Assembly: GCF_024436435.1 (NCBI RefSeq)
Contig: NZ_JAFMZP010000004.1
Location: 434,001-498,000, forward strand
Source of the DNA: Desertivirga xinjiangensis
GTDB taxonomy: Bacteria > Bacteroidota > Bacteroidia > Sphingobacteriales > Sphingobacteriaceae
Reading direction: 5' to 3'
Length of the DNA: 64,000 nt
The notes under the pieces are model-generated. The model was not told the DNA's origin. It was given only the letters and a program-made list of their open reading frames with translations, and did not search any database. Shown here one piece after another: positions 1 through 64,000 of the stretch. Each line of letters opens with the position of its first letter. The first letter of the stretch is position 1. The translations under genes were made by a program, and so were the position numbers.

Positions 1-820
1 CAAAACACTTATTATTTACCGCTTGCCAATCGTTACCTGTAGATGATGGATAGAGCGAGACGCCGATGATGTCATATTTTCCGCCCCGGCTATTTAAGCC
101 TCCATAAATAAATTGAAGTGGCCCGGAAATGTCGCCGCCTGCAACATGCACAATAACCTTACTACCTGGACTAACTGCTTTCACAGCCTCGTAGCCTTTG
201 TTTGTCAGTGCAGCATAATTCGACATACTCAATGAGGCTTTTCCTGTATTCCACAGCATGCCGTCATTGGTTTCGTTTCCGACCTGAACCCACTCCGGAT
301 ATATTCCGTTATCTTTCAGGGAGTCCATTACATCGTAGGTATGGTTATAAACAGCCTGTTCGAACTGAGCTAAAGTAGTAAAACCAGACCATGCTGCAGG
401 TTTTGTCTGGTGCGTTGGATCAGCCCAGGTATCACTGTAATGGAAATCGATCATCAGTCTGTAGCCTAAATTATGTGCCCTGATCGCCTGAGCAATTACG
501 CTGTCTTTGCCGGACTGCCCCTGGGGATTATTCACCCATACCCTGATCCGGAGCGCATTGGCTCCTAAGTCTTTAAATAGCTTATGACACTCGGTAGGTA
601 CTCCGTTTCTATCATAATAAACCGCTCCCCTGGCTACATGGATAGGGACAGAGCTAAGATCTACCCCTATTGCAAAGTCGTTAGCACCGAGAGTGGTTGC
701 CGTTGAATTGATTTTTGACACCGGAGACAAAATATCCTGCTTGTCTACTAACGCCTTTTCTTTGCAGCTTAATAAGCATAAGCATACAAGGGCCGGAGCC
801 CAGATTCTAAATTTATTCAT
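1..820 (-). CDS. GH53 endo-beta-1,4-galactanase lipoprotein (3' end beyond window)
   Basis: Arabinogalactan endo-beta-1,4-galactanase of family GH53, expected to cut beta-1,4-linked galactan outside the cell or at its surface. Reading the minus strand from the ATG at 818-820 gives an open frame of 273 codons to the window edge. It begins with a hydrophobic stretch ending in a lipobox (LLSC), so a lipoprotein is likely. The GH53 signatures match the complete copy at 18069-19595 almost residue for residue: the DFHYSDTWAD block and WVQVGNETN, whose Glu is the expected acid/base. The nucleophile region lies beyond the edge. It sits 121 bases downstream of the 819-residue lipoprotein on the same strand, so the two are probably cotranscribed. 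The family assignment is firm; the exact galactan is inferred. Confidence 0.9.
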   Translation of the reverse strand, partial: MNKFRIWAPALVCLCLLSCKEKALVDKQDILSPVSKINSTATTLGANDFAIGVDLSSVPIHVARGAVYYDRNGVPTECHKLFKDLGANALRIRVWVNNPQGQSGKDSVIAQAIRAHNLGYRLMIDFHYSDTWADPTHQTKPAAWSGFTTLAQFEQAVYNHTYDVMDSLKDNGIYPEWVQVGNETNDGMLWNTGKASLSMSNYAALTNKGYEAVKAVSPGSKVIVHVAGGDISGPLQFIYGGLNSRGGKYDIIGVSLYPSSTGNDWQAVNNKCF

Positions 821-941
821 ATAGTTTATTGATTAGTAATTTTAGTAATTGCAATTCCAACAAGCCATGTATCATGGCCAATACCCAGCCACATGAGCAG
901 AATACTGCTCAAAACATTTCATAGCCCCTGACCATAGTTTT

Positions 942-3401
942 TTACTGGTAAGTAAGCCAGGTGGTAGCTTTGCATCCAGTGTCTGAACTGAAACGGATCC
1001 ATTTCGACTGAAAAGAAGCCGGGAACGTATAGGTGTATTTTTCTCCGGGTTTTACTTCCACTTTTTTGAAAAGCATCCAGGGGCCATGTCCTACCGGTTC
1101 TACCTCTATGGAGATATTAACCGGTACTGTTGCATCGTGAGATATTTCAAGCTTCTTTTTGTCGTAAAAGCCAATGAGATAAGGATCCGACGGTATATTC
1201 TGTTCTACAGACGTATCCTTCCAGGGACCTCCTCGTCCAACAGGCTTTCCCATTTTCCACAAGTCATCTATTGAGCCTGCCCATACTTTGGCATTACCAT
1301 CAGAGGAGGTCACGATGTGCTTGTTGCTTTTAGTTTTTCCCCGGATCCCGCTCATTACCAGTAAACCCCGGTAAGAAGTAAAGTCGTGGATGCCGAAAGT
1401 ATGAGAAGCAACAGGCCTTATCTTCGCATATCCATCAGCATTTTCCGCCGGCAACTCATAAAACGTCCCGTGAACATTCAGCAGATCACGCTCGGTAACC
1501 ACTTCCCTGCAAACCCTTCCCAGGGCATGGGAATACAGTCCGTCAAAGTCTTCACTTCCCAGGGGCAGTCTCCACCTTCTGCTCTTGTCGTCAATAACCA
1601 GCACCGATGATTCTTCAATGCTTATTCCTGAGGCTGGCTTCAGCGAAAGGTGTTCGCGAATAAAGTCTGCGGTTTGGGCATCTTCCTTCTTCTCCAGCTT
1701 CATCTCCGCATTAAGCTCATAGTATCCCTTTTCGCTGAACTTTCCGCCGCTTATATCGCCGGCAAGTATTCCTAAGGTTCTTCTGTTATCTCCTAAAGAG
1801 TATAACAAACCTCCCCTATAATGGTCTTCCTCTACCGGGCTCAATCCCTTAAACAGAGATTTGCTTGCCTGGTAAGCACGGCTATCGTCTGTATAGGAGA
1901 ATTGAAGCGTTGCCTTTGTTGATCCATCCGGAATCACCCTGATCCATTCGCCTTTCTCCGAAGGATTGAAACTAATGTTGAGCGACTTCCCAGGTTCTAC
2001 CCGTTCATTTTGAAGCTCCTGCCAGTCGCCTCTTCCTGTACGATCTGTCTGGAAGCGGAAAGTCACCGTCTGAGTGCCCTGGTTTAATAACCAGGCTGTC
2101 CGTTGTTTCCAACCAGCAAACAAAAAGGGGTCTGAGGCCTCACCGGCCGTTACTTGCTCGGACAACCAAACGGCTCCGTTGGCAGTATTTGGCCCTAATT
2201 CGTCTAAAGTCCGGGCGCTGCTGAACCATAAATTTGAATGGGACTGACCCGGACCAGCCATGTCTCCTTTGGCCTTCCGGCTGTTTAAAAACTCTTTCTT
2301 TGCCGCATCATCTGCCCCAAAAACCAGGCGGTCGTTCCAGCGGGCAAAGTCGCCGAACACCTTCAGATAAGCTGATCCTGGCCTTATGCCTGCTGTACTC
2401 TGTGAGGAAAAACCTTCCGGAAAATGCCAGAACATTCCGTGCATGGTCATCAGGTAATCGGCTTTGCCTGCTGTTCCCACATTCCTGATCCGTGGCCATT
2501 CCGTATTCCAGCCATGGGCCCCGTCGTAACTGTGACTTGCTTTTGGCAGCCGGAAAAAGCTCCAGCCACCATTATCCCTCAGGCCAAGCAAAACTGATTT
2601 ATGATCCCAGCCGGTTGCCCAGATAGGATCGGTAGCCGGATTTTTGCTCCCTTCTATACCGCCCGGACCGGTGACTTCGGCAAACTGGTTTCGTCTTACA
2701 ATCTTCCAGGTCTGGCCATCCCATTCGGCAAGAACACCCGAGGGCACATCGAATTTCTCCCGGGCCTCCTCTCCATATTCGCCATTATTTGAATAGATCA
2801 GAACTCCCTGACCAGAATACAAACCCTTTCCATGGGTACCTGGCAATATGCTTTCGTACGCTTTTTTGGCATCTCTGAAAGGGTTTTCGTCAGGAAAGAT
2901 TGTTTTTATAGCAAGTGTTTTTACGTCGAGCTCGTAAATTCCCTCTTCCATGGTAGCCAGGTACGCTTTACCTGCAGGATCGCTCAGGTGTCTGGTGATT
3001 CCAGTATAACGGCCCGGGGCCAAACGATAGGACAGCGATCTTATTTCCGCCTTTTTATTAATTGCATAAGGCCCGATGAAAAGCTGTCCGCTTTCCGGAT
3101 GGATCATCCTGTTTGCAGGAGTTCCTCCTATGCTTTCCCGACGCGTAATCTGCTTTAGCTCCGGCGTTATCTGGTAGAGTTTATCCGAGGATCCCAAATA
3201 ACTGTGAGGAGCATACGACACTACCCACAAACTTCCAGCCCAGGGAACTACCGCACCCGTTCCGCATTCTCCTTCATTATTATAGTAAGCCAGGTGAGGA
3301 TAGATGCCGCTGTACTGAGGCATCTGATTGATGTTATTCATCCGGGATGAGCTGCAGGAGTATAAAAGAACTACGAAGCCAAACAAAGTTAGTTTATTCA
3401 T
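942..3401 (-). CDS. Large lipoprotein of unknown family, copy 1 (819 aa)
   Basis: I do not recognise this family. The protein starts with a lipoprotein signal (hydrophobic segment, then YSCSSS), so it should be anchored in the outer membrane or exposed on the surface. The body is rich in Trp, Gly and Asp and has repeated beta-strand-like segments (for example SLWVVSYAPHSYLG, GVLAEWDG, VWLSEQV), suggesting a propeller or multi-beta-sheet fold; that is inference. A nearly identical protein of the same length is encoded at 41804-44263. This copy is transcribed with a GH53 gene and the other lies between GH2 and GH110-like genes, so a role in galactan binding or cleavage is plausible. No catalytic motif could be assigned. 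Confidence 0.85.
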   Translation of the reverse strand: MNKLTLFGFVVLLYSCSSSRMNNINQMPQYSGIYPHLAYYNNEGECGTGAVVPWAGSLWVVSYAPHSYLGSSDKLYQITPELKQITRRESIGGTPANRMIHPESGQLFIGPYAINKKAEIRSLSYRLAPGRYTGITRHLSDPAGKAYLATMEEGIYELDVKTLAIKTIFPDENPFRDAKKAYESILPGTHGKGLYSGQGVLIYSNNGEYGEEAREKFDVPSGVLAEWDGQTWKIVRRNQFAEVTGPGGIEGSKNPATDPIWATGWDHKSVLLGLRDNGGWSFFRLPKASHSYDGAHGWNTEWPRIRNVGTAGKADYLMTMHGMFWHFPEGFSSQSTAGIRPGSAYLKVFGDFARWNDRLVFGADDAAKKEFLNSRKAKGDMAGPGQSHSNLWFSSARTLDELGPNTANGAVWLSEQVTAGEASDPFLFAGWKQRTAWLLNQGTQTVTFRFQTDRTGRGDWQELQNERVEPGKSLNISFNPSEKGEWIRVIPDGSTKATLQFSYTDDSRAYQASKSLFKGLSPVEEDHYRGGLLYSLGDNRRTLGILAGDISGGKFSEKGYYELNAEMKLEKKEDAQTADFIREHLSLKPASGISIEESSVLVIDDKSRRWRLPLGSEDFDGLYSHALGRVCREVVTERDLLNVHGTFYELPAENADGYAKIRPVASHTFGIHDFTSYRGLLVMSGIRGKTKSNKHIVTSSDGNAKVWAGSIDDLWKMGKPVGRGGPWKDTSVEQNIPSDPYLIGFYDKKKLEISHDATVPVNISIEVEPVGHGPWMLFKKVEVKPGEKYTYTFPASFQSKWIRFSSDTGCKATTWLTYQ

Positions 3402-3910
3402 ATCAGTCTAATATCTTACTTGAGGATACGTTTCGCTTTGGTTTTTAAGGCATATGTCAAGTCTGCCGGATAGATAAAGGAACTTCCTCGTTCGTTGTTG
3501 CCAAAGCGTTTGAAACTATTACCTTTCTACATCAACGACTTAAATTTATTCCGTTTGTCTATAGGATCCAACCTGTCGTTAGGGAATAAAGCACCTTTTT
3601 ATATCGGAAACGTTTGTGTAAGCGGTTTCGATAGATAGAAAATTTGAACGCTGGATTAGGATTAAGAATCTGTTTTAAAACGTTCGGGCTTCTAAAACGA
3701 TCTGCCAAGTTTATAAGCTAGAGTAATGTTAAACTCGAAATTGGTAATCATTATGGGAATGCTCCCAAAAATGGGAACGCTCCCATAGTATCTTTACGAG
3801 CGTTTATATGTGTGTTTAAATTCTGTTATATACCTTCGGTACTGATGAGCAGATTGCAACAGACAGCTCAAAACCATACTAACCATACAATACAGAAAGG
3901 TGTTGGCTAA
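3402..3910. other. Divergent intergenic control region (509 bp)
   Basis: This stretch separates the lipoprotein gene on the minus strand from the sulfatase on the plus strand and carries no credible gene. It contains the paired LacI-type operator at 3754-3785. It also holds several looser LacI-like cores: AAAGCGTTTG near 3503, GAAACGTTTG near 3607 and AAAACGTTC near 3676. TATCGGAAAC at 3602-3611 and GTTTCGATA at 3625-3633 form an imperfect inverted repeat. Confidence 0.6.
3754..3785. promoter_or_regulatory. Paired LacI-family operator upstream of sulfatase
   Basis: Two near-palindromic 14-mers, TGGGAATGCTCCCA at 3754-3767 and TGGGAACGCTCCCA at 3772-3785, lie 18 bases apart centre to centre. 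The same two-site arrangement with the same spacing occurs at 7213-7244 beside the LacI-family gene, and one 14-mer there is the exact reverse complement of the first one here. A possible -7 element, TATCTTTA, begins at 3789 immediately after the second site, so binding would be expected to block the sulfatase promoter. Confidence 0.8.
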
Positions 3911-6067
3911 ATGAAAGAATGTTTAAAGTTCACAGTTCTGATCTTAAGTACTGTCTTAATCGGTAGCAAATCAGGTTTCGCACGATTTTCATTATTAAGA
4001 GAAAAACCATTCAAGGATATAGAAAATACATCGATTCCTTTGAAGGTTAATGTAGCTAAAAATTTACGAGGTGACCGTAAACCTAATATCATCTTTATTC
4101 TTACTGACGATCTGGGTTATGGCGATCTGGGTACTTTCTTTCAAACAAAACGAAAAAAATTAAACGATCCCCGGAATCCCTGGGAGCTAACTCCAAATTT
4201 GGATAAAATGGCTTCTGAAGGCGCTATACTAACCGATCATTACAATGCGGCTCCGGTCTGTGCTCCTTCGAGAGCTTCTCTTCTAACAGGTTTAAGTCAG
4301 GGGCATTGCTCTGTTAGGGATAATCAGTTTGATAAAGCGTTAGCGGATAATTACACAATAGGTAATATATTACAGACAGCAGGCTATGAAACAGCCGCGA
4401 TAGGAAAATGGGGACTACAAGGAAATAAGACTTTTGACGTTGACGGCGATAAGTGGCCGGCCCACCCACTAAATCGCGGGTTTAATTATTATTATGGATA
4501 TATCAGGCACGCGGACGGTCATGAGCATTATCCTGCAGAAGGTTTGTACAGAGGGAAAAAGGAAGTTTACGAGAACAAAACTGAAGTAAGTAAGGGCCTT
4601 AATAAATGCTATACAGGCGACCTTTTTACTGCGGTAGCCAAAAAGTGGATCACGCAACAAAGCCATGGAAGCGACAAGCAGCCCTTCTTTTTATATCTAG
4701 CATATGATACTCCCCATGCAGTGCTTGAACTACCAGCAACTGCATACCCGAAGGGAGGAGGTTTAACGGGAGGAATTCAATGGTTAGGGCAACCCGGAAA
4801 AATGATTAATACAGCGGAAGGTGTACCTGACAGCTACGTTAGTCCGCTTTTTGCCAAGGCTACTTATGACCATGATCGTAATCCCTCTACAGCAGATGTT
4901 CCCTGGCCTGATACTTATAAACGCTACGCCACTGTGACTAACCGGATAGATCAGCAGGTGGGTGATATACTGCGATTGCTTAAGGATTTAAAAATAGACG
5001 ATAATACTGTTGTCGTTTTTGGCTCAGATAACGGTCCTTCCGTAGAATCGTATCTGCCGGGAAAATTCGTCGGCTTTTCTCCGGAATTTTTTGACAGCTA
5101 TGGGCCTTTTAACGGTATAAAGCGAGATCTTTTGGAAGGTGGCTTAAGATCACCTACTATTGTAAGATGGCCCCGTGAAATTGCAAAGCGAAGAGTAATA
5201 AATGCTCCTTCAATCTCTTACGACTGGCTGCCCACTTTCGCAGAGATGGCCGGATTGCCTGCTCCCGAAAAATCTGACGGTTCGAGCCTGTTAAAGACGT
5301 TGACCGATAAAAAGAAATCTGATCCTCATCAGATTTATGTAGAATATTTCGAAGGAGGAAAAACTCCTGCTTTTACTTCTTTCGAAGCACAGAACAGAGA
5401 GCGAAAAAGAAATCAAATGCAAATGATCCGTATAGGGGATCTGGTAGGGATACGCTACGATATAAAATCAAGTGACGACGATTTTGAGATATATGATATT
5501 ATTAATGATCCGGCACAATCTTCTAACCTTGCCGGGAAGCTGGGGGAGACGCAAGCCCGGATGAAGACTCAGGTTTTAAAAATGCGCTTACCTGATGCGG
5601 GCGCAGCAAGGCCTTATGACAATGCTTTTATTGATCCGGAAATAAAGCCTTCTGAAAAAGGGATTAAAGTGGGATATTATAATATGCCTTCATCCTGGAT
5701 CCCACAGACCGAAAATCTGCAGGCAATATCTCAAATCAAGATAACGTCACTTGATAAACAAAATATACCGCAACTTAACAAAGAAGGACTTTATACATTC
5801 GAAGGCTATGTCGACGTACCTGATGATGGCATATATGAGATCAGGCTGACTACAAAGAACAAGGCCTTCCTCCGTATACATCAAATTGCTGCAATTGATC
5901 TCGATTACAATACGAATCATCCTGCACAGAAGGTTGTTACACTTCCTTTAAAACGTGGGCAGCATCCCTTTAAGCTGTCTGCCAGGTATGTTCCGGGAAA
6001 CTTTGAGGCAGACATTGAATGGCGAAGCAAGGGTAGTTTCGACTGGAGCCCCGTTCGGCTTTATTAA
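3911..6067 (+). CDS. Cys-type S1 family sulfatase with C-terminal PA14-like domain
   Basis: Exported sulfatase that should hydrolyse sulfate esters on a glycan in the periplasm. An N-terminal signal sequence (about residues 1-24) precedes the alkaline-phosphatase-like core. The metal-binding start PNIIFILTDDLGYGD is near residues 58-72 and the formylglycine motif CAPSR has its Cys at about 117; the Cys is the residue converted to formylglycine. GKWGLQG and GSDNGPS are also present. After about residue 600 a beta-rich domain (YTFEGYVDVPDDGIYEI) resembles PA14 or chitobiase-like carbohydrate-binding modules, which is an uncommon addition. It converges with the lacI gene and has the paired operator upstream. 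The sulfate position it removes cannot be told from the sequence. Confidence 0.93.
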   Translation: MKECLKFTVLILSTVLIGSKSGFARFSLLREKPFKDIENTSIPLKVNVAKNLRGDRKPNIIFILTDDLGYGDLGTFFQTKRKKLNDPRNPWELTPNLDKMASEGAILTDHYNAAPVCAPSRASLLTGLSQGHCSVRDNQFDKALADNYTIGNILQTAGYETAAIGKWGLQGNKTFDVDGDKWPAHPLNRGFNYYYGYIRHADGHEHYPAEGLYRGKKEVYENKTEVSKGLNKCYTGDLFTAVAKKWITQQSHGSDKQPFFLYLAYDTPHAVLELPATAYPKGGGLTGGIQWLGQPGKMINTAEGVPDSYVSPLFAKATYDHDRNPSTADVPWPDTYKRYATVTNRIDQQVGDILRLLKDLKIDDNTVVVFGSDNGPSVESYLPGKFVGFSPEFFDSYGPFNGIKRDLLEGGLRSPTIVRWPREIAKRRVINAPSISYDWLPTFAEMAGLPAPEKSDGSSLLKTLTDKKKSDPHQIYVEYFEGGKTPAFTSFEAQNRERKRNQMQMIRIGDLVGIRYDIKSSDDDFEIYDIINDPAQSSNLAGKLGETQARMKTQVLKMRLPDAGAARPYDNAFIDPEIKPSEKGIKVGYYNMPSSWIPQTENLQAISQIKITSLDKQNIPQLNKEGLYTFEGYVDVPDDGIYEIRLTTKNKAFLRIHQIAAIDLDYNTNHPAQKVVTLPLKRGQHPFKLSARYVPGNFEADIEWRSKGSFDWSPVRLY

Positions 6068-6178
6068 GTACGTTTGAGACACTGAAATGAACTCAGAAAA
6101 ACTAACTAGGTACACCAGCTTGTAACTATCCTTCATATTTTCTGCAGTCATGAAGAGGCTGCTTTCTTGAAGGATCAG

Positions 6179-7192
6179 TTAACTTGAGTCTCTTTGAATT
6201 AGCTTCGTTTTTAGAATAACAGTTTGGGCTTTCCAGTCTTCTATATTCCTTTTAATCTGGTCAAGAAGCAACTGTGCGGCTACACGACCTATTTCAGCCA
6301 CAGGCTGTTCTACCGTGGTAAGACCGGGTTCAATTAACGATGAAACCATGTCATTACTAAAGCCAACAACCGCGATATCTTCGGGGATACGAATCTGTTT
6401 TTTCTTCAATACCCGCATCACTTCAATGGCAGTAGGATCGTTAATAGCAAAAATCGCATCTGGTTTATCCTGTAACCCTAAGAAGAAGTTTACGTGCTCT
6501 TCAACCGTGTTCAGATCCAGATCGTAGTGCCGAAGTAGTTGTTCATCCCACTGCAACTTGTTTCTTTGCAATGCATTTTTGTATCCTTCCCCGCGTTTTT
6601 TGCAGACATGCAGATTTGCGGGCCCATTAAGAAACGCTACACGTTTCTTTCCTCTTTTTATTAAATGCTGGACGGCGCTGAATGCCCCTTCTTCATCATC
6701 TACAATTACCTTGGGAACAACCATTTCTTCACAAACCCGGTTAAAGAAGACAATAGGAATCCCTTTGCGCTGAAACACTTTGAGATGTTCAAAGTTTGTG
6801 GTTTCCTTTGTAATCGATATCAAGAGCCCATCAACCTGATGCAGGAGCATCACCTTGGTATTTGCCACCTCCGTCTCATAACTTTCTTCCGAATGACAGA
6901 TGATAAGATTATATCCGGCAGCTTTGGCCTTCTCCTGTGCACCTATTATCACCTTTGGAAAAAACGATCTCGTAAATTCCGGTACAATGATCCCTATAGT
7001 AAGGCTGGAGTTTTTTATCAGTCCAATAGAAAGCATATTTCTTTCATAATCCATTTCCTCTGCCAGTTTAAGCACTCTCTCGCGTGTTTGTTGATGCACA
7101 CTGGGGTGGCCGGTTAGCGCCCGGGAAACAGTTGATTTAGATATTCCAAGCTTCTGTGCGATATCCACTATAGTTATCTGGTGCTTTTTCAT
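6179..7192 (-). CDS. LacI-family transcriptional regulator
   Basis: Sugar-responsive DNA-binding protein of the LacI/GalR family. The N-terminal helix-turn-helix is clear (ITIVDIAQKLGISKSTVSRAL), followed by the hinge and a periplasmic-binding-protein-like ligand domain ending in the usual AAQLL segment. The full length of about 337 residues is normal. I place the start at the ATG at 7190-7192 (MKKHQ), not the in-frame ATG at 7211-7213: the upstream codon overlaps an operator, and a good promoter ends right before 7192. Operator pairs lie directly upstream and in front of the sulfatase, so autoregulation and control of the sulfatase and the SusC operon are likely. The inducer is unknown, presumably a galactan-derived sugar. 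Confidence 0.92.
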   Translation of the reverse strand: MKKHQITIVDIAQKLGISKSTVSRALTGHPSVHQQTRERVLKLAEEMDYERNMLSIGLIKNSSLTIGIIVPEFTRSFFPKVIIGAQEKAKAAGYNLIICHSEESYETEVANTKVMLLHQVDGLLISITKETTNFEHLKVFQRKGIPIVFFNRVCEEMVVPKVIVDDEEGAFSAVQHLIKRGKKRVAFLNGPANLHVCKKRGEGYKNALQRNKLQWDEQLLRHYDLDLNTVEEHVNFFLGLQDKPDAIFAINDPTAIEVMRVLKKKQIRIPEDIAVVGFSNDMVSSLIEPGLTTVEQPVAEIGRVAAQLLLDQIKRNIEDWKAQTVILKTKLIQRDSS

Positions 7193-7196
7193 GTCG

Positions 7197-7228
7197 CAAA
7201 AATAGTCTTTCATGGGAATGTTCCCAAA
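7197..7228 (-). promoter_or_regulatory. Bacteroidota promoter of the lacI gene, overlapping its operator
   Basis: On the minus strand TTTG (7225-7228) is followed after 20 bases by TATTTTTG (7197-7204). This matches the Bacteroidota TTTG-N19-21-TAnnTTTG consensus. The -33 box is partly within the gap between two operator sites and the spacer covers the proximal site, so repressor binding should exclude polymerase. The predicted transcription start falls at or next to the ATG at 7192, suggesting a leaderless or almost leaderless mRNA. Confidence 0.6.
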
Positions 7229-7244
7229 AATGGGAGCATTCCCA
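7213..7244. promoter_or_regulatory. Paired LacI-family operator between lacI and susC
   Basis: TGGGAATGTTCCCA at 7213-7226 is almost a perfect palindrome. TGGGAGCATTCCCA at 7231-7244 follows, 18 bases centre to centre. This is the same two-site design as at 3754-3785. It lies about 105 bases before the SusC start and overlaps the lacI promoter. Confidence 0.82.
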
Positions 7245-7265
7245 TAGGGAATTTTATTTCAAACT

Positions 7266-7298
7266 TCTGCTCTGACTCCACTTTGGATTCTATTTTTG
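7266..7298 (+). promoter_or_regulatory. Candidate promoter of the first SusC operon
   Basis: TATTTTTG at 7291-7298 matches the TAnnTTTG -7 consensus. A weak -33 match, TCTG at 7266-7269, lies 21 bases upstream. The start of susC is 50 bases further on, a plausible leader length. Confidence 0.45.
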
Positions 7299-7348
7299 AA
7301 CTATAAATCAAGCGAATTGCTACCCAATAACTAACCAGTAAATAAACA

Positions 7349-10300
7349 ATGAGGAAATTAATTTTATTGCTGTCATTCATTCTCTCTGTTCAAACTTTGC
7401 TGGCACAAAGTGCCAGGACGATCCGGGGCAGGATAGTGGATGACCAGAATGAGCCCCTTCCGGGAGCTAGTATTCTTTTAACTGAAGAAAAAAAATCTGC
7501 TGTTGCCAACACGAAAGGCGAGTTTAGCATTGTTTCTTCTAACTCTTCCAATAAATTAAGAATTACTTTCATGGGATTTAAGCCTCTGGAAGTAGCATTA
7601 CCCGGGAACGACGAGCCGCTCATCCTGTCTCTCGCTCCTGAGGGGCGTAGTATGGATGAAGTAGTGGTGGTTGGTTATGGTACCAGTACTAAAAAGGATC
7701 TAACCGGCGCTGTTTCTACGCTAAGCGGCGATCTGATCACAGACAGAAAGACTACCCGCCTGTCTCAGGCACTGCAGGGGGCTGTCCCCGGCCTGGTAGT
7801 AACCAGAAACTCAGCAGGACCCGGAGCTGGTAGCACTATGAGAATCCGTGGTATCACTACTTTGGGTGTAAGTGATCCACTGGTGCTGATAGATGGTGTT
7901 CCTGGAAATAGCGACAACATCAATCCTGATGATGTGGAAAGTATAAGCGTTCTCAAAGATGCTGCGTCATCGGCTATCTATGGTTCGAGAGCGGCTGCAG
8001 GTGTTATTTTGATCACTACAAAGCGTGCTAAAACAGGTCAGGCAGCTATTACCTACAATGCGGATTTTGGCTTACAGAAAATATCCTCGATGCCCTCGTT
8101 TGCAGATGCAGCAACCTGGAGAAGGCTAAACAACGAAATGAAAAGGAACGATGGTGCGTCTGCGAGTACTTTGTTCTCTGAGGAAGTTATAAATAATTAT
8201 GCAGCGCTTAATGCGGAGAATCCCGATCTGTATCCGAATACGAACTGGCAGAAAACATATTTCAAGGATCATTCCCTGCAGCAGCGCCATAGTCTCGACC
8301 TCACTATTGGTACAAAGGCCGTAAGAACTAAGGCTATCCTGGGTTATATTAAGCAGCCAGGAATGGATCCTAATCGTTCATTCGACAGGTATTCCCTGCG
8401 GGTAAATAATGATATGAATATCTCTTCGAAGCTAAGTTCGAATGTTGATTTTGCCTATTACCGCGCTCAATCTTTTAGTCCCTCAAGGGATGAAGTCTGG
8501 TTAGTGAGACAACTGGCTCCTATTTATGATGACTTCTTTTCGGATGGCCGGTACGCACCTGGAAAAGACGGTGGAAATCCACTGGCCAATAATTACCTGG
8601 GAGGTAATAACTATAGCCGCAATAACCAGATTACCGGCAGGATCCAGCTAAATTATGATGCTTTTAAAGGTTTTCGTCTTTCGGGTATTTTTGCGCCGCA
8701 ATTTGGATTCCTGAATACAAAGAAGTATACCAAAAAGGTGGAATACTTTGAAATGAACGATCCTTCCGCTATAGATCTGACCTACGGAACAACCAATACT
8801 CTGAACGAGTCTCAGTCGTATTCACAGAGAATTAACACACAGCTCCTTGCCAACTATCAGTTCAAGATAAAGGACCAGCACTCCTTTACTACCTTGCTTG
8901 GTTACGAAACATATACTGTACGTGAGGAAGATGCTTCGCAAGCCAGAGAAGGGTATTTACTCGATTACTATGTTATTAATAGCGGGCCTAAACTGAACAT
9001 GGACAATGGCGGAGGAGCTTTCGAGAATGCGCTGCGTTCATATTTTGGCCGGGTGACCTATAACTTTAAAAACAAGTACCTGCTTCAAACCAACTTAAGG
9101 CTGGATGGCTCGTCGCGCTTTTCAAGAGATTATCGTTGGGGATTCTTTCCCTCAGTATCTGCGGGATGGGTAATTTCCGAAGAATCTTTCTTTAAAGATC
9201 AAACACCTTTATCATTTTTGAAGTTCAGAGCTTCCTGGGGACGTAACGGTAATCAGCAGATCGGAAATTACAGTTATCAGGCCTTGATCGAGCTTGGTTC
9301 AGCGTTGCTTTATGATTCGGCAGGAAAGATCGTGCCAGCAAGCACTGGTAGTCAGCAAGATCTCGCAATCCGGGATATCAGCTGGGAAACTAAGGAGGAC
9401 TACGACCTGGGTATTGATGCGGCAATGTTTAATAACCGCCTTTCTCTTACTGCCGATTACTTCCATAAAAATACTTATGACATCCTTTGGAAACTCGATA
9501 TACCGAGAAATATGGGGCTAAATGCTACAGAGCAAAATGTAGCCAAGCTGATCAATAAAGGCTGGGAATTACAGGCCGGATGGAACGATAAGTTAGGCGA
9601 AAACTGGACATACCGTCTCTCTGCAAATATTTCAGATTACAGAAGTAAGGTAGTTGATCTGAAGGGGATTTCTACGCTTAAAGAACAGGCACTTCTGGAA
9701 GGGCAGCCATTTAATGTCTGGTATGGTTATGAAAACGCCGGGTATTTCACTGATGCAACAGACGTAGCAAATTCACCAAAATTGTCCGGTGGCGAGAAGC
9801 CAGGAGATATAAAATACAGGGATGTTGATGGAGATGGGAAGATCACGGCCGATAAGGACCAGGTGGCACTTGGAAATTCATTACCCAGATATGTGTATGG
9901 GGGAAATGCAAGTATCTCTTTTAAAAATATTGACTTTGGCTTTTCTTTTCAGGGAATAGGTAAACAGCTTGGGAAACCGGGAAAATTAATGTACCAGGCT
10001 TTTGTTGATAATTATGGCAACGTTCCTTCATATATGGTAGATAACACGTGGACACCCGATCGTACCAATGCTAAATATCCCCGTTTAAGTTATAACAACA
10101 GGAACGTGAATTATGCCAATTCGGACTTCTACTTATTTAATACTGCGTATTTCCGCCTTAAGGATGTTACGCTCGGTTATACCTTCAATAAGCGCCTCAT
10201 AAGTAAGGCTGGCATGAAGGGGTTGAGACTTTTTGTGAGTGCAACTGACTTGTTCTCTGTAAGCAAATTCCCTAAAGGCTGGGATCCTGAGATGGGGGTA

Positions 10301-10354
10301 AGCGAAAATCCTATTGTGACTACTTACTATGGAGGCCTTAGTGTTACTTTTTAA
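7349..10354 (+). CDS. SusC/RagA-family TonB-linked outer membrane transporter 1
   Basis: Outer membrane channel that imports oligosaccharides into the periplasm with its SusD lid. A cleavable signal ends near LLAQ. It is followed by a carboxypeptidase-regulatory-like domain (about residues 24-100, RTIRGRIVDDQNEPLPGA), the typical DEVVVVGYG TonB-box region and a plug with LVLIDGVPG and SVLKDAASSAIYG. The long beta-barrel ends in an aromatic terminal strand (GGLSVTF). At 1001 residues it is normal for a SusC without an N-terminal STN domain, which argues against direct anti-sigma signalling. SusD follows after 11 bases. The gene is the first of the long plus-strand run and is probably under the LacI regulator. 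Confidence 0.96.
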   Translation: MRKLILLLSFILSVQTLLAQSARTIRGRIVDDQNEPLPGASILLTEEKKSAVANTKGEFSIVSSNSSNKLRITFMGFKPLEVALPGNDEPLILSLAPEGRSMDEVVVVGYGTSTKKDLTGAVSTLSGDLITDRKTTRLSQALQGAVPGLVVTRNSAGPGAGSTMRIRGITTLGVSDPLVLIDGVPGNSDNINPDDVESISVLKDAASSAIYGSRAAAGVILITTKRAKTGQAAITYNADFGLQKISSMPSFADAATWRRLNNEMKRNDGASASTLFSEEVINNYAALNAENPDLYPNTNWQKTYFKDHSLQQRHSLDLTIGTKAVRTKAILGYIKQPGMDPNRSFDRYSLRVNNDMNISSKLSSNVDFAYYRAQSFSPSRDEVWLVRQLAPIYDDFFSDGRYAPGKDGGNPLANNYLGGNNYSRNNQITGRIQLNYDAFKGFRLSGIFAPQFGFLNTKKYTKKVEYFEMNDPSAIDLTYGTTNTLNESQSYSQRINTQLLANYQFKIKDQHSFTTLLGYETYTVREEDASQAREGYLLDYYVINSGPKLNMDNGGGAFENALRSYFGRVTYNFKNKYLLQTNLRLDGSSRFSRDYRWGFFPSVSAGWVISEESFFKDQTPLSFLKFRASWGRNGNQQIGNYSYQALIELGSALLYDSAGKIVPASTGSQQDLAIRDISWETKEDYDLGIDAAMFNNRLSLTADYFHKNTYDILWKLDIPRNMGLNATEQNVAKLINKGWELQAGWNDKLGENWTYRLSANISDYRSKVVDLKGISTLKEQALLEGQPFNVWYGYENAGYFTDATDVANSPKLSGGEKPGDIKYRDVDGDGKITADKDQVALGNSLPRYVYGGNASISFKNIDFGFSFQGIGKQLGKPGKLMYQAFVDNYGNVPSYMVDNTWTPDRTNAKYPRLSYNNRNVNYANSDFYLFNTAYFRLKDVTLGYTFNKRLISKAGMKGLRLFVSATDLFSVSKFPKGWDPEMGVSENPIVTTYYGGLSVTF

Positions 10355-10365
10355 TTGAACCAGAA

Positions 10366-12021
10366 ATGAAACCAAAATATTTATATTCGATCATACTTTC
10401 CGGAACCCTTTTTTCTTCCTGCGAAAAACTGGATAGGTTCCCTCTTGACAAGCCCAGTTCTGAAACCTTTTATGCAAACAAAACAGAGCTCGGGATTGCT
10501 GTGAACGCTCTATATAACCGAGCTCTTTATCCGCAGGATGCTGAAGCCTGGAGCGACAATTACTGGGAGCGAACGGGCAATGGAAACGATATGATCCATG
10601 GAACTACAACTATACGTTCAGGAATGTATGGAGATACCTGGTTTGCTTGTTATAAAGGAATTGCCAGGTCAAATAAAATCCTCGATAACCTTAATAAAGC
10701 TAAGGATGTTAGCGACGACGAGCGCCGGCAGGCAGAAGCCCAGGCAAGATTTGCAAGGGCTTACGAATATGGCATCCTCATCACTCATTTCGGAGATGTT
10801 CCTTTGATCAAAACCACTCTTTCACTGGATGAGTCATTGACCATCAAGCGAACCCCAAAGGCCGAAATTAAAAAGTTTATTTATGATGAACTTGAGTTCG
10901 CTGCGTCTGTACTGCCCCCAACTCATAAGGGCTTACAATATTTTACTAAAGGAGTAGCACTCGGAATAAAAGCCCGGATCGCTATTTCGTTAAACGACTG
11001 GGAGGCTGCTGCAGATGCAGCCAAAAGGGTGATGGATCTTAAGATTTACAATCTCTATCCCTCTTACCGAAACTTATTTCTCCGGGTTGGGCAGCATAGT
11101 TCAGAAGTGATCTTATCTTTCCCGCGTTCCGCTGCATTCGATGATACCTATGATATACAATACTCGATGAGCAGGAATGCAGGTGGCTTCGCCTCAAATA
11201 TTCCAACGCTCGACATCATTGATAGCTACGAATGTACTGACGGTAAGCCTATCGATGAATCTCCTCTTTATGATCCTAAAAATCCGTTTGAAAACCGCGA
11301 TCCTCGTTTAGCCGCTACAATAGTAGTTCCAGGCGAAAACTGGTTAGGTTATGTTTATCAGAACCATCCTGATGCTACACAGGTTTTCAGTTCGAAGGAC
11401 AACAGAAACGTTACGAACAAAGATGCAAAAAATGCGAGCAATCCTTTTGCAAGTTTTACAGGGTACCTCTGGAAAAAGAAGATAGATGAAACGCAGGTGG
11501 CCCAATATAATAAGGTGGATTTGGATCAAATCGTCCTGCGTTATGGCGAAATTCTTTTAATCTATGCGGAAGCTAAAACAGAATTGAACGAGATCGATGC
11601 TTCTGTCCATGAAGCCATCAACCTGGTGAGGGCGCGTGCATATGGTGTACCTGTGGGTTCTGTAAATCTCTACCCAGCCATAACCACTACTGATCAGGTT
11701 GAGTTACGGAAGGTGATAAGAAGGGAACGCCGGGTCGAACTGGTACTGGAAGGCACAAGGTACATGGACCTCATTCGATGGAAGATCGCCGAAAAGGCAA
11801 TGAACAAAAAGATCGTAGGTGTGCCAGTTAATAAAGCAGACTACCCCTTTCCAGGTACTCCCGCTATTGATGAAGACGGAATTCCTTCCTATGATGCTTT
11901 TTTGTCAAAACTAACTGTTTTGGATACCAGGGCTTTTGACCCTTCTAAACATTATATCTGGCCTGTACCTTATGATGAACTTGTATTAAATCCCGGACTC
12001 GGACAAAACTTTGATTGGTAA
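10366..12021 (+). CDS. SusD/RagB-family glycan-binding lipoprotein 1
   Basis: Surface lipoprotein that captures oligosaccharide and caps the neighbouring SusC channel. The lipobox Cys follows LFSS near residue 19. The SusD signatures are a TPR-like helical N-terminal half (ARFARAYEYGILITHFGDVPLI), the RRERRVELVLEGTRYMDLIRWK block and a typical C-terminal IWPVPYDEL. Its 551 residues are within the family range. It is linked to SusC by an 11-base gap, and its stop codon touches the ATG of the GH2 gene, which implies translational coupling. Confidence 0.95.
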   Translation: MKPKYLYSIILSGTLFSSCEKLDRFPLDKPSSETFYANKTELGIAVNALYNRALYPQDAEAWSDNYWERTGNGNDMIHGTTTIRSGMYGDTWFACYKGIARSNKILDNLNKAKDVSDDERRQAEAQARFARAYEYGILITHFGDVPLIKTTLSLDESLTIKRTPKAEIKKFIYDELEFAASVLPPTHKGLQYFTKGVALGIKARIAISLNDWEAAADAAKRVMDLKIYNLYPSYRNLFLRVGQHSSEVILSFPRSAAFDDTYDIQYSMSRNAGGFASNIPTLDIIDSYECTDGKPIDESPLYDPKNPFENRDPRLAATIVVPGENWLGYVYQNHPDATQVFSSKDNRNVTNKDAKNASNPFASFTGYLWKKKIDETQVAQYNKVDLDQIVLRYGEILLIYAEAKTELNEIDASVHEAINLVRARAYGVPVGSVNLYPAITTTDQVELRKVIRRERRVELVLEGTRYMDLIRWKIAEKAMNKKIVGVPVNKADYPFPGTPAIDEDGIPSYDAFLSKLTVLDTRAFDPSKHYIWPVPYDELVLNPGLGQNFDW

Positions 12022-14028
12022 ATGAAGTACTTCTTGATCATAATTTCCTTCCTGCTGGTCGGTCTATCCGGTCTGCAGGGGCAGGAGTCGAAGAACATTT
12101 CCTTGAAGGGAGAATGGCGTTTTGCTCTCGATTTCTCTGGTACAGGTTACCAGAGAGGATGGGCAGATGAAAAGTATAAATTTGAGAATGGCTGGGATAG
12201 AGTGACCGTACCTCACAGTTTCTCTGCCGACCAGCGCTATCTGTTTTACGAAGGAACAGCCTGGTATCGCAGGCAAATCAACTGGACGGCCGGGCTTAAA
12301 GGAAAACGTGCAATCCTTCACTTTGATGCTGTTTTCAATCGCTCTCAGGTTTGGCTCAATGGAAAAAAGCTAGGTGAACATGAAGGCGGCTATACGCCCT
12401 TTGAATTTGATATCACCGAATATCTTGTACAAGGGAAGAATGTGCTTGCTGTAAGGGTGAATAATAAACTTGATTCTCTTACAATTCCCACCATTTTAAG
12501 CAATCCGGCAAATGGCGGAAATGTGGGCTGGGTAAATTATGGCGGCATTACGCGGGATGTCTATGTCAGGGTGAGGCCGGAAACGTATATCAAAAAGTTA
12601 AAAGTAGAGGCTGTCCCAAATCTCAGTAACGGTTCAGCGGAAGTGAAGATCAATGCCTATGTACAGAATTCCGCCTTGTCACAGGTACAATCCCGGTTAA
12701 GGATAAATGTGTACAAGGATGGCAGAAAACTGAGCTTGAAGGTGCCGCAACAGGATTTTTCGATAGAGAGCAGCGCACTTAAAAACAGTGGTATTTCGGT
12801 CCCTTTAAACTCAAAGGCTACAGAGCTTTGGAGCCTTGATAATCCGCAGTTGTACCAGTTGGAGGCAATTCTGGGGCCGGACACTCAAAAGGTAAACTTT
12901 GGTATTCGCAAGATAGAGGTAAAGCAAACCGGCATTTATTTAAACGGGGAGCGGTTGAAAGTTGGAGGAGGGAATCTGGTGCTGGATTATCCAAAGCTGG
13001 GCTCGGTTGTTGACGACAGTCTGGTGATAAATTACATGTCGCGAATGAAAGAGGGGGGGATGGAGTTTCAGCGGCTTACTCACTACCCCTTACCCGAAAG
13101 TATCTTGGATTGGGCCGACAGTAACGGTATGCTGATCATCACTGAGGCTGGCAACTGGGGATATCAGCCAAAGGAGATGGATGATCAGAAACTTCGGGCG
13201 GTTTTCAAAAAGCAGTTGCAGGAAATGATTGAAGCGAACTGGAATCACCCCTCAGTGATCGCATATAGTGTCGGGAATGAATTCGACTCTTTTCTCAAAT
13301 CGGGAAGGGACTGGGTAAAAGATATGTTTGATTTTGCCCGGACTATAGATTCTTCCAGGCTATTGACTTTCGCAAGTAATAAGCTAACGCATGGAAGCAT
13401 TAAGGGGCCGGAAGACGAGGCAAGTATTTACTGCGATTTTGTTTCAGCCAATATATACGAGGGCTACGCTGGATTCGAAAAGACACTTCAGCGAATACAT
13501 AGCCTTTATCCAAACAAACCACTGCTAATTAGTGAATGGGGAAAGCGGGCTGACCAGGTTAAGAGCGAAGAAGACCGGGGTGCATACATCTCTAAAATTG
13601 CAGAGATCCTGCGCAAATATGATTTCGTAGCAGGAGCGTCATGGTGGTCCTTCAACGATTATAACAGCAGGTATATGGGAACCAATGTTAACGGCTTCCG
13701 GCCCTGGGGACTTGTCGACTACTGGCTAAATCCGCGCCTAAGCTATAGTGTTCATCAAAAGGAGTTTTCCCCGGTTATGGTAACCCGTACCGGTGAAGAA
13801 GGCAGGGGTGGAACTAAGAGCATAACGGTTAGAATTACAGCCAGGAAAGATTTTCCGATGTATACTTTAAGGGGTTATAACCTAAAATATCTCGGAAAGA
13901 GTGTTCATATCCCTGAGCTTCAGCCAGGATCTTCTGTCGACCTTAAGCTGGATGCGGATCAAAAGGACTCTTTCTTTATCGACATTGTCAAACCCACCGG
14001 TTTTTCCATTTTACATACTAAAATATAA
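12022..14028 (+). CDS. GH2 family glycoside hydrolase (beta-galactosidase-like), 668 aa
   Basis: Exo-acting retaining beta-glycosidase with a signal peptide (about residues 1-20), so periplasmic or surface placed. The sugar-binding jelly-roll domain (WRFALDFSG, NGKKLGEH), an Ig-like middle domain and the TIM barrel follow in the GH2 order. The expected acid/base is Glu420 in YSVGNE and the likely nucleophile is Glu505 in LLISEWG. It is shorter than classical LacZ-type enzymes and lacks the long C-terminal domains. The ATG directly abuts the SusD stop. The substrate is probably a beta-galactoside or beta-glucuronide; the galactan context favours galactose, but that is inference. Confidence 0.9.
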   Translation: MKYFLIIISFLLVGLSGLQGQESKNISLKGEWRFALDFSGTGYQRGWADEKYKFENGWDRVTVPHSFSADQRYLFYEGTAWYRRQINWTAGLKGKRAILHFDAVFNRSQVWLNGKKLGEHEGGYTPFEFDITEYLVQGKNVLAVRVNNKLDSLTIPTILSNPANGGNVGWVNYGGITRDVYVRVRPETYIKKLKVEAVPNLSNGSAEVKINAYVQNSALSQVQSRLRINVYKDGRKLSLKVPQQDFSIESSALKNSGISVPLNSKATELWSLDNPQLYQLEAILGPDTQKVNFGIRKIEVKQTGIYLNGERLKVGGGNLVLDYPKLGSVVDDSLVINYMSRMKEGGMEFQRLTHYPLPESILDWADSNGMLIITEAGNWGYQPKEMDDQKLRAVFKKQLQEMIEANWNHPSVIAYSVGNEFDSFLKSGRDWVKDMFDFARTIDSSRLLTFASNKLTHGSIKGPEDEASIYCDFVSANIYEGYAGFEKTLQRIHSLYPNKPLLISEWGKRADQVKSEEDRGAYISKIAEILRKYDFVAGASWWSFNDYNSRYMGTNVNGFRPWGLVDYWLNPRLSYSVHQKEFSPVMVTRTGEEGRGGTKSITVRITARKDFPMYTLRGYNLKYLGKSVHIPELQPGSSVDLKLDADQKDSFFIDIVKPTGFSILHTKI

Positions 14029-14052
14029 CATATACACACATACACAGCCAAT

Positions 14053-16335
14053 ATGCTTATTGCAAAACCTGAAGAACGGAGACAATTGAAGAACATTACC
14101 CTTACGGGAGATCTGGTAATTGTTGGGGGAGGACTCTCCGGCGTTTGTGCAGCCATCACCGCTGCAAGGGCCGGAGTCAAAGTAGTACTTGTACAAGACA
14201 GACCGGTACTTGGCGGAAATGCGTCGAGTGAAGTACGCCTCTGGATATTGGGGGCTACCTCCCATATGGGCAATAACAACCGATGGGCGCGTGAAGGAGG
14301 TATTATCGATGAATTGCTGGTTGAAAATATGTTCAGGAATAAGGAGGGAAACCCCCTGGTTTTTGATTCGATCTTACTTGATAAAGTTATTTCCGAACCT
14401 AATATTCACCTGTTATTGAATACAGTAATCTATGAGGTTGAAAAGGGAAGTGAAAATACTATCACTTCGGTTAAGGGTTTTTGTAGTCAGAACTCAACAG
14501 AATACGTTTTATCAGCCCCCTTGTTCTGTGACTGTTCAGGGGATGGAATACTTGGATTTTTATCCGGAGCTGCTTTCAGAATGGGGGCTGAGAGCAGAGA
14601 TGAGTTCGATGAAAAATTTGCGCCAACCAAAGAATACGGAGAATTATTAGGCCATTCGCTCTATTTTTATTCGAAAGATGCCGGAAAACCCGTAAAGTAT
14701 GTGGCGCCAGACTTTGCTCTTTCTGATATCACCGCAATACCACGTTTTAAAAACTTTAACACACATGAATTTGGCTGCAAGCTTTGGTGGTTAGAGTATG
14801 GCGGCCGTCTTGATACGGTTCATGATACTGAAAAAATTAAATGGGAACTCTGGAAAGTGGTTTATGGTACCTGGAATTATATCAAGAATTCGGGTAAGTT
14901 TCCCGAGGCCGAAAATCTGACACTTGAATGGGTGGGCACAATTCCTGGAAAGAGGGAAAGCCGCCGCTTTGAGGGGGATTACATGCTTAATCAAAAAGAT
15001 GTTATTGAGCAAAGGCCTCACTTTGATGCAGTAGCATATGGTGGATGGTCCCTGGACCTTCATCCCGCAGATGGGGTTTACAGTGAAAAACCGGGATGTA
15101 ACCAATGGCATAGCAAAGGCATTTATCCTATACCTTATCGCTGTTTATACAGTAAGAACGTGTCTAACCTTTTCCTCGCCGGACGCGTCATCAGCGCTAC
15201 CCATGTTGCTTTCGCCTCCACGAGGGTGATGGCAACCAGCGCCTACGTAGCGCAGGCTGTAGGAATGGCAGCCAGGCTCTGCATGGATTACAACTGTAAA
15301 CCAGCTGAAATTATCGGTTTAAATAAGATTGAGCAATTGCAACAATCTCTACAACAAAGGGGTCAATATATCCCAGGTCTTTCACTTCTTGATCAATCAG
15401 ATCTCGTAAAAATTGCAAAGTTAACGGCATCAAGTGAGCTGAAAATTGAAGGCTTAACCCATCATGTCGAATTTAAGCCACTGGAGGTTGCAAGCGCTCA
15501 ATTGATACCAGTAAAAGAAGGGCCGTTTCCAAAATTAAGGATCCCTGTTAAAGCCACTTCTTCAACAAGTTTGACTGTATGGTTAAAAGCCAGCAGTAAA
15601 CCAGGGAATTTTACCCCTGATCTTCTTATAAAGGAAATCACTCTGGATATAAGTTCAGATCAGTCAGAACTCGAAATTGAGTTTGATTACCAGGTTAAGG
15701 GTGGCGGATACTTTTTTGTGTGTTTTGCGAAGAATCCAGATGTAAGAATTGGTTTTTCAAGCCAAAGAATCACCGGACTTTTATCGGTTTTTAATCATAT
15801 AAATAAAGCTGTTTCTAATTTTGGCCGACAAGTGCCCACAGGAGATCTTGGCGTTGATGAATTTGAATTCTGGTGCCCGAAAAGGAGGCCAGAAGGGCAT
15901 AATCTCGCCCTGAAGTTTGAGCCCTCACTTCATGGATTCGAAGTAGAAAACGTTAGAAATGGTATTGATCGCCCTGTAAGTACAATTAACGCGTGGGTTG
16001 CTGATTATACCGATAGGCAACCGAGTCTGAAGCTGAGCTGGGAAACTCCTCAAGAAATTTCCAGAATAGAGATTGTATTCGATTCAGATCTTGATCATCC
16101 GATGGAATCCGTATTAATGTCCCATCCGGAATCGGTGATGCCTTTTTGCGTAAGGAATTACCGGCTGGAAGATGGTGACGGAAATTTGTTGTATGAAAGA
16201 AAGGGAAATTACCAGACAAGGAATGAAATAAAACTGGATAAGCCTGTTTCTTTGAGGGAACTCATATTAAAAGTAGAACATCCGTCCGATCTGGTCCCTG
16301 CGGCGTTGTTTGCATTCCGTTGTTACAAAAGATAG
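14053..16335 (+). CDS. FAD-dependent oxidoreductase (FAD_oxidored family), 760 aa
   Basis: Flavoprotein with a Rossmann FAD-binding motif at the N-terminus (VIVGGGLSG, residues 22-30, then VLVQDRPVLGGNASSE). A second FAD-contact region (FLAGRVISATHVAFASTRVMAT) lies near residues 380-400. No signal peptide is visible, so it is probably cytoplasmic. The last 300 residues are beta-rich (YFFVCFAKNPDVRIGFSS, then ISRIEIVFDSDLDHP) and look like carbohydrate-binding jelly-roll modules, suggesting that it oxidises a sugar or glycoside. Such genes are common in Bacteroidota glycan loci, but their reaction is poorly defined. It lies between GH2 and a sugar symporter, 24 bases after the GH2 gene. Confidence 0.85.
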   Translation: MLIAKPEERRQLKNITLTGDLVIVGGGLSGVCAAITAARAGVKVVLVQDRPVLGGNASSEVRLWILGATSHMGNNNRWAREGGIIDELLVENMFRNKEGNPLVFDSILLDKVISEPNIHLLLNTVIYEVEKGSENTITSVKGFCSQNSTEYVLSAPLFCDCSGDGILGFLSGAAFRMGAESRDEFDEKFAPTKEYGELLGHSLYFYSKDAGKPVKYVAPDFALSDITAIPRFKNFNTHEFGCKLWWLEYGGRLDTVHDTEKIKWELWKVVYGTWNYIKNSGKFPEAENLTLEWVGTIPGKRESRRFEGDYMLNQKDVIEQRPHFDAVAYGGWSLDLHPADGVYSEKPGCNQWHSKGIYPIPYRCLYSKNVSNLFLAGRVISATHVAFASTRVMATSAYVAQAVGMAARLCMDYNCKPAEIIGLNKIEQLQQSLQQRGQYIPGLSLLDQSDLVKIAKLTASSELKIEGLTHHVEFKPLEVASAQLIPVKEGPFPKLRIPVKATSSTSLTVWLKASSKPGNFTPDLLIKEITLDISSDQSELEIEFDYQVKGGGYFFVCFAKNPDVRIGFSSQRITGLLSVFNHINKAVSNFGRQVPTGDLGVDEFEFWCPKRRPEGHNLALKFEPSLHGFEVENVRNGIDRPVSTINAWVADYTDRQPSLKLSWETPQEISRIEIVFDSDLDHPMESVLMSHPESVMPFCVRNYRLEDGDGNLLYERKGNYQTRNEIKLDKPVSLRELILKVEHPSDLVPAALFAFRCYKR

Positions 16336-16340
16336 AGGTT

Positions 16341-18047
16341 ATGGTACAGATTGATTTTTATGTAATGGCGATCTTCGCCCTCCTGATTTTTGCTATAGGC
16401 CTTACTTTTACCAGGGTAGGGAGTGGCAGTGGTCAGGCGTTCTTTGAAGCAGGTGGTGCAACTCCATGGTGGATTAACGGACTATCTTTATTTATAAGCT
16501 ATTTTTCGGCCGGAACCTTCGTGGTTTGGGGATCCATCGCTTACAAAAGCGGCCTTGTGGCAAATATCATTCAGCTGACGATGGCGATAAGCGGCTTGCT
16601 TGTCGCGCGTTTCGTTGCTGCACGCTGGAAAGCTACAGGAGCGACAACGGCTGCTGATTACTTAAATACACGCTTTGGAGTAAAAACCCAGCAATTCTAC
16701 ACCTATCTTATTTTACTGCTCAGCCTGTTTTCAACAGCAGCTGTACTTTATCCTGTAGGTAAGATGGTGCACGTCGCCACTCCTTTTTCTCTCAATGCCT
16801 GTATTATGGTGATCGGGTTGATCATTGTACTTTATACGGCAGCAGGTGGATTGTGGGCTGTGTTAGTTACCGATGTGGTGCAATTTGTTGTTTTATCGGC
16901 TTCCGTTTTCATTGTTATACCGATTGCGCTGGCAGAGATCGGCGGATTTTCCGGGTTCTTTGCAAGGGTTCCCGACGGATTCTTTCAGCCTTTCAACTCC
17001 GATTATACCATGGAGTTTATGCTGGCTTTTATTGTATACCAGTTTTTCTATATAGGCGGGAACTGGTCTTACGTACAGCGTTATACCAGCGTACAGAAGC
17101 CGCAGCAGTCCAAAAAAGTAGCTTATCTTTTTACAGTGCTCTATCTTGTTAGCCCAGTTATCTGGATGCTGCCTCCGATGATCTACCGCATCATCAATCC
17201 AGATCTGCAAGGGCTGGAGCCAGAAGGGGCCTATATGATGTTATGCCAGAAGGTGCTTCCGGCTGGTTTGATAGGCCTTGTGCTTGCAGGAATGATCTCA
17301 GCAACCTCCAGCAAGGCTAATACCACAATAAACCTGGTTGCTACGGTATTCGCAAATGATATTTATAAGGCGCTTATCCGTCCGAAAGCGCCTGAAAAGG
17401 AAATGATACTTATGGCGCGGCTTTTTACACTGGTCTTTGGTGCTGCAACCATTATGGTAGCTATTCTGATTCCGAGGGTAGGGGGAGTTGTGGAGGTGGT
17501 ATTAAGTACTGCATCTATAGCAGGTGGTGCTCTTTTTGGTCCTATTATATGGTCTTTATTCAGCAGAAGGCAGACAGCCTCTTCGCTTGTGACCGTTTCT
17601 GTAGTATCCTTAGTTGTCAGTCTCTTTTTCAAGATCATTCTACCTGCAACTGCAGATATAAAGCTAAACCGGGCGATGGAAACAACCCTCGGAGTAGGAC
17701 TTCCCCTGCTGCTGCTTTTTGCTTTTGAACTGTACTCGCGGTTTAGGCAGCACTATGGTCCCGCTTATATACAGGGTTCTGTGTTGGAATATGAAGCTGA
17801 AGTGGAAGAAGCAGCAGATCAGCAAAACGCTTTTGGAATTAAGGTGATCGCCATATCTATGGCCGTGGTTGGCGCCGGTATTATCGTACTGGGGCTGCTG
17901 GCAGCAGCCTTTTCCTCCGTGGTAGTGGCTGTGGGTCTTTTTATTTTTGTTTTTGCCGCTTTTATCTACTGGAAAATTACCAGGCCGAAAGCAATCCCTG
18001 TTCCTTCAAAGATTCTTCCCGAAGTAGCGCAAAATACTGATTACTAA
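16341..18047 (+). CDS. Sodium:solute symporter (SSS family), probable sugar importer
   Basis: Inner membrane sodium-coupled symporter with about 13-14 hydrophobic segments, expected to take the final mono- or disaccharide into the cytoplasm. It carries the SSS core features: TAADYLNTRFGVKTQQFYTYL in the first third and LVLAGMISATSSKANTTINL in the second half. I start it at the ATG at 16341, which has AGAGG just upstream and lies 5 bases after the preceding stop. A longer reading from a TTG at 16320 would overlap that gene and is less likely. The transported sugar is not readable from the sequence. Confidence 0.92.
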   Translation: MVQIDFYVMAIFALLIFAIGLTFTRVGSGSGQAFFEAGGATPWWINGLSLFISYFSAGTFVVWGSIAYKSGLVANIIQLTMAISGLLVARFVAARWKATGATTAADYLNTRFGVKTQQFYTYLILLLSLFSTAAVLYPVGKMVHVATPFSLNACIMVIGLIIVLYTAAGGLWAVLVTDVVQFVVLSASVFIVIPIALAEIGGFSGFFARVPDGFFQPFNSDYTMEFMLAFIVYQFFYIGGNWSYVQRYTSVQKPQQSKKVAYLFTVLYLVSPVIWMLPPMIYRIINPDLQGLEPEGAYMMLCQKVLPAGLIGLVLAGMISATSSKANTTINLVATVFANDIYKALIRPKAPEKEMILMARLFTLVFGAATIMVAILIPRVGGVVEVVLSTASIAGGALFGPIIWSLFSRRQTASSLVTVSVVSLVVSLFFKIILPATADIKLNRAMETTLGVGLPLLLLFAFELYSRFRQHYGPAYIQGSVLEYEAEVEEAADQQNAFGIKVIAISMAVVGAGIIVLGLLAAAFSSVVVAVGLFIFVFAAFIYWKITRPKAIPVPSKILPEVAQNTDY

Positions 18048-18068
18048 CTAATAAACAAATTAACCATT

Positions 18069-19595
18069 ATGAAAAAGCTAAATCTATGGGCTCTGCCCCT
18101 GCTATGCTTATGCCTTTTCGGCTGCAAGGAAAAGGGCTTAACAGAACAAGAGGCAACACAAATGCTTTCTGTTAAGTCAACACAAAACGTTCTTTCGAAC
18201 CCTGACTTTGCAGTCGGAGTCGATCTGAGTTCTGTTCCGAAAGATGTAGCAAAAGGTGCAGTCTACTATGACAGGAATGGCGTCGCCACAGAGTGCCATC
18301 AACTTTTCAGGAATTTGGGGGCTAATGCCATAAGGATTAGGGTCTGGGTAAATCATGTAAAGGGGTATAGCAGTAAGGAAAGTGTAGTAGCACAGGCGAT
18401 CCTCGCGAAAAGTCTTGGCTATAAAATAATGATAGACTTTCATTATAGTGACACCTGGGCCGACGCAGGGCCTACACCCCATCAAACCAAACCTGCAGCA
18501 TGGGCTTCATTCACTTTAGCACAACTAAAAGACGCAGTTTATAACCATACTTACGATGTTATGGATTCGCTAAAGGATAACGGAATTTATCCTGAGTGGG
18601 TTCAGGTGGGAAATGAAACGAATAACGGAATGCTATGGGACACCGGAAAAGCTTCTTTAAGTATGAGCAACTATGCAGCCTTGACCAACAAAGGGTACGA
18701 TGCGGTAAAAGCAGTTAGTCCGAATACAAAGGTGATTGTCCATGTTGCCGGCGGTGATAATCTGGGTGGGCTGCAATTTATCTATGGGGGATTGAATACT
18801 ACTGGGGGGAAATACGACATTATCGGGGTTTCCCTGTATCCATCCAGTAGCAGCACCTGGCAGACCACAAATAACCAATGTTTTTCAAATTTGAAATCTC
18901 TGGCAGCAACGTACAATAAGGAAGTAATGGTTGTTGAAATAGGCATGAACTGGCAGGATTCCGTTAGATGCAGGGCATACGTAGCAGACATTATTAATAA
19001 AATGCGGCATATCCCGAACGGAAAAGGGTTAGGGGTGTTTTATTGGGCACCGGAATCTTATTTTCCTGTCACCGAATATAAGAACGGTATGATGAATCTG
19101 TCCGGCCGGCCCACTATCGCGACCGAAGCTTTCCAGGATTCGGTTAATATGAACTATATTTTGAATCCCGATTTCGACGAAAACGGCGCCACTCATAATC
19201 CAACATCCTGGCTTTGCACTAACGGAACAGCTAATACTAACGGATCATATACCCAAATGGGGGGGCATAACGGAACATATAAACTAAGCCACTGGAAAAA
19301 TGTAAATTACCATGTGAAGACTTATCAGGTGGCCAGTAATATTCCTAACGGAAACTATACCCTAAAGGCCTGGGTTAGCAGCAGCGGAGGACAAGACACC
19401 TGCCAGCTGATAGCAAAGGAATATGGAGCTGCAGGTGTTCAAAAAGTATATAATATCACTGCAACTTCAAGCTGGAAACAGATACATATTCCAAATATCC
19501 AGGTAACCAACAATAGCTGTAAAGTGGTTTTTTATAGTAAAGCTCCTGCAAACAAGTGGCTCAACATGGACGGCGTACAGCTGCTGAAACAATAA
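18069..19595 (+). CDS. GH53 endo-beta-1,4-galactanase lipoprotein with C-terminal CBM-like domain
   Basis: Endo-galactanase of family GH53. The lipobox Cys is residue 19 (LCLFGC), so the enzyme is probably on the outer membrane. The barrel covers about residues 45-350. Glu183 in VQVGNETN is the acid/base by family knowledge and Glu290 in VVEIGMNW the likely nucleophile. Residues about 360-508 form a beta-sandwich (NPDFDENG, then a WLNMDGVQLL end) resembling galactan-binding modules such as CBM61, though I cannot fix the family. It is closely similar to the partial gene at 1-820. A strong hairpin separates it from the following GH2 gene. Confidence 0.94.
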   Translation: MKKLNLWALPLLCLCLFGCKEKGLTEQEATQMLSVKSTQNVLSNPDFAVGVDLSSVPKDVAKGAVYYDRNGVATECHQLFRNLGANAIRIRVWVNHVKGYSSKESVVAQAILAKSLGYKIMIDFHYSDTWADAGPTPHQTKPAAWASFTLAQLKDAVYNHTYDVMDSLKDNGIYPEWVQVGNETNNGMLWDTGKASLSMSNYAALTNKGYDAVKAVSPNTKVIVHVAGGDNLGGLQFIYGGLNTTGGKYDIIGVSLYPSSSSTWQTTNNQCFSNLKSLAATYNKEVMVVEIGMNWQDSVRCRAYVADIINKMRHIPNGKGLGVFYWAPESYFPVTEYKNGMMNLSGRPTIATEAFQDSVNMNYILNPDFDENGATHNPTSWLCTNGTANTNGSYTQMGGHNGTYKLSHWKNVNYHVKTYQVASNIPNGNYTLKAWVSSSGGQDTCQLIAKEYGAAGVQKVYNITATSSWKQIHIPNIQVTNNSCKVVFYSKAPANKWLNMDGVQLLKQ

Positions 19596-19610
19596 CAACA
19601 TCATTCAGAA

Positions 19611-19648
19611 CGCAAATGTCATACTCATTATAATGTATGGCATTTGTG
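19611..19648 (+). repeat. Long hairpin between GH53 and GH2
   Basis: CAAATGTCATAC (19613-19624) pairs with GTATGGCATTTG (19635-19646) around a 10-base loop, with one G-U pair. Two further pairs extend the stem to about 14. No T-run follows, so this is more likely an RNA stability or processing element than a classical terminator. The hairpin covers the TTG that would give a longer GH2 reading. Confidence 0.65.
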
Positions 19649-19670
19649 TCTGACTAAACCACACTACAAA

Positions 19671-22118
19671 ATGATAATAATTCTAATGGAGCGTTTTTCC
19701 AAACCACTATCTGTACTCTTTTTAATTTGCATGTTTACTCCTTCCATCGCTCAGCGTCACCTGATGCGGCTAAATGATGGCTGGAAATTTTCTAAAGGAG
19801 AGTTTTCGGAAGGGGCAGAGGTAAAATTCAATGATAAACAATGGCAAAACGTCAGTGTGCCTCATGACTGGGCTATTACAGGTCCGTTTGACAAAAATAA
19901 TGATATGCAGGTCACCCGGAATGAACAGGATGGCGAATTGAAGGCTACAGAGAAGACCGGGCGAACCGGTGCTCTTCCCTATTACGGAATTGGCTGGTAC
20001 AGGTTGAGGTTAAAAGCTCAGGGCTTTACAAAAGGGAAGCAGGCTATTCTTCGTTTTGACGGTGCAATGAGTAATGCCAGTGTTTATGTGAACGGCAAGA
20101 AAGCGGGAAATTGGGCTTATGGCTATAGTTCTTTTTGGCTCGATGTGAGTGACCTCTTATCAAACGGAGAAAATGTGCTGGCTGTGCGTCTGGACAATAA
20201 ACCGGAATCGTCACGCTGGTACCCCGGGGCAGGCCTTTATCGAAATGTTTACCTTGAAATAAAGGACAGGAATAGCATCAAAACCTGGGGAACATATATA
20301 ACCACGGACAGTGCTGATAGAAACGGGGCGGTCATTACAATAAGAACTACCCTTGATAAAAATGCAGAGCCAAATCTTAGGTTGGAGACGACGCTTCTTG
20401 ATCCTCAGGGCACCGCTGTAGCGAAAACAAGTCAGACGTTTAGCGGATCCGTGCTGAAACAGGAGATCCGGGTCGAAAAACCGGGCTTATGGTCGCCGGA
20501 GACACCTTATTTATATACAGCAGTTTCCAAAGTGTTTAAAGGAAGCGTACAAACGGATGAATACCGTACACGGTTTGGGATTCGCACTATTGAAATCAGG
20601 AAAGAAAGCGGCTTTTATGTAAACGGACAGCTGACAAAGTTTAAAGGCGTATGCAATCACCACGATCTCGGGCCTCTTGGCGCCGCCATAAATGTTGCTG
20701 CTCTTCGTCGTCAACTGGTCCTTCTTAAAGAAATGGGTAGTAATGCGATACGTACCTCACACAATCCTCCTGCACCCGAACTTCTCGACCTCTGCGACGA
20801 AATGGGTTTTCTGGTGATCAATGAAAGTTTTGATGAATGGAAACGCGGGAAAATGAAGAACGGATACAACCTCTACTTTGATGAGTGGGCAGAGAAAGAT
20901 CTGGTAAATTTTATTCACCGTGATAGAAACCATCCTTCGGTGATTATGTGGAGTATTGGTAACGAAATCAATGAACAAAGCTTCAATGATGGCAAAGATA
21001 TCGCAAAGTACCTGCAAGATATTTGCCACAGGGAAGATCCAACCAGGCCTGTTACTGCTGGCATGGACCGGTTTGATGCAGCGGTTAATAACGGTTTTGC
21101 TGCAATGCTGGATGTTCCAGGATTTAATTATAAGCCTTCCCGGTATTCTGAAGCTTATCGTAAGCTTCCTCAGAAAGTAATTCTTGGTTCTGAAACCGCT
21201 TCTACCGTAAGCTCGAGAGGCGTTTACAAGTTTCCTGTTCAGGAGGTTAAACAAAAGACTTATGAAGACAGGCAATCCTCCTCCTACGATCTTGAGGCCT
21301 GCAGCTGGTCACAAACGCCCGACGAAGAGTTTGTTATGCAGGATAGTCTGTCTTACATGTTGGGTGAGTTTGTGTGGACGGGTTTTGACTATCTGGGAGA
21401 ACCTACGCCTTATAATGAAATGTGGCCTTCACGTAGTTCATATTTTGGTATCATAGACCTGGCCGGCATTCCGAAAGACAGATATTACCTTTACAAAAGT
21501 CGCTGGAATCCATCAATGCAAACCTTGCATCTTTTACCTCATTGGACCTGGCCCGGGCGGGAGGGACAAACTACTCCAGTGTTTTGTTATACGAACTATC
21601 CTGCAGCCGAGCTTTTCGTAAACGGAAAAAGCCAGGGAATTCAGACGAAAAGTAAGACCTCGAAATTTACTCGTTATCGCTTGATGTGGCCAGATGTAAA
21701 GTATGAACCGGGGACGATCAAGGTAGTCGCTTTTGATGAAGCGGGAAGGAAAGTAGCAAGTGAGGAAATTAAAACAGCAGGAAAGCCTCACCATATTGAA
21801 CTTAATGCAGATCGAAAAAGCTTGCTGGCAAATGGAGAGGATTTGTCTTATATAACAGTTAAGGTAGTTGATGAAAACGGAACACTTTGCCCCACGTCTG
21901 ATCATTCTTTGCGATTTAGGGTCAAGGGAAATGGAAACTTCCGGGTAGCTTGTAATGGCGATCCTACCTCCCTTGAAGAATTCCATGTTCCGCAAATGAA
22001 AGTGTTTAATGGAATGCTGGTAGTTACTGTGCAAACCACCAACAAGCCCGGAGAAATTGAACTGGAGGTTGATGGTGAAGGCTTGAAATCCGGTATAATC
22101 GCCTTCGAGTCCAAATAG
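19671..22118 (+). CDS. GH2 family beta-galactosidase, about 815 aa
   Basis: Retaining exo-beta-galactosidase of the LacZ-like GH2 type with a signal peptide (cleavage after PSIAQ). In order it has the sugar-binding domain (WKFSKGEF, YYGIGWYR), an Ig-like domain, the catalytic barrel with acid/base Glu432 in MWSIGNE and nucleophile Glu508 in ILGSETAS, then beta-domains of the DUF4982 type (WVWTGFDYLGEP-like region, then VFCYTNYPAAELFVNGK). The start is the ATG at 19671; the ATG at 19686 (MERFSKP) gives a more standard signal peptide and is equally possible. It is probably the last gene of the run starting at susC, since GH35 downstream has its own promoter. Confidence 0.92.
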   Translation: MIIILMERFSKPLSVLFLICMFTPSIAQRHLMRLNDGWKFSKGEFSEGAEVKFNDKQWQNVSVPHDWAITGPFDKNNDMQVTRNEQDGELKATEKTGRTGALPYYGIGWYRLRLKAQGFTKGKQAILRFDGAMSNASVYVNGKKAGNWAYGYSSFWLDVSDLLSNGENVLAVRLDNKPESSRWYPGAGLYRNVYLEIKDRNSIKTWGTYITTDSADRNGAVITIRTTLDKNAEPNLRLETTLLDPQGTAVAKTSQTFSGSVLKQEIRVEKPGLWSPETPYLYTAVSKVFKGSVQTDEYRTRFGIRTIEIRKESGFYVNGQLTKFKGVCNHHDLGPLGAAINVAALRRQLVLLKEMGSNAIRTSHNPPAPELLDLCDEMGFLVINESFDEWKRGKMKNGYNLYFDEWAEKDLVNFIHRDRNHPSVIMWSIGNEINEQSFNDGKDIAKYLQDICHREDPTRPVTAGMDRFDAAVNNGFAAMLDVPGFNYKPSRYSEAYRKLPQKVILGSETASTVSSRGVYKFPVQEVKQKTYEDRQSSSYDLEACSWSQTPDEEFVMQDSLSYMLGEFVWTGFDYLGEPTPYNEMWPSRSSYFGIIDLAGIPKDRYYLYKSRWNPSMQTLHLLPHWTWPGREGQTTPVFCYTNYPAAELFVNGKSQGIQTKSKTSKFTRYRLMWPDVKYEPGTIKVVAFDEAGRKVASEEIKTAGKPHHIELNADRKSLLANGEDLSYITVKVVDENGTLCPTSDHSLRFRVKGNGNFRVACNGDPTSLEEFHVPQMKVFNGMLVVTVQTTNKPGEIELEVDGEGLKSGIIAFESK

Positions 22119-22136
22119 GGTTTAAAACATTACGAA

Positions 22137-22202
22137 TGTTACAAGAGTGTTACTTTTGGTTACCTGAAGATAGTAACCATGATTTTTTTTGATCTAATAT
22201 TG
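22137..22202 (+). promoter_or_regulatory. Putative HTCS operator and promoter, site A (before GH35)
   Basis: Direct repeats TGTTAC at 22137, TGTTAC at 22148 and GGTTAC at 22158 are spaced 11 and 10 bases apart. After 31 bases TAATATTG (22195-22202) follows as a -7-like box. Sites B and C share the outer repeats and exactly this spacing. No -33 TTTG is at the expected place, as is usual for activator-dependent promoters. Confidence 0.72.
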
Positions 22203-22251
22203 CGACAAACCAACTTCACAATGAATTATAAACGTAAATATCTCTTGTACT

Positions 22252-24621
22252 GTGAATAACTTTAATCGCTTTATTGCTATCGTACTTTTATTGTTTAGTT
22301 TTCCAGCTGTGCTACGGGCACAGCCGGTTTTTTCTACCTTCAGCGTGGGGAAAAAGCAGTTTGAGTTGAATGGAAAACCGTATGTGATCCGGGCCGCTGA
22401 ATTACATTACCCGCGTATTCCCCGTGCTTACTGGGAAAAGAGAATCAAGCTTTGTAAAGCAATGGGTATGAACACCATTTGTATTTACCTGTTTTGGAAT
22501 TTGCATGAGCAGCAAGAGGGAAAGTTTGACTTCAGTGGCCAAAACGATGTGGCTGAGTTTGTTCGTCTTATTCAAAAGAACGGGATGTATTGTATTGTCA
22601 GACCGGGACCGTATGTATGTGCCGAATGGGATATGGGAGGCTTGCCCTGGTGGTTACTTAAAAAGAAAGACCTCGAAGTGCGAACGCTTTCTGACAGTCA
22701 TTTCATGGCACGTGCCGGACGTTTTTTAAGAAAAGCCGGTGCCGTGTTGGCGCCTCTTCAAATCCAGAACGGGGGAAATATCATAATGGTCCAGGTAGAG
22801 AACGAGTATGGGGTATGGGGTGATGATGGACATTATATGGCTGCTATCCGGGATACGATTCGTAAGGCCGGGTTTGATAAAGTTCAGCTATTCCGGTGCG
22901 ATTGGTCATCGAACTTTGACCGCTACGAGGTGGCAGGAGTAGCGAGTACGCTAAATTTTGGAGCAGGGGCAAACGTAGAAAATCAGTTCGAAAAGTTTCG
23001 AAAAATAAATCCTGACGCCCCCCTGATGTGCAGCGAATATTGGACGGGCTGGTTCGACCAATGGGGCCGCCCCCATGAAACACGGGGCGTTAATTCTTTT
23101 ATATGGAGCCTGAAAGATATGATGGAAAGAAAAATATCTTTCAGTCTTTATATGGCCCATGGAGGAACGTCGTTTGGTCAGTGGTCTGGGGCAAATGCCC
23201 CCTGGTATGCACCCACAGTGTCTTCGTATGACTATGATGCACCAATTAATGAGGCCGGGAAGCCAACTGATAAGTTCTTTGCGATAAGGGATTTGTTGAA
23301 AGATTATTTAAATGAAGGAGAGGTATTACCGGAAGTGCCGGATGAGCAGATTTCCCTAATCACCGTACCCCAGATCAAATTTACTAAATACGCCGCTTTG
23401 TTCGACAATCTTCCACGTCCGAACAAAAGCAAAATCGCACAGCCTATGGAGTTTTTTGACCAGGGCTGGGGACGAATTCTCTATCGCACTACAATTCCAG
23501 GCTCGGCCTCTGAAAGAAGATTGCTCATAGAAGGAGTGCACGATTATGCTCTTATCTACCTCGATGGAAAATATCTCGGTAAACTGGACCGCAGATTAAA
23601 TGAGAACACGGTAAAGGTTCCGAAAGCTGCCAAAGCCGCCAGGTTGGATATTCTTGTTGAAGCAACAGGCAGGGTCAATTACGGGCGGGCAATAATAGAT
23701 CGTAAGGGAATAGCCGGAAAGGTAGTATTGAAGGATGGGAATAAGGAAATGGAGGTTTCTAACTGGAATATTTACAACTTTCCGGTGGAAAGCGAGTTCC
23801 AGGAAGGGCTTAAATTTACCACTGCCATAGGGAAAGGTCCGGGCTGGTATCAGGGATCCTTCACCATTGATAAAATTGGCGACACCTACCTGGATTTGAG
23901 CAGCTGGGGAAAAGGTATGGTTTGGGTAAACGGTTACAACCTGGGGAGATACTGGAAAATAGGTCCTACACAAACAATGTTTCTTCCCGGAGTCTGGTTA
24001 AAAAAAGGTCTTAATCAGATTATAGTTTTAGATATTGAGCATGGCAATTCGGAGCGGTTGCAAGGAGTGAGGCAGGCTATCTACGAGGTAGTTCAAGATG
24101 AATCCATGTTGCACCGAAAACCGGGGGAAGAGCTGGATCTCAAGTTAGCCAAACCTGTGTTAACAGGAAGTTTGCCTAACGAACCGGGGTGGAAAAAGGT
24201 AACACTTCCTGCAACGGAGAAAGGAAGGTATTTCTGTCTTGAAGTCACTCAATCGCAATCAGAAAATGATCCGGTTACTTCGCTGGCAGAAATGGAAGTT
24301 TTAGCAGCTGATGGGAAACCACTATCTTCATTAAACTGGAGTGTAGTGTATGCTGACAGTGAAGAAGTTACGTCTATCGGAAGCTCTGCCGATAAAATTT
24401 TTGACCTCCAGGAGTCTGTTATCTGGCAAACGCAAATTACAGGCAAGAAGCCCCCGCTTCCACATGCTGTGGTAATAGACATGGGGCGCATAGAAACTGT
24501 AAGTGGAATACGTCTTTTACCCCGGGGAGATACAAATGCAACAGGTATTATAAAGGATTTTCGTTTCTACCTGCAGGATAAACCTTTTACCATTAAAAAA
24601 ACTTCAGGGCAGCTAAAATAG
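22252..24621 (+). CDS. GH35 beta-galactosidase with C-terminal discoidin-like domain
   Basis: Retaining beta-galactosidase of family GH35, secreted (signal about residues 1-23). The N-terminal barrel carries LHYPRIPRAYW, VENEYG with acid/base Glu185, and CSEYWTGW with nucleophile Glu262. Jelly-roll domains follow, and the last 140 residues (SLAEMEVLAADG, VIDMGRIETVSGIRL) resemble a F5/8 type C carbohydrate-binding module. Translation starts at a GTG (22252-22254); an ATG at 22221 is out of frame and opens only 12 codons. It has its own promoter (site A) and a strong terminator, so it can be expressed apart from the upstream operon. Confidence 0.93.
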   Translation: MNNFNRFIAIVLLLFSFPAVLRAQPVFSTFSVGKKQFELNGKPYVIRAAELHYPRIPRAYWEKRIKLCKAMGMNTICIYLFWNLHEQQEGKFDFSGQNDVAEFVRLIQKNGMYCIVRPGPYVCAEWDMGGLPWWLLKKKDLEVRTLSDSHFMARAGRFLRKAGAVLAPLQIQNGGNIIMVQVENEYGVWGDDGHYMAAIRDTIRKAGFDKVQLFRCDWSSNFDRYEVAGVASTLNFGAGANVENQFEKFRKINPDAPLMCSEYWTGWFDQWGRPHETRGVNSFIWSLKDMMERKISFSLYMAHGGTSFGQWSGANAPWYAPTVSSYDYDAPINEAGKPTDKFFAIRDLLKDYLNEGEVLPEVPDEQISLITVPQIKFTKYAALFDNLPRPNKSKIAQPMEFFDQGWGRILYRTTIPGSASERRLLIEGVHDYALIYLDGKYLGKLDRRLNENTVKVPKAAKAARLDILVEATGRVNYGRAIIDRKGIAGKVVLKDGNKEMEVSNWNIYNFPVESEFQEGLKFTTAIGKGPGWYQGSFTIDKIGDTYLDLSSWGKGMVWVNGYNLGRYWKIGPTQTMFLPGVWLKKGLNQIIVLDIEHGNSERLQGVRQAIYEVVQDESMLHRKPGEELDLKLAKPVLTGSLPNEPGWKKVTLPATEKGRYFCLEVTQSQSENDPVTSLAEMEVLAADGKPLSSLNWSVVYADSEEVTSIGSSADKIFDLQESVIWQTQITGKKPPLPHAVVIDMGRIETVSGIRLLPRGDTNATGIIKDFRFYLQDKPFTIKKTSGQLK

Positions 24622-24657
24622 ACCTTATTGAAATATTGACTCGGCAAGTTGATTGGT

Positions 24658-24720
24658 GCTATGGTACAGCTGCTGATTCCTTTCGATAGAAATATCAGCA
24701 GCGGCCATAGCTTTTTTATT
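24658..24720 (+). terminator. Rho-independent terminator after GH35
   Basis: The outer stem GCTATGG (24658-24664) pairs with CCATAGC (24705-24711). The inner stem GCTGCTGAT (24669-24677) pairs with ATCAGCAGC (24694-24702). Six T residues follow at 24712-24717. Confidence 0.9.
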
Positions 24721-24868
24721 GTTACCTGCATGCCAAAAGTATTTCCCTCGCCATCAGAAGCAGGGCAAACCCTCTCAATGGTGCTAAGATGAAAAAAATT
24801 TTAAAAGCAGACAATTCAAAGAGTTTGCATATCAATATAGCATCAAATTAGTGAATTTGCTTTCTAAC

Positions 24869-24895
24869 GTAACAAAAACAATCGTCTATGTAACA
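24869..24895 (-). promoter_or_regulatory. Inverted TGTTAC-N15-TGTTAC box, site D
   Basis: On the minus strand two TGTTAC repeats are separated by 15 bases with TTTT before the second, as in sites A to C. The TATATTG downstream (24833-24839) is closer than in those sites by three bases. On that strand no gene follows, because GH35 converges. It may be an orphan box or act on the plus-strand gene at 25134. Confidence 0.4.
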
Positions 24896-25133
24896 ATCGA
24901 AGGTTTCCACTTCCTGCTTTCGGTTAAACTAATTAACCTTGTGGCTGGGTAAACTAACATTAACCGCTTCGACACGTCTTTAAAAAACGTTCTGCCGTTA
25001 GAGTTTATAATAAAAGTCCAGCTGTGTGATGATCCGAATTTTAAAGAATCAGGAACCACGTTTTTATAATATAATGAAACAGAAAGATATTGAAATATTT
25101 GAAGCGAAGTTACACTTAAACAAAACATAATCT

Positions 25134-25529
25134 ATGAAAGCCGTGATAATACTATTTACTATGCTATTTCCAATTATAGGGATTGGCCAAAGCAAACAAG
25201 ATATTACAAAGTCAAAGATATATTATGGAAAGATTAAACTTCTAACACCTGAAGTGAAATTTCCCGATTTTAAAGCTGGACAAAGCTATGTAGGACTTAT
25301 CTTATTCACAAATATTTCCAATCGGAAGATGCAAATTAAGGAGATAGTTAAAGATTGCGGATGTGTTAGTACAAAAATTAGTTCTAAAACTGTAGTGCCT
25401 CAAAAGAATTTTCCCATAGAAGTGCACATTGATGACGCGAAAAGAGGCAAGTTGAACACGAAGATTTTCATTTATTTCGTCGGTGAGGAGTATCCGATAG
25501 TTGTTAACATCAAAGGGGAATTTATTTAA
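25134..25529 (+). CDS. DUF1573-type small exported protein (131 aa)
   Basis: Small protein with a signal peptide ending near IGIGQ and a single Ig-like domain. The motif DCGCVSTKIS and the pattern of a beta-sandwich closing in VVNIKGEF match DUF1573 proteins, which are common in Bacteroidota and have no established function. Its base composition is lower in GC than the glycan genes to the left. It converges with the outer membrane protein gene at 25786 and shares no obvious operon. It is probably not part of the glycan pathway. Confidence 0.75.
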   Translation: MKAVIILFTMLFPIIGIGQSKQDITKSKIYYGKIKLLTPEVKFPDFKAGQSYVGLILFTNISNRKMQIKEIVKDCGCVSTKISSKTVVPQKNFPIEVHIDDAKRGKLNTKIFIYFVGEEYPIVVNIKGEFI

Positions 25530-25785
25530 ATGCTTTTAATCTATGTACCATCCCCACTGCTGCACTATTGTTACCGATTTTGTTGCAAATTGACTTACCG
25601 ACTAAACTCTTGCGAATAGAACGAGAATCCCAAGAATTTTTGGTTACCAGTTTGATCCACTTTGTTTTTATCCCCGTTTAACTTAGCCGCATTTTCTTTT
25701 CCAGAAAATACCCGCTGGCCTCACCGTTGTTTCTTTACATAAATGTTACAGTCTCCCTGTAGCGGACGAACTTGTGCCCGCTGCT

Positions 25786-28587
25786 TCATTGTGATATTCC
25801 AAATTTTCTTGGATAATAGGCTAGTCCAAGCATGAAGTATTGTTGCAGAACATTATTTCTTCCAGTTGTAATGCTATTTGCGCTGCTATAACTAATTATT
25901 GTGCTGTTCTGACGAAGGATATCAAGCGCTGAAAGCTTTATTTCGGCTTGATTTCCTTTGAGGAAACGAAGAGTAGCACTTGCATTCCAAAGAATGAAAT
26001 TTCGCGAGGATAAATATGTAGCCGAGTTATGATTATAATCAAGGCTGCTGTTAAAGACTATTTTTTTTGCTAAATCAAATCCTGTTGAAAATGTAGTATG
26101 ATTATAAAGACTTCTTAATTTTTCAGCTTGGGAATTATTTTGATATATATATGATTGGGCAGTCTGATGTTCTAATTTAACTGATATATTTTCTTTTAAC
26201 CAATAGAGTGTGCTAAAAAATAGTGATGTAGAATTGTTAATTGTGTTTACAAATTTGCCATTAATATAGCGTGGAATACTAATGTTATTTAACGTTGCTA
26301 ATCCATAAACCTGCATTTGATTGGAAAAGAGAATAAGTTGACTATCGAACCTTGCTCGAAATTCATAAAAAACAGATTGGGCAATGTTTATTGGATAACT
26401 ATTAACTCTTCCCTGGTGGTCATACGCAAGGCTATCTGAAAGAGCGTTACTTACCGTTCCGCTTACCACGCTAAATAGATATTGTGCATTTGACTGTTTA
26501 GATCCAACGCTTAAATGTTTGATAGAAAAGTTTAACTCCTTTTTATATCCGGGTCTCAAAGAGAAATTACCGTGCTGTTTGAAATAAATGTTAGAGCTAT
26601 CAACCAGAGGAGCAACTAGGTTGACTGTCGGGTAAATAGCTGTTCTACTCCCGTCTAAACTAATTGTCGTTCGCCTATTATTTCCATTTCCTCTACTATA
26701 AGTGATTGTTGCGGCTGGAATAAAGCGTGAGTATTTACGATCAAAATTTTGCGAATGTTTTTGTGAAAAGTTCTGTTGATAAAAAAGCTGATTTTTGAGA
26801 TTAAATACAATCTCAAACGATTTATCATATCGATTATTTAAAACTTTTGACCAACTTTTGAGTAAATTTAGTCCTGGTTTGATATCAACTTCTTTGTAAT
26901 GAGATTGATTTGTGAGATAAGAATTAATTACATACCGGTTTAATAAGCTGTCGAAGTCGTTTACATCATTAACAAGCCGCTCGCTACTCGATTTAAGATC
27001 GGTATGAAACCCAATATTAAACAAATCGAATTGGTCTGTTTTGAACAAGTGCCTCTGTAAATTGTCCCATCTTAGACGAAAGTCATTTATCATACTAATA
27101 GTCTTATCCTTGTAGCGGCGATTATAGTTGGTTGCAAGATCAGATGGAGATTCATTGGGTGTAAAGGTGGTCTGGATACTGCGTCTACTAGATTTATCTG
27201 TAACCCGAAAAGCATAGTCCAGTTGTAGTTGTAGGGGCTTACCTAAAATTGATGCCTTAATCGCGATGTTACTTACACTATCATTATCTTCATAGGAAGT
27301 GGTGCTTTTGTTCAATATGTGTAAGGTAGAAGATGTTAAACTTGTATTGACCTGTGAGGAGTTCGAATTTTGATCGACAAATAAAGAAGGAGTAATATTC
27401 AAATCAACCCGTTCATTTTTCAATTTGTAATCAGCGGTTATCCGATGGTTGTATGAAAAAGTTGAGGTTGAGTTGAATTGCCCGAGGGAGAGACTTGAAT
27501 CCGGCCGGAGTTGATTTAATGTCTGTGTAGCACTATTTATGTCGTTTAGATCTTGCTTGAAAAAATACGAAACCTCCAAACGGTTGTTTTTATCTAGTGT
27601 GGATTGAGAAATAAAGTTCTGTTGTAGGTACAGTCCAATTACTCGGGGTTTATGACTGCCTGGAAGCGAAAAGTCTGCCTGGTATGCTAAAGGCCCTCGT
27701 TCTTTAAATGAATTATATCTCATTAGCAAATCTATGCTATTTGGTACTGCATTTACATTATTTGCTGTTCCTGCAACGCTAACTTGAGTTGATGGAGAAT
27801 AGAAGCTCAGCATGCCGTCAGCTGTATAGCGTGATCCTGTCCCAAGACCCAGCCCTGTTTTTCCGAAAAGACCAGCTTTGTATTCTTTCTTAAGTTTGAT
27901 ATTTACGTTAAATGCAGAGTCAGATGGTTTAGTTATTTTGCTTTCCGGAAAAATTTGAATTTTATCTACTACGTTTTTAGGCAGATTTTGCGTTGCAATT
28001 CTGGCATCACTACCAAAGAATGGCTTGCCATTTACAAATACATGGTTTATTGACTTGCCATTAAATGTAATCGTTCCGTCACCCCACAGCGTTATACCAG
28101 CGAGTTTGCGCATTAAATCTTCAACTACTGCATTACGATCCAGTTTAAAGGCATCCGCTTTAAATTCTAGTGTGTCACCATTCATTACAAGTGGGGGGGA
28201 ATAAGCTGTAACCTTCACCTCGTTAAGGACCTTGCTTAGAGGGTGCAATTTTAGTGTATCAAAATTATATGACTGCAAATTACCCGGGATGACGAACTTT
28301 TGGCGGTATTGTTCATATCCGATATGGCTGACTACAAGTTGAAGTTGAACGTTATGAGGTAAATTTTTAAAGTAAAATCTACCATTCGAATTTGACAACT
28401 GGTATGCTACCAAACTTGTGTCATTACTTTGGTACACGGAAGCAGTTGCTGCTAACAGTGACTTTTGATCAATGGAATCAACTATAACACCGGTCGCTTT
28501 ACCCGTATTTATAAGGTCGGTACTTTGACCAGACGCTTTAATTGAAAAATTTAAAATTAGGATAAGATAAAGCCTTAAATACTTCAT
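25786..28587 (-). CDS. TonB-receptor-like outer membrane beta-barrel protein (933 aa)
   Basis: Outer membrane protein with a signal peptide and a carboxypeptidase-regulatory-like domain (TGVIVDSIDQKSLLAAT, about residues 33-115). A plug-like region follows (VVEDLMRKLAGITLW, HVFVNGKPFFG), then a large beta-barrel ending in an aromatic strand. This is the outer-membrane-beta-barrel family often annotated beside regulatory propeller proteins, distinct from the SusC type because there is no SusD partner. It follows the 6-bladed propeller gene after only 2 bases, so the two form an operon. The low GC content of this block stands out from neighbouring genes. Cargo is unknown. Confidence 0.85.
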   Translation of the reverse strand: MKYLRLYLILILNFSIKASGQSTDLINTGKATGVIVDSIDQKSLLAATASVYQSNDTSLVAYQLSNSNGRFYFKNLPHNVQLQLVVSHIGYEQYRQKFVIPGNLQSYNFDTLKLHPLSKVLNEVKVTAYSPPLVMNGDTLEFKADAFKLDRNAVVEDLMRKLAGITLWGDGTITFNGKSINHVFVNGKPFFGSDARIATQNLPKNVVDKIQIFPESKITKPSDSAFNVNIKLKKEYKAGLFGKTGLGLGTGSRYTADGMLSFYSPSTQVSVAGTANNVNAVPNSIDLLMRYNSFKERGPLAYQADFSLPGSHKPRVIGLYLQQNFISQSTLDKNNRLEVSYFFKQDLNDINSATQTLNQLRPDSSLSLGQFNSTSTFSYNHRITADYKLKNERVDLNITPSLFVDQNSNSSQVNTSLTSSTLHILNKSTTSYEDNDSVSNIAIKASILGKPLQLQLDYAFRVTDKSSRRSIQTTFTPNESPSDLATNYNRRYKDKTISMINDFRLRWDNLQRHLFKTDQFDLFNIGFHTDLKSSSERLVNDVNDFDSLLNRYVINSYLTNQSHYKEVDIKPGLNLLKSWSKVLNNRYDKSFEIVFNLKNQLFYQQNFSQKHSQNFDRKYSRFIPAATITYSRGNGNNRRTTISLDGSRTAIYPTVNLVAPLVDSSNIYFKQHGNFSLRPGYKKELNFSIKHLSVGSKQSNAQYLFSVVSGTVSNALSDSLAYDHQGRVNSYPINIAQSVFYEFRARFDSQLILFSNQMQVYGLATLNNISIPRYINGKFVNTINNSTSLFFSTLYWLKENISVKLEHQTAQSYIYQNNSQAEKLRSLYNHTTFSTGFDLAKKIVFNSSLDYNHNSATYLSSRNFILWNASATLRFLKGNQAEIKLSALDILRQNSTIISYSSANSITTGRNNVLQQYFMLGLAYYPRKFGISQ

Positions 28588-28589
28588 TT

Positions 28590-29798
28590 TTAAATGTTGT
28601 CTTTGGGCTTTATCTGGATGATGACGGGATTATCCTTACGGCTAGCCTTTCTTAGATATGCTTTTAATAACGCAGGGTAGAATACATCTCTTTTTGCATT
28701 ATTTCGCTTGTACTTTAGAAGGATATCAGATGACACGGCTGTATAAACATATTGTCCATCACTCGTTAGAAAGTTATGGTTTGCAAAGCCTACTCCGTCA
28801 TGTAGATCGGTTACGGGCAAAAAATAGTTAAAATTATCTGGTTGTATATCTTTCACAGAGATGAGAGTAGCCGATTTTAAGTTGTAGATGTAAGAGTTTG
28901 ACCTATTGTTCCAGCTAAGGATTTTAAAAAATAAAATATTTTTCACCTGATATGGATATCCTATGGTCGAAATAAGATTCTGATGGGCTGAAAGGAATGC
29001 GAAGCGCTTTCCCTGTAGCAAAGTGTCACTTTTAAAGCTTGAAGAAAGAGTGTATGCGGCAGGAAAGACCATTTCGTATTTCTTAGAAAAATCAGAGCTT
29101 GTTACCTGATAGATACAGTAATCGTAAGGGCGTGTATAGTAAAGAATCGTGTCTATTCCTGTTTGGTAAAAAGGTGAATGCGCCAGATTAAGGATATCTT
29201 CGCTTTGTATTGGAGCCGTCTTCATATTATAGGGTAAGTATCCAGCTAAGAGGCGTTGTTTTTGGAATAATTTGACCTCGAAATCAATGGTGTCAGGTAG
29301 GAATTTTTTACTGACCGCATACAATGATGAAGCAATTCTATCCCTATCGAAGTAATGCAAATCAGCATGCATCCGAAACTCTCTATCAGGCTCTTCAGCT
29401 ATTAACTCTCCCGAAAAGTTGAAGAATAACAACTTTCCGTTTTTTCGAAAAATTATCTCCTTATTTTTTTTATTCACAAAGAAATTCTTTCGATCATTTT
29501 TGTCTCTAGTAATTCGCCCTTTGAACTCTCCGTTTTTTAAGAAGATCAGGATTGCATTAGTATTTTCATCGGAAAGAATAAAATGTTCTTCTTCTACTGT
29601 AAGAGCTGCTATTTCGCCGAAAATGCTTTCCTTAGTTGTTTGCAATGGGATGTAATTGATTTCCTGAAACGCTTCTGACGCCCTCAAAGGAATCGCTGTT
29701 GATGGATCAATATGTAACATCTGAGGTTGAGAGACCTGGCCTGATACTGTTTGGACAATTATAACTAGTGTTGCTAGCAGGAAATTTGGTTTCTCCAT
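28590..29798 (-). CDS. 6-bladed beta-propeller exported protein (402 aa)
   Basis: Exported protein with a signal ending near TVSGQ. The body resembles the Bacteroidota 6-bladed beta-propeller family: FQEINYIPLQTT, HFILSDENTNAILIF, then repeated four-stranded blades. A role in ligand binding or signalling with the beta-barrel encoded next to it is plausible, since their coding regions are 2 bases apart. No catalytic residues are recognisable. The gene shares the AT-rich composition of the block. Confidence 0.75.
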   Translation of the reverse strand: MEKPNFLLATLVIIVQTVSGQVSQPQMLHIDPSTAIPLRASEAFQEINYIPLQTTKESIFGEIAALTVEEEHFILSDENTNAILIFLKNGEFKGRITRDKNDRKNFFVNKKNKEIIFRKNGKLLFFNFSGELIAEEPDREFRMHADLHYFDRDRIASSLYAVSKKFLPDTIDFEVKLFQKQRLLAGYLPYNMKTAPIQSEDILNLAHSPFYQTGIDTILYYTRPYDYCIYQVTSSDFSKKYEMVFPAAYTLSSSFKSDTLLQGKRFAFLSAHQNLISTIGYPYQVKNILFFKILSWNNRSNSYIYNLKSATLISVKDIQPDNFNYFLPVTDLHDGVGFANHNFLTSDGQYVYTAVSSDILLKYKRNNAKRDVFYPALLKAYLRKASRKDNPVIIQIKPKDNI

Positions 29799-30202
29799 TT
29801 CTATGAGGTTAAAATTTAAGAAGCGTTTTACTAGAAAATGAAATGATGTTGGCTTTTAGGTTTTCCTTTTGCGTATTTATCGATATCAATCGAATGTCGG
29901 CGAAGGTTACTTCCTTGGTTTATATCTGGAAAGAAAATATGAAAGTATAATGGCTTCCCATATTTTCTATCAAGAAATATGCTGCTTTTAATTTCATTGG
30001 ATCAGATTCATTGTAGACCTCTGGCATATGTTGGAAGTCTCCACGTAGATTAAATGATAGAATTTTCAGTAGTTATCTCGATTGTATTGAAGTTAATTTC
30101 TTGCAACGTTAAGCGGTTTATTTCTTAGAAGAAAATGAAAGCTTGTGATTGTTACATTAACGAACATTTATGATACGTTAAAGGAGGAGGGAAAATTATA
30201 GA
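29799..30202. other. Intergenic region, AT-rich, no gene seen
   Basis: These 404 bases separate two minus-strand units and carry no ORF of note. TGTTAC at 30150 and TGATAC at 30171 show the 21-base spacing of the HTCS motif, but no matching -7 box follows and the orientation does not fit a gene, so I give it little weight. Confidence 0.4.
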
Positions 30203-32830
30203 TCATCTTGATGAGATCGTAGTTTTACTTCTAAATTCTGCCAAATTTCCGTTCATGTCACTTCCCTGAAGAATAATAGTGTACCTCCCTGGTTGGTCTG
30301 CAGCAAAAAAGGAAACAGATGCTTTTCCTTGCTCATCGGTTATTATATTCGGTTCCCAGTGGATTGTTGAGCGGAGGTCTGGTTCAGAAGCTGTGCCGCC
30401 TTTTACTGTGTATCGAGGGCGGTAAAATTCTTTGCTTAAGCTGAAGGCCATAGGCCTATAGGAATATACCCCAGGCGTTTTGCTCAGGAAGGGGCCTTGG
30501 CCAGAACGGGTCGTGATTTCCACATAAGCGAAATCAAACTGAATACCTACTTCAATAAGTGAATCCGGCGGCAAAAAGGTGCTATTGTATCTGGCATTAT
30601 ACTTACTATTGTGCATCACTTCAATCCCTTTAATATCCTCAGCGGTATAATAGTCTAAAAAGCTTTTGATATGCTGAAGTCGTTCATTCGTAGTGTTGCT
30701 TCCAGGAGTAAAAGAATAATCTACATCAATCCCGTCAATTACCAGGCGAACTTCTTTAAAGAAGATGGTATAGCTTTGTATGTTAGACTTTGGCGGGAAC
30801 GTTCCGATACCGAAACCTTTTACTTTCTGCTGCAGGAGATCCCCCAGGGTCATTTTACCCGCCTTTAGCATATCCTTTTCATCCAGTACCTGGTCGGCGT
30901 TACCGGCACCGTTTAAGTTTTTTGAGCCTTTCACTGTTTTCCTGGCAGTTATCACCACCTCCTTTAAGATGATGTTCGCTCCCGGAAATTTCCCAAGTTG
31001 TTCCTTCCTGCCCGTGTTTTTTTTCACATAGTTCAGCATGGTGGTATCGGTATTGATATACCAGGGAATAAGAGTATTAATGTAGCCAGTAAATACAGGT
31101 GGTCTAAATTCATCCACTTCAATCCCTACATTAAAACTGTTTCCCTTTTGGTTTTTAGCCTGGATAAAATAGACAGCTGTATCCGTTGGAAAGAAGTTCT
31201 TGAATATAAATCTTCCGTCGGCGTTGGTTAAGGTGTCCATAAATAGAAAGGGCTTTTTAGAGAGCAAGGTTACCTGGCTGTTAGACACCGGCCTATTTAT
31301 AGCATTAGTCACCCTCCCCTGGACAGTAAATTCAGGCTCTCCGGCAAATAACTGTTTTTTTGCTGCATTAAAGATGTCTTTCCAATTGTAGCCCACCCAG
31401 CCCTGGGTCAGCAAAAGATTATCCAAATGCTTTCCGGCATGCGAATCTGGACCTAAATAGTATCCAGGTTCTTCTATCTCACCCTTTAGATCCGAAGTTA
31501 GGAGCACATTAGAAACGATACTGCTACCAGCCGTACTGCCTGTCTCTACCTGTCCGTCGTCGGTTACTGCAAGTGAAAAACTTCCCGATATGGGCTTTCC
31601 GTCTTTATCATTTACCTGTATATTGAGTGATATACTGTCCTTCGTATAATAAACCGGCATACTAGCTTGTATATCAACTTTCAACGCATCATTATGGTCA
31701 ATATAGACCAGACGTTCATTTAAAGGCTGTTTTGAGGCATTTAACAAGGTAAGTCTTGCTATGCCCGTTGGAAATACATCTTTTGGAATATCGATGAATG
31801 ATGTCTTGTCTAAGTTTAGACGTGCTGCATAACATACTACACCTCTTGCTTGACCTACTAAGTAATAAGATTCGTATCTATTAAGCACATCGGCTGAAGC
31901 GCTTATTTGCACCTGCATGAAATCTTCGCTTAGCTTGTTTATTCTGAGAACGGTTCCCGCATTGTTCACCCTGGGAAGCCTATATGTTTTTGATTCGCCA
32001 TCTTTAAATATCAGCTTTGCGGTATATTCTTCTCCAGGCTGCGGTGTCAGCTCGAAAGACCCCATTCCTTTATGTTCTGAGCTAAAGTCACTTACTTTTT
32101 CCTGTTTGCTGTTATAAACAACGCCAGTCACATCTGTTCCTTTCCCATCCTCGCCGATGGCTTTAAAACCTACACGAGTGGATAGCCCGGCGACCAGGGC
32201 ACCACCTTCGGGCATAAACTGCAGGTCGGTTTGCGCGGAACGCTTAAGTTCAAGGGGAAAAGTTAGACGGCGGTTGCCTTCTCCTTTAAATGGTTGAACT
32301 TGTGTGTGCAGCAGCCAATCCTGCCTTTCTGGAGCAAAATAAAACTGCTTTTTGAATACATAGTCTTCATTGAAGTTTCGCATCCAGTTCGTATAGGCTC
32401 TCAGAGTATACCCACCTTCAGAAAATTCTTTTTCATTCAGTGGGATGCTGCCCCAGCTTAGTCCGTCTACCGCCGGCACCATCATCCTTTTGACAACCTT
32501 ATTGCTGTCTGTAGACAATTCTATATAAAACAATCCGCTTTTTTGGGAGGGCGTTAGAAAGGAGGCATCAAACAGGTATGCCTTGAACCAAATAGTATCT
32601 CCTATAGCGTAATACGGTTTATCAAAATGTAAATAAAGTTTTTCAATAGGGAAATGGGCACGGTTACTATCAATCAAGGATACGAGCGTTTTGACATCGT
32701 TTCCAGCAGTATTTTGAGCGTACGCTGGATCATCTTTTAAAGCAAAGCAGGTTAAACAAATAAATATTACCTTGACTAAAGATCGTCCTGTCTTGTTTAA
32801 CGATAATAATTCCATTAGATCTGTCCACAT
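30203..32830 (-). CDS. MG2-domain protein with TonB-plug-like region (875 aa)
   Basis: Large exported protein: signal around residues 18-38, then an alpha-2-macroglobulin MG2-like segment (KLYLHFDKPYYAIGDTIWFKAYL). Several beta-sandwich domains follow, one a carboxypeptidase-regulatory-like repeat (VQGRVTNAINRPVSNSQVTL), and a TonB plug-like part (LKEVVITARK, about residue 665 on). It lacks a long beta-barrel, so it is not a complete transporter. Such proteins are widespread and functionally undefined in Bacteroidota. It is 19 bases downstream of the GH110-like gene and very likely in the same operon as the HTCS, which suggests a link to glycan handling at the outer membrane. An internal ATG at 32815 is an alternative start. 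Confidence 0.78.
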   Translation of the reverse strand: MWTDLMELLSLNKTGRSLVKVIFICLTCFALKDDPAYAQNTAGNDVKTLVSLIDSNRAHFPIEKLYLHFDKPYYAIGDTIWFKAYLFDASFLTPSQKSGLFYIELSTDSNKVVKRMMVPAVDGLSWGSIPLNEKEFSEGGYTLRAYTNWMRNFNEDYVFKKQFYFAPERQDWLLHTQVQPFKGEGNRRLTFPLELKRSAQTDLQFMPEGGALVAGLSTRVGFKAIGEDGKGTDVTGVVYNSKQEKVSDFSSEHKGMGSFELTPQPGEEYTAKLIFKDGESKTYRLPRVNNAGTVLRINKLSEDFMQVQISASADVLNRYESYYLVGQARGVVCYAARLNLDKTSFIDIPKDVFPTGIARLTLLNASKQPLNERLVYIDHNDALKVDIQASMPVYYTKDSISLNIQVNDKDGKPISGSFSLAVTDDGQVETGSTAGSSIVSNVLLTSDLKGEIEEPGYYLGPDSHAGKHLDNLLLTQGWVGYNWKDIFNAAKKQLFAGEPEFTVQGRVTNAINRPVSNSQVTLLSKKPFLFMDTLTNADGRFIFKNFFPTDTAVYFIQAKNQKGNSFNVGIEVDEFRPPVFTGYINTLIPWYINTDTTMLNYVKKNTGRKEQLGKFPGANIILKEVVITARKTVKGSKNLNGAGNADQVLDEKDMLKAGKMTLGDLLQQKVKGFGIGTFPPKSNIQSYTIFFKEVRLVIDGIDVDYSFTPGSNTTNERLQHIKSFLDYYTAEDIKGIEVMHNSKYNARYNSTFLPPDSLIEVGIQFDFAYVEITTRSGQGPFLSKTPGVYSYRPMAFSLSKEFYRPRYTVKGGTASEPDLRSTIHWEPNIITDEQGKASVSFFAADQPGRYTIILQGSDMNGNLAEFRSKTTISSR

Positions 32831-32849
32831 GTGAAGTCTGTGTAGAGCA

Positions 32850-34676
32850 TTATTTTGAAACCAACCCCTGCTTTTTTCCCACCTTTAACTCCTTCATCTC
32901 CATATGAGATATCGTTACAGAGCCGTCCGAAAAATTGAGTTCAATCTCATTACCTTCAATTTTAACTCGCCTGCATCCATCGAAATAGAAAATAGGATTT
33001 TTAGAAAAAGGCAAGTAGGTATCCGTTTTTTCGACTTTATTCCCTTTGAATGAAAGATTGTCCACGGATCTGGCGTAAAGCAAAGATCTGTCGTAATGTT
33101 TAAACTGATTGTTTTCAATGCGAATATTTCTGTGGTAAGGAATGGTTCGCATGCCCGAAGGCCTGATAGATGGTGTAATAGTTATCACGGCCTCTCCCCA
33201 TTCAGGGCCGGAGCTAAGACAATCTTCAAATACGTTATTTCTTATAATTACATGGTTATTCGCACCCGACTCAAACCAGTGATTCAAGTCGCCTTCAATC
33301 AGGATGGCTGCTCCCGCAGTTCTGAAATAATTGTTCTCAATAATAACATCGTTCGGGGTCGTCACCAGGATACCTCTTGCCCGGTGTTTCTTTAGAATTT
33401 GGCAGTTCCTGATTTCCAGAGAAGCCGACCATGTTTTGTTTTCAAGGTAATAGCCCGCACCTATTTGTTCTGGTAGTTTATCTTGCATGGTAAGACGGTA
33501 GGAGAGGAGCCTGTTTCCTGAATGTACAGCTTCAATCTTTGTTACTGAAGTTGTAAAGGACTCCCTTTGTAGCGAAGTACTGCCGACAAAATAAATTTCG
33601 TCTCCTTCTTCCAGCAATTGTAGCCGATATCTTCCTGTTGTGGAAACTTCCAGTGTCCGATCGTCTACGCGTTTTAATGCTTTAACATATATTCCATGGC
33701 AGTTGAGGAAGTCATCACCCATGCCGGCATGTCCACAGCTGTCTACAATGATCTTCCCTCTGCAATTTGTAAAATGGGATGCATCCGCAATCGTACTGAA
33801 TACTCTGCCTTTCTTTTCGTTGATCGTCATGCTCGAATTTCGTACTGTAATATTTTCGCTCCTCTCGCCTAAGATGCCGTGACTTAAGGCATGATAAACG
33901 GTGACGTGTTCAAGGACGGTGTTTTTGCTGCGGTTTATTTCTATTCCCGGGGTGATATAACGGCCGTGGTAAAGCGTTACGATAGTTCCAGCGTCGGGAA
34001 TAAAAGCAGTTTTCCCATAAAATCTAAGTAGGCCGGGCTGGATTTCTTCAGCTTTCCCCAGGAATATGTTGCCCAAAGGATTGTCCCTGGTTCGATATAC
34101 AATTTCTTTGTTAACCTTATCATAAAGCGTATGGAGGTTTGTGAAGGGCGACTCGAGCCTGGATGACCAGTTCTCTCCGTAAAATGTCAACATGCCATTT
34201 TCAAACCGGTATGGATACTCTTCCTTATTGATCTTTATATCAATATATTCATTGTTGGTATTAATAATTTCAGCCTGGGAAATAAAGGGTCTTTGCCAGT
34301 CGATACTTATATTCTTAATTTCGGTATCAGTGCATTCACGGATCAGAAAGGGCTTCATCTTTCCATGAAATACCAGCGATGCGCCTTTCCCATCAATGGT
34401 AACATTTTTCATCCCCTGCAGATGCAGCGCAACATTGCTAGTACCTTCCTGCTGCCAAAAGTCGAATCTTCCTTCGGAAAACTCGAAGAGCAGGTCGCTT
34501 TTATTGCTGTAGTGATCCAGCATTCTCTTCATCTGCGCGGAACAGTCTTTCCCGGTATTCGGGTGTATATTCCAGTCTGCAACCTTTATTTTGGTAGTCA
34601 TGGTTTGTGAATGAACTATCCCTAAATAAAAGAAGAACGCTAATACGAGGCTTATCCAAAGTTTTGTAAATCGCAT
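32850..34676 (-). CDS. GH110-like alpha-1,3-galactosidase, right-handed beta-helix (608 aa)
   Basis: Probable exo-alpha-1,3-galactosidase of the GH110 type with a signal peptide (about residues 1-24). Right-handed parallel beta-helix repeats run through the chain (NVTIDGKGASLVF, ITVRNSSMTI, VIIENNYF, NIRIENNQF). The sequence TIADASHF followed by GHAGMGDDFLNCHG has paired Asp at 321-322, which corresponds to the acidic residues near GDD..N.HG described for GH110. Family members remove terminal alpha-1,3-galactose. Assignment comes from pattern recognition, not alignment, and other beta-helix families remain possible. It lies 21 bases downstream of the HTCS on the same strand. Confidence 0.75.
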   Translation of the reverse strand: MRFTKLWISLVLAFFFYLGIVHSQTMTTKIKVADWNIHPNTGKDCSAQMKRMLDHYSNKSDLLFEFSEGRFDFWQQEGTSNVALHLQGMKNVTIDGKGASLVFHGKMKPFLIRECTDTEIKNISIDWQRPFISQAEIINTNNEYIDIKINKEEYPYRFENGMLTFYGENWSSRLESPFTNLHTLYDKVNKEIVYRTRDNPLGNIFLGKAEEIQPGLLRFYGKTAFIPDAGTIVTLYHGRYITPGIEINRSKNTVLEHVTVYHALSHGILGERSENITVRNSSMTINEKKGRVFSTIADASHFTNCRGKIIVDSCGHAGMGDDFLNCHGIYVKALKRVDDRTLEVSTTGRYRLQLLEEGDEIYFVGSTSLQRESFTTSVTKIEAVHSGNRLLSYRLTMQDKLPEQIGAGYYLENKTWSASLEIRNCQILKKHRARGILVTTPNDVIIENNYFRTAGAAILIEGDLNHWFESGANNHVIIRNNVFEDCLSSGPEWGEAVITITPSIRPSGMRTIPYHRNIRIENNQFKHYDRSLLYARSVDNLSFKGNKVEKTDTYLPFSKNPIFYFDGCRRVKIEGNEIELNFSDGSVTISHMEMKELKVGKKQGLVSK

Positions 34677-34697
34677 GGTGTTTTTCGTTATCTATCC

Positions 34698-37600
34698 TTA
34701 AGAGGAACTATTTGTGCTGGTTTCGACCTCTGCCTGCTTGCCGTATTCTTTCGGCGACACGCTGTACATCTCCTTGAAATATTTGTTGAAATGAGAATTG
34801 CTTGATATACCTACTTCGAACATTACCTCCGAAATCCTCATTGAACCACTTGACAGCAGCTGTGCGGCTCTTTTTATTCTAACCTCTCTAATAAACTCTG
34901 ATGCTGTCTTTCCTACGATAGCATGTAGCTTCCTGTGCAGATTCATCCGGCTCATTCCAATCCGGTCGCAAAGTTTTTCTACGCTGAAGTTCGGGTCAGA
35001 TAAGTTTTGCTCTACAATGTTCACGATCTTCTTCAAAAGCTCTTTATCTAATGATGGAACTTCCACTTCAGTTGGTTTGATGATTTCATCTTTATACATA
35101 CTCACCATTAACTGGTTCTGTGATTTCAGTATATTATTGATTTTCAGGGCAAGCATTGAATAGTCGTATGGCTTGGGAATGAAATCATCTGCTCCGGCTT
35201 CGAGCGCGGCTTTTATAGTCTCGGATGAATTTTTCACACTGTGCACAATTACCGGGATGTGACTTGTTTTTGCATGCGATTTCACCTTTCGGCATACATC
35301 TATTCCATCGGAGAAGGGCATCATCAGATCGGTAAGTATCAGATCTGGTTGATATTTTGAAGCAAAATCAAAGCCTGCGGCTCCGTCAGCTGCTTCGAGA
35401 AGGTGGAAGTGGAGGTGAAGGCATTCTTTGAGATACAACCTTTGATCTTCGTTATCTTCAATGATCAGTACTGTCTTTCTGGTAAGGTTAATTTCGGGAC
35501 TTTCAATAGCTTTCACATGCAGTCCTGCAGCCTCTCCCATTTGGTCATCCTGCTCTTTGGAGTGTTCCTGAATGGTTTCTGTACTGAAGCGTTGTTTCGA
35601 AACCGGAAAACTGACCAGGAATTCAGCTCCGCTCTCTGCTGACCTATTCAATCGCAGTGTTCCATGATGCATTTCGATCAGCCTCTTTGCCAGGGAGAGT
35701 CCTATGCCAGTACCCGAGTTAAAGTGATTATTGCTTTGGTAATAAAGCTCAAATATTTTTTCCTCTTCTTTCTGCTCTACTCCAATTCCTGTATCCTTAA
35801 CGCTGATAGTCGCCTCCTGATCTGTCATTTCTCCATTAACTGTAAGAGTCACAGAAATAGTCCCGCCATTGGGAGTATATTTAAAAGCATTGGAAATCAG
35901 GTTAAAAACTACCTTTTCAATTTTATCTTTGTCAAACCAGGCGTGCCATTCGCGCGGGCTTTGAAAATCGAACCGAATATTTTTTTGTGCCGCCATCCAG
36001 TCGAACGACTTTTTGACCTCTAACAGCGTGTATACCAGGTCATATTCGCGTATTACAAGTTTTTCAGAATCCGAGGTGATTTTTCTAAGATCGAGGATTT
36101 GGTTAATGAGATTATAGAGTTTGAGGGTATTCCGGTGAATGATTGCAACTCTTGTGTTGGTATATTGATCGAAGGATTCAGCTTTTCCCAGCAAATCTTT
36201 AAGTGGGCTGATAATAAGGTTGAGTGGGGTGCGGATCTCGTGGGTGATGTTGGTGAAAAAGTTAAGCTTGATTTCATTTAGTTCCGTCACTTTTTCCTTT
36301 TCCAATTTTTCCCTGTAAAGCTCGTTCTTCAAGCGATTCCGGCTTCTGAAATACCTGATCACCTGATATAAGGCCCATATAGCGAACAGGCAGTAAATAA
36401 GCTTGGCCCACCATGTAGCCCATGGAGCAGGACTGATCTCGATATCAAGTGTCCGGATGTGTTTTGAATAGACACCATCATTGTTGGAAGAGGAAATTAA
36501 AAATCTGTATTTTCCCGGGTCAAGATTGCCATAGGCTGCAATTCGTTCTGAAAAATCAGTTTCTATCCAGTTTTTATCATATCCCTCAAGCTTATATCTG
36601 AATTTATTGTTTTCAGGAGCTGCAAAGTGTAGCGAGGCAAATTCGATAACAAAATCGTTCTGTTTATATGAAAGATTAATCTTGTTGGTATAGTTAATAT
36701 CATTTTGCAGAATGACCGAACCATTATATTCTTCACCCGGCTTTATAGTGCGGTTGAATAGCCGGAAACCGGTAAAACCGGTTTGAGCGTGAAAAGCATT
36801 ACTTGTTATTTTTTCTGGCTTAAAGTAGTTCAGTCCGTTGATGCTGCCAAAATAAAAGACGCCCTTACCGTTATTAAATGCAGCTTCAGTTAAGGTGGAG
36901 CTCAGCAGCCCGTCTTCATAGGAAAACAGCTTCGCATGATAACTGCCATTGTTGAAACGGAAAAGGCCCTGGCTGCTGCTGAGCCAGAGGTTAGAGAACT
37001 TATCTTCCATTATAGCCATTATTTTTCTGTCTGCCAGAGGAGAAACATCAATTGTTTGAATGCTTTTTACCTGAGAACCTGCATCTAAGGAGAGTTTGTT
37101 TAACCCTGCGTCTGTTCCTACCCATAGAGAATTAAAACGATCGCGGTGGAGGCACCAGACATGGTTGCTGCTTAAGCTATTTACGTTGTTTGGCTTGGGC
37201 TTATAAACAGTGATGTTATAGTTACCTGAATTGTCGTAGCTGATGCGGTTCAAGCCTCCTCCGATAGTTCCTGCCCAAATTACAGGTGCGTAGGGATCCT
37301 GGTAAACTATGTATACTGAGTTTGATGACAAGCCGTGCCCGACTGTTATTTCTTTGAATTGATTTAGTTTGCGGTTATAAATGAGGATTCCGCCCCAGGT
37401 GCCGATCCAAAGATTATTAAACCTGTCCTCGCAGATTGAGCGGGCTATAAACGCATCTTTTACAGTGCTTATTTTGTAGGTACTGCCGGCAGGTAGTACT
37501 TTGTATAAGCCGTTCTCGGTACCAATCCATAATGTTTTGTCTCTGGTTTCGACCAGGGAGCAGATCGATTTCGAATTTAGAGCATTTTTATAAGGAAATA

Positions 37601-38798
37601 GTTGTTTTGTGCATTTATTATATCTGTATAGACCTTCATTGAAAGTGCCGACCCAAAGATCATCGCCGGTTTCAGCAATTGCAGAAATATATTTCCCTTC
37701 ATATCCAGGCAAGGCTGTCTTGTCAGACATCATTGGGTAGAAAGAAAAGAAGTTTTTAGGTGAAAGATCAGTGTAATTTATGCCTTTTTGATAAGTGCCC
37801 ACCCATAGTGTATTAGAGCGGTCAACAAATAAGGTGTTGATGGAATTGTCTACCAGGTTACAGAACTCTTTTTGTGTATGGTATTGCGTTAATCCTTTTA
37901 TACTTCCACTCGAATTTAATGCTATTCGATATAAGCCCGAGGTTTTGCTGCTGATCCATAGGTTGCCCTCACGATCTGCTTTTATTGCAGAAATCTGTAA
38001 GTCTACTCCTGAAAGATCCTGACGTGCGGTTATGATTCTGGGGTCTATAATGCTTAAAGCGTAAACTCCTTTTGCATGAGCCACCCAGACACTGTTGTGC
38101 TCATCAGTGAAGAGAGCTGTGATACGTAAATCACCCGGCTGGCCTATTTTTATGAATCGTTCGGGCCGGATCATTTTACCTGATCCCTTGCGGTACATAT
38201 AGAGCCCCCTGTCTGTTCCTATCCATGTATTCCCGGCCCTGTCTGTAGCCAGGCTTAAAATATTTGCTCCTTTGAAGGAAGCCGGGAAAGTAATTTCTGG
38301 TTTGCTTTTCCCCATAGAAGACTCCGTAATTATTGCCAACCCTTTGTCTGAGCCCGCCCATACATGGCCATCTGCATCAATGCTCAGCGTTTGAATGGTG
38401 TTACTTGGTAGTTGAGCACCTCCAATATCAACTGTTAGAATCTTACCATCGGCCGGGTTAAGGATGTTCACGCCCCCTCCGTCTGTTCCTATCAAAATTT
38501 GTCCTTTAGCACTTTCATAAAGGCAGAGAACCCTGTTGTCAGAGAGGCTGAATTTATTGTGCGATGTATGCCTGTAGATCGTGTTGGAAGACCCATCGAA
38601 GCGGTTTAACCCGTCATACGTCCCAATCCATATAAATCCCCTCGAATCCTGTATTATAGAAGTGACCGAGTTTTGCGACAGGCCATTGTTCACAGAAAGG
38701 TAGTTGAATGAATAGTTCTGAGCCAGATCGACATCACAAGCGCTTGCCCTGCCCAGTAGGGTAAGGACTAACAGTGGTATAAAAATGTATAAGTTCAT
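34698..38798 (-). CDS. Hybrid two-component system regulator (HTCS), complete, about 1366 aa
   Basis: Single-protein sensor and regulator that spans the inner membrane. A signal segment precedes fourteen or so two-component propeller repeats (DSRGFIWIGTYDGLNRFDG type) and a Y_Y_Y domain. One transmembrane helix follows (WWAKLIYCLFAIWALY), then the HisKA box (NITHEIRTPL), HATPase (NLISNAFKYT, DTGIGV), a receiver (LIIEDNEDQ; LILTDLMMPF with the phospho-Asp) and an AraC-type HTH with RMNLHRKLHAIVG. I start at 38796-38798 (MNLYIFIP), which gives a proper signal. The ATG at 38834 adds 12 residues. Its gene diverges from site C and it is cotranscribed with a GH110-like gene, so it is the best candidate to bind sites A to C. 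Confidence 0.93.
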   Translation of the reverse strand: MNLYIFIPLLVLTLLGRASACDVDLAQNYSFNYLSVNNGLSQNSVTSIIQDSRGFIWIGTYDGLNRFDGSSNTIYRHTSHNKFSLSDNRVLCLYESAKGQILIGTDGGGVNILNPADGKILTVDIGGAQLPSNTIQTLSIDADGHVWAGSDKGLAIITESSMGKSKPEITFPASFKGANILSLATDRAGNTWIGTDRGLYMYRKGSGKMIRPERFIKIGQPGDLRITALFTDEHNSVWVAHAKGVYALSIIDPRIITARQDLSGVDLQISAIKADREGNLWISSKTSGLYRIALNSSGSIKGLTQYHTQKEFCNLVDNSINTLFVDRSNTLWVGTYQKGINYTDLSPKNFFSFYPMMSDKTALPGYEGKYISAIAETGDDLWVGTFNEGLYRYNKCTKQLFPYKNALNSKSICSLVETRDKTLWIGTENGLYKVLPAGSTYKISTVKDAFIARSICEDRFNNLWIGTWGGILIYNRKLNQFKEITVGHGLSSNSVYIVYQDPYAPVIWAGTIGGGLNRISYDNSGNYNITVYKPKPNNVNSLSSNHVWCLHRDRFNSLWVGTDAGLNKLSLDAGSQVKSIQTIDVSPLADRKIMAIMEDKFSNLWLSSSQGLFRFNNGSYHAKLFSYEDGLLSSTLTEAAFNNGKGVFYFGSINGLNYFKPEKITSNAFHAQTGFTGFRLFNRTIKPGEEYNGSVILQNDINYTNKINLSYKQNDFVIEFASLHFAAPENNKFRYKLEGYDKNWIETDFSERIAAYGNLDPGKYRFLISSSNNDGVYSKHIRTLDIEISPAPWATWWAKLIYCLFAIWALYQVIRYFRSRNRLKNELYREKLEKEKVTELNEIKLNFFTNITHEIRTPLNLIISPLKDLLGKAESFDQYTNTRVAIIHRNTLKLYNLINQILDLRKITSDSEKLVIREYDLVYTLLEVKKSFDWMAAQKNIRFDFQSPREWHAWFDKDKIEKVVFNLISNAFKYTPNGGTISVTLTVNGEMTDQEATISVKDTGIGVEQKEEEKIFELYYQSNNHFNSGTGIGLSLAKRLIEMHHGTLRLNRSAESGAEFLVSFPVSKQRFSTETIQEHSKEQDDQMGEAAGLHVKAIESPEINLTRKTVLIIEDNEDQRLYLKECLHLHFHLLEAADGAAGFDFASKYQPDLILTDLMMPFSDGIDVCRKVKSHAKTSHIPVIVHSVKNSSETIKAALEAGADDFIPKPYDYSMLALKINNILKSQNQLMVSMYKDEIIKPTEVEVPSLDKELLKKIVNIVEQNLSDPNFSVEKLCDRIGMSRMNLHRKLHAIVGKTASEFIREVRIKRAAQLLSSGSMRISEVMFEVGISSNSHFNKYFKEMYSVSPKEYGKQAEVETSTNSSS

Positions 38799-38867
38799 AT
38801 GGGTTAGTACTGGGGAATACACAATTGTAGTCATTTGAAACCTATTTGTAAAGGCGAAAAAAGGTGA

Positions 38868-38933
38868 TGTTACATCCGGGAAAGTTTTTGTTACAGGAGT
38901 AAACTTCGAAATGAAATTATCAATTTAACATTG
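38868..38933 (+). promoter_or_regulatory. Putative HTCS operator and promoter, site C (before GH2 operon)
   Basis: TGTTAC at 38868 and TGTTAC at 38889 are 21 bases apart, as are the outer repeats of sites A and B; the middle repeat has decayed. TAACATTG (38926-38933) starts 32 bases after the last repeat ends, identical to A and B. Leader length to the GH2 start is 177 bases. Confidence 0.7.
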
Positions 38934-39110
38934 CATTGCAGTAGCGACACTGCAGAATTCAGCATTTCGGGCATTAACAGACAGCGATAAACTGGTACCT
39001 AAGATGCCCGGAGGAAATACTGGTCGCAAACGATTATTAACCAATTAAAATACAAATCACTAAAGACAGGCCGTCATGGTATTGTCTGATCGGTAAATTA
39101 AATAGATCCA

Positions 39111-41774
39111 ATGAAACAAACACACAATTCGTTTAAGTGGGCAAAGTTCCTTGCCCTGCTGATTTTTATGTCGAACAATTGCCTGGTTTTGGGGCAGGCA
39201 ATGAAACGTACTCCCTTATTTTCCACTGCTGGTTTCTTCCCAATAAAGGACAGCCCGAGAAAGGTGTCTAATTTCAACCCTGGCTGGAGGTTTTATAAGG
39301 GCAGTCTTACAGATGCCTTTAAAGAAGGTTTTGACGATTCTTCCTGGCAAATTGTAGGCCTTCCTCACGGGCTTGAGATCCTGGGAGAAAATGCCAGCGG
39401 AATGCGTAATTACCAGGGACCGGCCTGGTATCGTAAAAAGTTCAAGGCACCAGCGAATCGTCAGGGGAAGAGCTTTGTGTATTTTGAAGGGGTGATGGGG
39501 AAGTCGACTGTATGGCTTAACGGAAAAAAGGTTGCCGAGCACTTTGGTGGTTACCTTCCTTTCACCATTGCCATAGACAATAGCAGTTTGCACGGTGACA
39601 GGGAAAACGTTATTGCCGTTCTCGCCGACAATTCAGATGACCCTACCTATCCTCCAGGAAAACCGCAAGACAATCTTGATTTTACGTACCTGGGAGGGGT
39701 GTACAGGGATGTATATTTTATAGAAACGGCTCCGGTTCATATAACATTCCCTGAATTGAGTTCTACTGTTGCAGGCGGTGGAGTATTTGTAGCTGTTAAG
39801 GATGTAAATGGCAAGAACGCCAGTCTCGAGATCCGCACAGAGATAAAGAACAGTAGTAACACTGCAAAGAACTTGACGGTGAGAACGGTTTTAGAAACTG
39901 CTGAAGGTAAAGAAGTAATGAAAAAACAGAGTGCCCTAAAGATAGGTGGCGGCGCTTCTTCTCAGGTAACTCAGGAAATGGAGCCCAAAAACGTTCATTT
40001 ATGGCATCCTGACGATCCGTACTTGCATTTTGTAAAGACAGAAGTGCTTGAGAACGGCAAAGTTGTGGATAGCTATCGTACCCGCTTTGGAATCCGTTTA
40101 TTCGAAATGAGAGGAGATCAGGGCTTTTTTGTAAATAAGAAATACATTGGGCACAAACTTTCCGGAGTAAACAGGCATCAGGATTATGCTTACGTAGGAA
40201 ATGCCCTGCCGAATACGGGTCAATGGCGCGATGCAAAATTACTGAGAGAAGGAGGCTCCACCATCGTAAGGGCAGCACATTATCCATTAGACCCTGCGTT
40301 CATGGACGGATGTGATGAACTTGGTCTGCTGGTTACTTCGGCAAATCCAGGCTGGCAGTTTTATAATGATAAGGATCCTATTTTCCCTAAACGACTGGCG
40401 GAAGACACTCATGCCCTGGTTAGGAGAGATCGTAACCGCCCTGCTGTTGTCTTGTGGGAAACTGCGATAAATGAAACGCCATGGCAGCCTGCTTCTGTGA
40501 TGAAAAACCTCCATGATATTGTGCATGCTGAATTTCCGTTCCCTGGAGCTTTTACGGCAGCCGATGTAGATGAAGCCAAGAAAGCAGGCTTCGACTTTTA
40601 CTATCACGGTGGAATGGAAGAGGAAAAATGCTCCTTTACGAGAGAGTATGGAGATGGCGGAGAAGTAGACAACTTTTATTCTCAGAATGCCATTACCCGG
40701 GTGAAACGTGAATGGGGCGAGTTTGCGATGTTAAACCAGGCAATGGTGAGGGCGAAGGGTCTACAGGGAATTTATCCGACTCCTCCGAAGCGTATAGGAG
40801 CGGCTCTCTGGTGCGGTATAGATCATCAGCGCGGGTATCATCCAAGCCCGTTCTGGGGAGGGCTGCTGGATGTATACCGTATGCCCCGCTATTCCTATTA
40901 TTTATTCAAAAGCCAGTACGATGCAGATTTCAAACTGCCAGGAATAGAAACCGGACCAATGGTGTACATTGCTCACGAGCTTAGTCAGGCATCTGATAAA
41001 GATGTGATTATCTTCAGTAACTGCGATGAAATACGCCTTACCTGGTTGGGTAAAGTGATCGGTACCGCAAAGCCGGACCCGTCGTTAAAAAGTGTGCCCC
41101 ATGCGCCCTTCATCTTTAAAAACGTGTTCAATTTCCATGAGATCTCTTCCAAATGGAGGAACAGAACGCAGGACATTGAAATGATTGCAGAAGGTTTGAT
41201 CGGAGGTAAGGTGGTGACCAGGCAGGTAAAAAGGTATGCAGAGCGGACTACTGCTGTACGCCTGGAAATAGATAGCGCGGGGATTGGTCTTTTTGCAGAT
41301 GGGGGCGACTTTGTGCCTGTAAGAGCATCGATTGTAGACAATAAGGGCGTTGTGAAAGTGCTTGAGCCAGAGTTTATTCACTTTGAAGTAGAAGGCGAAG
41401 GTGAGATAATAGGAGGAGAGTTTAACCAGGCTAACCCTATGAAAACACAGTTCGGTACATCTACGGTGTTTATCAGGGCAACTACCAAGCCAGGTCAGAT
41501 TAAGGTAAAAGCCTATGCTGAGGGATTAAAATCGGATGTCATAACTTTTAATTCTCGCCCATCACAGTTACCACTTTACTATAGTGAAAAAGCTGTAGCA
41601 ATAGCACAGAACAATTCCTCTGGAAATAAGGCTGGCGGATCTGGCAAAACCTCTGGTCTTTCCGCTGAAAATTCTACCGTATCAGAACTGCAGGAGAAAA
41701 TTAAACGCTTGCAACTCGAGATTACGAGCAGAGATCAGGACATTATGGAGCTTCGAAGCAAGGTACAGAAGTAA
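39111..41774 (+). CDS. GH2-family glycoside hydrolase with C-terminal coiled coil (887 aa)
   Basis: Exported GH2 enzyme, signal about residues 1-28. The sugar-binding domain (WRFYKGSLTDAFKEGF, NGKKVAEHFGG), Ig-like domain and barrel are in GH2 order. The acid/base is Glu455 in ETAINETPW and the probable nucleophile Glu512 in FTREYGDG; both motifs deviate from the classic beta-galactosidase form, so substrate may differ. A Gly/Ser-rich linker (around 830-850) leads to a heptad-like tail (VSELQEKIKRLQLEITSRD, about 852-887), unusual for GH2 and suggesting oligomerisation. It heads the run to 51377, with site C upstream. Confidence 0.88.
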   Translation: MKQTHNSFKWAKFLALLIFMSNNCLVLGQAMKRTPLFSTAGFFPIKDSPRKVSNFNPGWRFYKGSLTDAFKEGFDDSSWQIVGLPHGLEILGENASGMRNYQGPAWYRKKFKAPANRQGKSFVYFEGVMGKSTVWLNGKKVAEHFGGYLPFTIAIDNSSLHGDRENVIAVLADNSDDPTYPPGKPQDNLDFTYLGGVYRDVYFIETAPVHITFPELSSTVAGGGVFVAVKDVNGKNASLEIRTEIKNSSNTAKNLTVRTVLETAEGKEVMKKQSALKIGGGASSQVTQEMEPKNVHLWHPDDPYLHFVKTEVLENGKVVDSYRTRFGIRLFEMRGDQGFFVNKKYIGHKLSGVNRHQDYAYVGNALPNTGQWRDAKLLREGGSTIVRAAHYPLDPAFMDGCDELGLLVTSANPGWQFYNDKDPIFPKRLAEDTHALVRRDRNRPAVVLWETAINETPWQPASVMKNLHDIVHAEFPFPGAFTAADVDEAKKAGFDFYYHGGMEEEKCSFTREYGDGGEVDNFYSQNAITRVKREWGEFAMLNQAMVRAKGLQGIYPTPPKRIGAALWCGIDHQRGYHPSPFWGGLLDVYRMPRYSYYLFKSQYDADFKLPGIETGPMVYIAHELSQASDKDVIIFSNCDEIRLTWLGKVIGTAKPDPSLKSVPHAPFIFKNVFNFHEISSKWRNRTQDIEMIAEGLIGGKVVTRQVKRYAERTTAVRLEIDSAGIGLFADGGDFVPVRASIVDNKGVVKVLEPEFIHFEVEGEGEIIGGEFNQANPMKTQFGTSTVFIRATTKPGQIKVKAYAEGLKSDVITFNSRPSQLPLYYSEKAVAIAQNNSSGNKAGGSGKTSGLSAENSTVSELQEKIKRLQLEITSRDQDIMELRSKVQK

Positions 41775-41803
41775 GTTAATGTCAAACCTAGTAGAAAAAA
41801 CAC

Positions 41804-44263
41804 ATGAATAGACTTAGGGTACTCGGTTACGTTCTACTTTTCTGCTCTTGCAGCTCAAGCAGAACTAGCAGAATAAAGCAGATGCCGCAATATAGCGGCA
41901 TCTACCCTCACCTTGCCTATTACAATAATGAAGGTGAATGCGGAACAGGAGCGGTTGTTCCCTGGGCTGGAAGTTTGTGGGTAGTGTCGTATGCTCCTCA
42001 CAGTTATTTGGGATCCTCGGATAAACTCTACCAGATAACGCCAGATCTGAAGCAGATCATTCGTCAGGAAAGTATAGGGGGAACCCCGGCTAACAGAATG
42101 ATCCATCCGGAAAGTCAGCAACTTTTTATAGGACCATATGCCATCGATAAAAATGCAAATATTAGGTCGCTGTCATATAATGCTGTCCCTGGCAGATATA
42201 CCGGAATTACGAGGCACCTCAGTGATCCATTGTCCAAAGCCTACCTGGGCACTATGGAAGAGGGAATCTATGAACTGGATGTAAAGACGCTGGGTACAAA
42301 GACCCTGTTTCCAGACGAAAACAAATTCAGAGATCAGCAGAAGGCGTACGAAAGCATATTGCCAGGTACCCATGGCAAAGGTCTGTACTCGGGCCAGGGA
42401 GTTTTGATCTATTCGAACAATGGTGAATATGGAGATGATGCCAGGGAAAAATTTGATGTACCCTCGGGTGTACTTGCCGAATGGAATGGCAAAGACTGGA
42501 AAATCGTGAGGCGAAATCAGTTTGCAGAAATAACAGGTCCAGGTGGTATTGAAGGAAACAAAAATCCGGATACTGATCCTGTCTGGGCTACCGGGTGGGA
42601 TCACAAATCTGTTTTACTGGGTGTGAGAGATAATAATCAATGGGCGTTTTTCCGATTACCTAAAGCAAGCCACAGCTATGATGGGGCACACGGATGGAAT
42701 ACCGAATGGCCTCGGATCAGAAATGTTGGAACCGCAAACAAACCTCATTACGTCATGACTATGCACGGACTTTTCTGGCATTTTCCGGGAGCTTTCTCTT
42801 CGCGGAATTCTGCGGGAATACGGCCAGGATCGGCGTATCTGAAGGTGTTCGGCGATTTTGCACGCTGGAACCAACAACTTGTTTTTGGAGCTGACGATGC
42901 AGCAAAGAAAGAGTTTTTAAACAGCCGCAAAGCAAAAGGAGAGATGCCGGGTCCCGGCCAGTCCAATTCAAATTTGTGGTTTACTTCGTTGAAGAGCTTG
43001 GACGAATTAGGGCCAAATACAGTAAATGGAGCGGTATGGTTGTCAGAACAGGTAGATGCCGGTCAGGCATCGGATGCTTATTTATTTGCCGGCTGGAAAC
43101 ACAGGGCAGCCTGGCTTTTAAACGAGGGCCCAAAAACGGTAACATTCACCTTCCAGGTAGATCGTAACGGTAAGGGCGACTGGCAGGAGCTGAAAAAAGA
43201 GCAGGTTGATCCAGGCAAGTCAATTAATATCAGCTTTGGTTCTTCAGAAAAAGGCGAATGGATCCGGGCAATTTCCAATGTATCAACAAAGGCAACGCTC
43301 CATTTTTCCTATACAGACGACAGTCGCTTTGCTGATGAGTCCGGTTCAATATTCAAAGGGACTAACCGTATAAAGGAAGAAAATTACCATGGAGGTTTGT
43401 TATACTCTCTTGGGGATAACAGAAGAGCTTTAGGAATACTGGCAGGTAATATATCAGATGGAAAGTTTTTTGAAACTGGTTACTACGAGCTAAGTGCGGA
43501 TATGAAGCTTGAAAAAAAGCAAGATGCGCAAACTACATCTTTTATTCGTGAACGGCTTGCGATAAACCGATCTCCCGGAATAAGCATTGAGGAATCTTCT
43601 GTTTTAGTTATCGATAATAAGAATAGAAGATGGAGGCTCCCCCTGGGTGACAGCTCTTTTAATGCGCTTTACTCCAATAGCCTGGCAAGAGTTTGCCGGG
43701 AAGTTGTTACAGAGCGGGATCTGTTAAATATCCATGGTACATTTTATGAACTACCTGCAGAAAACGCCGACGGATTTGCGAAGATACGTCCGGTAAGCTC
43801 TCATCAGTTTACAATCCATGATTACGTTTCTTACCGGGGTTTACTGGTAATGAGTGGAATTTCTGCAAGTACAAAAGGAAATGAAAATATTATAGAATCT
43901 GCAGACGGGGAAGCAAAAGTATGGGCAGGAACAATAGATGACCTTTGGAAAATGGGCAAGCCGGTTGGAAGGGGAGGGCCGTGGATGGAAACCTCAGTTG
44001 AGCAGAATATTCCTTCTGACCCTTATCTTATCGGTTTTTACGATAGGAAAAGCCTTGAATTATCTCACGATTTGACCGAACCGGTTACTATTTCAATAGA
44101 GGTTGAACCTGTAGGACATGGTCCCTGGATGTTGTATAAAAAAATAGAAGTGAAGCCAGGCGAAACAAATACATACACTTTTCCAGATTCTTTTCAATCC
44201 AGATGGATACGCTTTTCATCTGATAAAAATTGTAAAGCCACTGCCTGGCTTAAGTATCAATAA
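41804..44263 (+). CDS. Large lipoprotein of unknown family, copy 2 (819 aa)
   Basis: Paralogue of the protein at 942-3401, of identical length, with long blocks of identical residues (for example PQYSGIYPHLAYYNNEGECG and MIHPES). The signal ends in a lipobox Cys (LLFCSCSSS). The N-terminal signal segment and residues around 515-530 diverge most. The two copies are on opposite strands, 38 kb apart, which fits an ancient duplication followed by selection to keep both. This one is framed by GH2 (29 bases before) and a GH110-like gene (31 bases after). It could be an uncharacterised glycan-binding protein or enzyme for the same polymer. Confidence 0.85.
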   Translation: MNRLRVLGYVLLFCSCSSSRTSRIKQMPQYSGIYPHLAYYNNEGECGTGAVVPWAGSLWVVSYAPHSYLGSSDKLYQITPDLKQIIRQESIGGTPANRMIHPESQQLFIGPYAIDKNANIRSLSYNAVPGRYTGITRHLSDPLSKAYLGTMEEGIYELDVKTLGTKTLFPDENKFRDQQKAYESILPGTHGKGLYSGQGVLIYSNNGEYGDDAREKFDVPSGVLAEWNGKDWKIVRRNQFAEITGPGGIEGNKNPDTDPVWATGWDHKSVLLGVRDNNQWAFFRLPKASHSYDGAHGWNTEWPRIRNVGTANKPHYVMTMHGLFWHFPGAFSSRNSAGIRPGSAYLKVFGDFARWNQQLVFGADDAAKKEFLNSRKAKGEMPGPGQSNSNLWFTSLKSLDELGPNTVNGAVWLSEQVDAGQASDAYLFAGWKHRAAWLLNEGPKTVTFTFQVDRNGKGDWQELKKEQVDPGKSINISFGSSEKGEWIRAISNVSTKATLHFSYTDDSRFADESGSIFKGTNRIKEENYHGGLLYSLGDNRRALGILAGNISDGKFFETGYYELSADMKLEKKQDAQTTSFIRERLAINRSPGISIEESSVLVIDNKNRRWRLPLGDSSFNALYSNSLARVCREVVTERDLLNIHGTFYELPAENADGFAKIRPVSSHQFTIHDYVSYRGLLVMSGISASTKGNENIIESADGEAKVWAGTIDDLWKMGKPVGRGGPWMETSVEQNIPSDPYLIGFYDRKSLELSHDLTEPVTISIEVEPVGHGPWMLYKKIEVKPGETNTYTFPDSFQSRWIRFSSDKNCKATAWLKYQ

Positions 44264-44294
44264 AAAATAATTATTCAACACTAGAAAACGATTT

Positions 44295-46019
44295 ATGACC
44301 AAGAGGTATAAAATGTTTTTGAGCAGTATTCTCTGCTCAATGTGGCTGTGTGCCGGTTACGCTAATGATAAAGTGGTGAACATTGCCGACTTTATGAAAT
44401 ACGTCAGGGAAGGAGATGACGTTACACCTGTCGTCACAGAGGCTTTGAAATATTGCCGTAAAGTACAGGCAAGCAAGCTGCTATTTCCCAAAGCGACCTA
44501 TAATTTCAAAAAGGACTTTGCTGTCGAAAAATATCATTTCATAAGCAATAACGATGAGGGATTAAAGCGCTTTGTGTTCGACCTTAGCGGGATAAAGAAC
44601 CTGGAGATTGACGGGCAGGGATCTCTATTCCTCTTAAATGGCTTTCTATCTCCTTTTCTGTTAGACAAGTCATCAAATATCACCTTCAGGAATTTTTCCA
44701 TTGATTATTCGCGTACTTTTCATAGTGAAGGGAAGATCCTTAAAGTCGATAATAATGGCATAGACATTCAGTTCAGCAGCGGGTTTCCTTATAAAATAGA
44801 TAACACCACACTGCTTTTTACGGATAAAGAAGGGACTGTATATCCCTGGAGCGATCTTCTCGAATTTGATCCCCAAAGGCGTGAAACTGCTTTTATGGCC
44901 AAAGATCTTTGGGTGGGATCGAAAGTCCCTGTAAAAGAAATATCTCCAGGCGTTGTTCGACTGAAATCACCTGATATAAAAGGTACAGTAGGCAATGTCA
45001 TGGTATTTGCCGCCGGACATCGCCTCGTACCGGCCTTTAATATTTCTTCCAGTAATAATATCCGCTTTTTTGATGTGAACATTTATCACTGTGGCGGAAT
45101 GGGCGTGATTGCCCAGAACAGCAGTAATATTTACCTGGATAAAGTTAAGGTAAGTCCAGCTCCGGGCTCGGGCCGGATTATAAGTATTACAGCAGATGCC
45201 ACTCACTTTTCCAACTGTACCGGAAAGGTAGTACTCGAGAACTGCTTATTTGAAAACCAAAAAGACGATGCAAGCAATATTCACGGAATCTATAGCAGAA
45301 TAACTCGTGTCATATCCCCGAATGAAATAGAAGTAAAGCTGGTACATCGACAGCAATTCGGGTTCGATTATCTCGAGGAAGGAATGGAGCTGGAGTTTGC
45401 AGACGGTCCCAGTATAAAGACCTACAGTAAAAATACTATAAAGTCCTTAGATCGAATAAATAAGGAATATACCCGGGTTACTCTGAGACAGCCGCTGGAT
45501 CCGGCAACGAAGTCGGGTGATGTAATCGCAAGTATTAACGGCTACCCTGAAGTGCTTATCAGGAACTGTGTCATCAGGGGCAATCGTGCCAGGGGGATAT
45601 TGCTGAACTCTCGCGGCACAACAATAGTGGAAAATAACGTTTTTCACGTTCCGGGGGCAGCCATATTATTTGAAGGAGACGCAAGCTTCTGGTACGAGCA
45701 GTCAGGCGTCAATAACGTAATTATCCGCAACAATACCTTCGACAATTGTAACTACGGCGTTTGGGGAACAGCCTGCATTGAAGTGGGATCAGGGATCGTA
45801 AAGGAATACAGGGCCAATAACAGCTATCATAAAAATATCGTCATCGAAAACAATGTGTTTAAAGTTTTCGATCCGCGGATCCTCAAAGCTTACAGCGTTG
45901 ATGGATTGGTATTCAGGAGTAATAAAATTGAGAGAAGTAATGATTATAAGAGTCTGTATCCCAATGCGGAGCCTTTCGTTGTAGACGATTGTTCGGGTGT
46001 ACAGATCGAGAATTTGTAA
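44295..46019 (+). CDS. GH110-like alpha-galactosidase, right-handed beta-helix (574 aa)
   Basis: Second GH110-like protein, with a signal peptide ending near GYAND. The beta-helix repeats (LEIDGQGSLFLL, ITFRNFSIDY, VLIRNCVIRGN, VIIRNNTF) and the segment ITADATHF, CLFENQKDDASNIHG place paired Asp at 324-325 just before N.HG, the layout of GH110 active sites. It differs considerably in sequence from the protein at 32850-34676, suggesting different linkage branches. The following sulfatase starts 14 bases after its stop, so sulfated alpha-galactosyl residues are a possible target. Exact linkage is inferred. Confidence 0.75.
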   Translation: MTKRYKMFLSSILCSMWLCAGYANDKVVNIADFMKYVREGDDVTPVVTEALKYCRKVQASKLLFPKATYNFKKDFAVEKYHFISNNDEGLKRFVFDLSGIKNLEIDGQGSLFLLNGFLSPFLLDKSSNITFRNFSIDYSRTFHSEGKILKVDNNGIDIQFSSGFPYKIDNTTLLFTDKEGTVYPWSDLLEFDPQRRETAFMAKDLWVGSKVPVKEISPGVVRLKSPDIKGTVGNVMVFAAGHRLVPAFNISSSNNIRFFDVNIYHCGGMGVIAQNSSNIYLDKVKVSPAPGSGRIISITADATHFSNCTGKVVLENCLFENQKDDASNIHGIYSRITRVISPNEIEVKLVHRQQFGFDYLEEGMELEFADGPSIKTYSKNTIKSLDRINKEYTRVTLRQPLDPATKSGDVIASINGYPEVLIRNCVIRGNRARGILLNSRGTTIVENNVFHVPGAAILFEGDASFWYEQSGVNNVIIRNNTFDNCNYGVWGTACIEVGSGIVKEYRANNSYHKNIVIENNVFKVFDPRILKAYSVDGLVFRSNKIERSNDYKSLYPNAEPFVVDDCSGVQIENL

Positions 46020-46033
46020 TCCCCATTTGTATT

Positions 46034-47518
46034 ATGATGAATAACTATAAGTTTTTATTAATGTTCCTAGGCTTTGTTCCGGTAGTTTTCCCGGTAAATG
46101 CCCAGGACAGACCCAATATTATTTTGATTTATGCCGATGATCTTGGCTATGGTGATGTGAGTTGCTATGGTGCTAAAGCAATACAAACACCTAATATTGA
46201 TAAACTTGCAAAAACGGGTCGCCGCTTTACCAACGCACACAGTACTGCTTCAACTTGTACTCCATCCCGTTTTTCCCTGTTAACTGGTATTTATCCCTGG
46301 AGAAAAAGTGGTACCGGTATTGCCACGGGTGATGCTGCTTTATTGATACCTGTTTCTGGCCCTACACTACCTGGAGTTTTAAAGAATGCGGGATATAATA
46401 CAGCTGTTGTTGGAAAATGGCATTTGGGTTTGGGTGATGGCACGGCAATACAATGGAATGCTGAAGTAAAGCCCGGACCGCGAGAGACAGGATTTAACTA
46501 TAGTTTTATTCTGCCGGCAACTGGCGACAGGGTTCCCTGTGTGTACATGGAGAATGGCCGGGTGGTTAACCTGGATCCCACCGACCCTATTGCAGTAAGT
46601 TACCACTCCAAAGTAGGGGATGAGCCCACCGGTTATGAGCATCCTGAATTGCTTAAACTGAAGTATACAAAGGTTGATCATGACAAGACTATAATTAACG
46701 GCGTAAGCCGGATAGGCTACATGGCCGGTGGGAAAACGGCCAGATGGAAGGATGAGGACATGGCTAAAACGTTAGTTACAAAGGCCGATAGCTTTATCAG
46801 AGGAAATAGAAGTAAGCCCTTCTTTCTGTTCTTTTCAGCTCATGATATCCACGTTCCGCGACTACCTCATCGACAGTTCGCCGGTAGAAGCAGCATGGGC
46901 CCCCGCGGGGATGCTATTCTGCAGCTGGATTGGACCGTTGGTGAAATTGTAAAAACACTAAAACGCGAAAAGCAGCTGGAAAACACCATGATCATTTTCA
47001 GCAGTGATAACGGCCCTGTACTTGACGATGGCTATGATGACGGGGCCGATATTCTTGCCGGCAACCACTCTCCTTCAGGCCCCTTTAGAGGAGGGAAATT
47101 CGGCGAGTACCAGGGCGGAACAAGAATACCTTTCATAGTTTCCTGGCCCGGAAAAGTAAAACCGGGAGAGTCAGATGTGTTAATCAGTCAGTCGGATTTG
47201 CTTGCTTCATTTGCAGGTGCGGTCTCTGGAAGAAACAAGCAGTCAGAGCTTGCAGACAGTTTTAATATGTGGGATGCACTTATGGGAAACGGTCATGGTT
47301 CGAGAACCTCTCTGGTTACCCAGTCGTACGGTAACACGCTTTCTCTTATCTATCAAAACTGGAAGTACATAGAACGGCCGGCCGGAACGCCTCCGGAGTT
47401 ATATAACCTGTCTGAAGATATTGCTGAAAAGCGTAATGTGTTTGCTCAGAATCCTGCAGTTCTGCAGCAACTGAAAGCTCTTCTTCAAGAAATCAAGAAT
47501 GCTAATCATAAACATTGA
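46034..47518 (+). CDS. Cys-type S1 family sulfatase (494 aa)
   Basis: Secreted sulfatase, signal about residues 1-23 ending at VNAQ. The core begins RPNIILIYADDLGYGD, with the formylglycine motif CTPSR and a second fingerprint GKWHLG. FSSDNGP and GEYQGGTRIPF follow. It has the standard length of about 500 residues and no extra domains, unlike the sulfatase at 3911. I use the ATG at 46034 (MMNNY); a longer reading from a TTG at 45989 would overlap the GH110-like gene and has no signal peptide. No maturation enzyme is encoded in the window. The sulfate position is unknown. Confidence 0.93.
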   Translation: MMNNYKFLLMFLGFVPVVFPVNAQDRPNIILIYADDLGYGDVSCYGAKAIQTPNIDKLAKTGRRFTNAHSTASTCTPSRFSLLTGIYPWRKSGTGIATGDAALLIPVSGPTLPGVLKNAGYNTAVVGKWHLGLGDGTAIQWNAEVKPGPRETGFNYSFILPATGDRVPCVYMENGRVVNLDPTDPIAVSYHSKVGDEPTGYEHPELLKLKYTKVDHDKTIINGVSRIGYMAGGKTARWKDEDMAKTLVTKADSFIRGNRSKPFFLFFSAHDIHVPRLPHRQFAGRSSMGPRGDAILQLDWTVGEIVKTLKREKQLENTMIIFSSDNGPVLDDGYDDGADILAGNHSPSGPFRGGKFGEYQGGTRIPFIVSWPGKVKPGESDVLISQSDLLASFAGAVSGRNKQSELADSFNMWDALMGNGHGSRTSLVTQSYGNTLSLIYQNWKYIERPAGTPPELYNLSEDIAEKRNVFAQNPAVLQQLKALLQEIKNANHKH

Positions 47519-47559
47519 AAATATAGAAATTAACATTTACAAAACCAATTATTAACCTT

Positions 47560-50511
47560 ATGAAAAGAGTTCTTATGCTGGCAATCCTCACCGGAGGTTT
47601 GCTTCAACTTGTACTGCCCTGCATAGGCCAGGATGTAACTTCAAATCTTGAAGTTTGGTATAAATTCGACTACCAGACAGGCGATCCGGTAGTCTCAGAT
47701 TATTCGGGAAACAACCGCGATCTTTCCCCTTACAGATCCGGCCAGGCCCAGCCTTTTAGCTCAAGTTTTCAGTGGGGAAATGAAGAAATAGGAGGTGTAA
47801 TCAGACCTTATGTTTATTTCCCTCAGGGCCGGCAAACTGATTTTCTGTCTAATGCAGCTGGCAACACCTGGCTCGGTGTAGCCGGTTCGCAAGCCCGGAC
47901 CTTCGCGGCCTGGGTAAAAATAGAGCCAGGATCGGATGATTTCACAGGCAGAACCTTATTTGCTTATGGTAATGAGAATCAGCCTGGGGGGCGGTTTGAA
48001 ATTGCACTCAAGGGACACAGCATCGAGTTCGAAAATGCCGTGAATAACGCAGGTAACAGCTGGAGTAACAGGAGTGTGGCCACCTTGAACAATACCGATC
48101 ATCCCCAGGGTCAGTGGTTTCACCTTGCTCTGGTATTTAATGGAACCGGGAACAGGAAAACAGGCTTAATACTGTACGTAAATGGCAAGCAGCTGCCGCT
48201 AACACCTGTGAGTGAATCTGCAGACCTTACTATTAACACTGTTACGCAGTATGGTCCCGAAATAGGGCTTTATATGTTAAAAATGGGGATAGCTGATATG
48301 CGATTTTATAATCGTGCCCTTACACTCGCCGACATCCGGGTACTTTGTCCGGTTAGTGTATCTCCTGAAGAGCAGTTTTCCATCAATACCTTACGAGACC
48401 TGATTATCAATGCCGCAAGCTCTGGAGCTTCGCAAGTGGTTATACCCAAAGGTACTTATAGGGGAACAACAAGCGGCGGTGTCTTTGTCTATCTTAACAA
48501 TGCCTCAGACCTCGAAATAATAGCCGACAGTGTTATAATGCTTTGCGGAAAGCGAACAAGGGCTTTCGAACTGGTAAACTGCAAGAATGTGACCTTAAAG
48601 GGGCTGACAATTGATTATGAGCCGCTAACATTTACCCAGGGAGATGTTATAGCAACGGGTAGCGGTTATGTTGATGTGAAAATACATAGAGGTTATCCGC
48701 TTCAGCCTTATAGCAGAATTGATATAATTAATCCAGCAACGAGATTTCGTAAACGGGGCAGCGTTTTTGTATGGGAGGCAACAGCCGCATTTACATCCGA
48801 TTCGGTTGTCCGCGTTTCGCAGCCTGATCTTCCGGGTCCTGCGGTAGTAGGCGATATGGCTTCTATGAGTGCTGGTCCGGTTGCCGGCGGAGTTGATCAC
48901 GCCTTCGTTTTGAATAAGTGCAGGGGAGGGATCAAATTACTGAACGTTACGGTTAATGCAGCTCCTGGATTTGGCATCTTCGAAGCAGAAGGAGAGGGTG
49001 GAACTATATTAAATGGCTGTAAGGTTGTGCCTGGGCCGAAGCCGGCAGGAGCAACTGAAGCAAGATTGTTGTCTGCCTCATGGGACGCCATTCAGCATAA
49101 ATTAACAAGGATAGGACCGGTAGTGGAAAACTGTACCGTACTCGATGCAGGGGATGATTCCTGGAGTGTTACCTGGGATGGGGAGTATACTCTGGGGACA
49201 GTTAGCGGAAACACTATTACCGTGAGCCCGAATACCCTTCAGGTTGGGGATACTATAAGGACCTCGCTTACTTCGGCCTATGCGGTGATTACAGCGAAAA
49301 CGAATGGAAGCCTTGAGCTCGACCGTAGTTCGCCGTGGCCGGCAGGCACTCGCTTTTATTCACCTAACCGCCGCTGCGAGAATTTTATTCTGAAAAACAA
49401 CTACATTCACAGCTCCGGACGCGTTCTGGTAAAGGCGGGCAATGGCTTGATAGAAAATAATACATTTGACAATACCCATAGTGGAGTAACAGTAAACACT
49501 GAGGTTGGGCCTGGTGCAGCGGCAATAAGCAATTTGATCATCCGCAATAACATAATTAATGGAACCGGGCACTTCATGCCGGCTCCCTGGAGTAATCAGG
49601 CCGGTGCCATTTCGATAACTGATGGCAGTAACGGCTTGTTATCGCAAGCAGGTGTTTTTGATAATATCAGGATTGAGAACAACACATTTTCTGATGTTTC
49701 CGGTTCCAATATCGTTATCAGTTCTGCCAGTAATGTGCTGATTAAAGAGAATAAATTTTTGACTACGGGGATTTCTACCCCTAATAGCAGCGGAGCTTAT
49801 TACAATATCAACCAAAATACTGTGGTGTTTTTGAAAAACCTCAACAACGTAACGCTGGATAGTAATGAAGTTATAGTGCAGGGACTAAGCACCTTGTTGG
49901 ATACCGCGAAAGTACAGAACTTCACCAAGCTTAGAAAAGGGATTTTTATTCGGGCAGACGAGGTTCTTGCTTTAACGGGGATGATTACCTCACCAGCAAG
50001 CCATACGGAACATACTGCAGGTTCGCTTATCAGGATATCGGCAGAATTTTCGGGAGATACAAAAGTGTCAAGAGTGGAATTTTATCGTGGTGCAACTAAG
50101 CTGGGAGAAGTTAAAAGCCCCCCGTACTCGTATCTATGGTCCGATGCAGGGGAAGGATACCATGCAATAACTGCAAAAGCATTCGGTACGGACAATACAG
50201 TTACAAGCACAAATGAGGTGTTGATTTTCGTAAGACAGTCTACTATCGAAAAGGCACTTCGGGCAAGGAACCTTATTTCTCCGAATGGAGACGGAAGGAA
50301 TGATTACTGGGAGATTGAGAATATCGAACAACGGCCGGAAGCAGAGGTAAGTGTTTATGATAAAAAGGGCAGGGAACTATACAAAAGATCAAGATTTACT
50401 CACTGGGACGGCTATTATATGGGCGCTCCCGTTCTCCCGGGCGTCTATTTTTATTCAATACGTGAAAAAAACAAGATAGTTAAATCAGGAACCATAACTG
50501 TAGTACAATGA
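47560..50511 (+). CDS. LamG plus GH110-like beta-helix protein with type IX C-terminal signal (983 aa)
   Basis: Multidomain secreted protein. A signal (to about 24) is followed by a concanavalin A-like LamG domain (about 26-262, FHLALVFNGTG) and a right-handed beta-helix (about 275-810). Within it ARLLSASWDAIQHK and LDAGDDSW (Asp 532-533) align by eye with the GH110 active-site region, but the N.HG that follows in the other two is replaced by VTWDG. An Ig-like domain (about 820-900) and a gliding-motility-type C-terminal domain (SPNGDGRNDYW) follow. This marks type IX secretion. Its PorP/SprF partner overlaps it by four bases. It is probably a surface enzyme or binding protein of unproven activity. 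Confidence 0.85.
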   Translation: MKRVLMLAILTGGLLQLVLPCIGQDVTSNLEVWYKFDYQTGDPVVSDYSGNNRDLSPYRSGQAQPFSSSFQWGNEEIGGVIRPYVYFPQGRQTDFLSNAAGNTWLGVAGSQARTFAAWVKIEPGSDDFTGRTLFAYGNENQPGGRFEIALKGHSIEFENAVNNAGNSWSNRSVATLNNTDHPQGQWFHLALVFNGTGNRKTGLILYVNGKQLPLTPVSESADLTINTVTQYGPEIGLYMLKMGIADMRFYNRALTLADIRVLCPVSVSPEEQFSINTLRDLIINAASSGASQVVIPKGTYRGTTSGGVFVYLNNASDLEIIADSVIMLCGKRTRAFELVNCKNVTLKGLTIDYEPLTFTQGDVIATGSGYVDVKIHRGYPLQPYSRIDIINPATRFRKRGSVFVWEATAAFTSDSVVRVSQPDLPGPAVVGDMASMSAGPVAGGVDHAFVLNKCRGGIKLLNVTVNAAPGFGIFEAEGEGGTILNGCKVVPGPKPAGATEARLLSASWDAIQHKLTRIGPVVENCTVLDAGDDSWSVTWDGEYTLGTVSGNTITVSPNTLQVGDTIRTSLTSAYAVITAKTNGSLELDRSSPWPAGTRFYSPNRRCENFILKNNYIHSSGRVLVKAGNGLIENNTFDNTHSGVTVNTEVGPGAAAISNLIIRNNIINGTGHFMPAPWSNQAGAISITDGSNGLLSQAGVFDNIRIENNTFSDVSGSNIVISSASNVLIKENKFLTTGISTPNSSGAYYNINQNTVVFLKNLNNVTLDSNEVIVQGLSTLLDTAKVQNFTKLRKGIFIRADEVLALTGMITSPASHTEHTAGSLIRISAEFSGDTKVSRVEFYRGATKLGEVKSPPYSYLWSDAGEGYHAITAKAFGTDNTVTSTNEVLIFVRQSTIEKALRARNLISPNGDGRNDYWEIENIEQRPEAEVSVYDKKGRELYKRSRFTHWDGYYMGAPVLPGVYFYSIREKNKIVKSGTITVVQ

Positions 50512-51377
50512 TGACTATGAAAGCTGCTGCCTTAATTTTATGTCTGCTTTCCGGTTTTCAGACATTAGGTCAGGGATTGCCCGTTTATAACCATTTTTAT
50601 CTGAACAGGTTTTTGTATAACCCGGCGTTCGCTGCTAGTCCGGGAGGAATCACCCTCTCAGCACTAAGCCGGGTGCAATGGGTTAATTCGTCCAGTTCAG
50701 TCTCTAACTCTGTTCTGACCGCGCAGGTGCCGGCAGGTGAGAAAGTAGGTTTGGCGCTGATAGCTTCTAATGATCAGCAGGGGGTTCTAAGCAGCGTCTC
50801 TGCATGCATGGCGTTCAGCTACAAAGTAAGGCTGACCGGGAACCAGAATTTACGGTTCGGATTATCTGCCGGCGGTCACAAGAGAAGTATTGACAACGAG
50901 GAATTGGACGTAACACACTATGATGATTTATCCATTGCAACGATCGAAAATAGCAGTATAGAGATGATTGGCAGCTTCGGAGCCGCCTATGAAAATGCCG
51001 GTTTCACCCTGGGTTTTTCTTTGCCAGGTCTTGATCTGTCATCGCGCGAAGGCAACGGGGCGAAGATGTTTAAAAACTATCTCCTCTCGGCCGGATTTAA
51101 AACAAAGTCTCAAATCAGCCTCGAACCCCAGCTTGTATTTGTGTCGGAGGCTGGGGTTACAAACAGGCTTGAAGGTATGGTGACCTGTTTTTTCAACGAT
51201 GCGGTTTGGGCGGGTGGAATTTACAGAATTGACTATGGGCATGCACTTTACGGAGGGCTAAATGTGGGGAAGTCCTTGAAGATAGGCTATGCTTTCGAAA
51301 CGGGCGAAGCAAGTGTTGCCCGAAGTTTTAATTCTACACATGAATTTCTGATCGCCTATAAATTCAAAAAGCGGTAG
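50508..51377 (+). CDS. PorP/SprF-family type IX secretion membrane protein (289 aa)
   Basis: Outer membrane beta-barrel of the PorP/SprF family: signal to about GLGQG, then the family start YNHFYLNRFLYNPAFA, and alternating beta-strands to the end (FLIAYKFKKR). By family knowledge these proteins work with type IX substrates carrying the C-terminal domain encoded just upstream. The ATG overlaps the stop of that cargo gene (ATGA at 50508-50511), so the two are translationally coupled and probably work as a pair. The core T9SS genes are not in this window. Confidence 0.9.
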   Translation: MMTMKAAALILCLLSGFQTLGQGLPVYNHFYLNRFLYNPAFAASPGGITLSALSRVQWVNSSSSVSNSVLTAQVPAGEKVGLALIASNDQQGVLSSVSACMAFSYKVRLTGNQNLRFGLSAGGHKRSIDNEELDVTHYDDLSIATIENSSIEMIGSFGAAYENAGFTLGFSLPGLDLSSREGNGAKMFKNYLLSAGFKTKSQISLEPQLVFVSEAGVTNRLEGMVTCFFNDAVWAGGIYRIDYGHALYGGLNVGKSLKIGYAFETGEASVARSFNSTHEFLIAYKFKKR

Positions 51378-51388
51378 AAGGCAATGAA

Positions 51389-51454
51389 TGTTACAAGATT
51401 ATTACTTTTTGTTACGTCAGCTGATACAATCGCCCTCTTTTGATGCTAAAATTG
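51389..51454 (+). promoter_or_regulatory. Putative HTCS operator and promoter, site B (before SusC 2)
   Basis: TGTTAC at 51389, TATTAC at 51400 and TGTTAC at 51410 repeat with 11 and 10 base steps. TAAAATTG lies at 51447-51454, exactly 31 bases after the last repeat. TTTTGATnCTAA around the -7 box is also shared with site A. Confidence 0.74.
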
Positions 51455-51600
51455 TCTTGTAAAACCAGCATAAACAACCAATTTTAAAAGTATAAATATG
51501 CGATCGAATTTTTGCAACTAAACCTCAACTACGCAGTGCAAAAAAGAGTGTACTGCTTTAATTAACCAAATTAACCAATTTTAAAACTTATTATCAGACG

Positions 51601-54600
51601 ATGGATGTAAAATTCAGCGGGAGACGGCTGCAGGAGCACCGGCTATGCAAGAGGAAGCTTATCGTTAATTTAACGCTAATGCTTATTATGATGGGGTACT
51701 GTCCCGTTTTCGGAGAGAGTTTATCAAAAGAAGTTTATGTCAAAACATTAAAAGCTGCCATTGAAATAGTCAGGGGAAAGGTTACTGATGACAAGGGAGA
51801 ACCTTTGCCAGGCGTAGCAGTTAAACTAAAGGGGGCATCGGTAAGTACTGTAACTGACGCAAATGGCGACTTTGCCATTAAGTTAGACAATTTATCAGGA
51901 ACCCTGGTTTTTATGTTTATCGGCTTCTCTTCTCAGGAAGTTGACATTAATGGCAGGACAACTGTTAATGTGAAACTTAAAGAATCGACCAAAGATCTCC
52001 AGGAGGTGGTCGTGGTGGCCTATGGAACTCAGAAAAAAGGAAGTGTTGTTGGTGCTATTTCAACCGTAAAACCTGCTGATTTAAAGGTAGCGGCACCGAG
52101 GTCACTAACCAATGCGATTGCGGGAAAAGTGGCAGGTGTAATCTCTGTTCAGCGAAGCGGAGAGCCAGGAAAGGATGATGCTCAGTTTTGGATCAGGGGA
52201 ATCAGCACGTTTGGAGCCGGTAAAGAGCCACTGGTGCTTGTCGACGGGATTGAAAGACCAATGAATAATGTTGAGCCAGAAGATATAGAAAGCTTCTCTG
52301 TTCTTAAAGATGCTTCTGCAACTGCTGTTTATGGGATCCGGGGTGCTAATGGAGTAGTTCTCGTCACGACAAGGCGAGGAAAACAGGCAAAACCTGCCTT
52401 AAACTTTAAGTATGAAAAAGGGATGTTAAATGCAACATCTAAGCCGAAATTTGTAGATGCTCCAACATATCTTCAGCTACTTAATGAAGCGAACCTTGCA
52501 ACAAATCCTAACTATGTTACTCCATACACCCCCGGTGTAATAGAAAAGTACCGTTCAGGAGAAGACCCTCATCTATATCCGAACGTTGATTGGATGGGAA
52601 TGATGATGAAAGACTTCTCCGATAACCAACGTGCTACGATGAACGTAAGTGGTGGGTCAGAAAAAGCAAAGTACTACATATCGGGCAGTTATTATGATGA
52701 GTCGGGTATATGGAGTACAGACGCTTTGAAAAGCTACAATTCACAAAGTAAGCTCCAAAGGATAAATTTTAGGTCGAACACCGATCTTGCTCTGCGAAAG
52801 GATCTTGAGTTGAGTCTCGGATTGGGGGGATATCTCATGTTAACCAATTATCCTGGTGATGGGAATAGTGGCGCTGTTTGGTACAATATGATGCTGGCTA
52901 CTCCTGCAAAATATGCTCCCACCGCTCCCGATCCGGAAGATCCAAGGAGGCTGGTTTATCTTAATAGCGGCGGATCAGGAAATATCAATCCTTATCAAAG
53001 TTTAGTAGATAAAGGGTTTTCAAACCAGTGGACCAATACTCTTCAGACAGATCTTACCTTAAATTATGATGGAGCAGTCATTACAAAAGGGCTCAAATCA
53101 TCCATAAAGTTTTCATATGATGCTTATTCTCACAATAAAATCCTGAGATCAAGAAGTGGAGATACATGGGCCATCACCCCCCCTGGCAGAGACCCCGTTA
53201 CAGGAAATCTTATTCTGCAAAAAACCTACACCGGATCTCAAGATCTGGGATATACCAAATCAGCTGGCGGAGATCGAAGAATCTATTTTCAGGGGAGCGT
53301 TAATTATGACAGACAATTTGGAGATCACACTATAGGTGGTATGGTTCTTTATAACCAACAGGACTATCAAAACGCAGATGCTGCGAATTCCATTGATGCT
53401 CTCCCCTTTCGGTTTATGGGGGTAGTAGGCCGTGTCACATATAGTTATAAAAATAGATATTTTATTGAATCTAGTGGCGGATATAATGGCTCTGAGAACT
53501 TTGCTAAAGGGCATCGCTTCGGATTGTTTCCATCAATTAGCGCAGGATGGACTGCCTCTGAGGAGCCGTTTTTTAAGAACCTGGTTAATCCAGGAATTCT
53601 CAGTTATTTGAAATTTCGAGGCTCGTATGGATTAAAAGGTAACGATCGGCTCGGAGGACGGCGTTTTGCTTACCTCACCACAGTGGGCGGAGGATTCGGA
53701 CAATATATGCTGGGAGCGGATGTAAATAATGGCTGGGGAACAGTAGGCGAGGATCAGTGGGGAGCAGACTTGACCTGGGAAAAGGAAAGGGAGTTGAATA
53801 TAGGAATGGAATCCAATTTTCTTAACGGATTTAGCCTTCAAGCCGATTTCTTTACCCGCCATCGCGAAGGTATTTTCCTTCAGAGGAACTCTATGCCGAT
53901 GATCACTGGTATGAAAAACAGGCCCTGGGGAAATATTGGCGAATTTAAGAACAGAGGTTTCGAAACAACTTTAGAGTATTCACGGAAGGTCGGTGAAGCA
54001 AATGTTTCGTTACGTGGAAATTACACATTCGCAAGGAACAATCTGGTAGATAATGACGAACCGGATTTCGTTTACACGTATCAAAACACCAAGGGCAAGA
54101 GATTGAACCAGCCGTTTGGTCTGATAGCAGAGGGATTATTTCAGTCAGCGGAAGAGATTGGCAGTTCACCCAAGCAAACATTCGGAACTGTGCGGGTTGG
54201 AGACATAAAATATAGAGATGTAAATGGGGATGGCGTAGTTAATACCTATGACGAAGTAGCTATCGGAAATCCTGATATTCCGGAGATAGTGTATGGATTT
54301 GGAACTTCAATAAGTTTTAAGGGATTTGATTTATCGGCCTTCTTTCAGGGAGCTGCGAATATGGATTTTATGCTCGGAGGAGATGGTTTCTTTCCGTTTA
54401 CCCGTGGCGAAACTCAGGGGAATGTTCCTTACTGGGCAACGGACCGGTGGACTCCTGAAAATCCAAGTCAGAATGTACTGTTTCCAAGGTTGAGTTCAGG
54501 TTCCAATCCAAATAACTATAGAAATTCCACATGGTGGCAAAGAGAAGCCGACTATCTACGGCTTAGGACAGCTGAATTTGGATACACTTTGCCAAAAAAG

Positions 54601-54765
54601 TTGTTGGAAAAGGTCAGAGTTAAAACTTTTAGAGTTTATGCAGCGGGCTTTAATCTATACACCTTTAGTAGTTTCAAATTCTGGGATCCGGAGTTAGGTA
54701 ATGGAAATGGCGCCGCTTATCCCTTACAGCGTTCCTTTATTCTGGGAGCGAATATCAACTTTTAA
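51601..54765 (+). CDS. SusC/RagA-family TonB-linked outer membrane transporter 2
   Basis: Second glycan import channel. It has a longer N-terminal leader than usual (signal hydrophobic core about residues 21-38), then a carboxypeptidase-regulatory-like domain (VRGKVTDDKGEPLPGVAV). The DLQEVVVVAYG TonB-box-type segment, the plug (LVLVDGIERP, SVLKDASATAVYG) and a large barrel ending in ILGANINF follow. The length of 1054 residues is normal. It clearly differs from the first SusC, so the two pairs probably take different oligosaccharides. The gene has its own promoter (site B), a leader of about 146 bases, and is followed by SusD after 11 bases. Confidence 0.96.
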   Translation: MDVKFSGRRLQEHRLCKRKLIVNLTLMLIMMGYCPVFGESLSKEVYVKTLKAAIEIVRGKVTDDKGEPLPGVAVKLKGASVSTVTDANGDFAIKLDNLSGTLVFMFIGFSSQEVDINGRTTVNVKLKESTKDLQEVVVVAYGTQKKGSVVGAISTVKPADLKVAAPRSLTNAIAGKVAGVISVQRSGEPGKDDAQFWIRGISTFGAGKEPLVLVDGIERPMNNVEPEDIESFSVLKDASATAVYGIRGANGVVLVTTRRGKQAKPALNFKYEKGMLNATSKPKFVDAPTYLQLLNEANLATNPNYVTPYTPGVIEKYRSGEDPHLYPNVDWMGMMMKDFSDNQRATMNVSGGSEKAKYYISGSYYDESGIWSTDALKSYNSQSKLQRINFRSNTDLALRKDLELSLGLGGYLMLTNYPGDGNSGAVWYNMMLATPAKYAPTAPDPEDPRRLVYLNSGGSGNINPYQSLVDKGFSNQWTNTLQTDLTLNYDGAVITKGLKSSIKFSYDAYSHNKILRSRSGDTWAITPPGRDPVTGNLILQKTYTGSQDLGYTKSAGGDRRIYFQGSVNYDRQFGDHTIGGMVLYNQQDYQNADAANSIDALPFRFMGVVGRVTYSYKNRYFIESSGGYNGSENFAKGHRFGLFPSISAGWTASEEPFFKNLVNPGILSYLKFRGSYGLKGNDRLGGRRFAYLTTVGGGFGQYMLGADVNNGWGTVGEDQWGADLTWEKERELNIGMESNFLNGFSLQADFFTRHREGIFLQRNSMPMITGMKNRPWGNIGEFKNRGFETTLEYSRKVGEANVSLRGNYTFARNNLVDNDEPDFVYTYQNTKGKRLNQPFGLIAEGLFQSAEEIGSSPKQTFGTVRVGDIKYRDVNGDGVVNTYDEVAIGNPDIPEIVYGFGTSISFKGFDLSAFFQGAANMDFMLGGDGFFPFTRGETQGNVPYWATDRWTPENPSQNVLFPRLSSGSNPNNYRNSTWWQREADYLRLRTAEFGYTLPKKLLEKVRVKTFRVYAAGFNLYTFSSFKFWDPELGNGNGAAYPLQRSFILGANINF

Positions 54766-54776
54766 TAATTGAAATT

Positions 54777-56591
54777 ATGAAGATCGTAACGATAAAACAT
54801 AAACTACTTGTATTTCTGGCAGTCCTGATGTTTTCCTCCTGTGAGAAGTTCCTGGACAAACAGCCAGACGATATGCTCTCGATGGATGAGGTGTTTGCTT
54901 CCAGGGCGCAGAGCCAGGCTTACCTTAGCAGTGTATATTCTTTTATACCTGACATCCTGGCCATGCAAAATAATTATAACACGCTCGGTATGTGCGACGA
55001 GGGCGATTTTATTTGGGCAGCCTCTTGGGCCGGTCAAATAAATAATGGCAACTGGAATGCAACAAGCGGATACTATGACAAGTGGGACAGCTTTTACAAG
55101 GGAATTCGCTCTGCTTCCGTCTTTATTAGCCGGATTGATGAAAATGATGACCCGACTTTGGCTGCCCCGGTGAAAGCAAGTTGGAAACAGGAAGCACGTG
55201 CCTTGCGGGCTATCTACTATTTCTTTCTAGTCCGCCAATACGGACCAGTGATCCTGCTGCCCGACCCGACAGACGTAAACGCTTCAAATCAAGCATTGCA
55301 GATACCCAGGAACTCCTTTGAAGAATGTATGGATTATATTCTTTCTGAGTTTGACTTAGTTTTAAGCAGTGCTGATCTGCCCGATCAGTTTGTGAATCCT
55401 GCGGATAAAGGCCGGATCGATAAGCGCACAGTGATGGCATTTAAATCACGAGCTTTGCTATTGGCAGCAAGTCCGCTTTGGAATGGTAATCCAGACTTTG
55501 CTAATTTCAAAAACCCTGATGGAAAACAGCTGGTAAGCACGTCTTATGACCATGCCAGATGGCAAAAAGCAGCGGATGCAGCTAAAGCGCTCATAGATAA
55601 TATGCCCGAGGGTTTATACAAAAAAACGCCTGCAGGAGCGTCAGAGTTCGATCCGTACCTGTCTTACCGGGATGTATTCCTGGATCGATGGAATAAGGAA
55701 GTTATTTATGCTCGTCCTCAAATGGGTTCCTTTCAGGCCGATATTGGTTGGGAACGTCATTGCGCTCCTCGCTTTGTAAACGGCTGGAATGGGGTGGGCG
55801 TTGCCCAGCAAATGATCGACTCTTACTTCATGTCAAATGGTAAAAGTATTGGTGAAGACGGATCTGGTTATACTGAGAGTGGTTTTTCTGCGGCTGCAGG
55901 TAAATATACTAAACCAAATACTTTTAACATGTATGTAAATCGGGAACCCCGGTTTTACGCCTCAATCATCTACAATGGTGCAGACTGGATCTATAAGCGA
56001 GACGGTAATCCAGCCAGAACAGTAGAGTTGCATTTCGAAGGGAATTGTGGTAAAAAAGGATCTCACGATCATTCTGCTACAGGCTATTTAGTTTGTAAGA
56101 ATATTAGCCCTAACTCAGACCTTGAACAGTGGAAGGGGGAGTTACGCTCCCTGGTCATGATTCGTCTGGCCGAGATTTATTTGAACTATGCAGAAGCTCT
56201 TAACGAAGCAAAGGATGATCAGGCTTCAAGAGACGAAGCTGCAATTTATATTAATAAGATCCGGGAACGTGCAGGAATTCCAGCGCTTACCTCGGAAAAA
56301 ATCAGTACCAGAAATTCTATGCGAGAAGCTATACATGCGGAACGACGTGTGGAGCTCGCCTTTGAAGGGTTCCGCGCCTGGGATACACGAAGATGGAAAA
56401 TTGCTGAACAAACGGACGGGGCACCGTTGATGGGAATGAACGTGGATGCAGGTAAAACTCTTACAGATCCTGCTTTCTACAAAAGGACAGTAATAGAAAG
56501 AAGGACGTTTCCTAAGCATTATTATCTGTGGCCAATCCCGCAGTACGATATTGTGAGAAATAAAGCTTGTGTACAAAATCCAGGCTGGTAA
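54777..56591 (+). CDS. SusD/RagB-family glycan-binding lipoprotein 2
   Basis: Partner of the second SusC. The lipobox Cys follows LMFSS. The helical N-terminal half carries QEARALRAIYYFFLVRQYGPVIL. The conserved AIHAERRVELAFEGFRAWDTRRWK block and YLWPIPQYDI end are typical. Its 604 residues are normal. The spacing of 11 bases to SusC and 29 to the next gene indicates one operon that ends at the terminator 57702-57740. Confidence 0.95.
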   Translation: MKIVTIKHKLLVFLAVLMFSSCEKFLDKQPDDMLSMDEVFASRAQSQAYLSSVYSFIPDILAMQNNYNTLGMCDEGDFIWAASWAGQINNGNWNATSGYYDKWDSFYKGIRSASVFISRIDENDDPTLAAPVKASWKQEARALRAIYYFFLVRQYGPVILLPDPTDVNASNQALQIPRNSFEECMDYILSEFDLVLSSADLPDQFVNPADKGRIDKRTVMAFKSRALLLAASPLWNGNPDFANFKNPDGKQLVSTSYDHARWQKAADAAKALIDNMPEGLYKKTPAGASEFDPYLSYRDVFLDRWNKEVIYARPQMGSFQADIGWERHCAPRFVNGWNGVGVAQQMIDSYFMSNGKSIGEDGSGYTESGFSAAAGKYTKPNTFNMYVNREPRFYASIIYNGADWIYKRDGNPARTVELHFEGNCGKKGSHDHSATGYLVCKNISPNSDLEQWKGELRSLVMIRLAEIYLNYAEALNEAKDDQASRDEAAIYINKIRERAGIPALTSEKISTRNSMREAIHAERRVELAFEGFRAWDTRRWKIAEQTDGAPLMGMNVDAGKTLTDPAFYKRTVIERRTFPKHYYLWPIPQYDIVRNKACVQNPGW

Positions 56592-56620
56592 TTTAAATCT
56601 AATTTAAAGACTTAAGTTTT

Positions 56621-57682
56621 ATGAAATTAAATGCAATAACTATCAGGCCCACCTTTATCTATTTGCTGGCACTATTCGTCTCGGCCTGTGAAGTGAATAC
56701 ACTGGAAGATGTGGAAAAGCTCGAGCAGAAGGTTAGTTTGGTTCAGAGTGAAAGCGGCACTTATACTTTAAAGCCAGAAAATATGATTGTTGACAAAACC
56801 AATCTTCTGGTAAAGAAAGCAGTCGGAGTATCGCTATCGGGATTGCGGGAAAGCGAAGGTTTCTCCGGTAACTTGATGCTGGATTTTAACGATATACCGG
56901 AAGGATATGAGAAATTGTCGCCAGGTGAGATCTTTTTAACGGAGTCGGCAACCGAGTTACAACCTATCGATCGTTTTGAAGCGTCGGCTGGCGTTAGCCA
57001 AAAGGCATTCTATATAAATATCACAAAAGCTGCTCTTGATGCTCACATGGGCAAAAAGCTGGCTGTTAGATTGAAATTGTCGGACGTTTCGGGCTATACC
57101 TTAAATTCCGGAATGAGCTCTGCCTATATTCTTTTAAATACCAGTGACTTTGGTACATTGAAGACGGATGTAACGGACACGTATTTTAAAAACCCTGTAT
57201 TTGCAAGAAAGACCGGCTCTACAGGGCGTTTTGTGAACTTGCAGGATTGGATTTCAAATGATGCAATTACAAATTCACGCCCCACAGGCGCTGGTTTTGA
57301 TGGAAACGCCGGCTTCATGGGAATTGAGCGCTGGGCATCGAGTGACAATTCAATTATAAATGGAAAGATATATCAAACATTTAATCTTCCTGCAGGAAGT
57401 TACTCGGTGGAAGTGGATATGAAAAAGGTAGCAGTAGACGTGAATACTTATTTCGTTGTCAATTCCGGACAATCACTGCCTGATGCTTCCGATGTTAATA
57501 GTACGATAACTAAAACTGAAATCACAAACAGTTATAATAATCAGCTTTTGAAATCGGATTTTAAGTTAACTGCAGCGACTCAAGTTTCTATTGGTTTCTT
57601 GATTAACATAGATCTTGGAGTTGAAAAGATTCTTCAGGCCAGTCGCATTAGACTGTTTAAGGTTGAAAATTTATTCGACTAG
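56621..57682 (+). CDS. DUF1735-like surface glycan-binding lipoprotein (353 aa)
   Basis: Lipoprotein (FVSAC lipobox around residue 22) with a DUF1735-type N-terminal domain. After about residue 180 a second beta-sandwich resembles DUF5013-type glycan-binding modules (MGIERWASSDNSIINGKIYQTF; YSVEVDMKKV). Proteins of this layout commonly sit third in SusC/D operons and act as surface glycan-binding proteins, by family analogy. It has no enzyme motif. It is followed at once by a strong terminator, closing the SusC 2 operon. Confidence 0.8.
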   Translation: MKLNAITIRPTFIYLLALFVSACEVNTLEDVEKLEQKVSLVQSESGTYTLKPENMIVDKTNLLVKKAVGVSLSGLRESEGFSGNLMLDFNDIPEGYEKLSPGEIFLTESATELQPIDRFEASAGVSQKAFYINITKAALDAHMGKKLAVRLKLSDVSGYTLNSGMSSAYILLNTSDFGTLKTDVTDTYFKNPVFARKTGSTGRFVNLQDWISNDAITNSRPTGAGFDGNAGFMGIERWASSDNSIINGKIYQTFNLPAGSYSVEVDMKKVAVDVNTYFVVNSGQSLPDASDVNSTITKTEITNSYNNQLLKSDFKLTAATQVSIGFLINIDLGVEKILQASRIRLFKVENLFD

Positions 57683-57701
57683 GAAGTACCCATGATTTCA
57701 T

Positions 57702-57740
57702 GGAAAGAACTACCTGCAAAGGAGTTCTTTCCTTTTTGTT
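57702..57740 (+). terminator. Rho-independent terminator of the SusC 2 operon
   Basis: GGAAAGAACT (57702-57711) and AGTTCTTTCC (57723-57732) form a perfect 10-base stem with an 11-base loop, followed by TTTTTG. It lies 20 bases after the DUF1735-like gene. Confidence 0.92.
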
Positions 57741-57791
57741 TATATTTCGGTGTTTTGGTATAATTGCCATCCCATTAAAAATCAGATCCCT

Positions 57792-58595
57792 ATGAGATTT
57801 TATATCTGTTATTTCGCGTGTTTACTTTTACCATTTATTAGCAGCTTCCAGACTGTAAAGCCTGAAAACAATAAAGAAAAATGGATCTCTTTATTTAATG
57901 GTAAAGATCTTAACGATTGGTTCGTTAAAATACAGCACCACGAAACAGGTGTTAACTTTGGTAACACCTTCCGGGTAGAGGATGGTATCATTAAAGTCAG
58001 GTATGACCAGTACCAGGATTTTAACGATCAGTTTGGGCACCTATACTACAAAGTACCGTTTTCTTATTATCACCTGGTGCTTGAATATCGTTTTACCGGT
58101 GCACTTCATAAAGGCGCTCCGGATTATACGCTCCGTAACAGTGGAGTGATGTTCCATTCGCAGGATCCGCGTACCATGCCGAAGGAACAGGACTGGCCAA
58201 TTTCCATTGAAATGCAGTTCCTGGGAGGCTTAAGCGATGGTAAGCCTCGTCCTACTGGAAATATGTGTTCTCCCGGAACACATGTGGTATATAAAGGAAA
58301 ACTTACAGATGAACACTGTATCAATTCTACTTCGAAAACTTATGATGGCGATCAATGGGTAAAAGCGGAACTGATCGTTCTGGGTGATTCACTGATCACT
58401 CATGTAATTAATGGCGATACTGTACTTCAATATTCGAAACCTCAGATTGGCGGAGATGTGGTGAACAGGTATGATCCGGCAATTAAGCAGGATGGCAAGT
58501 TATTAAAACAAGGTTTTATTGCTTTGCAAAGTGAGGGGCAGCCTGTAGAGTTTCGTAACATTAAACTGAAGGATCTTTCTAAAAATAAAAAATAA
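57792..58595 (+). CDS. DUF1080 protein (3-keto-disaccharide hydrolase family), 267 aa
   Basis: Secreted protein (signal about residues 1-18) whose body is one concanavalin A-like DUF1080 domain, with WISLFNGKDLNDWFVK at the start, RNSGVMFHSQDP in the middle and GFIALQSEGQPVEFRNIKLKDL at the end. The family is named for hydrolysis of 3-keto-disaccharides, and some Bacteroidota members act on 3-keto-glycosides. I start at the ATG at 57792; a longer reading from 57750 begins within the region just after the terminator and has no good signal. It follows the terminator by about 50 bases, so it is probably transcribed separately. A sugar-oxidising partner could be the FAD enzyme at 14053, but the link is speculative. 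Confidence 0.88.
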   Translation: MRFYICYFACLLLPFISSFQTVKPENNKEKWISLFNGKDLNDWFVKIQHHETGVNFGNTFRVEDGIIKVRYDQYQDFNDQFGHLYYKVPFSYYHLVLEYRFTGALHKGAPDYTLRNSGVMFHSQDPRTMPKEQDWPISIEMQFLGGLSDGKPRPTGNMCSPGTHVVYKGKLTDEHCINSTSKTYDGDQWVKAELIVLGDSLITHVINGDTVLQYSKPQIGGDVVNRYDPAIKQDGKLLKQGFIALQSEGQPVEFRNIKLKDLSKNKK

Positions 58596-59165
58596 AGATT
58601 ATTCGAATAAAAGACAAGGGTACGTTCAAGCAGTTCAACGCGGCCGTGTCTAATACTTTACTCAGATGTATCTATCCAATCCGGCCGTTCATCGTAAAAT
58701 GAGGATGCTGTTCACATATATTAAACATAGGAAATTTGTTGGTTACAATAACAGTGGTTTACTTGCCAGGTCAAATTGCAAATTACGGTCCAGCTAGTTT
58801 TCCAAGGACTTAAGATCTTTAAGCCTTTCTATCGTAACCTCTGAGAAATGGAACCGTTCGGTTGACGAATTTCGAGTTTGAATCTCTGTTGTCATTAAAG
58901 TCGGTTTTTAGAACTCGCTTAGTGAGAACACGCTGCTGGTAGGTCACACTTGTATTCCATTGGTGTTGTTCCGAAATTGGAGGTCCAGAGTATTTGAGTG
59001 CTAATCGGAGTTGCCGGAGTCTCAAGCAATATTTGTTGGCCACAATCCAGATTTCTCTTTTTTATTCTTCTTTTCGAATTTCCTCCCAAAATCAATAGGA
59101 TTTTACACCATCGGCCTGTCCAAACCAATTTAGTTTTAATATATCATAACTAAATTATAAATCAT
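58596..59165. other. Intergenic region, no convincing gene (570 bp)
   Basis: Only short minus-strand reading frames occur here, none with a recognisable domain or a start signal. TTATTCGAATAA (58598-58609) is a small palindrome just after the DUF1080 gene. TAGTTTTA at 59131-59138 is a one-mismatch -7-like box before the lyase remnant. The stretch may be worn-down coding sequence, which I could not identify. Confidence 0.4.
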
Positions 59166-59786
59166 ATGAAAAGATTATTGAATCGTAAAACAGCCTTGGT
59201 TGGGTGGCTAAGCATGGGCATGTTTATGGGTAGTTGTTCAAAGAACACTGAAATTCCGGAAACTGCAATCACAGACAGCTCAAAAAATGAAACTAAGGTT
59301 AGCAGTTTGTTATGGTGCGGAGCGGCTTCAGGAGGGACCGGAGTGTTTAAAGCTCTAGAATTCCAAAAGATCAGTGACATGAGCTATTCGGGGTCTTCTC
59401 CATCTCCGAATGGCTCCTACCTTAAATCTGAGGCTGATGCCAGCGAAGGTACCGTGTGGCACGTTCGTAAAGCTCCCTTGGACCGGCGGGCTGAAGCGAG
59501 GGGAGCCACTGGTGTCAATGTCGCGGTTGGCAATACTTACTATATCGGCTTTCGGTTTAAATTAGGGCAGGTGCCGACAAGTGGCGATGGCACCTATCAT
59601 GTTGTTTTCCAGTGGAAAGCATACGGAACGCCAATGACACAAAATATTCCGTTAGATTTTATTTACCGCGGAGGGCACATGTACCTGACCTACCGGGCCG
59701 ATCATATCGTCGGGTGGGCTTGTGATATATTCCCTGAGATGCGCGCCTCTTTTGGCTTCGTTAGTAAAGGGGCCTTCCAGGTGTAG
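59166..59786 (+). pseudogene. Truncated polysaccharide-lyase-like gene fused to antisense nagA DNA
   Basis: The first 175 or so residues look like a secreted heparin-lyase-I-like polysaccharide lyase. A lipobox (MGSCSKN) is followed by LLWCGAASGG, YYIGFRFKLG and YHVVFQWKAYG, typical of the Polysacc_lyase beta-jelly roll. The frame then runs at about 59690-59710 into DNA that, on the opposite strand, encodes a piece of NagA, and stops at 59786. The last 25 or so residues are therefore not lyase sequence, and the C-terminal half (usually another 150 or so residues) is missing. It is unlikely to be active. The family call is moderate. Confidence 0.7.
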
Positions 59787-60134
59787 TCCTAATATCCCCG
59801 AACCCGGATTTTTATCTTTATAGGCTTTTACCGTATCCAGACTTTTGAAAATAGTTTCAAACGGAGAGGTAATAAGTGTTGGTAAGGTGTAAGCCGTTCC
59901 ACTTTTTCAAATGCCTGTCCTATATATCCTAAAGCTTCCTGATCGGCTTTGTCTGTAAAATGGAACCGTTCGCCACCGTTAACATGCACATCTATAAAAC
60001 CAGCAGAAATACAATTAACTGTCGGGTGTCCTTCAGAAGGAGATCCCGGTTCGATTTTTGTTATCCTTCCAGCCTCAGATGTTATTACTTGGTTCTCCAG
60101 GACGGTTCCCATTGATTCCTGAAGACAGTCTCAT
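59695..60134 (-). pseudogene. nagA: Frameshifted N-terminal remnant of nagA (GlcNAc-6-phosphate deacetylase)
   Basis: On the minus strand NCISAGFIDVHVNGGERFHF is a clear NagA metal-binding block. It breaks at about 59900, where GTGGAACGG lacks one base. In the next frame the sequence resumes as TAYTLPTLITSPFE, then ILGLHLEGPFTNEAKRGAHL, which is typical NagA. Similarity ends near 59700, where it meets the lyase remnant. The first residues (from a possible ATG at 60132-60134) also seem out of frame. An intact gene would be about 390 residues, so only about a third survives. A -7-like TATCTTTG (60160-60167) remains upstream. Confidence 0.85.
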
Positions 60135-60190
60135 TAATCGCTTGAAAATAGCGATGGAACAAAGATACTATATTTGGTTTCCTGAATTAT
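59787..60190. other. Region between lyase remnant and HTCS 2
   Basis: This stretch is filled largely by the nagA remnant. ATCGCT (60137-60142) and AGCGAT (60150-60155) form a short inverted repeat just before its possible start. No further gene is seen. Confidence 0.5.
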
Positions 60191-63100
60191 TTATTTCAAT
60201 TCCTGTAAAAACTGCGATGGGGTTTTGCCAAACTCCTTTTTAAATGCTTTGGTAAAATACGACTGCGACTGAATTCCGACGCGGAACATTACTTCCGAAA
60301 TACTGATATCTTCGTGCGTCATCAGCTCAATAGCTTTTCGTAGCCGTATACTTCTTACAAACTCTCCTATCGGCTGCCCTGTAATACTTTTGATTTTTTG
60401 ATATAAACTTGTACGACTCATTCCAATTTCTGCGCAGAGCAGTTCTATATCAAGTTCAGGATTGATTAGCTGCGAGTCAATTATCTGCAGGAGCTTATCC
60501 ATAAACTGCTTGTCTTTTGCTGTGTGAACCAATTCCTTCACTTCTGCATGGTGGTCCTTATTGTAATGGTCAATCAGTTTTTGCTTTTGGATGAAGATGT
60601 TGCGAATAGTGAGCTGTAGGAGTTGAATGCTGACTGGCTTCGAGAAATAAAAGTCAGCGCCCGATTCGATGCCTTCAATTTCAGAGTCGAGCGAATTTTT
60701 TGCCGTAAGCATTAAAAACGGAATGTGACTGATTTCAATATCTTCCTTTACCCGTTTACAAAATTCTAAGCCATTCATATCAGGCATCATTACATCACTA
60801 ATGATGAGGTCCGGCTGTACCTCTCTTGACCTTTCCAGTCCTTCGGCTCCGTTTGAAGCTTCAGAAATCTCATAAAAATCTTTCAAACTGTCTTTTAGGA
60901 AGCTTCGCAATTCTTCATTATCATCCACAATCAGAAGGTGTCTGGATAGATTGCTTTTCTTGTCCTCCTGCTGCAAATCAGTCTTCGCGAAATCCTGAAT
61001 AGTATTATATTGGATGCTTTCCAGCTTTACGCCCTCATTGCCGGCAGTTGCCCCTTTCTCCTCAGAGGTATAATCCTTTGCGGAAGACGGAATTGCTATA
61101 ATAATTTCAGTTCCCTCATTTCTCTCACTAGAAACAAAAATTTGTCCTTTATGCAAAAAAGCTAAACTTTTGACAAATGCAAGGCCAACACCAGAGCCCA
61201 GGTGAGCATCAGTAATGCGATAATAGCGTTGAAATAGGTTGTTAATTGAATCGCGGGAAATGCCGATCCCGGAATCTGTGACCTTTATAAACGTATAGCT
61301 ATGAGCCATATAAGGGCTTTTTAAAACCAGTGTGTTTTTGAACTGAGGCCTGAATTCTGCCATCTCCCCAAAAACAGCTACACTTATTTTACCGCGGTCG
61401 TTAGTGTATTTAAAGGAATTATGGATGAGGTTAAGCAAGATTTTCTCAAGAACCTGCCTGTCAAACCAAACCTCATCCTTCAGATCAATATGAAGCTGAT
61501 AATCAATGTGCCTTTCTGTGGCCAATTCAGAAAATTCGTCAATAATTTCTTCGATAAATGTTTTAAGATTTCCAGGCGTAACATTTAGTTTTAAGGCACC
61601 TGATTCAATCTTTCTAAAATCCATCAGTTCGTTGATCAGGTGCATTAGCCGGTTAGCATTGCGATAAATGATGCTGTAGTAATGCCGGTTTGCAGAAGCA
61701 GCACTCTGACTAAGCAATTTTTCCAGGGGGCCCAAAATCAACGTAAGCGGAGTACGAATCTCGTGAGAGATATTCGTGAAGAACTGAAGCTGCACCTGGT
61801 GTATTTCTTCCTTCTTTTTCTCCTCCAGCTCGCGAAGAGCCTGCTGACGCTTGTATAACAGATAACGATAAATGGCGTAAGCAATAAGTGCAATCACGAT
61901 CAAACGAAACCACCAGGTTTCCCAGAAAGGAGGATGGATTATGATTTTTACAGACGCACCTTTAAGGTTCCAGATGCCGTCGTTATTGGCGGCAATAACT
62001 TTAAATGTGTATTCCCCCGCGTCGAGGTTAGTATAAGCGGCATTATGTTTTGACCCCACAAAGTTCCAGTCTTTTTCAAAACCTTCGAGTTTATAAGCAT
62101 AGCTGTTCTTTTCGGGAGAGGTAAAATTCAACGCAGCAAAATCAAAGGAGAATATCGATTGGTCATAATTGAGATTCAGTTCTTTAGTGTGACTGATGTG
62201 TTCAGAAAGCGGAGAATCTTTTGACCCCGGAATAACTTTTTTGTTAAACAAGAGGAAATCGGTGATTACAACAGGCGGAGTAAACGTGTTGTATTGCAGC
62301 TTTATGGGGTTAAATATGTTTAATCCTTTGTAGCCCGAGAAGTATACGTTGCCAAAAGTATCCTTAGCACAGGCATTAAACAAAAATTCATTTCCTTGCA
62401 AGCCGTCGCTGGTGCCAAAGTTTTTCGTTTTCCTTGTTTCGGGATTAAAACAGCACAAGCCCTTATTGGTTCCCAGCCAAAGGTTACCGTTATTATCTTC
62501 TACGATTCCGTTAATTACATCGTTAGGCAAGCCTTCTTTTTGTGTGAAAACTTTAAAGGTTCCCGACTTTCGATCCATCAGATTTAATCCATTAGCAGTT
62601 CCAACCCAAAATCTTCCTTTGTGATCTTCAAGAATGCTAATTACGGTATTGTGGCTTATTGAATTGAGATTGCCTTTTTGGTGGCGATAATGGATAAAAT
62701 GGTTAGCAGAAGGATTGTAAAGCTCCAGGCCACCTCCAGAAGTTCCAATCCAGATTCTACCTTGCTTGTCTCCAAAGATTGTGTAAATCAAATCATTGCT
62801 CAAGCTGTTCGGATCTGAAGAATTGTGCTTGTAACTGAAGAAGCGTTTCGTTTTATGGTCATAACGACTCAACCCGCTATTCCAGCCTCCGGTCCAAATA
62901 TCTTTGTTCCGATCAACCCAAACGGAGTTAAGCTCGTGTCCGCTGATGCCGGATGCATCTCCTGCCTTTGGTAAATAATGTTTGAAAGTTTTGTTTCGCT
63001 TGTCGAAAAAAGCCATACCTCCCCTGCGGGTCGCTAGTACCAGGGTGTCTTTGTTATATTCTTTGATCGACATGATCCCCACCTCGAAGCGTTTGATGTT

Positions 63101-64000
63101 TGGGTTGGGATAGTAAGTAAATACTTTGCTTGCGGGTTCGAAACTGTACAGGCCGTTTTCTACGACACCAAACCACATTTTCCCATCAGAGTCCCGTGTT
63201 ATCGATTCAATACCTTCAAACCTTGCGAAAGGGTAGCGATTATACAATGGGAATTTGAGTTGTGTGGGACTATAAAAGTTCACTCCGCCCGCCCAGGTTC
63301 CAATCCAGATATTTCCCCAGTTATCCTTATAGATAGAATGCAGCGAATCGTGACTCAGACTGCTGGAATTGATGATGCTCGGCTTAAACGTGGTGAAAAG
63401 GTTTCTGTCCGTATCAAAAATACAAAGACCTCCATTTTCAGTGCCGATCCAGAGTACGCCTGGTTCATTTTCAACCATGCAGCGAATATCATTGTGCGGC
63501 AGGCAGTTCAAATTTTGATTGTAGCTATAAGCCGGATCAGCTTTATAGGTTTTAAAGCTTTCGGTCTGCCTGTCAAACAGGGCCAGTCCGCCTTCACTCA
63601 TCCCAATCCAGATCCTTCCCCGCGAATCTTCGAAAAGCTCATGAATAATAGGACTTTGAATTGTTGTGCTGTTTCCCTGCTTTGCCTCGAAAACGTTAAT
63701 CCGCCCCGTTTTTCGATCAATATAAAACAAACCGTTCTCTGTTCCTACCCAAAGCAAACCCGTTTTGTCTAATAACAATTTGTTGATCTTGTCTGAAATG
63801 AGGTTGTTTAGCTGTTTCGGTTTTTGCCACTTTACAAAACTTTTTTTCTCTGGATAGAATTCGAAAAGACCTTTATCTGTTCCCAATAACAACTTTCCGT
63901 CTTTGTCCTCGCAAATATCCCGGATATCTGTCAGGCTTCCTGCCGGTTTAAAATGTTCAAAGGTTTCAGTTTTTGATACAAATCTGTCAAGCCCGTCCAC
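60191..64000 (-). CDS. Hybrid two-component system regulator (HTCS) 2, N-terminus beyond window
   Basis: C-terminal 1269 residues of a second HTCS. The visible part begins within the propeller repeats (DSRGRIWIGMSEGGLALF, DKQGRIWIGTSGGGLELY). It passes a Y_Y_Y domain and a transmembrane helix (WWFRLIVIALIAYAIYRYL), then HisKA (NISHEIRTPL), HATPase (NLIHNSFKYT, DSGIGI), the receiver (LIVDDNEE; LIISDVMMPD) and an AraC HTH (RTSLYQKIKSITG). All key residues of each domain are present, so it looks functional. The gene points towards the second SusC operon but is separated from it by the two gene remnants. Either HTCS could recognise the TGTTAC repeats. Confidence 0.94.
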   Translation of the reverse strand: MDGLDRFVSKTETFEHFKPAGSLTDIRDICEDKDGKLLLGTDKGLFEFYPEKKSFVKWQKPKQLNNLISDKINKLLLDKTGLLWVGTENGLFYIDRKTGRINVFEAKQGNSTTIQSPIIHELFEDSRGRIWIGMSEGGLALFDRQTESFKTYKADPAYSYNQNLNCLPHNDIRCMVENEPGVLWIGTENGGLCIFDTDRNLFTTFKPSIINSSSLSHDSLHSIYKDNWGNIWIGTWAGGVNFYSPTQLKFPLYNRYPFARFEGIESITRDSDGKMWFGVVENGLYSFEPASKVFTYYPNPNIKRFEVGIMSIKEYNKDTLVLATRRGGMAFFDKRNKTFKHYLPKAGDASGISGHELNSVWVDRNKDIWTGGWNSGLSRYDHKTKRFFSYKHNSSDPNSLSNDLIYTIFGDKQGRIWIGTSGGGLELYNPSANHFIHYRHQKGNLNSISHNTVISILEDHKGRFWVGTANGLNLMDRKSGTFKVFTQKEGLPNDVINGIVEDNNGNLWLGTNKGLCCFNPETRKTKNFGTSDGLQGNEFLFNACAKDTFGNVYFSGYKGLNIFNPIKLQYNTFTPPVVITDFLLFNKKVIPGSKDSPLSEHISHTKELNLNYDQSIFSFDFAALNFTSPEKNSYAYKLEGFEKDWNFVGSKHNAAYTNLDAGEYTFKVIAANNDGIWNLKGASVKIIIHPPFWETWWFRLIVIALIAYAIYRYLLYKRQQALRELEEKKKEEIHQVQLQFFTNISHEIRTPLTLILGPLEKLLSQSAASANRHYYSIIYRNANRLMHLINELMDFRKIESGALKLNVTPGNLKTFIEEIIDEFSELATERHIDYQLHIDLKDEVWFDRQVLEKILLNLIHNSFKYTNDRGKISVAVFGEMAEFRPQFKNTLVLKSPYMAHSYTFIKVTDSGIGISRDSINNLFQRYYRITDAHLGSGVGLAFVKSLAFLHKGQIFVSSERNEGTEIIIAIPSSAKDYTSEEKGATAGNEGVKLESIQYNTIQDFAKTDLQQEDKKSNLSRHLLIVDDNEELRSFLKDSLKDFYEISEASNGAEGLERSREVQPDLIISDVMMPDMNGLEFCKRVKEDIEISHIPFLMLTAKNSLDSEIEGIESGADFYFSKPVSIQLLQLTIRNIFIQKQKLIDHYNKDHHAEVKELVHTAKDKQFMDKLLQIIDSQLINPELDIELLCAEIGMSRTSLYQKIKSITGQPIGEFVRSIRLRKAIELMTHEDISISEVMFRVGIQSQSYFTKAFKKEFGKTPSQFLQELK

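Follow-up and report, generated by a model that had tools for sequence, protein, structure and literature searches.

Three sites in the window, i.e. the whole stretch of 64,000 nucleotides of Desertivirga xinjiangensis DNA that was analysed, have one exact geometry in common: two TGTTAC-like words form a direct repeat with a spacing of 21 bp, and a -7-like promoter box follows 31 bp downstream of the last one. The full arrangement is unique to these three sites in the genome, is conserved at orthologous promoters of relatives and tracks with a close ortholog of the regulator HTCS1 among the genomes searched. Judged from the sequences, it is very probable that sites A, B and C are the operator-promoters of one regulon, which HTCS1 would bind as a tandem dimer and activate.

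Sites A, B and C and the surrounding genes

The features of the window are given below in the order of their coordinates.

6179-7213: LacI regulator of the galactan-type cluster (Pfam)
7349-22118: SusC1/D1, GH2, FAD oxidoreductase, sodium:solute symporter, GH53 and GH2 genes of the galactan-type cluster (Pfam)
22137..22163, plus strand: site A, a 21-bp direct repeat with TGTTAC at 22137, an extra TGTTAC at 22148 and GGTTAC at 22158
22195..22202, plus strand: -7-like box of promoter A, TAATATTG, 31 bp past the last repeat of site A
22252..24621, plus strand: GH35 beta-galactosidase-like gene, GTG start 49 nt past the box, predicted target of site A
24869..24895, minus strand: site D, two perfect TGTTAC words spaced by 21 with a T-run, directed toward the 3' end of the GH35 gene
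34698..38834, minus strand: HTCS1, located between A and B, predicted regulator of A, B and C
38822..38829, minus strand: TACAATTG, likely -7 box of HTCS1, 38 bp from the first repeat of site B, with the same sequence and distance in 4/4 genomes
38868..38894, plus strand: site B, TGTTAC at 38868 and TGTTAC at 38889 without a middle repeat, between HTCS1 and the GH2 gene
38926..38933, plus strand: -7-like box of promoter B, TAACATTG, 31 bp past the last repeat, identical in 4/4 genomes
39111..51377, plus strand: genes for GH2, an unknown protein, a GH110-like protein, sulfatase, CHU_C (type IX signal) and PorP downstream of promoter B, a putative operon
51389..51415, plus strand: site C, TGTTAC at 51389, an extra TATTAC at 51400 and TGTTAC at 51410
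51447..51454, plus strand: -7-like box of promoter C, TAAAATTG, 31 bp past the last repeat of site C
51601..58595, plus strand: SusC2, SusD2, DUF5013 and 3-keto-disaccharide hydrolase-like genes downstream of promoter C, a putative operon
60191 to beyond 64000, minus strand: HTCS2, a second hybrid regulator with AraC-type HTH at the right edge of the window

HTCS1 has Pfam matches above the cut-offs to Reg_prop, Y_Y_Y, HisKA, HATPase_c, Response_reg, HTH_18 and HTH_AraC. By these predicted domains it fits a hybrid two-component system, in which sensor, HisKA, HATPase_c, receiver and AraC-type HTH are combined in one polypeptide. Rfam matches at gathering scores were absent from the window.

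The direct reading of the sequence bore out two central statements of the original prediction, namely the 21 bases between the outer repeats and the 31 bases from the last repeat to the box at A, B and C. The TGTTAC repeats, which it had described for all three sites, are real as sites, but the last repeat of A reads GGTTAC. It was mistaken about the middle repeat (11 + 10 bases), which it had placed in A and B: this repeat is present in A and C, and B has GGAAAG instead. The middle repeat was considered as motif core and ruled out, because it is missing in B and in six orthologous sites of relatives; the core is the two-part 21-bp direct repeat.

Aligned in register, the nine sites from four genomes (see below) have TGTTACA, a T-run before KGTTAC, 31 bp and the box TAAnATTG in common, and the TGTTAC/KGTTAC pair is spaced by 21 bp in 9/9 sites. 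Within the own genome, sites A and C agree at 24/27 repeat positions and at only 17/40 positions downstream. A further word, TTTGAT(G)CTA, stands just before or over the box in A, C and D of this genome (22185-22202, 51440-51454 and 24833-24848 on the minus strand), and it is found neither in B nor in the sites of the relatives.

Occurrence in the genome and in related genomes

As a check, the original prediction had proposed a motif scan of the whole genome. The pattern KRTTACN15KRTTACN31TANNATTG gave three matches on the forward strand of the whole 5.5-Mb genome, none on the reverse strand and none with the reversed-pattern control. All three fall in the window, each ahead of a gene or operon, such that the spaced motif is not scattered at random positions and occurs only before genes of this cluster. 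Without the box, the repeat pair gave 22 matches in the genome, A, B, C and D included, versus 21 in the controls. Since the repeat pair alone is found at chance level, its combination with the box is the special part. The single word TGTTAC occurs 39 times in the window, where 25 are expected. It must be mentioned that the scan pattern was picked after sites A to C had been seen, which is why the relatives serve as the independent test.

Two motif searches were performed in relatives, with 399 and 400 genomes of one family in largely overlapping sets. The free-gap pattern, which permits gaps of 17-46, gave 27 matches in the 399 family genomes. Seven of them had gap 31 and came from the own genome (G000), G220 and G313; the remaining 20/27 had other gaps and were all located in other genomes, and the reversed-pattern controls gave about 22. 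The order-level search of 400 genomes stayed within this family and shared most of its genomes with the first search, with about 26 new ones including G416. It resulted in 29 matches, 9 of them at gap 31 (G000, G220, G313 and G416) and the other 20 again elsewhere with other gaps. A refined motif with up to 3 mismatches, applied to these four genomes, found the nine known sites and one 3-mismatch match in G220.

G220, G313 and G416 have two exact-geometry sites each, one before the orthologous GH2 gene (B) and one before susC (C). The B site of G416 was seen first, in the stretch L004 (Pedobacter sp. UBA5917), which is contained letter for letter in contig 185 of G416 and was counted once; its C site was predicted before the scan and then found. 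These six additional sites at orthologous promoters of three other genomes, together with the three forward, zero reverse and zero control matches of the own genome, confirm the earlier claim that the geometry is unlikely to have arisen by chance. The order HTCS1, GH2, GH110-like, CHU_C, PorP, SusC2 and SusD2 is kept in all three relatives, and the sulfatase is present at the locus in G313 and G416 and was not found there in G220. The distance from the box to the first long ORF is variable (49-177 nt), and the gap is constant at 31.

In the comparison of the four genomes, all motif columns are identical in 4/4 for B as well as for C (18/18 each), compared to 37/102 (B) and 21/102 (C) of the other columns. 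This conservation exists partly by construction, because the relatives' sites were found using the pattern, and common descent accounts for part of the sharing of the B and C sites, because the four genomes are related. A counterpart of site A was not found in G220, G313 or G416, which have only two gap-31 sites per genome, and their best GH35 relatives (45-48%) are located elsewhere.

Two further observations concern these loci. The HTCS1 ortholog of G313 (G313:C1, about 326004; L045, L084) has a frame change within the HTH domain, which is either real or an assembly error, and both operator sites of this genome are intact despite the interrupted frame. Furthermore, the LacI-type galactan cluster (here taken as LacI, SusC/D, GH2, symporter and GH53 at 6179-19595) lies to the left of the HTCS1 cluster in the present genome and immediately to its right in G313; the stretches from G220 and G416 did not show it.

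Promoter boxes and proposed mode of action

The -7 consensus of the primary sigma factor of Bacteroidetes is TAnnTTTG (PMC7366714, PMC9723704), and three sigma-A motifs varying around it have been described (PMC9723704). The boxes of the present sites depart from this consensus: in agreement with the original prediction the fifth position is an A, and the box has the form TAAnATTG in 9/9 sites. As a general box of the genome, TAnnATTG is not enriched in 67 upstream regions (12 sense versus 10 antisense), and the same 67 regions contain TAnnTTTG 22 times in sense and 16 times in antisense direction.

A missing TTTG at the -33 position had been taken to suit activation. It is indeed absent at this distance from 9/9 sites of the four genomes; however, this is weak evidence for activation and not diagnostic in this phylum, because Flavobacterium johnsoniae yielded no identifiable -33 motif (PMC7366714) and 3/9 of the present sites have TTG 18 bp before the box. 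The own sites A and C have TTTG 3-4 bp before the box. The argument that a phasing of 10-11 bp suits an AraC-type HTH likewise holds in part, as the 21-bp period is conserved but the phasing of the middle repeat is not.

HTCS1 seems to have a promoter of its own on the other side of site B. In the own genome, the likely -7 box TACAATTG falls on the opening codons of the long ORF, hence HTCS1 probably starts at codon 13 (38798), and position 38834, where the long ORF begins, probably lies too far upstream. An ATG is present 63-69 nt from the repeats, behind TACAATTG, in 4/4 genomes.

In the mechanism that we propose, a glycan fragment would be bound by the periplasmic propeller of HTCS1, whereupon the receiver domain would become phosphorylated. 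Judging by the GH35, GH2, GH53, GH110-like and sulfatase genes, candidate inducers are beta-1,4-galactan and alpha-1,3-linked or sulfated galactans. The AraC-type domain would then bind the TGTTAC direct repeat as a tandem dimer, with both TGTTAC halves two helical turns apart on the same face of the DNA. The proximal half-site of AraC-type activators is usually located near the region from -49 to -44. In Flavobacterium psychrophilum, the sigma-A box is positioned at -12 to -5 (PMC9723704). If the present box is placed likewise, the second half-site would come to lie at about -49 to -44 and adjoin RNA polymerase. The HTCS1 dimer would then recruit polymerase to a weak promoter, which has no good -33 element and TAAnATTG in place of TAnnTTTG, and the GH35 gene, the GH2 gene run and the susCD genes would be switched on together. 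Binding, phosphorylation and activation, as well as the operons, start sites and ligand of the HTCS1 regulon, are what we infer from this arrangement.

Alternatively, HTCS1 could bind the repeats as a repressor, or activate some of the promoters and repress others, for example its own gene. Such a role would be in line with three observations: site B is flanked by divergently oriented genes and by conserved boxes on both sides in 4/4 genomes, the conserved TACAATTG box of HTCS1 itself lies 38 bp from the repeats, and the Bacteroides thetaiotaomicron HTCS BT2391 has been reported as a repressor (PMC11253607). However, the receiver of HTCS1 has SHIP, a motif that is tied to phosphorylation-dependent binding and from which BT2391 deviates (PMC11253607). 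Moreover, the repeats are located upstream of the box and not over it, at equal distance in A, B and C. We regard repression therefore as improbable and favour HTCS1 as an activator of the three promoters.

HTCS1 as the probable regulator

With HTCS1 as query and E<=1e-200 as threshold, 16 of the 399 family genomes gave a match. Apart from the own genome (100%), these were G220 and G313, both at 58%, and 13 others at 33-35%. Among 145 genomes of the relatives' genus, only three passed E<=1e-250, i.e. G220, G313 and G416 (58-60%). These searches scored few first-look candidates per genome (one or two in those displayed for the 399-genome search), so that an HTCS1 ortholog could have been missed. 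None of the 13 family genomes with a best HTCS1 match of 33-35% has a gap-31 match in the free-gap scan. In the two motif searches of 399 and 400 genomes, gap-31 sites occurred only in the four genomes in which a close HTCS1 ortholog was found. That the exact geometry tracks with the HTCS1 ortholog across the searched genomes supports the predicted shared activator-type promoter bound by an HTCS with AraC-type HTH as the best reading. The DNA-binding domain of HTCS1 shares 75-76% identity with its counterparts in G220 and G416, and likewise with that of G313 over the matched 63 residues; among the 26 best of 65 such domains, the next best reaches 47% and HTCS2 39%.

The sites could in principle be bound by HTCS2, which has the same architecture and is encoded in the same neighbourhood, near susC2. 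Its HTH is, however, only 39% identical to that of HTCS1, and relatives of HTCS2 at 63-67% occur in G001 and G002, both of which are without the motif. In G220, G313 and G416, the best HTCS2 matches reach 56, 38 and 46% and are encoded either on a different contig or at a distance of about 350 kb. HTCS2 was hence rejected as regulator on the basis of presence and absence, since it does not track the motif, and we consider its involvement very unlikely. That the whole arrangement is a coincidence, produced by a reader who was free to choose word, spacing and box, finds a point in its favour in the repeat pair alone being as frequent as its control (22 versus 21), but is hardly conceivable given the six sites with the same spacing at orthologous promoters of three other genomes and the confinement of gap 31 to the four genomes with an HTCS1 ortholog in both searches (399 and 400 genomes).

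Site D and the generality of the geometry

Site D has an off-register TATATTG at 24839-24833, with a gap of 29. No ORF of at least 500 codons starts within 500 nt ahead of it, where only small ORFs are found, and a scan around D for sigma-70-type promoters and terminators gave 2 and 1 matches, versus 3.9 and 0.9 expected. Site D may represent a relic, a decoy or an antisense promoter.

Near other HTCS genes, the combination of period 21 and gap 31 gave 0 matches in 40 stretches of four genomes, taken from the 67 HTCS matches listed. This general scan used exact 6-mer repeats with periods of 12-30 and gaps of 16-46 before TAnnWTTG. An excess of period 21 was also not detected in 28 SusC upstream regions, a weak test as the SusC starts were set by a crude rule. 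These two scans therefore do not show the geometry to be general. The SusC regions gave one good 22-bp example, in G313 (L138, minus strand): the direct repeat TTTAGGATTTTA stands ahead of TAGATTTG and a SusC gene and resembles the operator-promoter of another HTCS.

Only tentatively, we can speculate that part of the HTCS-controlled promoters of this phylum form a distinct activator-dependent class, characterized by the missing -33 element, the weakened TAAnATTG box and the rigid 21 + 31 bp spacing, in which an AraC-type dimer would replace the -33 contact. In the same speculative picture, site D, antisense-facing at the GH35 end, would be driven by HTCS1 or titrate it.

Relation to known operators and significance

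A well-known example of such a tandem arrangement is E. coli AraC at araBAD, where the I1-I2 half-sites are spaced by 21 bp and the proximal one adjoins the polymerase site. Sites A to C resemble it in the 21-bp tandem half-sites and in the predicted position of the proximal half beside the polymerase site. AraC is a soluble sugar-binding protein, and its sigma factor, effector and binding word differ from those of the HTCS1 case.

HTCSs are a major class of regulators for polysaccharide genes in Bacteroides (PMC11253607). For B. thetaiotaomicron, motifs were predicted for 16/36 HTCSs, all of them direct repeats with a mean distance of 21 bp, and HTCS dimers were proposed to occupy a single side of the double helix (Ravcheev et al., 2013; PMC3878776). 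Like A to C, those operators are direct repeats of about 21 bp, are located before genes of polysaccharide utilization loci (PULs) with a co-localised HTCS and are kept in orthologs (PMC3878776). The present sites show the same features, with the 21-bp direct repeat in 9/9 sites, a location near the presumed cognate HTCS and the retention of B and C in 3/3 relatives with HTCS1. This likeness refers to spacing, location and conservation; the core word of the present sites is TGTTAC, and the genome belongs to another family of the phylum. Furthermore, the fixed 31-bp gap to a -7-like box is added here, as promoter-box spacing is not mentioned in the consulted portions of PMC3878776.

Direct evidence for HTCS binding comes from fragments of BT4124 and BT4663, which bind their target promoters bt4114 and bt4662 in gel shifts (PMC11253607). 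Common to these proteins and HTCS1 are a REC domain plus AraC-type HTH with binding upstream of susCD, predicted in the case of HTCS1, and the conserved S/CHIP motif (PMC11253607), which reads SHIP in HTCS1. In contrast to the measured binding of BT4124 and BT4663 (PMC11253607), that of HTCS1 is predicted from its sites. A statement on a fixed distance between an HTCS site and a promoter box was not found in the consulted parts of the literature on HTCS operators. In our best reading, A to C belong with the known HTCS operators, and the fixed promoter spacing together with the variant box is the part worth testing.

In the consulted parts of the literature, HTCS operators are mostly predictions, and their contact with the unusual RNA polymerase of this phylum is not described. 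The nine sites from four genomes link a single regulator with a single operator word and a fixed geometry of the promoter. For the organism itself, the GH35 gene, situated at the edge of the neighbouring galactan-type cluster with its LacI-type regulator, is predicted to be a recruit to the HTCS1 regulon. Moreover, A to C provide short test promoters for the question whether activation by HTCSs needs a fixed contact.
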